Shown here: positions 1 to 21,424 of the stretch, one piece after another
Numbering within the stretch: the stretch's first letter is position 1
How the letters are laid out: each line of letters begins with the position of its first letter
Virus record (IMG/VR): IMGVR_UViG_3300017739_000143
Coordinates: 1 to 21,424 of that record
From: a virus
DNA length: 21,424 bases
Direction: 5' to 3' (one strand)
The notes under the pieces: generated by a model
Database searches by the model: none
The model's input: the letters and a program-made list of their open reading frames with translations, nothing else
Told to the model about the DNA's origin: nothing
Position numbers and translations under genes: made by a program

Positions 1-173
1 TGTATCATTCTTAGACGCTTCACTGAAAGTTCTGTTTTCCAGTCGTCTCCGAACTTTAGTCGTGCTTTATACCCGCTGGGACTTTCGAACAACTCCATCA
101 CTTCTGCATATAATCCATGCTCACTTATAATTTTCATGTTCTCTCCAGCTTTTACTAATTTACATAATCGCAT
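1..173 (-). CDS. Small protein of unknown function (C-terminal end cut by window edge)
   Basis: The reading frame starts at the ATG at 173-171 and runs 57 codons to the left edge without a stop, so the C-terminus is missing. It begins MRLCKLVKAGENMKIISEHG and is mixed charged/hydrophobic with no motif I recognise. A GGAG ribosome-binding site lies just upstream inside the preceding gene, whose TAA overlaps this ATG (TAATG), which suggests translational coupling as the last visible gene of the leftward operon from the 3140-3168 promoter. Function unknown. Confidence 0.6.
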   Translation of the reverse strand, partial: MRLCKLVKAGENMKIISEHGLYAEVMELFESPSGYKARLKFGDDWKTELSVKRLRMI

Positions 174-487
174 TATTCTTCTCCTAGTGAATTTCTTAGT
201 AGTTTTAGTACTGTTTTTGGTGATTTTTCTAGTCCTGATAGTTTTTCTACTGGTATTTCCAGTAAGTCTGCCATTTCTTGGACTATTTCTAGTTTCGTTA
301 CTGGTTTTTCACCAGTTTTGGTAGTATATTCAGTCTTTCTATAGACTCCTTCTCTTGATAGTTTACCTATAATAGATTTTACACTCTTATCTAGTTCTTC
401 TGCTAGTTTTTCTACTGTATCTCTATCAGGTTTAAGTCTATATTGGTTAGTTATATACTCTACTTGGTCTTGTGTGTAGTTAATCAT
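173..487 (-). CDS. Two-part small protein, HTH-like N-terminus plus SAP/Rho-N-like C-terminus (paralogue A)
   Basis: This 104-residue protein is a clear paralogue of the gene at 4961-5272. Both share a block with Asp/Thr-rich YT..QV at the start, then LA.....K+..SIIGKLSREGVY around residues 28-48, then a TKTGE-P linker, then a short helical module (about 65-100) with a Leu/Glu pattern. The first half looks like a helix-turn-helix fold and the second like a small SAP or Rho-N type helical domain, so nucleic-acid binding is plausible but inferred. It overlaps the upstream gene by ATGA. No function is established. Confidence 0.75.
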   Translation of the reverse strand: MINYTQDQVEYITNQYRLKPDRDTVEKLAEELDKSVKSIIGKLSREGVYRKTEYTTKTGEKPVTKLEIVQEMADLLEIPVEKLSGLEKSPKTVLKLLRNSLGEE

Positions 488-729
488 GTGTCTTTCCTCT
501 CATAAGCATCCATTACTTCTTCTATAGACATCTGTGGTTGCACTATAGTAATATTCTTACCTTGTAGTTTATGCACTGCTCCATTATTATAGTATACAAA
601 ATAACCCATTCCAAAACCTAAGTCTCCAATATTTCCTTTGCATACATAGTGTTGAGATACTTGATTTCCCCACTCCTCTGCTGCTAGAAAAATTCTTCGT
701 TTTTGAACTATGTCATCATATTGACTCAT
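484..729 (-). CDS. Hypothetical protein, 81 aa
   Basis: A short acidic/neutral protein starting MSQYDDIVQKRRIFLAAEEW, with a glycine-rich central patch (GNIGDLGFGMGYFVYYNNG) and a predicted beta character after residue 30. I recognise no family. It sits inside the leftward operon with TAATG overlap to the gene before and ATGA overlap to the gene after, so translation is probably coupled. Reality is supported by overlap spacing and unbroken frame, not by homology. Confidence 0.6.
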   Translation of the reverse strand: MSQYDDIVQKRRIFLAAEEWGNQVSQHYVCKGNIGDLGFGMGYFVYYNNGAVHKLQGKNITIVQPQMSIEEVMDAYERKDT

Positions 730-1361
730 TATGCTCTCTCCCAGAATTGGTCTGCTAATTCATCCATTACTTCGTAAGGATAGATTGTTTCTCCATCTAC
801 TTCGTGTTCTTCGTGCCACTCGAAGTCATTATCACTACTGTTTAGACTAGGATATAACTCATCAAACTGCTCCATAAGTTCAGTTCCATCAGTCTCGCTG
901 TAGTCTCCTTCCCAAGCAGTCCAACCATCATCATCATGAACTGTTCCATAGTATTGCTTACCCATGAAGTTTCTAAACTCATCTTCATAAGTCATACTAG
1001 CACTTACTTCAGTTTCATACGTAGTTGCGTAGAATTCCATTAGATTTATTACTAACTCATGTGGTTGTCTCCATGCACTGTACCCAGCGATATACCCATC
1101 TTGACATTCTTCAATGTGGCACCACTTAGCACCTACTTGATTACAGTACCAGTCATATGAGTCCTCTAACTCTCCATCTTTGTCCAATCGTTTTTCTACT
1201 AAGGACATGAATGGTTGATGTTCTACCTCAACCAACTCTGTTATCTCATAAGGGTTGCCTTCATAGTCGTTTCTAGTCCTTTTCTCACTTATTACTGAGT
1301 TATTGAACTGCTCATCTTCAATACCTTCGATGTGTATTGTAAAATATACATGATTTGCCAT
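729..1361 (-). CDS. YubB/Api92-like protein of unknown function
   Basis: A 210-residue, strongly acidic protein. Residues about 65-115 carry a pattern of aromatic and His/Cys residues (WYCNQVGAKWCHIEE, then YSAWRQPHELV) that resembles the YubB/Api92 ferredoxin-like proteins of phages and plasmids, which have a conserved G-KW core followed by a W..P helix. The match is by eye and covers only the core. The C-terminal 90 residues are rich in Asp, Glu and Trp. It overlaps both neighbours by a few bases in the leftward operon. No enzymatic role can be assigned. Confidence 0.7.
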   Translation of the reverse strand: MANHVYFTIHIEGIEDEQFNNSVISEKRTRNDYEGNPYEITELVEVEHQPFMSLVEKRLDKDGELEDSYDWYCNQVGAKWCHIEECQDGYIAGYSAWRQPHELVINLMEFYATTYETEVSASMTYEDEFRNFMGKQYYGTVHDDDGWTAWEGDYSETDGTELMEQFDELYPSLNSSDNDFEWHEEHEVDGETIYPYEVMDELADQFWERA

Positions 1362-1795
1362 TATATGTCTCCCTTTTCTCTTACTTCACTTCTTATTACT
1401 TCAAATCCATTAGGGTATCTTTTCTCTAGTTTATTGATGTTCTCGTCCATAACTTCATCAGGAGTGAAACCTAATGCTATGCAACCTTGCACCCAATACC
1501 ATAATACATCACCTAGTTCTCTTTTCATATGAAAAATCTCATCGTTTGAGAACTGTGTATCTGCCTGAAATACTTTTTTCTTTACTACTTCAGCAAACTC
1601 ACCACTTTCTGCCATCATTCCTATCAAGGCAGTCATCAATCTTGCCATATCGATTTCGCACTCAACTATCTTTCCTTGAAAGACGCTGTGAGTTCCCATC
1701 AATCTGTCCAATCTATCACACATTTTAGTCGTATCTTTACTTGTTTCAGATGTGCAACTGTCAACAAACCTAGCGTAGTCATTAATCTTACTCAT
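1361..1795 (-). CDS. MazG-like nucleotide pyrophosphohydrolase
   Basis: This 144-residue protein has the all-alpha MazG/dUTPase layout: E63-x-x-E66 plus E69 in one helix (MAESGEFAEVVKK) and E93-x-x-D96 in the next (KRELGDVLWYW), the metal-binding acidic residues of the family, followed by LEKRYPNGF, which is common at the end of the domain. Such enzymes hydrolyse (d)NTPs or related alarmones to monophosphates. In phages they are thought to tune nucleotide pools or (p)ppGpp during infection. Length fits a single-domain member. It lies in the leftward operon with TAATG-type overlap. Substrate cannot be told from sequence. Confidence 0.82.
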   Translation of the reverse strand: MSKINDYARFVDSCTSETSKDTTKMCDRLDRLMGTHSVFQGKIVECEIDMARLMTALIGMMAESGEFAEVVKKKVFQADTQFSNDEIFHMKRELGDVLWYWVQGCIALGFTPDEVMDENINKLEKRYPNGFEVIRSEVREKGDI

Positions 1796-2052
1796 TATGC
1801 TACACCTCCACTAATTTCAGATATAAACTTCTCTGCTTTTTGTAGTTGTTGCCACTCTTTCTTGAGTATAAGTTCATCATCTCTTAGTATTGTTCCATCT
1901 TCTAACTCTATCCACATATGTTTACAGTTCCTTGCTGGACAATCCCAGTGTGGAAATTTACGTTCGGTGTCTAAAGGGTAGTTAATGGACTTTATTTTAC
2001 TACCATTTGCTTCCATGCCTACTGCATAGTGTCTATTATATTTATTTGCCAA
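1795..2052 (-). CDS. Hypothetical protein, 85 aa, TTG start
   Basis: The frame opens at a TTG (2052-2050) about 12 bases after AAGGAG; no ATG near the 5' end gives a better start. The product holds a FPHWDCPARNCKHMW segment near residues 33-47, where two Cys and two His could bind a metal, followed by a beta-like stretch (WIELEDGTILRDDELI) and a Lys/Glu-rich helix. I do not recognise a family. The 3' end couples to the MazG-like gene; the 5' end overlaps the previous gene by 11 bases. Confidence 0.6.
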   Translation of the reverse strand: MANKYNRHYAVGMEANGSKIKSINYPLDTERKFPHWDCPARNCKHMWIELEDGTILRDDELILKKEWQQLQKAEKFISEISGGVA

Positions 2053-2320
2053 TGTCTTTCACTTCTCCTTTAGGTATCACTTGATATGCACCCTTGTTAT
2101 AAGCAATCGATACCGTGTATTGCTTACTGATGTCTTGTTTGTAAGAGTTATCTTTAGGCACAGTATACTCTCCTACTGGTGCACTAGGTATATCACTTAC
2201 TTCTCTAAATTTTTTCTTCATCTGTACATCGAAATTTGGTTTCGCTTTCTTACTTGTATACAAATGTTTTACTTTTCTCTTACGACCATGCTGGTCATAT
2301 TGCATACTGCCTTGCTTCAT
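2042..2320 (-). CDS. Hypothetical basic protein, 92 aa
   Basis: The protein starts MKQGSMQYDQHGRKRKVKHL and is rich in Lys and Gln with no hydrophobic segment. The last third (YTVSIAYNKGAYQVIPKGE) looks like a beta hairpin. It resembles small phage proteins of unknown role but no family can be named. The ATG overlaps the TGA of the 42-aa membrane peptide upstream, and GGGAG sits before it. Confidence 0.6.
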   Translation of the reverse strand: MKQGSMQYDQHGRKRKVKHLYTSKKAKPNFDVQMKKKFREVSDIPSAPVGEYTVPKDNSYKQDISKQYTVSIAYNKGAYQVIPKGEVKDIGK

Positions 2321-2445
2321 AGTATTCTCCCAAGTATAAAAACCTGTAGAATTAATACTAATACTGGCACTATTGTTCTTATTAGTTCCATACGATACTT
2401 CATATCTCGTATGTTTTGCTCTAGTTGTCTTGACTTTCTAGTCAT
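2317..2445 (-). CDS. Single-pass membrane peptide, 42 aa
   Basis: A charged N-terminal half (MTRKSRQLEQNIRDMKYRME) is followed by one clear transmembrane helix of about 19 residues (IVPVLVLILQVFILG). GAGGAG lies 7 bases before the ATG, and both ends overlap neighbouring genes by a few bases, which is why I accept so short a frame. The topology (cytoplasmic coiled segment, then one TM) resembles small phage membrane proteins next to coiled-coil partners; the neighbouring coiled-coil gene at 2438-2656 could be such a partner. Function unknown. Confidence 0.55.
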   Translation of the reverse strand: MTRKSRQLEQNIRDMKYRMELIRTIVPVLVLILQVFILGRIL

Positions 2446-2656
2446 TGAATCTCTCCTCAGGCAGTTTGATGCCTTGTAATTTACATAACTGGTTCAACAG
2501 AGTTTCGTACTCCATTGTCAACTCTACTATGTGTTCGTTTAAATCTTCTAAGTCGTCAAGGCACATTTGAATTTCTTCTTCCTGCACCTTTAACTCCTCT
2601 TGCAATTCTATTACTGCAATTTTCTTTCGGTCAGGGAACTGTAGTAGTTTTCCCAC
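2438..2656 (-). CDS. Coiled-coil protein, 72 aa, GTG start
   Basis: Nearly the whole protein after residue 12 is a heptad-rich acidic helix (ELQEELKVQEEEIQMCLDDL and onward), so it probably forms a coiled-coil dimer. It starts at GTG, overlapping the TAG of the upstream gene (TAGTG). The N-terminus GKLLQFPDRK is a common opening in phage small proteins. No family assigned. Its stop overlaps the start region of the membrane peptide at 2317-2445. Confidence 0.65.
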   Translation of the reverse strand: MGKLLQFPDRKKIAVIELQEELKVQEEEIQMCLDDLEDLNEHIVELTMEYETLLNQLCKLQGIKLPEERFND

Positions 2657-2793
2657 TATCTGCCCTGCCCTCTGTATTTTTTGAATGAACGCTTCTTGTT
2701 CTTGTTCATATTCAGACTGACTCTTTTGTGTGAATCGCCTTGTGATGTTTTCTTTTTTACACTAACATGTTCTGCTTTGCTACTCCATCTCAT
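2656..2793 (-). CDS. Small basic protein, 45 aa, KYRGQGR tail
   Basis: A 45-residue, Lys/Arg/Ser-rich protein beginning MRWSSKAEHV and ending KKYRGQGR. The closing KYRGQGR motif is one I associate with small proteins of T4-like marine phages, but I cannot name the family. It overlaps the upstream gene by ATGA and the downstream GTG start by TAGTG. High charge and small size suggest nucleic-acid or virion association; that is inference. Confidence 0.6.
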   Translation of the reverse strand: MRWSSKAEHVSVKKKTSQGDSHKRVSLNMNKNKKRSFKKYRGQGR

Positions 2794-3014
2794 GATTGCA
2801 CCTCACTTGGGTCTACCCATACTACTTGAACTTTGCGTCTTGCTAGTTCGTTTAGACACTTCTGTCTTTGTTTTGGTTTAGTTCTACTCTCGTTGATTAC
2901 TTTGAATAGTTCTTCTTTTGCTACATTTTTGATGTAGAAGTGCTTGTCTTTTAGTTTAGACGCTTTCACTCCACGCTTGTAGACTTTTTCACTTGGTTTA
3001 AATTTTGTTGGCAT
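2790..3014 (-). CDS. Hypothetical basic protein, 74 aa, first gene of the leftward operon
   Basis: The protein starts MPTKFKPSEKVYKRGVKASK and has a helical Arg/Lys-rich second half (LFKVINESRTKPKQRQKCLN) before a short beta end (VQVVWVDPSEV). AGGAG is placed well before the ATG. It is the first substantial gene after the promoter at 3140-3168, about 115 bases away. No family recognised. Confidence 0.65.
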   Translation of the reverse strand: MPTKFKPSEKVYKRGVKASKLKDKHFYIKNVAKEELFKVINESRTKPKQRQKCLNELARRKVQVVWVDPSEVQS

Positions 3015-3028
3015 AATGCTCTCCTGTG

Positions 3029-3097
3029 TTATATTGTTAAATTGGGGAGGGCATTTTCATCCCTCAGTGTATGTTCAGACATAACCTCCACACTCAT
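3029..3097 (-). CDS. Possible 22-aa leader ORF
   Basis: Between the promoter at 3140-3168 and the first operon gene there is an ATG frame of 22 codons (MSVEVMSEHTLRDENALPNL...), whose ATG directly follows the TGA of an 11-codon frame (MKRKRKPHFPR). The same leader holds a GAGGG/CCCTC hairpin. It may be a translated leader, or chance. Only the position argues for it. Confidence 0.22.
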   Translation of the reverse strand: MSVEVMSEHTLRDENALPNLTI

Positions 3098-3139
3098 TCA
3101 TCTAGGAAAATGTGGTTTCCTTTTTCTTTTCATATAGAT

Positions 3140-3168
3140 ATTATACAGAATTTATACTTGTTTGTCAA
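3140..3168 (-). promoter_or_regulatory. Sigma-70-type promoter for the leftward operon
   Basis: On the minus strand TTGACA (3168-3163), 17-bp spacer, TATAAT (3145-3140): a perfect consensus. Transcription should start near 3133 and run into the genes from 3014 leftwards. Confidence 0.85.
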
Positions 3169-3220
3169 GAACTATTTTAAATTAACATAAGAAATTTTGT
3201 GTGTGGGGATATTTGAAGCG

Positions 3221-3271
3221 AAAAAAATGGAGAGAAAAGCGTGGGACTTGCCCTACTACTTCACTCTCCAT
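3221..3271 (-). terminator. Intrinsic terminator of the large RNA
   Basis: Minus strand: ATGGAGAG (3271-3264) pairs with CTCTCCAT (3234-3227), enclosing a GGG-CAAGT-CCC hairpin, and is followed directly by a T run at 3226-3221. Confidence 0.75.
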
Positions 3272-4202
3272 CCAAAGTTTTTGTTGTTTAAAGTGGTCGT
3301 GGCGGAATAATTCACGAACCTATCCACTGCGTAACGAGAGGTGATGGATATTACGAACTTCAATCTACGACTTGCGTCTATGGTATACTGCTCATTTCGC
3401 ATCACTTCTTTACTACTGTCGACTAATCGAGTGCGTGATTCTACAACATATCTGTTGAGTGAAGGTGCGACCTCCGTACTCTCACCAATCTCTTTCCAAC
3501 TTAATGGTAGCGACAAAATCGTGTCATACTGCCCACTCGTCCCGCAGTATGAGGTGGAAACCACTTTTGTTTCCTTACTCTCACTTGGCACACTATGTGC
3601 ACCAGCATATGTGTCTGCTTACTTCCGTAACACCCTAAGGTGGCAGACAACGAGGTTTGCTATTAAGAACTTTTCGAATTGACAGTTAAAACTGAATCTC
3701 CTCTAATAGTTCGAGCGTGGTTTCCTCACACTGGGGTTGATTGTATGGTCATAATCCACCCTGTTCAATTACCTCTGTTTTAGTAAACCCGAAGGTCGTA
3801 ACGCCCATTAAAACAGTAAAACAAATCGCTTTTATACTATCGAGATAGTGCTGGAGTCTCTTGGTTCGTTGTGCTTTGCTTATCGCCTTTGCTTTCGTAT
3901 TGCTACTAAGTTCGCAGGACTTATTGAAAGTATCCCCTCAACCCTTTACCGACCAGTTAATCGGGTTATGACTCTCTCCTTGCTGCGGAAGGTATGTCTC
4001 ATAACGACTCTCAAAAGCGGACATTATTTTCGGATAACGCTATCTCAAAATGTCTAAAGAGCATACGGCAGTGTTTAACGACTCGCCAGTCAGGGTAGAA
4101 AACAACTCTTGCTTATTTATTCGCTCTCCCTCCTCCGAAGAGTCTGGGGTCAATGCTAAATCATTTATTTTTACAATTTAGTGTTGTTTTCTTTGTTTCT
4201 GA
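3221..4202 (-). ncRNA. Large structured non-coding RNA, ~980 nt (GOLLD/ROOL-like class candidate)
   Basis: No convincing gene exists here on either strand, yet the stretch is bounded by a perfect promoter (4209-4237) and a terminator ending in a T run at 3226-3221. Read on the minus strand it is full of perfect local helices. Examples: a linker-free three-way junction at 3649-3612 (TGTCTGC/GCAGACA enclosing CACC-TTAG-GGTG and TTAC-GGAA-GTAA, the last a GNRA loop); CATACTGC/GCAGTATG at 3551-3544/3532-3525; GCACA-TAG-TGTGC at 3600-3588; CTGTTTTA/TAAAACAG enclosing a CTTCGG loop near 3820-3778; ACTAT-CTCG-ATAGT near 3846-3833; GAC-GCAA-GTC at 3378-3369. Size, phage setting, GNRA loops and strong expression signals recall giant RNAs such as GOLLD and ROOL, but I cannot recall their consensus well enough to assign one. 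Function unknown; virion-associated or RNA-cage roles are speculation. Confidence 0.78.
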
Positions 4203-4208
4203 ATATAT

Positions 4209-4237
4209 ATTATACTCACTTTCTAACCATTTGTCAA
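4209..4237 (-). promoter_or_regulatory. Sigma-70-type promoter of the large RNA (proximal copy)
   Basis: Minus strand TTGACA (4237-4232), 17-bp spacer, TATAAT (4214-4209), so the RNA starts near 4202. About 45 bases around it are nearly identical to the second copy at 4317-4345. Confidence 0.85.
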
Positions 4238-4316
4238 GAAGAATTTTAAGTTTTTTATCACTTGGTGATAGAAACTTTACTCAATCCCAACGGGGTTTTT
4301 TCTTGTTTATAAGTAT

Positions 4317-4345
4317 ATTATACTCACTTTACGACCATTTGTCAA
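4317..4345 (-). promoter_or_regulatory. Tandem duplicate promoter upstream of the large RNA (distal copy)
   Basis: Minus strand TTGACA (4345-4340), 17-bp spacer, TATAAT (4322-4317). The -35 box overlaps the stop codon of the nuclease-like gene. Transcripts from here would run through the proximal promoter into the large RNA; no T-run terminator on this strand lies between. Confidence 0.8.
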
Positions 4346-4758
4346 GAAGAACTTTGAATTATTTCGTGAATATCTTCACTTAATTCATCGAAAGTTAGCA
4401 CCTTGCTGGAGAACAACCCTGATGCCAAAGCATCGTTTGCCCACTTTCGTATGGTCTTTCCTCTTTCACTTTCCCAGTGTGCTCCCCCTAATATTACGAG
4501 TCCTCCACCGAATTGTTCAAGATTGTGTAGACAGAAAGGTAATTTCTCATCTACAGAACCACTTCCTCCCTGATATTTACACTCTATATGTAATTTATCT
4601 ACTACTATGTCAATTTTACACCTACTACTTCCGTAAAGATTAGTGTATGGCACTTGTGTTTCGAACTCTATGCCGTTCTTCTCTAGTAATAATTCACATT
4701 CTAACTCAAATGCTTTTCCATTATAGTTCGCTTTCGCTCCCTGTGTCAGTTTAGTCAT
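4342..4758 (-). CDS. PD-(D/E)XK nuclease superfamily protein
   Basis: I choose the ATG at 4758 because AAGGAG lies just before it; a start five codons earlier has none. The 138-residue product has the core of the superfamily: an N-terminal helix with an acidic residue (GKAFELECELLLEKNG, E18/E20), D50 in a beta strand (CKIDIVV), then E59-x-K61 (HIECKYQGG), matching D-x8-ExK, followed by a helix. This is a Mg-dependent nuclease fold found in restriction enzymes, resolvases and phage host-takeover nucleases. Length fits a stand-alone catalytic domain. Target DNA is unknown. The gene is transcribed alone, and its stop overlaps the RNA promoter. Confidence 0.72.
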   Translation of the reverse strand: MTKLTQGAKANYNGKAFELECELLLEKNGIEFETQVPYTNLYGSSRCKIDIVVDKLHIECKYQGGSGSVDEKLPFCLHNLEQFGGGLVILGGAHWESERGKTIRKWANDALASGLFSSKVLTFDELSEDIHEIIQSSS

Positions 4759-4777
4759 ATTGACTCCTTGCAAATTT

Positions 4778-4792
4778 GTATCGAAACGATAC
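4778..4792. repeat. Inverted repeat, possible operator
   Basis: GTATCG-AAA-CGATAC is a perfect 6+3+6 inverted repeat between the nuclease-like gene (start 4758) and a TATAAT-like box at about 4806-4801 (minus strand). A repressor site or a 5' UTR hairpin are both possible. Confidence 0.35.
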
Positions 4793-4842
4793 TACATTGC
4801 TATTATAGTGTTCGGAATTAAACACTTTAAGAAGGGCAGAGA

Positions 4843-4912
4843 TACTTTGCAGGTCAAGAGTCGAACTTGCTACTTCCATTTGGTGTGCTTCCGAAGACAC
4901 TTCTCCAAAGTA
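4843..4912 (-). other. tRNA-like fragment, possible decayed tRNA or attachment core
   Basis: Minus strand: a canonical T-arm (CAAG-TTCGACT-CTTG with the G53/C61 and TTCGA signature) and a canonical-looking anticodon loop (TTCGGAA, anticodon CGG) on an irregular stem occur in the right order. The 7-nt stretch after the T-arm has no partner at the 5' side for a normal acceptor stem. Instead TACTTTG/CAAAGTA closes the element and CTACTT/AAGTAG forms an alternative helix. It may be a degenerate tRNA, a tRNA-derived attP core, or a UTR structure. A working tRNA is unlikely. Confidence 0.3.
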
Positions 4913-4920
4913 GATACCCT

Positions 4921-4950
4921 TTTTAAAATGTGGTTACTTAGGGCAACCAC
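4921..4950 (-). terminator. Weak terminator-like hairpin after paralogue B
   Basis: Minus strand GTGGTT (4950-4945) pairs with AACCAC (4935-4930), 9-nt loop, followed by ATTTT. It lies 11 bases past the stop of the gene at 4961. The T run is short. Confidence 0.4.
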
Positions 4951-4960
4951 TCCTTGACTC

Positions 4961-5272
4961 TTATTGTGAGATTGCGTCAACCAATCTTTGAAGGTCTGCT
5001 TTACCTGCTTTTACTAGAGTTGGTAACTCGATGTCGAAGTGGTTAGCGATTGTGTCAACTAATTCTGTCTTCGATACTACTGGTTCACCTGATTTAGTAG
5101 TTCTAGGTTGTGCAATGTATACACCTTCTCTTGACAGTTTGGCAATGATACTTCTTGTAGTTTTGCCGAATTGCTGTGCAAGTGCGTCTACAGTTTCTCT
5201 TGTAGGGTTTTCAGTGTATGCTGTAGTCATTTCTGAAACCATTTCTTCTGTGTAGTTTTTAGCGTTTGCCAT
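4961..5272 (-). CDS. HTH-like/SAP-like small protein (paralogue B)
   Basis: This 103-residue form starts at the ATG at 5272, which has GGGAGAA before it and its own promoter at 5300-5328. It matches the gene at 173-487 along its length: YTEEMV start, RETVDALAQQFGKTTRSIIA core, KLSREGVY, TKSGEPV linker, and a C-terminal helical module (LVDTIANHFDIELPTLVKAG). A longer frame begins at a GTG at 5368 with AGGAGG and another promoter at 5395-5423, adding 32 residues; both forms could be made. A nucleic-acid-binding role is inferred from the HTH-like and SAP-like pattern only. Confidence 0.75.
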   Translation of the reverse strand: MANAKNYTEEMVSEMTTAYTENPTRETVDALAQQFGKTTRSIIAKLSREGVYIAQPRTTKSGEPVVSKTELVDTIANHFDIELPTLVKAGKADLQRLVDAISQ

Positions 5273-5299
5273 TGTATTTCTCCCAAAATATGTATTTAT

Positions 5300-5328
5300 A
5301 TTATATCCGATGTCGTATAACTTGTCAA
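5300..5328 (-). promoter_or_regulatory. Internal sigma-70-type promoter, short form of paralogue B
   Basis: Minus strand TTGACA (5328-5323), 17-bp spacer, TATAAT (5305-5300). It lies inside the 5' part of the longer reading frame from 5368. Confidence 0.82.
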
Positions 5329-5394
5329 GGACTATTTCTGAAAACTTTGGTTTGTATGTATTTTTCACTTTTTCCTCCTTTTGATTATAAATAT

Positions 5395-5423
5395 ATTATA
5401 ACCGCTTTGACAGGTATTGTCAA
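5395..5423 (-). promoter_or_regulatory. Sigma-70-type promoter upstream of the GTG start at 5368
   Basis: Minus strand TTGACA (5423-5418), 17-bp spacer, TATAAT (5400-5395), followed by AGGAGG and GTG at 5368. Confidence 0.82.
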
Positions 5424-5441
5424 GACTAAATTCGAATTATT

Positions 5442-5597
5442 TTAGTCCCAGTCGCCATTTACCCAAGAGAGTGCACATCCGCCGACGACAGAACAGATGA
5501 ACAGGATTGGACTTTCTGCCCAAAGCAATGGAACGATTGTCGCAAGTAAAGCGTACATAAATAGTCCTGCTAGAAAGTATACTATTGCGTTTTCCAT
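5442..5597 (-). CDS. Two-TM membrane peptide, 51 aa
   Basis: Start chosen at the ATG 5597 because AAGGAG precedes it and the promoter at 5629-5657 lies just upstream; a longer frame would begin inside or before that promoter. The product (MENAIVYFLAGLFMYALLAT...) has two hydrophobic segments, about residues 4-22 and 28-44, and an acidic tail ending NGDWD. The size and hairpin topology fit a phage membrane effector or holin-like peptide, but no family is recognised. Confidence 0.65.
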   Translation of the reverse strand: MENAIVYFLAGLFMYALLATIVPLLWAESPILFICSVVGGCALSWVNGDWD

Positions 5598-5628
5598 ATT
5601 ACTTTTGTCTCCTTTTGAATATAAATAT

Positions 5629-5657
5629 ATTATACACACTTTGAATATGATTGTCAA
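5629..5657 (-). promoter_or_regulatory. Sigma-70-type promoter of the membrane peptide
   Basis: Minus strand TTGACA (5657-5652), 17-bp spacer, TATAAT (5634-5629). Confidence 0.85.
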
Positions 5658-5771
5658 TAGAAAATGCACATTTATTGTAAAAAATCAGACGGGAACTTCG
5701 GGGGGCGGGACGCGAAACCACGCGACTTCGCCGCAAATCCTCGCAAAAACGCAAAAAACTTCCGAAAACTC

Positions 5772-5800
5772 TTGACAATCCCAGACAGACGTGATATACT
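5772..5800 (+). promoter_or_regulatory. Rightward sigma-70-type promoter, divergent from the left arm
   Basis: TTGACA (5772-5777), 17-bp spacer, TATACT (5795-5800). The transcript would start near 5807 and run through GC-rich hairpins and the first 26-nt repeat; I see no credible gene before 6099. With the promoter at 5629-5657 it marks the divergence point of the window. Confidence 0.75.
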
Positions 5801-6044
5801 ATTAGAAACTTATAATATACCCGCCGTGGGGGTCCCCCATAGGGGTAGACTTGCGCATTGCTTCGTTTTTGCACTATATCTAATTTGCACTTCGTTTTAG
5901 CACTTCGATTTTGCACTCTGGCGCAGGGACGTGCTAAAGCACCCGCTAAAGCGCGTGGTTATGCTGGTTTGCGCTCAATTTACCCCAATCACCGACTGTT
6001 TTGCTGGTTAAGTGAAAATACTTTATCTTTTTTCAATTTGCCTA
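5801..6044. other. Non-coding stretch with hairpins
   Basis: No supported gene. It contains a near-perfect GGGGG/CCCCC palindrome at about 5829-5840, palindromes GTGCT-AA-AGCAC (5931-5942) and CGCTAAAGCG (5944-5953), and a 26-nt repeat copy at 5901-5926 preceded by partial copies of the CACTTCGTTTT part (from about 5860). Confidence 0.5.
5901..5926 (+). repeat. 26-nt repeat, copy 1
   Basis: Unit CACTTCRNTTTTS followed by CACTCTGGCGCAG. The 13-nt second half is identical in all three copies (5901-5926, 6449-6474, 6490-6515). Purpose unknown; iterons or a shared RNA segment are options. Confidence 0.7.
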
Positions 6045-6073
6045 TTGACCGCAGTGATTACGACCTGTATAAT
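6045..6073 (+). promoter_or_regulatory. Sigma-70-type promoter of the 50-aa gene
   Basis: TTGACC (6045-6050), 17-bp spacer, TATAAT (6068-6073), then AAGGAG and the ATG at 6099. Confidence 0.85.
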
Positions 6074-6098
6074 ATATTTCATAATTAAGGAGAACAAC

Positions 6099-6251
6099 AT
6101 GAAAAACGAAAAAGCGAAAAAAGTCCACAAAACAAAAGCAACATTAGTGGCAGAATTAGAAGTTGCAATGAGATTAGACAAAGGTTTCTTAAACAGTCTA
6201 GAAAGAGCAAATGCTCAAACCATCAAAAGATTAATAGAACAAGTGTCCTAA
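6099..6251 (+). CDS. Small SAP/Rho-N-like helical protein, 50 aa
   Basis: The start at 6099 is supported by AAGGAG 7 bases upstream and a promoter right before it. After a Lys-rich N-terminus (MKNEKAKKVHKTK) comes one short helical module, about residues 14-49, with a LE.A pattern (LDKGFLNSLERANAQTIKRL). The same kind of module forms the C-terminus of the genes at 173-487, 4961-5272 and most of 8988-9173. It is a single-gene unit with its own promoter and terminator in the control region. DNA binding or a regulatory role is plausible but inferred. Confidence 0.75.
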   Translation: MKNEKAKKVHKTKATLVAELEVAMRLDKGFLNSLERANAQTIKRLIEQVS

Positions 6252-6256
6252 TACAG

Positions 6257-6278
6257 AACCCGCGAAAGCGGGTTTTTT
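6257..6278 (+). terminator. Intrinsic terminator of the 50-aa gene
   Basis: AACCCGC-GAAA-GCGGGTT, a 7-bp stem with a GNRA loop, followed by a T run to 6278, 5 bases past the stop codon. Confidence 0.92.
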
Positions 6279-6292
6279 ATTTTCAAAAAGAC

Positions 6293-6321
6293 TTGACAAG
6301 AGCGGAAAATCGTGCTACAAT
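6293..6321 (+). promoter_or_regulatory. Sigma-70-type promoter of a ~245-nt rightward RNA
   Basis: TTGACA (6293-6298), 17-bp spacer, TACAAT (6316-6321), start near 6328. Confidence 0.8.
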
Positions 6322-6399
6322 ACCTGGGTGGCGGGCGGGATACCCGCGCTAGGTTTTGGGACAAATGACCGCTTTGGCGGCCTGTGTGTGTGACAGACT

Positions 6400-6419
6400 T
6401 GTGGATAACCTGTGGATAA
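6400..6419 (-). promoter_or_regulatory. Two DnaA boxes
   Basis: TTATCCACA occurs twice on the minus strand (6419-6411 and 6408-6400), 2 bases apart, both perfect matches to the E. coli DnaA box consensus. With the 26-nt repeats and the AT-rich tract at 6979-7024 they suggest DnaA-dependent replication or regulation. Confidence 0.75.
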
Positions 6420-6448
6420 GTGCTTATGTCACAAAGACTTCATGTTTG

Positions 6449-6474
6449 CACTTCACTTTTCCACTCTGGCGCAG
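6449..6474 (+). repeat. 26-nt repeat, copy 2
   Basis: Same unit as 5901-5926; the CACTCTGGCGCAG half spans 6462-6474. Confidence 0.7.
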
Positions 6475-6489
6475 ACGCCATTGATTTTT

Positions 6490-6515
6490 CACTTCGTTTT
6501 GCCACTCTGGCGCAG
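6490..6515 (+). repeat. 26-nt repeat, copy 3
   Basis: Same unit; the CACTCTGGCGCAG half spans 6503-6515, starting 41 bases after that of copy 2. Confidence 0.7.
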
Positions 6516-6531
6516 GAAAGCGCTTTTTGTA

Positions 6532-6572
6532 AATGAGAATCGTTATGAGAATGATTCTCATTCAGCTTTTTT
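6532..6572 (+). terminator. Hairpin with T run that also contains a Fur-box-like palindrome
   Basis: AATGAGAATC (6532-6541) pairs perfectly with GATTCTCATT (6553-6562), followed by CAGC and a T run (6567-6572), which can end the 6328 RNA. Within it ATGAGAAT-G-ATTCTCAT (6545-6561) is a perfect 8-1-8 inverted repeat very close to the Fur consensus. Which reading is right cannot be told. Confidence 0.5.
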
Positions 6573-6581
6573 CTTGGAGAC

Positions 6582-6608
6582 AAAAAAAAATCCCCATTTC
6601 TGAGGATT
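6582..6608 (-). terminator. Intrinsic terminator of the ~360-nt leftward RNA
   Basis: Minus strand AATCCTC (6608-6602) pairs with GGGGATT (6595-6589), 6-nt loop, then nine T (6590-6582). Confidence 0.8.
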
Positions 6609-6944
6609 TTGCAAAATTTACTATTAGGTTAATAATATTAAAATGGCGAGCTAGTTCGATATAATCTCCCTAGCCCTTGCCAAGTCGCTGAGACAATCCT
6701 CCCCAAACAATTTCCGTTTCCTTTGGTGGTTAAGTCTTGCTTCGTTCTAAAAATCGTGAGATAATTAGCTTCGCAAACCCTAGAGCCATTAGTCAGTTAG
6801 GTATTTCCTTGACGACATTGAGTCTTAGCTAGTCCAAGGGTTAGAGGTCTGGGGTGTATCCTAGTAAGCTCGAAAGCGTTTTGGCATTTCCTGTCTCTCT
6901 CATGGGGTTGGTCGTTTCCTTCCTTCCTTGTTCCCCTTGAACAT
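6582..6944 (-). ncRNA. Candidate structured RNA, ~360 nt
   Basis: There is no gene on either strand. The minus strand has a promoter (6951-6978) and a strong terminator (6582-6608). Near the 3' end GGC-AA-GGGCTAG (6684-6673 region) pairs with CTAGCTC-GCC (about 6652-6643). GGAAA followed by YRCC/ACC occurs several times along the 5' half (near 6918, 6889 and 6808). The length is that of a tmRNA, but I find neither a TTCGA T-arm matched to a 5' acceptor strand nor a convincing tag, and no RNase P core. Class unknown. Confidence 0.55.
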
Positions 6945-6950
6945 AATATA

Positions 6951-6978
6951 ATTATACGCCTTTGCAAGAAAAAAACAA
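6951..6978 (-). promoter_or_regulatory. Promoter of the ~360-nt leftward RNA
   Basis: Minus strand TATAAT (6956-6951) with a partial -35 box TTGTTT (6978-6973), 16-bp spacer. Start near 6944. Confidence 0.6.
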
Positions 6979-7024
6979 GTCTTTTTTCAATTTATTTTCA
7001 TTTATTTTTTTTTAATTATTTTGC
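6979..7024. other. AT-rich tract, possible unwinding element
   Basis: About 45 bases almost wholly A/T with T runs, between the leftward RNA promoter and the palindromic operator. Near DnaA boxes such a tract is a candidate DNA unwinding element. Confidence 0.4.
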
Positions 7025-7033
7025 GAAAAACCC

Positions 7034-7085
7034 TTGACAAAATCCGTTCGCACCCTTAAACTTAACGTAAGTTAAGTTTAAGGGT
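7034..7085 (+). promoter_or_regulatory. Palindromic operator overlapping a promoter, copy 1
   Basis: ACCCTTAAACTTAAC-GTAA-GTTAAGTTTAAGGGT (each arm 15 nt, 7052-7066 and 7071-7085) is a perfect inverted repeat. TTGACA at 7034-7039 is spaced 17 bp from TAAACT (7057-7062), so the left arm covers the -10 box. The same arrangement recurs at 9363-9411. A shared repressor is likely; the product from here would be a ~70-nt transcript ending at 7138. Confidence 0.65.
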
Positions 7086-7110
7086 GAGTCAAGTTTCTTG
7101 ACATAGCCCA

Positions 7111-7138
7111 AAAAAAGAGGGCATTAAGCCCTCTTTTT
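7111..7138. terminator. Bidirectional intrinsic terminator
   Basis: AAAAAGAGGGC / GCCCTCTTTTT, 11-bp stem with A run on one side and T run on the other, so it works on both strands: for rightward transcripts from the operator and for the leftward cassette ending at 7170. Confidence 0.88.
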
Positions 7139-7169
7139 ATTTGCCCTCTAGGGCGTTCTCTAAGCCCCT

Positions 7170-7691
7170 CTAAGCAGTTTTATTCCATTGTCTAGCGTTG
7201 GAAACGATAGCCCCTAAGTCCATTAGTGCTTCGAGGTTGGCTTCGTTGTCGTCAAAAAACCATTTTTCCATATCTCGATAACAAGGCAAATTAAACAAAT
7301 AACGACATTGAGCCTTTTTTAATATATGGTCTTTTGTCGTGTTGCCAATCGGTCTTGAAATGATTTTATCAAAATAGATATTATGAAAATAAATAAATTC
7401 ATAATCCCATTTTCCGAGTTCTCTAGCTGTGCAAAGAATAACCATATCTCCATTTTTATAAACCTGTTGCAGTTTGGCATATAGTGGCAAGAGGGAATCT
7501 TGAAAAATATAATCTTTAGTAGATTTTTCTTTCCAATTTTCTAGGTCGATATTTCCTTGCTCATCATGGATTGCTCGGTGGCTCGAATCTATAATTGTTC
7601 CATCTAAATCAAAAATATAGATTCTAGGATTTAGATTATAAAATCTTTCGCATTGTTTCGTTTTAGTTATATGTCTATATGTTCGGCTCAT
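7170..7691 (-). CDS. HAD-superfamily phosphatase
   Basis: The 173-residue protein has all four HAD motifs in order: D28-x-D30-G-T (IFDLDGTIID), T88 (VILCTAREL), a Lys near 120-126, and D147-D148 (WFFDDNEANL). D28 would be the nucleophile and D30 the acid/base. The small cap and the CTAR motif resemble the 3'-phosphatase domain of phage polynucleotide kinase and related small phosphatases. Without a kinase domain the substrate is open (nucleotide or 3'-phosphate ends). It is the last gene of the leftward cassette and overlaps the membrane gene by 4 bases. Confidence 0.8.
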   Translation of the reverse strand: MSRTYRHITKTKQCERFYNLNPRIYIFDLDGTIIDSSHRAIHDEQGNIDLENWKEKSTKDYIFQDSLLPLYAKLQQVYKNGDMVILCTARELGKWDYEFIYFHNIYFDKIISRPIGNTTKDHILKKAQCRYLFNLPCYRDMEKWFFDDNEANLEALMDLGAIVSNARQWNKTA

Positions 7692-7924
7692 GCTAACCTC
7701 GATAATTGGGCGATTGCCATTAATACAGTAATAATCATTAATTCCTTGTTTAGTTCTAAATAGGAATAACCGAAAATAATTAAGTTTCCAATTATGATAA
7801 ATGGAATCTTAAAAGATAAATCGATAAAACCTTGCAAGGCTAAAAAGACAAGGGCAAAGCCGATATATAAAATCAATTGCCTTTTCTTTTGTGGTCTAGT
7901 ATCTAAATAATCATAATGTTTCAT
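7688..7924 (-). CDS. Three-helix membrane protein, 78 aa
   Basis: A basic N-terminus (MKHYDYLDTRPQKKRQ) precedes two or three hydrophobic segments (about residues 17-34, 39-56 and 60-76). GGGAG lies before the ATG and the 3' end overlaps the HAD gene. Not recognised; it could be a membrane effector or holin-like protein. Confidence 0.65.
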   Translation of the reverse strand: MKHYDYLDTRPQKKRQLILYIGFALVFLALQGFIDLSFKIPFIIIGNLIIFGYSYLELNKELMIITVLMAIAQLSRLA

Positions 7925-7926
7925 TT

Positions 7927-8094
7927 TTAAAATCTCCCTTTAAATAATTCTCTAACCAATCCAAAATGTTTATCTGATAAATATTCTAGGTGTTTTGGTC
8001 TTTTGCTTTTTCTCTCTATGAGTTCTTTAAGTGTAGGAACATCATCAAATTTTGATGTTCCCTTTATTTTTAAATCTAATTCTAATTGTTTCAT
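7927..8094 (-). CDS. Hypothetical protein, 55 aa
   Basis: A frame from ATG 8094, overlapping the stop of the exonuclease gene (ATGA), to TAA 7927. The product starts MKQLELDLKIKGTSKFDDVP and is helical and basic in its second half. A G-rich ribosome-binding site precedes it and the next ATG follows 3 bases after the stop. No family recognised. Confidence 0.6.
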   Translation of the reverse strand: MKQLELDLKIKGTSKFDDVPTLKELIERKSKRPKHLEYLSDKHFGLVRELFKGRF

Positions 8095-8984
8095 AATGCT
8101 AATTCCCCCTGAATTGCTGTTGGTTGTGCTTTAACCCTCTTTTTAGGTTTAGCGATTTTCTTGTTTCTGTGTTCTAGTTTTGATTTCATAGTTCTCTTAT
8201 CTTGAATCATTTTCCATGATACGCCCTTAATATTATTTAAAAAATGTTTCTTAATAATATTTTTATGAGTTGCCCATGCTTTAGATAAAATCATAAATTC
8301 AAGTTCTGAATCATGTTGTGCTGTATGTGGCTCAATATAATCAACATCAAGATTAAGCCACCTTGCAACAGCTTCAGCCGAATATGAAATGTTATTATTC
8401 TCGGTTGTCATTCTGTCTTTATCTTCTTCGGGTAGGGATTCAATCCACCTATAGAATTTTTGATTTAACAATAAATGAGCCGAGATATCCATTAAGCAAG
8501 TTGTAGATAATCCCATAGCTTTTTTCTTTAAGTAAAAAGATTTATGCCTTATCTTTGTATGCGTTGTTCTGATAGTTCCAATTTTTCTATCTTCTCCGAT
8601 ATCGAAGTTATAATTGTAAGCAGTCAAAATCTCTACGCCCATGCTGTGCATTGTATTATCCCATTCAGCGATTATATCTTTCCATGATTTAACCTTATGT
8701 GGATTATTGATAGCGTCTTTCCATGCTCTAGCCATTGCCCCATTTGTTGCATAGGCTTCGCCTGTTTCTTTATTCTTAAATAAAAAGTTTCCGATATCTT
8801 CCATGACTTCACGAACATAATAATCCATTTTTTTAACATGGTGTGATTCGGTCTGTTCTATATTTCCAAAGACTGCCCCAAAATGATAAACCAATCCATG
8901 AGCAGTAGAATTTTTAAAACAAGTTTCAGTATCGACAACACAAGCGATTGTTCGCTTGTGTTGTGGTTGTGTTTTAGGCGACAT
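8091..8984 (-). CDS. DnaQ-like (DEDD) 3'-5' exonuclease
   Basis: Start set at ATG 8984; a TTG one codon earlier is possible. The 297-residue product has the exonuclease motifs: ExoI D18-x-E20 (VVDTET), ExoII with Asp in TAYNYNFDIG (about 127), and ExoIII H-x4-D (EPHTAQHDSELEF, near 220), the DEDDh pattern of proofreading domains and RNase T. These enzymes remove nucleotides from 3' ends with two metal ions. Between ExoI and ExoII lies a longer than usual insert (about 40-115), and the C-terminus is a basic tail rich in Lys. It overlaps the 55-aa gene and starts right after the stop of the 8988 gene. Confidence 0.75.
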   Translation of the reverse strand: MSPKTQPQHKRTIACVVDTETCFKNSTAHGLVYHFGAVFGNIEQTESHHVKKMDYYVREVMEDIGNFLFKNKETGEAYATNGAMARAWKDAINNPHKVKSWKDIIAEWDNTMHSMGVEILTAYNYNFDIGEDRKIGTIRTTHTKIRHKSFYLKKKAMGLSTTCLMDISAHLLLNQKFYRWIESLPEEDKDRMTTENNNISYSAEAVARWLNLDVDYIEPHTAQHDSELEFMILSKAWATHKNIIKKHFLNNIKGVSWKMIQDKRTMKSKLEHRNKKIAKPKKRVKAQPTAIQGELAL

Positions 8985-8987
8985 CAA

Positions 8988-9173
8988 TTAAGCCCCCTTG
9001 TAATCAGCTTTGACTTCAAGGGCGATTGCTATGTTTTCAATATCAATCTTTGTTGCTCTCTCCAATGCTGGAAGCGTTAGCCCTGTTTGGTCTTTGATTA
9101 CTTTAACCATAGCCGATTTTGTAAGGTCGCTATAGTATGTTTTCTTTTCAGTTTTCTTTTTTATCAATGGCAT
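8988..9173 (-). CDS. Small SAP/Rho-N-like protein, 61 aa
   Basis: First gene of the leftward cassette, with AAGGAG before its ATG and a promoter at 9206-9233. A Lys-rich start (MPLIKKKTEKKTYY) leads into a helical module, TGLTLPALERATKIDIENIA, with the LE.A pattern shared with the genes at 6099-6251, 173-487 and 4961-5272. This suggests a family of short nucleic-acid-binding modules spread through the genome; the role is inferred. Confidence 0.65.
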   Translation of the reverse strand: MPLIKKKTEKKTYYSDLTKSAMVKVIKDQTGLTLPALERATKIDIENIAIALEVKADYKGA

Positions 9174-9205
9174 TTTTTCTCCTTATATATGTTATTGATT
9201 AATCT

Positions 9206-9233
9206 AGTATAGCAGTTAGAGTGCAATTTACAA
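9206..9233 (-). promoter_or_regulatory. Promoter of the leftward exonuclease cassette
   Basis: Minus strand TTGTAA (9233-9228), 16-bp spacer, TATACT (9211-9206). Confidence 0.6.
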
Positions 9234-9362
9234 TAGCAATTGTTAGACATTTAGAGGGCAAAATGTATGCAAAAATTATATACGATTTCTCTTGCATTTT
9301 TAGGCGATATGTGGTATGGGCGCCGCTGTATGGATATACAGTAGTTTATTTTTGAAATGGGG

Positions 9363-9411
9363 TTGACAAAACGCGTGCATACCCTTAAACTTACGTAGTA
9401 AGTTTAAGGGT
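9363..9411 (+). promoter_or_regulatory. Palindromic operator overlapping a promoter, copy 2
   Basis: Arms of 14 nt starting ACCCTTAAACTTAC (9381-9394) and ending at 9411 with a GTA loop, same sequence as the copy at 7052-7085. TTGACA (9363-9368), 17-bp spacer, TAAACT (9386-9391) repeats the same geometry. TTGACAA and TTGTCAA flank it as an outer inverted repeat. It faces the rightward genes from 9476. Confidence 0.65.
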
Positions 9412-9441
9412 TGGTTGTCAATAAATAAATGAAATTAATCC

Positions 9442-9469
9442 TTGCAATTTTAAATGAGAGGTATATAAT
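9442..9469 (+). promoter_or_regulatory. Promoter of the four-gene micro-operon
   Basis: TTGCAA (9442-9447), 16-bp spacer, TATAAT (9464-9469). The expected start falls on the ATG at 9476, so the first gene would be leaderless. Confidence 0.65.
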
Positions 9470-9475
9470 ATAATT

Positions 9476-9640
9476 ATGAACGAGAAAAAATTAACAAAAA
9501 AAGAATTATTAGAAGCAATCGAATCTTATGAGAGAATGATAAGAAACGAGAGCCTAATGAAAACATTCACGAAACATATGCGAGGTGCATTTGTGGTGAG
9601 GTTAGGCAGATTAAATGCCGAATTAAAAAGGAGAAAATAA
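9476..9640 (+). CDS. Small basic helical protein, 54 aa, probably leaderless
   Basis: The product MNEKKLTKKELLEAIESYER... is helical and ends in a basic segment (RLGRLNAELKRRK). There is no ribosome-binding site, but the -10 box ends 6 bases before the ATG, so the mRNA likely begins at the start codon. Stop and next start overlap (TAATG). Function unknown. Confidence 0.6.
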   Translation: MNEKKLTKKELLEAIESYERMIRNESLMKTFTKHMRGAFVVRLGRLNAELKRRK

Positions 9641-9777
9641 TGGCAACATTAACAATATCAAGCGACCATAATCCAGGGGTCGTAGTTCTGAAAGGGAAAA
9701 TGGCTTGGATTCAAAAAAGAGCATGGGCATATAGAAACAAGGGTTTCAATGTCTTAATAACATGGGAGCAAAAATAA
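9640..9777 (+). CDS. Hypothetical protein, 45 aa
   Basis: Coupled by TAATG at both ends, with AAGGAG upstream in the previous gene. The product (MATLTISSDHNPGVVVLKGK...) looks like a small beta/alpha protein with Trp and Arg near the end. Not recognised. Confidence 0.55.
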   Translation: MATLTISSDHNPGVVVLKGKMAWIQKRAWAYRNKGFNVLITWEQK

Positions 9778-9845
9778 TGGAAACCTTATTAATATTAACC
9801 CCTGCCATATTATTATTAATGGTTGCATTGTGGGTGTCATCATGA
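9777..9845 (+). CDS. Membrane peptide, 22 aa
   Basis: A 22-residue frame that is almost entirely one hydrophobic helix (METLLILTPAILLLMVALWV). It is linked by TAATG to the gene before and ATGA to the gene after, which is the main reason to accept it. Confidence 0.42.
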   Translation: METLLILTPAILLLMVALWVSS

Positions 9846-9997
9846 GAACGAAACAACAACAAAAAAATCATGAAGCATGGCTAAGACAAAAAGCAAAGAT
9901 AATTAAATATCTAAATGAGAATGAGATGATAGTATTCTTCTTGCTAGGTCTTTGCTTCTTAGTCATGGTAGGATTTCTAGCTGTTGCAGTTGCATAG
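9842..9997 (+). CDS. Single-pass membrane protein, 51 aa
   Basis: A polar N-terminal half (MRTKQQQKNHEAWLRQKAKI) is followed by one long TM helix (about residues 30-51). It ends the four-gene overlapping set. The layout (cytoplasmic helix then C-terminal TM) is seen in small phage membrane proteins; no family assigned. Confidence 0.55.
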   Translation: MRTKQQQKNHEAWLRQKAKIIKYLNENEMIVFFLLGLCFLVMVGFLAVAVA

Positions 9998-10138
9998 CTA
10001 GGTCATTAGAGAGGGGGGTTATGAGACTCCCTCTCCTCCTATAGCTCTAGCTCCCCCACACGTGTAACTTTTGAAAAATTTTCGAACTACAAAAAGACGC
10101 ACACTGTAGCATCGTGACGATGCATACGAAAATAATTC
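9998..10138. other. Intergenic stretch with hairpin and inverted repeat
   Basis: No gene. GAGAGGG (10009-10015) pairs with CCCTCTC (10029-10035) without a T run; GCATCG-TGA-CGATGC (10109-10123) is a perfect inverted repeat 16 bases before the next -35 box and could be an operator. Confidence 0.45.
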
Positions 10139-10167
10139 TTGACATCAGATATAAAATTTGATATAAT
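10139..10167 (+). promoter_or_regulatory. Sigma-70-type promoter of the rightward main block
   Basis: TTGACA (10139-10144), 17-bp spacer, TATAAT (10162-10167). The start is expected at 10174, the A of the ATG. Confidence 0.85.
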
Positions 10168-10173
10168 TCTCCT

Positions 10174-10848
10174 ATGAATGAAACTTTTAGAGAATGGGCA
10201 GACGTTAATCAACTTTTTGAGTTAAATTATCAGAAATGCTACAATTATCGAGACTTCGATGACTTTGAAAAGCAATGGAAAGATATTTTCACGAAGTTCG
10301 GCTTACACAAAGAATCTTTTAATAATAAAGTATTACTAGATATCGGATGTGGGTCAAGACCTGCACTTTCTTATTTTAGTTCAGACAATGAAAAACATTG
10401 TGTGGAGCCTCTACTAGATGACCTTATGAAAGTAGAGAAAAGCAAGTACAATGTATTTCCAGGAAAGACTCCGTGGCATAACAAAGAAAACCTACCTAAT
10501 ACAAAAATTAAGGATTGGTTTACGGAGGAAGACTACAAATTACATTCAGTCCCTTACGAGACTTTAGTACCAGAGTTAAGGGGCAAAGTAGATTTTTTAC
10601 TTTGTTGGAATGTATTAGACCATGGCTATGATTGGAGAACAGGATTGAGTAATATGCTACTCTATCTAAAGAAGGGAGGTTTACTACTATTAGGAACCGA
10701 CTTCGACGCTCACAAGTATCATCTAGGTATAGACAATCCAGATTACTTAAAAGAATTGATTAGCTACAATTTTGAAATAATAAGTCCAAAGGTAGAACAC
10801 TCTCAACGATGGGATAGGGACTATATGGTACTAGCACGTAAAATATGA
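10174..10848 (+). CDS. Class I SAM-dependent methyltransferase
   Basis: The 224-residue protein has motif I LLDIGCGSRPALSY (about residues 54-67) for SAM binding, an acidic post-I strand (KHCVEPLL), motif IV-like DFLLCWNVLDHGYDW (about 139-153) and a GGLLLLGTDF strand. The fold is clear, the target is not; the lack of a DPPY motif argues against DNA N-methylation. Similar genes are common in marine T4-like phages. It probably starts a leaderless transcript and overlaps the next gene by 4 bases. Confidence 0.78.
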   Translation: MNETFREWADVNQLFELNYQKCYNYRDFDDFEKQWKDIFTKFGLHKESFNNKVLLDIGCGSRPALSYFSSDNEKHCVEPLLDDLMKVEKSKYNVFPGKTPWHNKENLPNTKIKDWFTEEDYKLHSVPYETLVPELRGKVDFLLCWNVLDHGYDWRTGLSNMLLYLKKGGLLLLGTDFDAHKYHLGIDNPDYLKELISYNFEIISPKVEHSQRWDRDYMVLARKI

Positions 10849-11312
10849 GTAAACCAACAGATATCGCAGTAAAAATGAGTCCAGAAGGGTTAGAGATAGC
10901 CAACGCATACTTAGAACTTGGGTCTACACAAGCTGTATGCATACGCCTAAATATAGATGAAAATACCGTGCAAGATTATTTAGGTAAGCGAGAGATTAAA
11001 CAATATATCGACCAAGTGTACCTGGACACGGGCTACAGAAATAGATTTAAGATAGCCCATGCACTAGACGATATAATAGATAAGAAGTTAGACGAAGCAG
11101 AAGAATCTCAAATTTATACTAACAAAGACATAGCCGACCTGCTCTCAATGGCACATAAAATGAGAATGGACGAAATAAAAGCTATGGCAGACTTGGAGAA
11201 AGCAAAAGCCTCCAATATTAAAAACCAAACAAATGTACAAATTAATAGTGATTTACCTTTTGGACAAGGTAACTATGGGAAACTCATGGAAAAACTATTA
11301 AAGGAGGAATAA
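10845..11312 (+). CDS. HTH protein, candidate small terminase subunit
   Basis: The 155-residue protein has an N-terminal helix-turn-helix (about residues 15-50: IANAYLELGSTQAVCIRLNI...NTVQDYLGKREI) and a long helical middle (YLDTGYRNRFKIAHALDDII, then KDIADLLSMAHKMRMDEIK). This arrangement, and the TGYRNR...HKMRMDE pattern, resembles small terminase subunits of marine phages, which bind the packaging site and feed DNA to the large subunit. No large terminase gene is in view, so the call is tentative. Confidence 0.5.
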   Translation: MSKPTDIAVKMSPEGLEIANAYLELGSTQAVCIRLNIDENTVQDYLGKREIKQYIDQVYLDTGYRNRFKIAHALDDIIDKKLDEAEESQIYTNKDIADLLSMAHKMRMDEIKAMADLEKAKASNIKNQTNVQINSDLPFGQGNYGKLMEKLLKEE

Positions 11313-11503
11313 TGATACATTTAAGCAGTTACATGCAAGAAGACAAACGCGCAGAAGTTTTCAAAAAGGATGGCCACTATGGTGCAACCTTTTATGATAA
11401 TGATGAAAGAGTTGGAGAAGAACTCTACGTAGGACACAGTGAATCGTATGCAGAGAATGCAGCAGAAAACTATGTTCTAGGAATCAAACAAGTTGGCGTA
11501 TAG
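11312..11503 (+). CDS. Hypothetical protein, 63 aa
   Basis: AAGGAGGAA precedes the ATG. The product (MIHLSSYMQEDKRAEVFKKD...) has a short beta sheet pattern followed by a helix with SYAENAAENYVLGI, a closing I have seen in small phage proteins of unknown role. It overlaps the iscU start by 11 bases. Confidence 0.6.
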   Translation: MIHLSSYMQEDKRAEVFKKDGHYGATFYDNDERVGEELYVGHSESYAENAAENYVLGIKQVGV

Positions 11504-11927
11504 TAAAGAAGTAGTAGAAAGGTTCGAACAAGTCTTAGCAAGTCCTAAGCAGTTCAGTGTGGGTCGCTTTGACCCAAATGACCCCGATGTAGCTACTGGT
11601 ATGACAGGAGCACCTGCATGTGGTGATGTCATGAAATTACAACTTAAACTAGACAAAGATGAAACAATCATTGATGTTAAGTTTAAAACCTACGGATGTG
11701 GAAGTGCTATAGCTTCTTCTACTATGTTCGTAGAATTACTAAAAGGTAAAACAATTGAAGAAGCAAAAGAGATTAAGGACAAAGACATAGCAGAAGCGTT
11801 ACAGCTTCCGCCTATCAAGTTACACTGCTCCGTTCTAGCTGAGGATTCTATTAAACAAGCAATCCAAAACTGGAAGGAGAAAAATGAAAATAATATGGAA
11901 ACAGTTCCACAAGATGATGAAATCTAA
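11493..11927 (+). CDS. iscU: IscU-like Fe-S cluster scaffold
   Basis: The frame opens at TTG 11493 with AGGA about 10 bases upstream, overlapping the previous gene. All hallmark residues are present: C43 and D45 (GAPACGDVMKLQ), C69 (KTYGCGSAIASS), H111-C112 (LHCSVLAED), and the chaperone-binding LPPIK (105-109; LPPVK in E. coli). IscU assembles [2Fe-2S] clusters on these Cys and passes them on with HscA/HscB. The first 25 residues are slightly longer than in E. coli and there is a polar 17-residue tail. It is next to an IscA-like gene, so the pair may boost cluster supply during infection. Catalytic completeness suggests it works. Confidence 0.9.
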   Translation: MAYSKEVVERFEQVLASPKQFSVGRFDPNDPDVATGMTGAPACGDVMKLQLKLDKDETIIDVKFKTYGCGSAIASSTMFVELLKGKTIEEAKEIKDKDIAEALQLPPIKLHCSVLAEDSIKQAIQNWKEKNENNMETVPQDDEI

Positions 11928-11961
11928 CCGAATACAAAATATTTGGCGAGAGGTATTATAG
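11884..11961 (+). CDS. Possible 25-aa peptide between iscU and iscA
   Basis: A well placed AAGGAG precedes this ATG, better than the sites of the flanking genes. The peptide (MKIIWKQFHKMMKSNRIQNI...) is basic and amphipathic; it begins inside iscU out of frame and ends 3 bases before the iscA start, so it could act by translational coupling. Confidence 0.35.
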   Translation: MKIIWKQFHKMMKSNRIQNIWREVL

Positions 11962-11964
11962 GAA

Positions 11965-12282
11965 ATGATAGATGTCACTAATGAAGCTTATACTAGACTT
12001 ATACAGAAAGCCGCGCACCAAGAGAACTTTGTTTTTAGACTTGGTATTACTGGGGGCGGCTGCGGTGGTATGGAGTATAGTTTTAATTTTAATAGTGAAA
12101 CTTATTCAAGTGATTTGGTTCTGGATTGGGGGCGTATAGCATTTCGCATAGACCCCAATTCAGCACCCTATTTGGAAGGCATAACCCTGGACTGGCAGGT
12201 AGAAGGATTAAATGAAGGATTTAAAATTATCAACCCAAAAGAAAAATACAGATGTGGATGTGGAGAAAGCATCGGCTTCTAG
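11965..12282 (+). CDS. iscA: IscA/HesB-type A-type Fe-S carrier
   Basis: The 105-residue protein has the three conserved Cys of A-type carriers: C33 in GITGGGCGGMEYSF and C97-x-C99 in YRCGCGESIGF. Length and order match IscA/ErpA/SufA. These proteins bind iron or [2Fe-2S]/[4Fe-4S] clusters and deliver them to client enzymes. HesB-like genes are known from marine phages. Lying behind an intact IscU it forms a minimal scaffold-carrier pair. Its last 71 bases overlap the next gene out of frame. Confidence 0.88.
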   Translation: MIDVTNEAYTRLIQKAAHQENFVFRLGITGGGCGGMEYSFNFNSETYSSDLVLDWGRIAFRIDPNSAPYLEGITLDWQVEGLNEGFKIINPKEKYRCGCGESIGF

Positions 12283-12448
12283 GAAAGTACTACAAGTAGT
12301 TAACCTAAGCCCCAGCGAGTCAATAGTAGAAAAGTTGACGGAAATTCATCCAATGAAACAAATCTTTTGGGCGTCTATTATTCAAGTAAGCGTGTTCTTT
12401 GGAATGCTCGGAATGTTTCAGGTAAACTCATGGATATTTTCAGCTTAA
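12212..12448 (+). CDS. Single-pass membrane protein, 78 aa
   Basis: AGAAGGA sits before the ATG, which lies inside iscA. A polar N-terminus (MKDLKLSTQKKNTDVDVEKA) is followed by a C-terminal hydrophobic helix (about 51-76). It overlaps the next gene by 19 bases. Not recognised; probable inner-membrane anchor. Confidence 0.55.
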   Translation: MKDLKLSTQKKNTDVDVEKASASRKVLQVVNLSPSESIVEKLTEIHPMKQIFWASIIQVSVFFGMLGMFQVNSWIFSA

Positions 12449-12723
12449 TCACAGATGTCGGAGCACCCATTGCGGCTGCTATAGTCATGGGTGGTTTTAT
12501 ATTCGTAATCATGCGACAAATTTTTGAAGGTGTGGTAAACTCAATCAACACCCTGAAGATGTTTACGGAAAGTCTCATAACTCGTGTCAAGACTATAAAT
12601 AATGACATGATAAAGTTAGACACAAGTGTAAGCGCAGCTCTTGAACTTACACCTGATTTGGACAGAATTGCAAGAGCAGAAAATTTCGTAGAAGACGGAA
12701 GTATTGATGTAAGGAGAGACTAA
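12430..12723 (+). CDS. TM plus coiled-coil protein, 97 aa
   Basis: I prefer ATG 12430 because the product then begins with a membrane helix (MDIFSLITDVGAPIAAAIVM...), as in the related gene at 12827. After the TM comes a helix with LKMFTESLITRVKTINNDMI, then a short acidic tail. The NNDMIKLD segment matches LDNDMIRLQ in 12827-13081, so the two appear to be diverged paralogues. Topology recalls BhlA/XhlA-type holin-associated proteins. Confidence 0.62.
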   Translation: MDIFSLITDVGAPIAAAIVMGGFIFVIMRQIFEGVVNSINTLKMFTESLITRVKTINNDMIKLDTSVSAALELTPDLDRIARAENFVEDGSIDVRRD

Positions 12724-12836
12724 TGGATGTAGTATCAGCTTGGGACAGTTTATCATATTGGGACGGTATATTATTTACGTTCTGGATAGGTCTATTATAT
12801 ACTTATAAAGTATGGATAGATAATAGATGGAAATAG
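12723..12836 (+). CDS. Membrane peptide, 37 aa
   Basis: Starts at TAATG overlap with the previous stop and overlaps the next start. The sequence (MDVVSAWDSLSYWDGILFTF...) is rich in Trp and Tyr with one hydrophobic segment. GGAG precedes it. Unknown role. Confidence 0.5.
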   Translation: MDVVSAWDSLSYWDGILFTFWIGLLYTYKVWIDNRWK

Positions 12837-13081
12837 TTGACGCGATTCAAAAATTTGGTTTCCCCGTGGTGGCAATGGTCGGTCTGGGATATTTCGTATA
12901 CTTTGTATGGACAACGATAACACAAGTAATCAATCCAACAGTAAAGGAAATGCATATGACTCTCATAAAGCTGATAGACCAAATACGTATGCTCGATAAC
13001 GATATGATTCGTTTACAGCAAAAGGTAAACACTGTTTTACAAATGAAAGAAAATGAAAAACAAAAACGACATAACAGGTGA
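12827..13081 (+). CDS. TM plus coiled-coil protein, 84 aa (holin-associated type)
   Basis: An N-terminal TM helix (about residues 10-32) leads into a long amphipathic helix (LIKLIDQIRMLDNDMIRLQQ) and a Lys/Arg tail. It is a paralogue of the 12430 gene. Such TM-coil proteins can be holin-like or spanin-adjacent, but their place just before csgF also allows a role around the secretion module. Inferred from topology only. Confidence 0.62.
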   Translation: MEIVDAIQKFGFPVVAMVGLGYFVYFVWTTITQVINPTVKEMHMTLIKLIDQIRMLDNDMIRLQQKVNTVLQMKENEKQKRHNR

Positions 13082-13667
13082 TAAACTTATAACAAAGCCT
13101 TCTGCCGCATACGCAGAAAACTATGACGCAGTCTTTCGCAGAGGACAGATACATCAAGACCGTAACTTTGATACTGACGGCTATGAACAAAGGCAAAAAG
13201 ATGAGAAGATTACAAATGGTGTAATGTTGGCACTTCTGTGCTTGTGTACTGCTTCAATCGCTTTTGACATGCAAGCTGACGAAATCAAACACAAATTTAA
13301 AAGTCCTTCATTTAGTGGAGTTGGAACATCCTCTCACTACTTAACTATTGACTCACAAGAAATAACAAAGAAGGACGCTGTAAAAGCTGAGATAAAAGCT
13401 TTGGCAGACGCAGCAAAGCGGGAAGAAGAAAACACAACTCTCGCAAGATTTATAAAGAACTTTGAAAGTAGAATATATGCACAGTTATCTCGACAGCTAG
13501 TTGATAGTTTGTTTGGAGAGAACCCTGCAGAAGAAGGGTCATTTCAGTTATTCGATAACTTAATCACTTGGACGAGTGATGGCATTACAATAACAATGAC
13601 CATATTTAATGAGGCAACTGGTGAGACAACTACTATTACTATCCCTATTGGGGACTTTGGTTTCTAG
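13053..13667 (+). CDS. csgF: CsgF-like curli assembly factor with N-terminal extension
   Basis: Residues about 75-204 follow CsgF: HKFKSPSFSGVGTSSHYLTI at the mature N-terminus, where E. coli CsgF has its FxFRNPxFGG motif that inserts in CsgG, then a helical middle (FIKNFESRIYAQLSRQLVDS) and a beta end (ITITMTIFNEATGETTTITI). In bacteria CsgF is exported and caps the CsgG pore, coupling secretion to fibre nucleation. The signal-like segment MLALLCLCTASIAFDMQA is internal (58-75), preceded by 57 polar residues. Either the true start is ATG 13224 or the protein has a cytoplasmic extension. It precedes csgG, with 59 bases of overlap. Confidence 0.85.
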   Translation: MKNKNDITGDKLITKPSAAYAENYDAVFRRGQIHQDRNFDTDGYEQRQKDEKITNGVMLALLCLCTASIAFDMQADEIKHKFKSPSFSGVGTSSHYLTIDSQEITKKDAVKAEIKALADAAKREEENTTLARFIKNFESRIYAQLSRQLVDSLFGENPAEEGSFQLFDNLITWTSDGITITMTIFNEATGETTTITIPIGDFGF

Positions 13668-14457
13668 TTGTGCAACGCACAGTGGTTATATATCACCGTG
13701 CATGACTAACCCCGATGGGGACTACAAAGACTTAACTACAATCATACGAAAGGCAGAGTGCTTCTCAGGTGCTGCTGTACTTGAAAAACCTGTCACAAAA
13801 GAAATACAATCCCTACCCTTACCCGCAAGAACGCCCGTTGTTGCTATCTATAAATTCGAAGACTTAACAGGACAAAGAAAATCAAGAGATGGAATCGCAG
13901 ATTTCTCAAGCGCTATGACACAAGCTCCAGAGGCTTATTTGATTCGTGCGTTGAAATCTAGTGGATTCTTTAAAGTAGTAGAAAGAAAAGGACTAGACCA
14001 TTTAACAAAAGAGCGTCAGTTGATTCGTTCTACTCGTGAGAGATTTGATGAGAAAGATAAACAGTTACCACTGCTGTATGCTGGTATCATCATTGAAGGG
14101 GGTATTGTAGATTACAATACTAATGTATTAACCGGGGGAGCTGGAGCCCGCTATTTAGGTATAGGAACTTCCAAGCAATATCGTGAGGATACAGTGGTGG
14201 TATCAATGAGGTTAGTTTCTGTGAGTACAGGAGAAATCTTATTGGACATCCTTACTTCAAAAGCAATCCTCTCCGTGGGAGTTAGTAATGATTATTTTAG
14301 ATTTACTACTGAGAATGACTTAGTGGAAGTTGAGAGTGGAAACTCTATGAACGAACCTAAGTTCATTGCTTTACAAGCGGCTATTGAAACTTCAGTAGTA
14401 GAGCTTGTACAAAAAGGACAGGAAAAAGGGTACTGGAAGTACTATTTGGGAGACTAA
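13609..14457 (+). CDS. csgG: CsgG-like outer-membrane curli secretion lipoprotein
   Basis: The 282-residue protein has a lipoprotein signal with lipobox LVSSC (Cys21) and matches CsgG throughout: VVAIYKFEDLTGQ, ADFSSAMTQAPEAYLIRALK, FFKVVERKGLDHLTKERQ, IIEGGIVDYNTNVLTGGAGA, RYLGIGTSKQY, VSVSTGEILLDILTSKAILS, NEPKFIALQAAIETSV. CsgG forms a nonameric outer-membrane channel for unfolded curlins. Length is close to the 277 of E. coli. In the constriction loop the Phe is kept (ADFSS), but the region of E. coli Tyr51 and Asn55 reads RDGIAD. The signal-peptide codons lie out of frame inside the end of csgF. Confidence 0.92.
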   Translation: MRQLVRQLLLLSLLGTLVSSCATHSGYISPCMTNPDGDYKDLTTIIRKAECFSGAAVLEKPVTKEIQSLPLPARTPVVAIYKFEDLTGQRKSRDGIADFSSAMTQAPEAYLIRALKSSGFFKVVERKGLDHLTKERQLIRSTRERFDEKDKQLPLLYAGIIIEGGIVDYNTNVLTGGAGARYLGIGTSKQYREDTVVVSMRLVSVSTGEILLDILTSKAILSVGVSNDYFRFTTENDLVEVESGNSMNEPKFIALQAAIETSVVELVQKGQEKGYWKYYLGD

Positions 14458-14458
14458 A

Positions 14459-15175
14459 ATGAGGATATTAATAGCCTTGTTTTTATCAGTTGGTCTGTTC
14501 GCAGACAATGAAATCTATATTGACCAAACAGGAAATAATGCTAGTATTGACTTGGAACAACTCGGCTCTAACAATATAATTGGTGGTGACGATGCAACTG
14601 CAGGTTCAATGACAAAAGCAATCTTGAATGGAACAACAATGGTCTTAGACATCAATCAAATAGGAAGCTCCAATAAATTTCTTACCGATGGAATACTTGG
14701 TGATAATTTTACTGGCTTCTTTGAATTTGATGGAGATTCAAACGTGTGGGACTTTAGCATGGACACAACCGGGCTAAACACAGCTGACGGCAATAATATT
14801 AACATTGACGTTACTGGTTCACTCAACATTGCAGATATAGATATCGGTGAAGATGATGCCGCAAACTATCTAGACATTGATTGGATTATCGATGGAGATA
14901 GTAATGAAGCAGAAGTAGATATAGATGTAGATTATGCAACTATATTCTGGGACGTTCTTGGCGACAGCAACGATATAACTTTTATCCAATCTGGATATGG
15001 AGCTAGTTCAAGCGATGCTAAATACTTCTACCTCGACTTAGAGGGAAGTAATAATACTGCGGTTATCAAACAGCAGTCAACATTAGCAGCCGACTGGTTG
15101 AAAATTGAAAGTAATGCGTCTAATAGCAATATTTGTGTTATTCAGAATGATGGTGGGACTTCCGCTTCATGCTGA
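14459..15175 (+). CDS. Curlin-repeat protein, likely secreted subunit
   Basis: Start at ATG 14459, with GGAG before it, gives a signal peptide MRILIALFLSVGLFA and a 238-residue protein. Repeats of about 20-30 residues carry the curlin pattern of Ile/Gln and Gly-Asn turns: IDQTGNNASIDLEQLGSNN, INQIGSSNK, FDGDSNVWDF, IDGDSNEAEV, VLGDSNDITFIQSG, LEGSNNTAVIKQQ. Many positions are Asp where curlins have Asn or Gln, making it very acidic. Two Cys close the chain. Curlins are passed through CsgG and polymerise into cross-beta fibres, so this is the probable cargo. Whether it forms amyloid is untested. Confidence 0.8.
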   Translation: MRILIALFLSVGLFADNEIYIDQTGNNASIDLEQLGSNNIIGGDDATAGSMTKAILNGTTMVLDINQIGSSNKFLTDGILGDNFTGFFEFDGDSNVWDFSMDTTGLNTADGNNINIDVTGSLNIADIDIGEDDAANYLDIDWIIDGDSNEAEVDIDVDYATIFWDVLGDSNDITFIQSGYGASSSDAKYFYLDLEGSNNTAVIKQQSTLAADWLKIESNASNSNICVIQNDGGTSASC

Positions 15176-16214
15176 TATAGGAAGCATTACAGAACTACGT
15201 GGAGTAGGGCAAGTACTTAGAGACAAGCCCTACAACACGGACTTAGGATTTGACATTGAGCAAATGGATGATGTGCGTACAGCTAATGGGCGATTAGGTA
15301 TCACATTCATAGACGATAGTAAAGTCCGACTTACAGAGCATAGTAAACTTATAATAGACAAAGTAATCTTTGACCCCGACCCTAGCAAGTCGCAGATGTC
15401 AATGAAGTTTGCAAGTGGAACAGCTCGTTTTATTACTGGTGGTATTGGCAAGATTAATAAACAAAATATTAAGATTGAAACACCGACTTCTCAGATTGCT
15501 ATTCGAGGCACGGACTTTACTGTGACAGTGGATGAGTTAGGAAGAAGTTTAGTAATATTACTACCAGACGATATGGGACTTCCAAGTGGCGAGATTGTAG
15601 TAGCAACAGCCATGGGAGAAGTCATACTCAATAAACCTTATGAATCAACAGTAACTAGTATGTGGGAAAGTACACCTACTGCACCGATGATACTAGACTT
15701 GACACTGGACATCATAGACAACATGCTCATAGTGAGCCCACCTAAAAATGAAGAAGAAGAAACTGCAGGAGAAGTTGGAAGTGATGAGTCTGATGACAAT
15801 ATTCTTGATGTTGACCTTCTCGCTTACGACGGTTTAGATATAGATTATTTAGAAGAAGACTTATCTTTTAATGAACTTGACATAGACTATTTAGATGTAA
15901 ACTTTCTCGAAGACTTGTTGGAAGTTATCGAGGAACTAGATGCACTTGCAGTAAAAGAATCAAGAGGTACACAAGCTTTTTCAGAATTTGATGTACAAGG
16001 TACATTATTCGGGCAAGACCCAACAACACAGATTTTAACATTTGGTGACGCAGAAAAGATTACAATAATTCGTAGCGTTACTCAATCCGTACAACTAGAA
16101 CTCAATGGTGAGACAAGCTATAATATAATAATTGAACAAGATGGTAAAAGCTATAACATTATTCTTAACTCTGGTGACAACTCCAGTATTCGCATCCGTC
16201 AATCTTCAGGTTGA
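15114..16214 (+). CDS. FecR-domain secreted protein with curlin-like C-terminus
   Basis: ATG 15114 is preferred over TTG 15105; it gives the signal peptide MRLIAIFVLFRMMVGLPLHA, encoded inside the end of the curlin gene. Residues about 22-170 form a FecR domain (ITELRGVGQVLRDKPYN..., TSQIAIRGTDFTVTVDELGR). An acidic linker with EEEE and GSDESDD (about 210-225) and DIDY repeats (250-285) follow. The last 40 residues (YNIIIEQDGKSYNIILNSGD, SIRIRQSSG) look like curlin strands. Stand-alone FecR proteins of this type occur beside adenylate/guanylate cyclases and curli genes in bacteria. A cell-surface or cargo role is inferred. Confidence 0.8.
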   Translation: MRLIAIFVLFRMMVGLPLHADIGSITELRGVGQVLRDKPYNTDLGFDIEQMDDVRTANGRLGITFIDDSKVRLTEHSKLIIDKVIFDPDPSKSQMSMKFASGTARFITGGIGKINKQNIKIETPTSQIAIRGTDFTVTVDELGRSLVILLPDDMGLPSGEIVVATAMGEVILNKPYESTVTSMWESTPTAPMILDLTLDIIDNMLIVSPPKNEEEETAGEVGSDESDDNILDVDLLAYDGLDIDYLEEDLSFNELDIDYLDVNFLEDLLEVIEELDALAVKESRGTQAFSEFDVQGTLFGQDPTTQILTFGDAEKITIIRSVTQSVQLELNGETSYNIIIEQDGKSYNIILNSGDNSSIRIRQSSG

Positions 16215-16578
16215 TATACCTTGGGACTTCGAGCAGATGCAACAAGACGCATCTAAAATAGAAGCTTCTGAAGTAACGTATCACTTTGACTTTGAGAATG
16301 AAAAACACAAAACCTTTTTAATACTAAACATACTAGACGTTGCTTCTACTATATATGCTATGGAAAATAGAGATACTTTATATGAAACAAATTTTCTACT
16401 TCCAAGGAAACCAAGTCCTGAAGAGCTAATTATACAGAAGGCTGTAGTAATATCTACAATGAGCTACTTGGGTTTGTTTAGTACTCACCCAGACGACCAA
16501 TGGTACATTAATGGACTAAATGCAACATTAGGCATAGTAATAGTAAGTAATTTATATAGTATAAACAAATATGAATAA
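16141..16578 (+). CDS. Exported or membrane protein with DUF5658-like core
   Basis: The ATG at 16141 gives MVKAITLFLTLVTTPVFA, a clean signal peptide; a TTG 9 bases upstream would add three residues. The mature part has a polar segment, then NILDVASTIYAMENRDTLYE (around 65-85) and two weak membrane helices (about 103-118 and 128-142). The LDxxST-xxA...ET-N-LL-PS pattern resembles DUF5658-type small membrane proteins. It sits between the FecR and cyclase genes and overlaps both. Function unknown. Confidence 0.62.
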   Translation: MVKAITLFLTLVTTPVFASVNLQVDIPWDFEQMQQDASKIEASEVTYHFDFENEKHKTFLILNILDVASTIYAMENRDTLYETNFLLPRKPSPEELIIQKAVVISTMSYLGLFSTHPDDQWYINGLNATLGIVIVSNLYSINKYE

Positions 16579-18352
16579 ACTAATCACAATTGTACTAGCA
16601 ATGGGACTTCTTATATGGAATCCCTATCCTTTCCAAATTTTAGAACTTAAAACATTTGACTACTTAATTATGAATACAGAAGTAGTTCAAAATGAGAACA
16701 TTCTCATAGTTGACATTGACGAAGAAACAGTCAAGACTTATGAAGGATGGCCATTACCGAGAAGTGTCTATGGAGATGCTATAATGCAGACCGAGGCAAT
16801 TCCAGGCATTACAGTATTAATGCCAAACAAAGACTTACGAGGGCCAATGCAAGATGATTACTTTATACGCAGGCTAGAAGTAAGACCTACTGTCCTTGCT
16901 AGTGCAGCATCGACACAAGTAACTGGAACTAATCCTCATGTAGGAACTGCCCAGTTAGGAGAGGACCCAACACCATGGCTATATCAGTATCCAGGAATTT
17001 TACCTACCGAATCTACTCTGGAGTCAAAAACAAAGGGGCTCGGACTAGTAACCGCTACGCCGGAAATAGACGGGGTTACTCGTCGTATTCCCCTAGTCGT
17101 AAACGTAGAGTCAAAACTTTACCCAAGCTTCGCACTCGAACTCTTAAGAGTCGCAGTAGGAGACCCTTCGTACCAGCTAAAAACAACAGAAGAAGGCGTT
17201 ACTTGGGTTAGAATACCAAACTACCCACTTATGAATACAGATGCGAATGGTCGTATCTTTTTAAATTGGAACACGAACTTTTATAGACAAAGCTTACTAG
17301 AATATTTACAACAGCCGATTGATGCACCTTTTGTAATTATCGGCACGACTGCAGAGGGCATAACAAACCCTGTGCCGACCCCTGCGGGGGCTAAATACCC
17401 ACATGAAATTCAAGCAAATATATTACACAATCTTATCAACGGCACTGCACCTTCTGCACCGACCTGGACTCTTTCTGCTCAGCTTGCCTACAGTTTACTT
17501 GGCCTCACCTTATTGGCTCTTACGGTCTCTCGAGTCTATCTTTCTGTACTAGCTTTAGCACTAGTTGTAGCAGGAGCGTTCTATGGAATGGGGTATGCCT
17601 ATAAATCTTCCTACTTACTTAACCTTAATGGTGTCGTAGTTATCTCGATTTTGTACTGGGGGTATCATACATTCCTGAGTTTCCTTTCCGAGTATCGTCA
17701 GAAACTTCGAATCAAACAACAATTCGGCACGTACGTAAGTCCCGACCTTGTCAAAAAATTACAGGAAGACCCATCATTACTGAGATTGGGTGGGTTCACG
17801 GAACAACTAACTTTTCTTTTTTCTGACATCAGAGGATTTACACCGATTTCAGAAAAATATCAAAAAAATCCACAAGGACTTACGAGCCTCATTAATCGTT
17901 TCCTTGACAACCAGACTGAGATAATTCTCAAGCATGGAGGTACAATCGATAAGTATATGGGAGATTGCATCATGGCTTTCTGGGGAGCTCCGCTTCCTGA
18001 CGAGAATCATATAGAGAATGCAACAAAAGCGGCTATTGAAATGAGAATAGCTTTGGAGAAATTAAATGAAACACTTAAAGATGAAGGCCTTGACCAAATT
18101 AATACAGGTGCTGGCATCAATTCAGGTCCTTGCGTGGTTGGCAACTTTGGCTCTACTACTCGTTTCGATTACAGCGTCCTTGGCGATGCGGTTAATCTGG
18201 CTGCAAGGTTAGAGTCAAGTTGCAAAGATTATGATGCAGATTTAATAATATCTGAACACAGTTTAGTAGATGGTTATGAGTACGAGTTTCTTGACGAGGT
18301 AACTGTAAAAGGCAAGTCGGAGCCAGTAAAAATCTATACCATACGAAAATAA
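16571..18352 (+). CDS. CHASE2-domain class III adenylate cyclase
   Basis: The 593-residue protein has an N-terminal TM, an extracytoplasmic CHASE2 sensor (about 25-295: LIVDIDEETVKTYEGWPLPR, IGTTAEGITNPVPTPAGAKY), three TM helices (about 299-372) and a class III cyclase domain (about 405-593). The catalytic set is complete: metal Asp419 (FSDIRGFT) and Asp465 (YMGDCIMAFWG), Lys461 (TIDKYMGD) and an Asp in FDYSVLGDAVN, which favour ATP over GTP, and the NLAARLES Asn/Arg. It would make cAMP in response to a periplasmic signal. FecR-CHASE2 cyclase pairs are known in bacteria; a phage copy is unusual. No terminator follows; a new promoter starts at 18356. Confidence 0.92.
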   Translation: MNKLITIVLAMGLLIWNPYPFQILELKTFDYLIMNTEVVQNENILIVDIDEETVKTYEGWPLPRSVYGDAIMQTEAIPGITVLMPNKDLRGPMQDDYFIRRLEVRPTVLASAASTQVTGTNPHVGTAQLGEDPTPWLYQYPGILPTESTLESKTKGLGLVTATPEIDGVTRRIPLVVNVESKLYPSFALELLRVAVGDPSYQLKTTEEGVTWVRIPNYPLMNTDANGRIFLNWNTNFYRQSLLEYLQQPIDAPFVIIGTTAEGITNPVPTPAGAKYPHEIQANILHNLINGTAPSAPTWTLSAQLAYSLLGLTLLALTVSRVYLSVLALALVVAGAFYGMGYAYKSSYLLNLNGVVVISILYWGYHTFLSFLSEYRQKLRIKQQFGTYVSPDLVKKLQEDPSLLRLGGFTEQLTFLFSDIRGFTPISEKYQKNPQGLTSLINRFLDNQTEIILKHGGTIDKYMGDCIMAFWGAPLPDENHIENATKAAIEMRIALEKLNETLKDEGLDQINTGAGINSGPCVVGNFGSTTRFDYSVLGDAVNLAARLESSCKDYDADLIISEHSLVDGYEYEFLDEVTVKGKSEPVKIYTIRK

Positions 18353-18355
18353 TAC

Positions 18356-18384
18356 TTGACATCTTGTTGATATTTTGATATAAT
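18356..18384 (+). promoter_or_regulatory. Sigma-70-type promoter after the cyclase
   Basis: TTGACA (18356-18361), 17-bp spacer, TATAAT (18379-18384). The 5' UTR holds a TGTGGA-AATA-TCCACA hairpin (18394-18409) before AAAGGGG and ATG 18429. Confidence 0.85.
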
Positions 18385-18428
18385 TTTCATAAGTGTGGAA
18401 ATATCCACAAGATGTAAAGGGGACTAAC

Positions 18429-18656
18429 ATGGAAATCGAGCAGGTAGCTGCAAATCTTGAAAAGCATGAAGCTATCTGTGCTGAAAGATGGAAGACAATA
18501 TTTAACAAAATAGAGTCTATGGAAAAAGGAGCTTCGGACAGATTCAATGGAATCGAAGGACAAGTTTCTAGAATAGAATCTATACTATTAGGATGTGCAG
18601 GTTTTTTACTTGTATCCTTAATCGGCATTGTAACAACCATGATAACAATGCACTAG
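18429..18656 (+). CDS. XhlA-like holin-associated protein
   Basis: Start at ATG 18429, after AAAGGGGA, gives 75 residues: an amphipathic N-terminal coiled coil (LEKHEAICAERWKTIFNKIE, then RFNGIEGQVSRIESIL) and a C-terminal TM helix (about 53-73). The C-AERW pattern and topology match XhlA/BhlA-type proteins found in phage lysis cassettes. No endolysin is adjacent, so the lysis role is inferred from family only. Confidence 0.7.
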   Translation: MEIEQVAANLEKHEAICAERWKTIFNKIESMEKGASDRFNGIEGQVSRIESILLGCAGFLLVSLIGIVTTMITMH

Positions 18657-18665
18657 GAGAAAACA

Positions 18666-18845
18666 ATGGAAATGGAATATAGCAAAAAAGATATATCTAA
18701 GTCACCAAAGGCTAAAGCAGAAAAGGCTTTACCAGAGGGATGGCAGTTATATCTCAAAAGAGGTGTATGGTGTGTAAGAGACGACCAACACGTCTTATCA
18801 CAACATAAATCAGAACAAGAAGCATGGAAGTTTATTAATGGCTAA
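18666..18845 (+). CDS. Hypothetical protein, 59 aa
   Basis: AGGAG lies before the ATG. After a Lys-rich start (MEMEYSKKDISKSPKAKAEK) the protein has LPEGWQLYLKRGVWCVRDDQ and a final helix SEQEAWKFING, a small beta-beta-beta-alpha pattern. Not recognised. Its stop overlaps the next gene by 8 bases. Confidence 0.6.
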   Translation: MEMEYSKKDISKSPKAKAEKALPEGWQLYLKRGVWCVRDDQHVLSQHKSEQEAWKFING

Positions 18846-18990
18846 TCAGATAGAAGAAAAATTAAAAGAAGCAGTAGAAAAATCAGAAGAAGAACATGGA
18901 GAAACTCCACAATCTGCTAGACTCAAAAAGCTAATTGCTAGAAAAAAGAATCTACAACGTAGAAAACACAACACAAACAGACGCAGATAA
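18838..18990 (+). CDS. Small helical basic protein, 50 aa
   Basis: An acidic N-terminal helix (MANQIEEKLKEAVEKSEEEH) is followed by a strongly basic half ending in HNTNRRR. It overlaps the previous gene and is followed at once by the zinc-ribbon gene. Charge polarity suggests nucleic-acid or virion binding; no family. Confidence 0.55.
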   Translation: MANQIEEKLKEAVEKSEEEHGETPQSARLKKLIARKKNLQRRKHNTNRRR

Positions 18991-18992
18991 AC

Positions 18993-19154
18993 ATGAAGCG
19001 AAAAAAGTCGCCTGAAGAACGACTAGAGATTTGTAAGAAGTGTCCAAAATACAGTAAGTTTTGGAAAACTTGTACAATATGTAAATGTTTTATGCCCCTC
19101 AAAACTAAATTAAGATGGGCTGAGTGTCCAGACGAGCCACCTCGTTGGACTTAG
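18993..19154 (+). CDS. Small zinc-ribbon protein, 53 aa
   Basis: Cys at 14, 17, 27, 30, 32 and 44 (LEICKKCPKYSKFWKTCTIC and KCFMPLKTKL) form a zinc-binding knuckle pair; the CFMPLKTKLRWAECP ending is one I know from small proteins of T4-like marine phages. Zinc binding is a firm inference; the role is unknown. Confidence 0.7.
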   Translation: MKRKKSPEERLEICKKCPKYSKFWKTCTICKCFMPLKTKLRWAECPDEPPRWT

Positions 19155-19163
19155 GAGAAAGCA

Positions 19164-19247
19164 ATGCCATATGGAAAAGGAACTTATGGTTCCAGGGTCG
19201 GACGGCCCAAAAAGAAAAAGAAAAGAGGCAAGAAGAAGAAAAAGTAA
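19164..19247 (+). CDS. Lys-rich mini-protein, 27 aa (PYGKGTYG type)
   Basis: AGGAG precedes this ATG. The peptide MPYGKGTYGSRVGRPKKKKK... matches a short protein type with MPYG.GTYG..VGRP-K runs that is widespread in cyanophages and algal viruses. With its poly-Lys tail it may bind nucleic acid or pack in the capsid; that is inference. Confidence 0.6.
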   Translation: MPYGKGTYGSRVGRPKKKKKRGKKKKK

Positions 19248-19378
19248 CCAAAGTTTAACCTGAGGAGGTGATTAATTTTTAGGAGCGGGTGACCTTATAC
19301 TAAGCAAACTTGCATGATATTATATCATGACACGGAAAAATATCGAGGGGTCCCAGCTCCGCCCTAATAGGAAACATT
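19248..19378 (+). promoter_or_regulatory. Intergenic region with extended Shine-Dalgarno and palindrome
   Basis: GAGGAGGTGAT (19262-19272) matches the 16S rRNA anti-SD almost throughout, yet no start codon follows at useful spacing (the next frames close at once). CATGATAT-T-ATATCATG (19313-19329) is a perfect 8-1-8 inverted repeat. Confidence 0.4.
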
Positions 19379-19386
19379 ATGTTTAA
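19327..19386 (+). CDS. Possible 19-aa peptide
   Basis: ATG 19327 opens a frame MTRKNIEGSQLRPNRKHYV ending at 19386, overlapping the next gene start. It reads like real protein, but there is no ribosome-binding site except the hairpin arm around it. Confidence 0.22.
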   Translation: MTRKNIEGSQLRPNRKHYV

Positions 19387-19570
19387 AAGAATTTGGAATA
19401 TATTAAAGGGGGTAAACCCCAATGACTTAAATGGAGACGGTAAAGTCGACATTAAAGATAAGATGATTGAAGCAGAAAGAAAAACTGCAAAAGAAATCAC
19501 ACAATTTAAGCCGAGTAGTAACCACAACGGCGATGGAGTTGACCTTAGCGAAGGCTCCTATAAAAACTAG
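19379..19570 (+). CDS. EF-hand/dockerin-like calcium-binding small protein, 63 aa
   Basis: The start MFKRIWNILKGVNPND is followed by D-L-N-G-D-G-K-V-D-I-K-D (residues 16-27), a classic DxNxDGxxD calcium loop, and a looser second site NHNGDGVDLSEG near 49-60. TAGGA precedes the ATG. Single EF-hand mini-proteins occur in phages; calcium binding is likely, role unknown. Confidence 0.62.
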   Translation: MFKRIWNILKGVNPNDLNGDGKVDIKDKMIEAERKTAKEITQFKPSSNHNGDGVDLSEGSYKN

Positions 19571-19578
19571 TGGTTAAG

Positions 19579-19608
19579 CAGTCTAGCTCGTAAGAGCGGA
19601 AAGGACTG
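19579..19608 (+). other. GNRA hairpin in the 5' UTR of the next gene
   Basis: CAGTC (19579-19583) pairs with GACTG (19604-19608), enclosing GCTC-GTAA-GAGC, a GNRA tetraloop, just before the ribosome-binding site GAGGAGAG. It could regulate translation of the gene at 19620. Confidence 0.4.
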
Positions 19609-19619
19609 AGGAGAGAAGT

Positions 19620-19796
19620 ATGATAGATTTTTTCTTATTAATAGGAAAATTAATATCAGTTGTCCCCGTAATTGTAACAATCTGCTCTTTTGTAGCAGCG
19701 ATTACTCCAACACCAATTGATGATGGATTAATGAAAAAGGTTTACATGATTATGGACTGGTGCGCATTAAACGTGTGGAAAGCCAAGGACAAGTAG
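19620..19796 (+). CDS. Membrane protein, 58 aa
   Basis: GAGGAG lies before the ATG. The N-terminal 28 residues (MIDFFLLIGKLISVVPVIVT...) form one membrane helix, followed by PTPIDDGLMKKVYMIMDWCA and a polar end. Not recognised; topology is like small phage membrane proteins. Confidence 0.58.
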   Translation: MIDFFLLIGKLISVVPVIVTICSFVAAITPTPIDDGLMKKVYMIMDWCALNVWKAKDK

Positions 19797-19857
19797 GTTA
19801 ATACCCAGTTAGAGTTCTCTTCTTCAGTCAATGAGTGGGGGACTCTACACTTTAATT

Positions 19858-20049
19858 ATGGCAGCACGTAGAAAAAAATCAAGAAGGAAGGTAGCAAGAA
19901 AATCACGTAACGTACCTACTAATAAAAAACTCTATGCAAGAGTAAAAGCAGCAACAAAAAGAAAGTTCGCAGTATATCCTAGCGCATATGCAAATGCATG
20001 GTTAGTTAGAGAATACAAGAAAAGAGGCGGGAGGTACAGACGTGGCTAG
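19858..20049 (+). CDS. DUF5872-like basic protein, 63 aa
   Basis: ATG 19858 gives MAARRKKSRRKVARKSRNVP, a Lys/Arg block, then the conserved VYPSAYANAWLVREYKKRGG motif typical of a protein group shared by cyanophages, pelagiphages and algal viruses. The ATG lacks a strong ribosome-binding site; a start 9 codons upstream is also weak. Probably DNA-binding or virion-packaged, inferred from charge. Confidence 0.7.
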   Translation: MAARRKKSRRKVARKSRNVPTNKKLYARVKAATKRKFAVYPSAYANAWLVREYKKRGGRYRRG

Positions 20050-20335
20050 TACCGGACTTAAAAAATGGTTTAAAGAAAAATGGGTAGATATTGGAAGACC
20101 AAAAAAGAAAGGCAGATATCAACCTTGTGGAAGAGGGAAAGCTAAGACAGGAAGAAAAGGCTATCCTAAATGTGTTCCTTTAGCTCGTGCTAGAACTATG
20201 AGTAAAGCTCAAAAACGTTCAGCAGTAAGGAGAAAAAGAAAAGTAGCACAGGGCGTTGGAGGAAAACCTACTAACGTTCGTACTTATGCAAAGAGAGGCA
20301 AAAAACGAAAAACTACACGAAGAAAAAGAAGATAA
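20042..20335 (+). CDS. DUF5872-like basic protein, 97 aa, GTG start
   Basis: Starts at GTG 20042 inside the previous gene, with GGGAGG at the right distance. The N-terminus GLKKWFKEKWVDIGRPKKKG, then the YQPCGRGKAKTGRKGYPKCV Cys pair, are the hallmarks of DUF5872; the last 45 residues are almost all Lys, Arg, Gly and Ala. Possible condensing or DNA-binding protein. Confidence 0.75.
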   Translation: MASTGLKKWFKEKWVDIGRPKKKGRYQPCGRGKAKTGRKGYPKCVPLARARTMSKAQKRSAVRRKRKVAQGVGGKPTNVRTYAKRGKKRKTTRRKRR

Positions 20336-20382
20336 TCTCCATTAAGCAGCTAGACCACAAACTAGAGCTAGCTTATACACTT

Positions 20383-20523
20383 ATGGGGGTAGAGAAAGCA
20401 GTAGCATCGTTAATAATAGACTCAAGACAGAAGTTAACAAATTTAAAGAAACTGAAAGATTATGCATCAATGAACAAATGCGTCTTTCGAGACGAGCAAT
20501 TAAAAAAGCTTGTAGGAGAATAA
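20383..20523 (+). CDS. Small helical protein, 46 aa or longer
   Basis: The frame to 20523 reads MGVEKAVASLIIDSRQKLTN... from ATG 20383. The protein-like, heptad-bearing frame continues upstream (QLDHKLELAYTL) without an ATG, GTG or TTG until an ATT at 20341, so the ATG call may be too short. The next gene starts 2 bases after the stop. Confidence 0.5.
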   Translation: MGVEKAVASLIIDSRQKLTNLKKLKDYASMNKCVFRDEQLKKLVGE

Positions 20524-20524
20524 A

Positions 20525-20788
20525 ATGGCTAGAGGCGGTTTTTTAAGCGGACCTACTGGTGTTCACAGCACACAGAAAATCCGTAAACACAAACTCAAAA
20601 GAGGAGTTACTAGAGACATGAATGCAGCAGCAGGAGCTACTGTAAATAGCAGAAAAGCAGGAAGTATGGAAGCAATGAGATACGCATCTGCACCAAAAGC
20701 TATCGGTCCTAGATTCGGTAAAACAAAGAATCCTAAAAAAGCTAGATTCAGCAAAAAAGGACATAGCAGAATATTACGTAGGAGGTAG
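20525..20788 (+). CDS. Small basic protein, 87 aa
   Basis: GGAG precedes this ATG. The product (MARGGFLSGPTGVHSTQKIR...) is rich in Lys, Arg, Gly and Ala with MNAAAGATVNSRKAGSMEAM in the middle and ends KKGHSRILRRR. It belongs to the same run of basic late-type proteins; family not named. Confidence 0.65.
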   Translation: MARGGFLSGPTGVHSTQKIRKHKLKRGVTRDMNAAAGATVNSRKAGSMEAMRYASAPKAIGPRFGKTKNPKKARFSKKGHSRILRRR

Positions 20789-20790
20789 AA

Positions 20791-21096
20791 ATGCCTACAC
20801 GTAAGAAAGGACGTAAAAGAGACCCTAGATTAAAAAGAGCAGGAGTCTCAGGTTTCAACAAACCAAAAAGAACACCAGGTCACAGAACTAAATCACATAT
20901 AGTTGTGGCAAAGGTGGGCGGTAAAATCAAAACAATAAGATTTGGACAGAAAGGAGCTAAGACTGCGGGCAAACCTAAAGCAGGAGAGTCACGTAGAATG
21001 AAGATGAAGCGTAAAAGTTTCAAAGCTAGACATAGAAGAAACATTGCTAAAGGCAAAATGTCAGCTGCTTACTGGGCAAATAAGGTAAAATGGTAA
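20791..21096 (+). CDS. DUF6321-like basic protein, 101 aa
   Basis: AGGAGG precedes the ATG. The C-terminal half has TPGHRTKSHIVVAKVGGKIK, TIRFGQKGAKTAGKPKAGES and SFKARHRRNIAKGKMSAAYW, the core of DUF6321 proteins seen in phages and algal viruses. The N-terminus is a Lys/Arg block. The role is unknown; the conserved core suggests a specific fold rather than just charge. Confidence 0.78.
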   Translation: MPTRKKGRKRDPRLKRAGVSGFNKPKRTPGHRTKSHIVVAKVGGKIKTIRFGQKGAKTAGKPKAGESRRMKMKRKSFKARHRRNIAKGKMSAAYWANKVKW

Positions 21097-21099
21097 AAA

Positions 21100-21424
21100 G
21101 TGAACTATGACATTAGTCAATTCCGTAAAAAAGGTTATTTAATTGTAAAAAACTTTCTAAGTAAAGAGGAACATGAAGAGCTCAACCTCACATGTAACAC
21201 TTTGACTAGATATGCAAAGACTATTTCGGCGCATACACAAGAAAATTGGCTAATGAACACTCCGTATAACCCTATGATGTTACAAGGAGCGATGAAATAT
21301 AATGAAACTTTTAAAAAATTAGGTAGAAATCCTAAATTATTAAAGGTAGCAAGAACATTACTACGAACAAATCACTTAAGTACTTATATATCTAAGTTTT
21401 TTCCAATGATTCCACGAGAAGGAA
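21100..21424 (+). CDS. PhyH-like Fe(II)/2-oxoglutarate dioxygenase, N-terminal part
   Basis: Opens at GTG 21100, 3 bases past the previous stop, and is open at the right edge (108 codons seen). FRKKGYLIVKNFLSKEEHEE is the typical start of phytanoyl-CoA dioxygenase-family proteins. The catalytic His-x-Asp and distal His lie beyond the window, so activity cannot be judged. Such genes are common in marine T4-like phages. Confidence 0.65.
   Translation, partial: MNYDISQFRKKGYLIVKNFLSKEEHEELNLTCNTLTRYAKTISAHTQENWLMNTPYNPMMLQGAMKYNETFKKLGRNPKLLKVARTLLRTNHLSTYISKFFPMIPREG

Follow-up and report, generated by a model that had tools for sequence, protein, structure and literature searches.

A probable new class of modular, kilobase-sized structured RNA in phages of an apparent T5-like clade

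To our knowledge, few kilobase-scale RNAs have been described from bacteria and phages. GOLLD is phage-encoded, at least 0.8 kb long and rich in pseudoknots; it often lies beside tRNAs and combines a constant with a variable part (PMC12286853). ROOL, which occurs in phages or prophages, is several hundred nucleotides long, highly structured and often located near tRNA islands (PMC12286853). The two are mutually unrelated, and both form homo-oligomers or hollow RNA particles as visualized by cryo-EM; the raiA motif, another large RNA, is a monomer (PMC12286853).

The window analysed here is a 21,424-base IMG/VR fragment, probably of marine origin to judge by its sample number, and the RNA gene studied occupies positions 3221–4202 on its minus strand. 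The initial annotation suggested that this region encodes either a GOLLD- or ROOL-like RNA or a new one. Our analysis supports that suggestion, and the outcome is the latter: we assign a probability of about 0.7 to the reading that this RNA represents a new, trans-acting class of large structured phage RNAs.

Extent and coding potential of the RNA gene

Two signals reported in the initial annotation, a perfect TTGACA-N17-TATAAT promoter on the 5′ side of the RNA and a stem followed by a T run at its 3′ end, were both borne out on the minus strand (Table 1). Because the promoter (P2) spans 4237–4209, the RNA is expected to start near 4202. All homologues whose contig extends that far have a promoter at the P2 place, most of those with sufficient upstream sequence also keep the upstream copy (P1), and the position of the downstream promoter is conserved among homologues. 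With few exceptions, the complete homologues examined finish in a hairpin and T-run, although the sequence of the stem is often unrelated. Both ends are retained, about 0.9–1.3 kb apart, in all homologues on long enough contigs. The ~980-nt minus-strand RNA thus appears to be its own transcription unit, with promoter and terminator. Perfect 12/12 promoters of the same type are dense in this part of the window, with six in 2.5 kb (3140–5657, minus strand), almost one per gene. A boxA-like string in the core, TGCTCTTTA, was considered as an antitermination site and dropped because it is not conserved: relatives have GCTAGTTA, GCTTTTTA and GTTGGTTT.

Open reading frames of 111 and 113 aa are present in the region and could be taken to indicate a protein-coding gene. 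In the two longest ORFs, substitutions are spread evenly over the three codon positions (87/106/83 and 126/92/84), against 338/233/955 for the neighbouring gene, and both ORFs contain frameshifts and stops among relatives. These flat counts, frameshifts and stops agree with the earlier statement that the region holds no gene on either strand, and we regard the protein-coding reading as refuted.

Conserved structure, module U and exchanged domains

Folding energy alone is not decisive, because the single-sequence fold gives a modest z of −2.6 (20 shuffles). Homologues, which the initial annotation had proposed to inspect for covarying base pairs, provide strong covariation. The core alignment comprises 32 sequences aligned by sequence only; in it, a 34-pair structure with crossing elements has standard pairs in 98.7% of 1,086 pair cells, with changes on both sides in 24 of the 34 pairs and a covariation score of 0.541, compared with 0.186 when shuffled and at most 0.11 when slid. 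The top-ranked pairs in our own R-scape-like implementation, which uses a tree-based null and 31 core sequences, are standard in 31/31 sequences and lie at the E floor of the test (~0.007; E = 0.007). In the 21 sequences most similar to that of the window, helices that covary are found all along the RNA, from its 5′ end to the terminator. G-U pairs far exceed A-C mismatches in both main modules, by 56 to 2 in the core helices and by 26 to 2 in the other, which argues that the minus-strand RNA is under selection, since pairing in the other strand or in a DNA cruciform would make A-C equally common.

Both pseudoknots vary in a compensated manner. Pseudoknot 1 joins the loop of the core hairpin, GGC[G/A], to the segment [C/U]..GCC further downstream; at its variable pair, every sequence (32/32) has either G-C or A-U. 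Pseudoknot 2 lies in module U and joins GGU (3773–3771) to the loop ACC (3749–3747), with an outer pair that is G-C, C-G or A-U in 45/45 sequences. RNAalifold applied to module U alone returned the pseudoknot only; the hairpins of this module were named by hand and then counted. The three-way junction described in the initial annotation lies where it was placed. Compensatory changes occur in the stem that encloses it and in the UUAG arm; the GGAA arm is absent from the consensus fold and not kept in all relatives. These observations indicate a structure retained by compensatory change in many helices, including at least two apparent pseudoknots. GGA motifs, counted by eye, occur at about chance level, and a sponge of the CsrA type is accordingly not favoured.

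Table 1. Features of the RNA gene and its surroundings (window coordinates)
Feature	Position	Strand	Description
Structured noncoding RNA, ~980 nt	3221–4202	−	P2 start to end of T-run; homologues, covariation, non-coding
P2 promoter	4209–4237	−	TTGACA-N17-TATAAT; 12/12 match to sigma-70-type consensus
P1 promoter	4317–4345	−	Upstream copy, 12/12; 108 nt upstream of P2
Downstream promoter	3140–3168	−	Next transcription unit, 12/12; starts 53 nt past the RNA T-run
Intrinsic terminator	3221–3273	−	GC-rich GGAUGGAGAG... stem, then T7
5′ core domain	3931–4095	−	Crossing helices (pseudoknots); model R2, 179.5 bits; 34 pairs
Core hairpin	4080–4091	−	GACU[GGCG]AGUC; loop 4087–4084 pairs with 4071–4067 (pseudoknot 1)
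7-bp helix	3965–4005	−	GUUAUGA/UCAUAAC; double changes at 7/7 pairs
Universal module U, ~65 nt	3710–3774	−	Model R1, 72.1 bits; in all subfamilies, strong in most, weak in one
Three-way junction	3612–3649	−	UUAG and GGAA arms; from sequence, compensatory changes in part
3′ long hairpin domain	3331–3413	−	RNA positions 794–876; covarying pairs 797/873, 799/871, 803/865
3′ hairpin	3293–3327	−	GUGG-AYAGGU-UCGUG...CACGA-CCAC; just 5′ of terminator; compensating stems in 25 homologues
P1–P2 leader or putative small RNA	4238–4310	−	ACCCCGTTGGGATTGAG... hairpins; structured-looking
tRNA-elbow mimic	~4840–4915	−	Between D5-like gene and large RNA

The most widely shared part of the RNA is module U, which a profile detects in subfamilies I, I′ and III. 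In subfamily II it is matched weakly by a covariance model (E 0.02–0.08), at the correct place and on the correct strand, and a relation of this subfamily to the others through module U is weakly suggested. The covariance model of the core detected no core in the other subfamilies; the core is confined to one. Relatives without any core match have a promoter-to-promoter gap of ~1 kb in the same place. Subfamily II has a fold of its own, in which 57 of 182 predicted pairs are compensated and G-U outnumbers A-C by 130 to 14, counts that lean toward the fold because it was predicted from the same alignment. Inner domains and terminators are also exchanged within subfamily I. Because module U is common to the subfamilies while the core and other domains are not, the RNAs appear to form a superfamily that keeps its slot, its length and the central module, while the domains on either side, the 5′ core among them, are exchanged from phage to phage. 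The same slot holds RNA genes of ~1 kb whose sequences resemble the window RNA little or not at all at L034:2479–3480, L039:4027–5130, L040:1109–2190 and L041:1578–2510.

Distribution and genomic setting

Homologues were collected with the D5-like neighbour protein (4961–5290) as query, which returned 46 related loci; by blastn, at least part of the RNA is present in 36 of these, in pieces 71–100% identical. A degenerate core pattern matched 36 viral contigs, each of which a profile then confirmed, and a relaxed version added three contigs, none of which the profile confirmed. Patterns from other parts of the RNA yielded further members, and a query with the nuclease protein returned near-identical contigs alone. 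More than 80 viral contigs carry the locus. Its order is constant (D5-like gene, RNA, gene for a 74-aa protein, small genes, MazG); the exceptions to this single locus are L106 and L122, matches that lack the neighbouring genes. DNA comparison with named phages and plasmids gave chance promoter-like matches at most, and the 84,980 bacterial and archaeal genomes searched contain neither the core pattern nor a relative of the D5-like protein.

The longest contig carrying the RNA (105 kb) encodes a terminase that shares 48% identity with its counterpart in Pectobacterium phage My1, together with a T5-type fused protease/head protein, a portal, a tape measure, a DNA polymerase, a DnaB-like helicase and an SbcD-like protein. 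There the RNA lies in a plus-strand block of early and replication genes, ~5 kb from the point where transcription diverges and ~17 kb from the terminase gene. On the strength of these terminase, head, tail and replication genes, the carriers appear to be a T5-like siphovirus clade. Among the members found, the RNA is confined to this one clade, and independent lineages are therefore not available for comparison. The window also holds cargo unusual for a phage at 11493–18352 (plus strand), namely NifU-like, Fe-S biosynthesis, CsgG-like and curlin-like proteins, a FecR-domain protein and a CHASE2-adenylate cyclase; similar-looking cargo genes occur in the 105-kb relative. Two small, paralogous proteins similar to the T5 D5-like regulator (173–487 and 4961–5290, minus strand) flank a gene block in the window.

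Further small elements lie upstream of the large RNA. The P1–P2 interval is occupied in homologues by at least three unrelated, exchangeable types of sequence. The tRNA-elbow mimic has an acceptor-like stem that covaries among 17 distinct sequences, a D arm of four pairs (GUGU-CUACGGAA-GCAC) with GG in the loop, a T arm with the loop UUCGA[C/G]U and an anticodon arm that is a stub in most. It was called by neither ARAGORN nor Rfam and is also present in L005, L017, L018, L043, L080 and L145. True tRNA-Glu (UUC) genes are located just upstream of the large RNA at L018:577–651, L022:5475–5549, L058:39–113 and L080:12012–12086.

Possible roles and relation to known RNAs

A search of the region against all 4,227 Rfam families on both strands, at E up to 10, gave no credible match; GOLLD, ROOL, OLE and HEARO, which the initial annotation had singled out for comparison, were included. 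The same was true of cmscan with the window and 10 homologue loci, at gathering or loose thresholds. Directed searches of 10 records with the GOLLD model (RF02032) gave no match at E ≤ 10, against a weak control in which the control genomes match only below the cut-off; a search with the ROOL model (RF03087) gave none at E ≤ 10 either, in the region or in its controls. We found no description of this RNA in the open-access literature. The absence of an Rfam match, together with strong covariation and no coding signal, argues for a new class. The RNA appears to belong to neither GOLLD nor ROOL and to represent a new modular class comparable to them in kind.

Several readings other than action in trans can be weighed against these data. 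The RNA precedes a gene string of constant order, as would a leader, attenuator or riboswitch that acts in cis on the downstream genes, but in complete homologues a strong terminator and, about 50 nt on, the perfect promoter of the next gene part the two, which makes a cis-regulatory role quite unlikely; a ~1-kb RNA with exchangeable domains also far exceeds known riboswitches. An element working at the DNA level and folded as DNA, for example an origin of replication or a site for packaging, would agree with a non-coding stretch at most ~5 kb from the divergence of transcription directions, yet the excess of G-U over A-C places the selected pairing in the minus-strand RNA, and with a dedicated promoter and terminator in addition we judge this reading very improbable. 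Domains that are exchanged independently among phages might instead act singly, after cleavage of a precursor into several small regulatory RNAs; this is unlikely given that the domains keep their order within a total length that stays near ~1 kb, and we noticed no conserved single-stranded segments resembling guides.

A special form of the trans-acting reading is that the RNA assembles with itself into a homo-oligomer or hollow particle, by analogy with GOLLD and ROOL. The similar size, the phage origin, the several pseudoknots and the adjoining tRNA-Glu or tRNA-like element favour such assembly, as does its occurrence in both GOLLD and ROOL despite their lack of relationship. The architecture of the new RNA is unlike either, however, and the raiA motif, also large, is reported to be monomeric (PMC12286853), so that self-assembly seems possible but doubtful.

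Host RNA polymerase probably transcribes the RNA at an early stage of infection, as a free molecule of ~1 kb. The early timing is suggested by the strong host-type promoter and the neighbours, a D5-like regulator lying beside the RNA in what is probably a T5-like phage. Module U would make a constant contact, either with itself or with some conserved factor of the host or the phage, and the swappable domains may fit the particle to partners or hosts that change. Acting in trans, the RNA could be a structural scaffold or trap, a role also suspected of GOLLD and ROOL. A more speculative and rather unlikely version is a phage RNA particle with domains swapped around module U that self-assembles without protein and acts early together with the tRNA-elbow mimic, perhaps against host defence or on the host translation machinery.

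The new class offers dozens of natural variants in which swappable domains surround a defined universal module, and its place in the genome is fixed. It provides an independent test case for whether nanocages or other assemblies are common among large phage RNAs, and the covariation data are ready for use in structure determination. The exchange of domains may reflect selection by a partner that itself changes, a question open to experiment.

Like GOLLD, the new RNA is phage-encoded, large and pseudoknotted, with constant and variable parts. GOLLD is constant in its 3′ region and variable in its 5′ part, whereas the new RNA is constant in the central segment 3710–3774 and varies at its 3′ end. 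GOLLD is associated with phage tRNAs; the new RNA has tRNA-Glu upstream in L018, L022, L058 and L080 and otherwise the tRNA-like element. With ROOL it shares a phage origin and a high degree of structure, but ROOL measures ~0.6 kb against ~1 kb and the helices differ. GOLLD forms a 14-mer RNA cage and ROOL an RNA-only nanocage. OLE, the raiA motif and HEARO are likewise large structured bacterial RNAs, with no match to the new RNA in the Rfam scan. The pRNA of phage phi29 is a phage RNA that acts in trans and self-associates through loops; it is much the smaller of the two and forms part of the packaging motor, whereas nothing ties the new RNA to packaging. With large structured phage RNAs as a general kind, the new RNA shares both a compensated secondary structure and a non-coding sequence.

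Follow-up and report, generated by a model that had tools for sequence, protein, structure and literature searches.

Curli-type secretion genes are already on record in pelagic phages. Wittmers et al. 2022 (PMC9599517) reported the series CsgF-CsgG-curlin-FecR-cyclase in pelagic podophages and myophages, with FecR called an iron-dependent regulator, and the description given there of the podophage modules reports one or two histidine kinases before csgF. The roles proposed in print are sibling capture, superinfection exclusion and import (PMC7029224, PMC9599517) and, for the module of methylophage Melnitz, lysis timing (PMC9004378). Melnitz was described as lacking curlin genes, and no clumping was seen in Melnitz-infected cultures (PMC9004378). 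However, curlin genes are annotated in the deposited records of both pelagimyophage HTVC008M and Melnitz, the latter with two curlin-repeat proteins (locus L003, 9752-12546). A first-pass annotation of the DNA analysed here had taken phages with CsgG and CsgF to be usually discussed without curlin; that view must be amended, since curlin, FecR and cyclase had been reported in pelagic podophages and myophages (PMC9599517). Our search of open-licence papers found no description of a T5-like lineage with the module.

The window, by which we mean the whole of a 21,424-base virus record, holds such a module at 12430-18352. Based on the listing of open reading frames and on Pfam, the module lies entirely on the plus strand, its neighbouring genes mostly overlap, and it encodes two small membrane proteins, CsgF, CsgG, a curlin-repeat protein, a FecR-domain protein, a further small protein and a CHASE2-adenylate cyclase. 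The CsgF, CsgG, Curlin_rpt, FecR, CHASE2 and Guanylate_cyc matches all exceed the curated Pfam cut-offs. The overlaps amount to 59 bases between the CsgF and CsgG genes, 62 bases between the curlin and FecR genes (with the FecR start at 15114), ~74-83 bases between the FecR and small-protein genes, depending on the start of the latter, and 8 bases between the small-protein and cyclase genes. Signal sequences were read off the translations. The six genes reported by the first-pass annotation were all recovered on the plus strand where it had placed them; it had drawn the module as 13053-18352, of which the right end holds, whereas the module begins earlier than drawn, with two conserved genes for small membrane proteins (12430-13081). 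Searches for tRNAs and Rfam families gave no match in the window.

A T5-type terminase small subunit (TerS) is encoded ahead of the module (10845-11312, plus strand; phrog_3802, 1.1e-39) and matches 903 phage records, of which those listed are large T5-like genomes. One relative, L004, is 99.85% identical to window positions 8506-21424 and runs on into a terminase large subunit (TerL) that shares 47% identity with its counterpart in Vibrio phage D254, a T5-like phage; TerL stands beside the module in most T5-like loci. In this context the module is flanked by terS and terL, in a lineage of T5-like siphophages. A 105,272-base relative (G001) encodes T5-like TerL, portal, protease, major capsid protein and tape measure as well as DNA polymerase, primase, helicases, a ligase pair and SbcCD, and a direct repeat, at least 43 bases long by our count, is present at both of its ends; the lineage thus has the T5-type terminase, head and replication genes of a T5-like siphophage. 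We considered two other identities. A bacterial chromosome fragment, which the first-pass annotation had named as a way in which it could be wrong, is ruled out by the TerS/TerL context, with T5-type terminase subunits flanking the module. A marine myophage, the kind of phage that it had in mind, is ruled out by the T5-like genes of the 105-kb relative; what stands of its reading is a phage with a curli-type secretion module, cargo, FecR and a CHASE2 cyclase.

Between terS and the module, at 11496-12282, are NifU-N-like and IscA/A-type Fe-S assembly genes, which are found in most T5-like loci and are missing from podophage loci. A small coiled-coil-like protein with a C-terminal transmembrane helix (18429-18656) adjoins the module in 23 loci and resembles lysis-accessory proteins in shape only, and a run of very basic, Lys/Arg-rich small ORFs, mostly of unknown PHROG families, occupies 19831-21096 just ahead of terL. 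On the minus strand, a polynucleotide-kinase-like phosphatase and a protein of phrog_20187, a phage family of unknown function (7170-7691 and 8091-8987), are part of a leftward gene block. Two relatives are in metagenome-assembled genomes (MAGs) labelled Pelagibacter, but the MAGs that contain other relatives bear unrelated labels. Low-GC, phage-type csgF-csgG modules occur on GTDB MAG contigs under the labels Pelagibacter, Flavobacteriaceae, Pirellulales and Rhodobacteraceae (L092, L094-L099), which are probably phage contigs binned into MAGs.

The exporter consists of CsgF and CsgG. CsgF, the pore-associated extracellular chaperone or anchor, is encoded at 13053-13667 on the plus strand (PF10614, 2.6e-18, residues 60-198). 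We read its signal as ..MQA|DEIK, with a mature part that starts DEIKHKFKSPSFSG; directly after this presumed cleavage site is an F.F..P.F.G motif, kept in 71 of the 80 CsgF ORFs, which we take to be the segment that binds inside the CsgG pore, and the protein thus has the pore-binding type of N-terminal segment found in type VIII secretion. Ahead of the hydrophobic signal CsgF carries an N-terminal extension of ~57 residues, with an internal ATG at 13224. The extension (13053-13223) is cytoplasmic-looking, KNDITGDKL..AYAENYDAVF, and in-frame in L005, L011 and L067, while the CsgF proteins of other relatives have short, different N-termini in its place; it has the appearance of a fusion, in which a small phage protein was joined to the signal sequence of CsgF. 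No solved structure for CsgF was found by sequence. CsgG (13609-14457, plus strand; PF03783, 2.2e-48) aligns over residues 64-277 with Escherichia coli CsgG (4uv2/4uv3, E 5.5e-45) and has the lipobox LVSSC, and is accordingly an outer-membrane lipoprotein secretion pore of the CsgG family, as in type VIII secretion. The E. coli constriction loop TGQFKPYP-ASNF corresponds to TGQRKSRDGIADF in the phage protein, in which the Phe is kept and the Tyr is not. We found no match to the CsgE gate of type VIII systems among the scanned window proteins, and no CsgC or CsgD alongside CsgF and CsgG in the module. Published phage modules likewise lack CsgE, which has been reported as non-essential for the curli phenotype (PMC7029224). 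The CsgG encoded by a 1.5-kb record that bears the name ‘Salmonella phage S.Kent 1-2-1’ (OR851715.1) is 38.5% identical to that of the window.

The curlin-repeat protein (14459-15175, plus strand) matches PF07012 in two stretches (6.9e-5) with a marginal score of 23.1 bits against the Curlin_rpt cut-off of 20.7, and qualifies on this basis as a type VIII curlin subunit; Pfam thus bore out both the curlin and the FecR assignments of the first-pass annotation. A signal peptide (..GLFA|DNEI) precedes a mature part that contains no Arg or His; the protein is very acidic, with a net charge of -35. Perfect repeats are few, and the Q.G..N columns are invariant over 36 homologues. A 39-sequence alignment places a Cys pair at the C-terminus, which the myophage proteins lack. 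Because the final 62 bases of the gene double as coding sequence for the FecR signal peptide, the curlin C-terminus is under two constraints. The AlphaFold2 model is a beta-solenoid (mean pLDDT 79), nearer in structure comparison to generic beta-helices than to the CsgA fibril (Z 11.0 but 9.1 A rmsd), and Foldseek gave no significant match to the model. From its sequence features this protein is likely secreted cargo, and we infer a location at the cell surface after secretion.

The next gene encodes an exported FecR-domain protein (15114-16214, plus strand; PF04773, 2.4e-11) with the signal peptide ..LPLHA|D, an acidic LD.D.L linker and a beta-rich tail; its predicted structure is of low confidence (mean pLDDT 34). 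The first-pass annotation had seen a curlin-like C-terminus here. That idea fared poorly: all 28 homologues tested match PF04773, as their FecR domain only, none of the 28 has a Pfam curlin match, and profile comparison of the tail with the phage curlin yielded no more than a weak match (probability 8%, P 0.004). The protein departs from a FecI/FecR/FecA regulator, in that a signal peptide replaces the cytoplasmic anti-sigma N-terminus and the scanned window proteins include no FecI sigma factor and no FecA/TonB receptor; weak NCBIfam matches are instead to the surface FecR-domain proteins Lsa33 and LipL45. In bacteria, FecR-domain genes are ~6 kb or nearer for 10 of 20 alphaproteobacterial CHASE2 cyclases (four at <150 bases), while none was found in 10 bacterial csgFG windows, and clusters of CHASE2 cyclase and FecR have been described in Campylobacterota (PMC9239204). 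We infer a FecR-CHASE2 pairing: because FecR is near bacterial CHASE2 cyclases and absent from bacterial csgFG loci, the simplest reading is that the phage module combines a curli exporter with a FecR/CHASE2-cAMP signalling pair. The small protein that follows (16132-16578, plus strand, with a start at TTG 16132 or ATG 16141) had been called exported; the gene is present and its product is exported or membrane-bound, and it matches no Pfam or PHROG family and no NCBIfam model over cut-off. It is found in 23 loci including the window, all in the T5-like group, it occupies the slot of the myophages' second curlin gene, and its dN/dS is 0.34-1.06 between the window and relatives.

The two genes ahead of csgF encode TM1 (12430-12723, plus strand; phrog_18771, 1.9e-25) and its paralogue TM2 (12827-13081, plus strand; phrog_18771, 3.3e-29; FGFPVVAMVGLGYFVYF..LDNDMIRLQ), small proteins of 84-97 residues with one N-terminal transmembrane helix. 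In TM1 this helix covers residues 3-21 and is followed by a probable coiled-coil tail, and no Pfam family scored over cut-off. TM1-related ORFs stand before csgF in the viral loci compared, and the dN/dS of TM2 is 0.02-0.11 where measurable. Judging by position and number, these are probably the genes labelled histidine kinases in the podophage module descriptions of PMC9599517. Profile searches of 17 members of the family gave no match to HisKA or HATPase_c, and the family alignment contains no invariant His. Thus the ‘histidine kinases’ of those descriptions appear to be short membrane-anchored proteins without kinase domains.

The last gene encodes a CHASE2-adenylate cyclase (16571-18352, plus strand; PF05226, 7.3e-32, and PF00211, 3.3e-20), with a periplasmic CHASE2 sensor, transmembrane helices and a cytoplasmic class III cyclase. 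The catalytic motifs FSDIRGF, DKYMGD and DYSVLGDAVNLAAR align with CyaB (3r5g) and are kept across phages; the metal, base-binding and transition-state motifs of class III enzymes are retained, and with its intact catalytic residues the protein belongs to the CHASE2 class III adenylate cyclases. Among 62 phage cyclases, HTVC008M misses the first-metal-motif pattern, Melnitz misses the Lys-motif pattern, and Melnitz and two others yielded no third motif. We identified no cAMP receptor in the window.

We compared the module with the best 80 of 273 relatives from a CsgG scan of IMG/VR, to which HTVC008M and Melnitz were added. The common order is TM(1-2)-CsgF-CsgG-curlin-FecR-[small protein, second curlin or nothing]-cyclase, identical in viral loci of two unrelated groups and in HTVC008M and Melnitz. 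Whether curlin, FecR and cyclase travel with CsgG had been raised in the first-pass annotation, and they do so in the viral loci compared; locus coordinates show FecR or cyclase missing only at contig ends. Two main groups appear. The T5-like one comprises 26 loci, each recognised by T5-like markers or by the small protein. The second group is of podophage type: DNA-level searches with the podophage flanks gave no matches, and the portal protein places the group with Pelagibacter phage HTVC023P, the portal of a 52-kb representative being ~52% identical to that of HTVC023P. Between the window and its relatives, dN/dS is 0.05-0.19 for CsgF, CsgG, curlin, FecR and cyclase, and the module is under strong purifying selection. 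In a tree of CsgG alone, the podophage group is nested inside the T5-like group, which suggested a T5-like origin of the podophage module; this was not upheld by a concatenated tree of CsgG, FecR and cyclase, in which the T5-like and podophage groups are sister clades, apart from HTVC008M and Melnitz. The trees support a spread between the T5-like and podophage lineages, in either direction. A Pelagibacter-MAG locus (L102) changes position from one tree to the other, a hint of recombination inside the module.

We propose, with a probability of roughly 55%, that the phage carries a type VIII (curli-type) secretion module and, coupled to it, an envelope sensor that produces cAMP. In an infected cell, CsgG would build a lipoprotein pore in the outer membrane of the host, with CsgF at the pore exit; the acidic curlin-repeat protein would be exported by Sec, pass out through CsgG, and then either cover the infected cell or assemble into fibres. 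Together, the exported FecR-domain protein and the cyclase with its CHASE2 sensor might form a periplasm-to-cytoplasm relay that reports the envelope or export state via cAMP, and the small TM proteins might be inner-membrane accessories. This proposal draws on the profile match of each part, the CsgG alignment, the kept CsgF motif, the invariant curlin columns, the conserved cyclase residues, the co-conserved order, the low dN/dS and the proximity of FecR to bacterial CHASE2 cyclases. Counting against it are the lack of CsgE, CsgC and CsgD, a curlin match barely over cut-off, the scarcity of perfect repeats, a solenoid nearer to generic beta-helices, the lack of clumping with Melnitz and the lack of a cAMP receptor in the window.

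The same genes can be read in other ways. If the FecR protein and curlin were both cargo, they could form a two-component surface fibre, in which FecR would serve as adhesin or nucleator, leaving the CHASE2 cyclase as sole sensor; export of the FecR protein, its gene directly after that for curlin, and a beta-rich tail with weak C-terminal resemblance to curlin fit this arrangement, but the tail match has a probability of 8%, the Pfam curlin count is 0 of 28 homologues and FecR-domain genes accompany CHASE2 cyclases in bacterial windows without csgG, and we consider it unlikely. A decidedly doubtful proposal is that CsgG and CsgF are a repurposed gated pore that times lysis or opens the outer membrane late, regulated or plugged by curlin, FecR and cyclase. 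It has been put forward for Melnitz (PMC9004378), and would suit two small single-TM proteins of holin-like size ahead of the module and a position between the TerS and TerL genes, a region likely to be late-expressed. However, it leaves unexplained why an exported curlin-repeat protein and the binding motif of CsgF should be so strongly conserved, profile searches match the TM proteins to no holin family, and the pore is much too narrow to let virions out (PMC7029224). The first-pass annotation had suggested that the module may provide a fibre or coat, a gate for release or exclusion, or a means of sensing the periplasm; among these, gene anatomy favours a secreted surface protein and a periplasm sensor over a release gate.

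We regard as very improbable that the pore imports nutrients or cofactors under an iron-responsive FecR, the role that PMC9599517 suggests for FecR. The FecR domain itself, a pore that might stay open with no CsgE gate (PMC9599517) and the NifU- and IscA-like Fe-S genes adjoining the module in the T5-like lineage point that way; yet FecR has a signal peptide and weak matches to the surface proteins Lsa33 and LipL45, FecI and FecA are lacking among the scanned window proteins, podophage loci have no Fe-S genes, and import needs neither curlin nor CsgF. Under the secretion-and-sensing reading, the candidate benefits to the phage are a block to superinfection, host aggregation and altered host physiology, the most likely being a changed surface that excludes rivals or clusters cells. 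A module of roughly 6 kb kept under strong selection in three unrelated ocean phage lineages must pay its way. A broader and tentative idea, to which we give somewhat less than even odds, is that of a mobile ‘export plus sense’ cassette (curli exporter and FecR/CHASE2-cAMP envelope sensor) that was assembled in phages and spread over three unrelated tailed-phage lineages (T4-like, HTVC023P-like and T5-like), remodelling the infected cell surface and raising host cAMP. The module offers a testable case of a phage dressing, or signalling through, the outer membrane of the infected cell, and correcting ‘histidine kinase’ and ‘iron regulator’ shifts the focus to cAMP and a surface protein, not iron response or phosphorylation.

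Set against known systems, the module shares CsgF, CsgG and curlin-repeat cargo with bacterial csg operons, but is without CsgE, CsgC and CsgD, and neither FecR nor a CHASE2 cyclase was found in the 10 sampled bacterial csgFG windows. With bacterial FecR/CHASE2-cyclase clusters (PMC9239204, and the windows compared here) it shares a CHASE2 cyclase with a FecR-domain gene nearby; in those windows no CsgG was detected and the FecR-domain ORFs are larger. HTVC008M and Melnitz (PMC7029224, PMC9004378) have the same TM-TM-CsgF-CsgG-curlin-FecR-...-AC order (AC, adenylate cyclase), but their proteins are ~30-46% identical to those of the window, a second curlin gene occupies the small-protein slot and their curlin lacks the C-terminal Cys pair. 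Podophages of the HTVC023P type (PMC9599517) have one or two small upstream genes, CsgF, CsgG, curlin, FecR and adenylate cyclase, and such loci form the sister clade in the concatenated CsgG-FecR-AC tree; they differ in a podophage rather than T5-like genome, whereas in the window a further small protein is encoded between FecR and cyclase, NifU/IscA-like genes lie upstream, and the upstream genes of the module are not kinases. T5-like siphophages such as Vibrio phage D254 share TerS, TerL, portal, head protease, major capsid protein, tape measure, DNA polymerase, helicases and SbcCD with the 105-kb relative; in D254, an endonuclease gene is the only one annotated between terS and the terL end of the record, whereas the T5-like loci here have the module and the Fe-S genes between TerS and TerL. 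The module itself was thus already known; this analysis adds a third, T5-like lineage that carries it, and gives new assignments to FecR and to the genes ahead of csgF.

Follow-up and report, generated by a model that had tools for sequence, protein, structure and literature searches.

The last gene of a curli unit of a marine phage (viral record IMGVR_UViG_3300017739_000143) probably encodes a class III adenylate cyclase whose CHASE2 sensor lies outside the inner membrane and may report an envelope state linked to curli export. The observed basis of this reading comprises the domains of the protein, its catalytic residues, the selection acting on it, its operon position and its constant company of a curli cassette. 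In the window, by which is meant the whole stretch of 21,424 nucleotides that was analysed, the + strand carries, in this order, a methyltransferase-like gene, terS, IscU, IscA, two small related ORFs, CsgF, CsgG, a curlin-repeat gene, a FecR-domain gene, a 148-aa ORF and the cyclase, which is the final gene of the unit. The features referred to below are as follows:

10139 to 10167, + strand: consensus sigma70 promoter heading the unit, a perfect 12/12 match to TTGACA-17-TATAAT
10845 to 11312, + strand: small terminase subunit, T5-like (phrog_3802, E 1e-39; tblastn to T5-like phages)
11493 to 12282, + strand: IscU-like and IscA-like iron-sulphur genes (PF01592, E 1e-39; PF01521, E 1e-11)
12367 to 13081, + strand: two related small ORFs upstream of csgF, of 118 and 84 aa (ORF calls), each showing a single hydrophobic stretch on visual inspection
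13053 to 13667, + strand: CsgF (PF10614, E 3e-18)
13609 to 14457, + strand: CsgG outer-membrane pore (PF03783, E 2e-48)
14405 to 15175, + strand: curlin-repeat protein (PF07012, E 1e-4)
15105 to 16214, + strand: FecR-domain protein of 369 aa (PF04773, E 3e-11; phrog_37870)
16132 to 16578, + strand: small ORF of 148 aa between FecR and the cyclase, its end overlapping the cyclase start
16571 to 18352, + strand: CHASE2-class III nucleotidyl cyclase of 593 aa (ORF; Pfam CHASE2 and Guanylate_cyc; phrog_35576, E 2e-160)
16592 to 17512, + strand: CHASE2 sensor region, residues 8-314 (Pfam PF05226, E 7e-32, 111 bits)
17801 to 18343, + strand: cyclase catalytic domain, residues 411-591, with D419, K461, D465, S535, N542 and R546 (Pfam PF00211, residue counts in 163 relatives, alignments to 3r5g and 1wc1)
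18167 to 18175, + strand: D533, Y534 and S535, the last being the true base-selecting position (alignments and residue counts)
18356 to 18384, + strand: consensus sigma70 promoter directly 3' of the cyclase, opening the next unit, a perfect 12/12 match with TG before the -10 element

The cyclase ORF (16571-18352) is a single uninterrupted reading frame, and both of its domains score far above the curated Pfam cut-offs: CHASE2 reaches 111 bits against 26.3, with membrane segments on both sides by hydropathy, and Guanylate_cyc (PF00211) reaches 72.9 bits against 21.9 (E 3e-20), covering positions 7-181 of the 183-position profile. An earlier sequence-only reading had named a CHASE2 sensor, which the match over residues 8-314 bears out. 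It had also counted three transmembrane helices; this number has to be revised, since hydropathy gives four hydrophobic segments, at about residues 3-21, 301-322, 322-344 and 346-372, one being N-terminal and three separating CHASE2 from the cyclase domain. In an AlphaFold2 model generated from a 48-sequence alignment (mean pLDDT 89.9, pTM 0.67), helices at residues 2-16, 300-318, 322-345 and 353-385 agree with these segments, and the cyclase half matches the PDB structures of CyaB, CyaC, Cya2 and OaPAC. With hydrophobic segments on either side, CHASE2 would be periplasmic, the topology would be N-in, CHASE2-out and cyclase-in, and the enzyme presumably acts as a homodimer. Whole-gene dN/dS (Nei-Gojobori) lies between 0.08 and 0.18 in 8 of 8 pairs of relatives and, by region, between 0.11 and 0.21 in CHASE2 and between 0.03 and 0.13 in the cyclase domain, with some pairs being near saturation at synonymous sites; such low values in both regions indicate that both halves are maintained by selection.

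The protein is placed among the class III nucleotidyl cyclases by the PF00211 match over the whole domain together with the two metal-binding Asp, the Asn and the Arg. Residues D419, K461, D465, N542 and R546 are near-invariant, single exceptions aside, in 82 viral and 81 genome-contig relatives. The viral set comprises the cyclases of 80 IMG/VR loci and those of HTVC008M and Melnitz. For the genome-contig set, an ORF was obtained from 81 of 82 loci, and the set is not purely chromosomal: L093, L094, L095, L116 and L181/L182 carry or adjoin curli clusters (L093 and L182 being one contig), and some are clearly phage. The metal Asp (D419 and D465) and the transition-state Asn and Arg (N542 and R546) thus stand as first read. 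The adenine-selecting Lys/Asp pair survives in its first member only: Lys461 is present, and the second base-selecting position is Ser535, which aligns with the Thr of P. aeruginosa CyaB (3r5g) and of CyaC (1wc1), the Asp that had been seen being D533, two residues before it. Position 535 is occupied by Ser in 80 of the 82 viral relatives, the exceptions being Melnitz (Asp) and L057 (a short ORF, unaligned there), and by Ser in 69 and Thr in 12 of the 81 genome-contig relatives. A csgG-led search added 40 divergent phage cyclases, about 33% identical to that of the window, which also keep the catalytic residues and have Ser (24), Thr (13) or a gap (3) at the base position. Since Ser is found here in the window and in nearly all viral relatives, the Lys/Asp reading is wrong; as judged from the alignments, the base pocket is Lys/Ser and closest to the Lys/Thr cyclases CyaC and CyaB.

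Specificity for ATP is described as depending mainly on Lys together with Asp or Thr (PMC7384201), and of this adenylate-type pair the window has K461, with a residue at 535 that is neither Asp nor Thr. Ser could act like Thr at this position. As the pocket is not the textbook Lys/Asp or Lys/Thr, the identity of the product rests on homology, from which cAMP is predicted with high confidence; the cyclase as such is very likely active. Production of another cyclic nucleotide, either cCMP or cUMP, as by Pycsar enzymes, or cGMP, is improbable: even though the catalytic domain is hit by the PycC models of PADLOC (best E 5e-28) and one of the highest-scoring relatives of solved structure is the guanylate cyclase Cya2 (2w01), the PycC models are class III cyclase models that match related cyclases in general, and the conserved Lys461 with Ser or Thr at 535 aligns with the adenylate cyclases CyaB and CyaC. 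The residue at the base position defines class IIIb, and in a bicarbonate- or CO2-sensing cyclase of that type the signal would reach the enzyme through its catalytic domain, either instead of CHASE2 or in addition to it. A Thr at this position is said to predict bicarbonate control among sAC-like cyclases (PMC3383692), and CyaC has Thr at the aligned position. Such sensing is very unlikely here: the window residue is Ser, a bicarbonate response is not something that sequence reveals, and a Marchantia cyclase identified by a search with CyaC is described as not stimulated by bicarbonate (PMC5159850).

The adenylate cyclase is carried by a phage whose terS matches T5-like phages (PHROG, tblastn). 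Contigs of the same kind encode a TerL matching Pectobacterium phage My1 at 49% and a DNA polymerase matching Proteus phage PM135 at 45%, in addition to T5-like portal, prohead protease/capsid, major tail and tape-measure proteins. The cyclase is accordingly phage-encoded, as had been proposed, and its carrier is a T5-like siphophage lineage, distinct from HTVC008M (T4-like) and from HTVC023P-type podophages. The curli module is reported from myophages and podophages (PMC9599517, PMC7029224, PMC9004378), and no paper naming a T5-like carrier was found by searches of the literature on curli, csgG and marine, T5-like or siphovirus phages. As for the host, one sister contig is binned with a Ca. 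Pelagibacter MAG, and tRNA genes, sought as a host hint, are absent from the window and from nine sister-contig stretches. The IscU of the window is 58-60% identical to that of other Alphaproteobacteria versus about 30-42% (mostly about 35%) to SAR11 genomes, so the host of this phage may not be SAR11. The IscU/IscA-like genes (11493-12282) are themselves phage-borne and share a unit with terS and the curli genes, and IscU co-diverges with the cyclase.

The borders of this unit are marked by promoters. TTGACA-17-TATAAT with at most 2 mismatches occurs 17 times in the window versus 5.0 by chance, and eight sites in the 21 kb are perfect, including the one at 10139-10167, which precedes the first gene of the unit, the one at 18356-18384 and sites in the region 3140-5657. 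Among relatives, a promoter matching at 11 or 12 of 12 positions follows the cyclase within the 120 bases scanned in 75 of 79, versus 1 of 395 mononucleotide shuffles. Twenty-one loci hold terS plus DNA before it; in 17 of these a promoter lies no more than 150 bases from the start of the terS ORF (L006 is an 18th, slightly further in), in 20 a promoter follows the cyclase (L066 being the exception), and in 15 there is none inside the unit. The bounding promoters show that the cyclase closes a sigma70-driven unit, and, as far as promoters tell, cAMP-CRP would thus not be needed for its transcription. CRP-like sites (TGTGA-N6-TCACA, at most 2 mismatches) number 9 in the window versus a chance mean of 11.3; together with the consensus sigma70 promoters on both flanks of the unit, this speaks against the earlier idea that cAMP controls the phage's own genes. 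Following the post-cyclase promoter, an inverted repeat, TGTGGA-N4-TCCACA, is located at 18394-18409, and it also occurs in L003, L004, L005, L009, L013 and L025 among the 28 relatives listed. Further downstream, at 19831-21096, there are four very basic (Arg/Lys-rich) small ORFs, which shift place among relatives and one of which matches phrog_7595, occurring in roseophages and cyanophages.

If cAMP is made, its receptor might be a CRP-type regulator of the host, through which the phage would reprogramme host transcription. A host survey covered the cNMP-binding domain (PF00027) and, among cyclases, those of class III. Of 191 genomes from the class Alphaproteobacteria, 144 have the domain, versus 14 of 198 genomes of what is presumably the Pelagibacteraceae, the family of the Ca. 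Pelagibacter MAG and of one cultured SAR11 host (Fisher p about 3e-47, the genomes not being independent). Twelve of these 14 share one kind of large ORF, one has a complete CRP-like regulator and one (G026) has two large proteins; in the one scanned of the twelve (L192 1998-4586), cNMP-binding is joined to acyltransferase and GDSL-lipase domains, suggesting a possible cAMP-responsive enzyme. Class III cyclases are present in 2 of the 198 SAR11-family genomes, both on phage-type contigs, of which one has a T5-like terS and the other has curli genes together with a terminase-like ORF. With so few cNMP-binding proteins, and class III cyclases only on phage-type contigs, a SAR11 host shows no sign of an ordinary cAMP circuit on either side. 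Searches of the literature on SAR11 and cAMP gave no paper stating that CRP is absent from SAR11. PF00027 is likewise absent from 19 phage records, namely those of HTVC008M and Melnitz (complete) and 17 IMG/VR contigs. The scans comprised one set of 12 records, these two plus ten contigs that are mostly or all partial, and one set of 8, with G006 in both.

Control of a host CRP, as first suggested, is therefore doubtful, and we regard it as rather unlikely: the frequency of the domain in the class, the one complete regulator in the family and the affinity of IscU (up to 60% to other Alphaproteobacteria versus mostly about 35% to SAR11), which would allow for another host, are set against the 184 of 198 family genomes that have no such domain and against CRP-like sites at chance level in the window. 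The near-absence of known cAMP receptors and class III cyclases in the SAR11 family implies either an unrecognised receptor or other hosts or purposes. As a long shot, hosts of the SAR11 type, almost all of which have neither class III cyclases nor cNMP-binding proteins, could be supplied by the phage with a private cAMP circuit, comprising both the source of cAMP and its own receptor. The best candidates for the latter are the two small membrane proteins encoded upstream of csgF, a pair that nearly always accompanies the cassette, and a circuit of this kind, if real, could gate the curli pore or time lysis.

A histidine kinase has been placed in the pelagiphage curli cluster (PMC9599517), and by position the small ORFs upstream of csgF would be the 'HK' of that account. 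Eight small ORFs taken from the window and from HTVC008M and Melnitz, the pair upstream of csgF making up most of them and neighbours the rest, gave no histidine-kinase match at E up to 1. The 148-aa ORF (16132-16578) has no Pfam or PHROG match. The curlin-repeat ORF has TTG as its mechanical start, and an ATG with a GGGAGA stretch upstream is present at 14459. Membership in a Pycsar (PycC) system, which we take to mean a cyclase beside a dedicated effector gene, was considered and rejected, as the five neighbouring ORFs scanned gave no effector match against PADLOC and the PycC models match nothing beyond the catalytic domain that such cyclases share.

The company of the cyclase is constant across phages. 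A csgG-led scan yielded 273 relatives, of which the best 80 were kept, some being the same contigs as in the cyclase-led set. Among these best 80 of 273, all 49 csgG loci with at least 5 kb downstream are accompanied on the same strand by curlin, FecR and a cyclase, counted as presence of a cyclase match and not as intactness, and the two small ORFs upstream of csgF are found in 41 and 43, respectively, of the 43 loci whose DNA extends far enough. The window has the same order, with csgF, csgG, curlin and FecR preceding the cyclase on one strand. Rank correlations of pairwise identities (20 to 62 loci per gene pair, the T4-like L001 and L002 being left out) are high within the cassette, at 0.76 for CsgG-FecR and 0.67 for curlin-FecR; those of the cyclase are 0.74 with IscU and 0.52 with terS, and 0.24 with FecR and 0.12 with CsgG. 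The last two values, compared with that for CsgG-FecR, argue against a specific protein contact with FecR. Cassette types A, B and C were set by identity to the window, with FecR cut at 58 and 55% and CsgG at 60%, and the 148-aa ORF mostly accompanies type A. In quick trees with SH-aLRT support only, each type occupies one side of a branch of the FecR tree (support 81, 84 and 98), whereas on the cyclase tree the labels need 9 changes, of which no fewer than 6 for A and 7 for B are required by the starred branches. Phages with no T5-like terS nearby have a CsgG 63-69% identical to that of the window and a cyclase only about 33% identical. By these sequence comparisons, the curli-FecR cassette has been repeatedly swapped beside a resident cyclase that is always present.

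That a cyclase should be so constant while its cassette is exchanged is read here as selection for having both, without a close-fitting FecR-CHASE2 contact. Were the cyclase a passenger, kept only through linkage to the curli cassette, it would be expected to adjoin the cassette, as it always does, and most of the SAR11 family has no known receptor for its product; but both domains are under strong purifying selection, the cassette has been replaced beside the cyclase several times, and none of the 49 testable csgG loci has no cyclase match, scored as presence. A similar CsgG next to a cyclase of about 33% identity, together with cassette replacement, indicates that linkage alone did not carry the cyclase, and a mere passenger is most improbable. 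The decoupled evolution suggests that the pairing is held by selection on function, not by linkage alone. The sequence-only reading had the cyclase respond to something outside the inner membrane, possibly the FecR or curlin products; the genetic tie to these genes holds in 49 of 49 csgG loci, and it is a sequence-specific FecR-CHASE2 contact that the swaps speak against. They do not weigh against the sensing of some general product of curli traffic.

In the explanation favoured here, the cyclase would be made as the last product of a sigma70-driven operon with terS, the two iron-sulphur proteins, CsgF, CsgG, curlin and FecR. During infection the curli pore and fibre would assemble while the cyclase sits in the inner membrane, and a change of the periplasm or envelope linked to export, such as a build-up of curlin or FecR or envelope stress, would be the input to CHASE2, which would pass the signal via the membrane helices to the dimeric cyclase and so alter the rate of cAMP production. 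The sensing of a curli-related envelope state is put forward tentatively, with somewhat less than even confidence. Points against the explanation as a whole are that FecR adjoins only 6 of 58 chromosomal-type relatives and that the phage records searched contain no cNMP-binding domain, which is also rare in the SAR11 family.

The presence of FecR and an adenylate cyclase in the T8SS (curli) clusters of pelagiphages is already described (PMC9599517, 2022), and the gene is annotated in the records of HTVC008M (AGE60353.1) and Melnitz (QZI94833.1); new here are the residue correction, the T5-like carrier, the operon borders, the cassette swapping and the receptor survey. With these two phages the window shares the order csgF-csgG-curlin-FecR-(gene)-cyclase, and its cyclase is 38.5% identical to that of HTVC008M and 35.5% to that of Melnitz over 99% of the query. 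Unlike the carriers of the published pelagiphage clusters, the window phage is T5-like, and neither a T4-like myophage nor an HTVC023P-type podophage; a further difference from the HTVC008M and Melnitz clusters is that terS and iscU/iscA share its unit. In the Melnitz cyclase (L002 12001-13794), the base position is Asp and the catalytic Asn is replaced by Ser, and the enzyme may be inactive or altered. Outside this group, CyaC (1wc1) and P. aeruginosa CyaB (3r5g) align with the window protein at all catalytic positions and superimpose on the cyclase half of the model with an rmsd of about 2 A, but they have Thr at the position of Ser535 and other sensor domains. The CHASE2 adenylate cyclases of Alphaproteobacteria and Campylobacterota resemble it in having CHASE2, membrane segments and a class III domain, and the window cyclase is about 32-43% identical to the genome-contig relatives other than the phage contig L093. 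In Campylobacterota, CHASE2 cyclases are described (PMC9239204) as sharing clusters with a phosphodiesterase, a TPR protein and an outer-membrane FecR protein, and the upstream neighbours of the 58 chromosomal-type relatives include FecR in 6 cases, an ABC transporter in 13 and a cNMP-binding protein in 5. Unlike these chromosomal-type enzymes, the phage cyclase is tied to csgF, csgG and curlin. The coupling of virus-borne second-messenger synthesis to amyloid export is a widespread trait of ocean phages.
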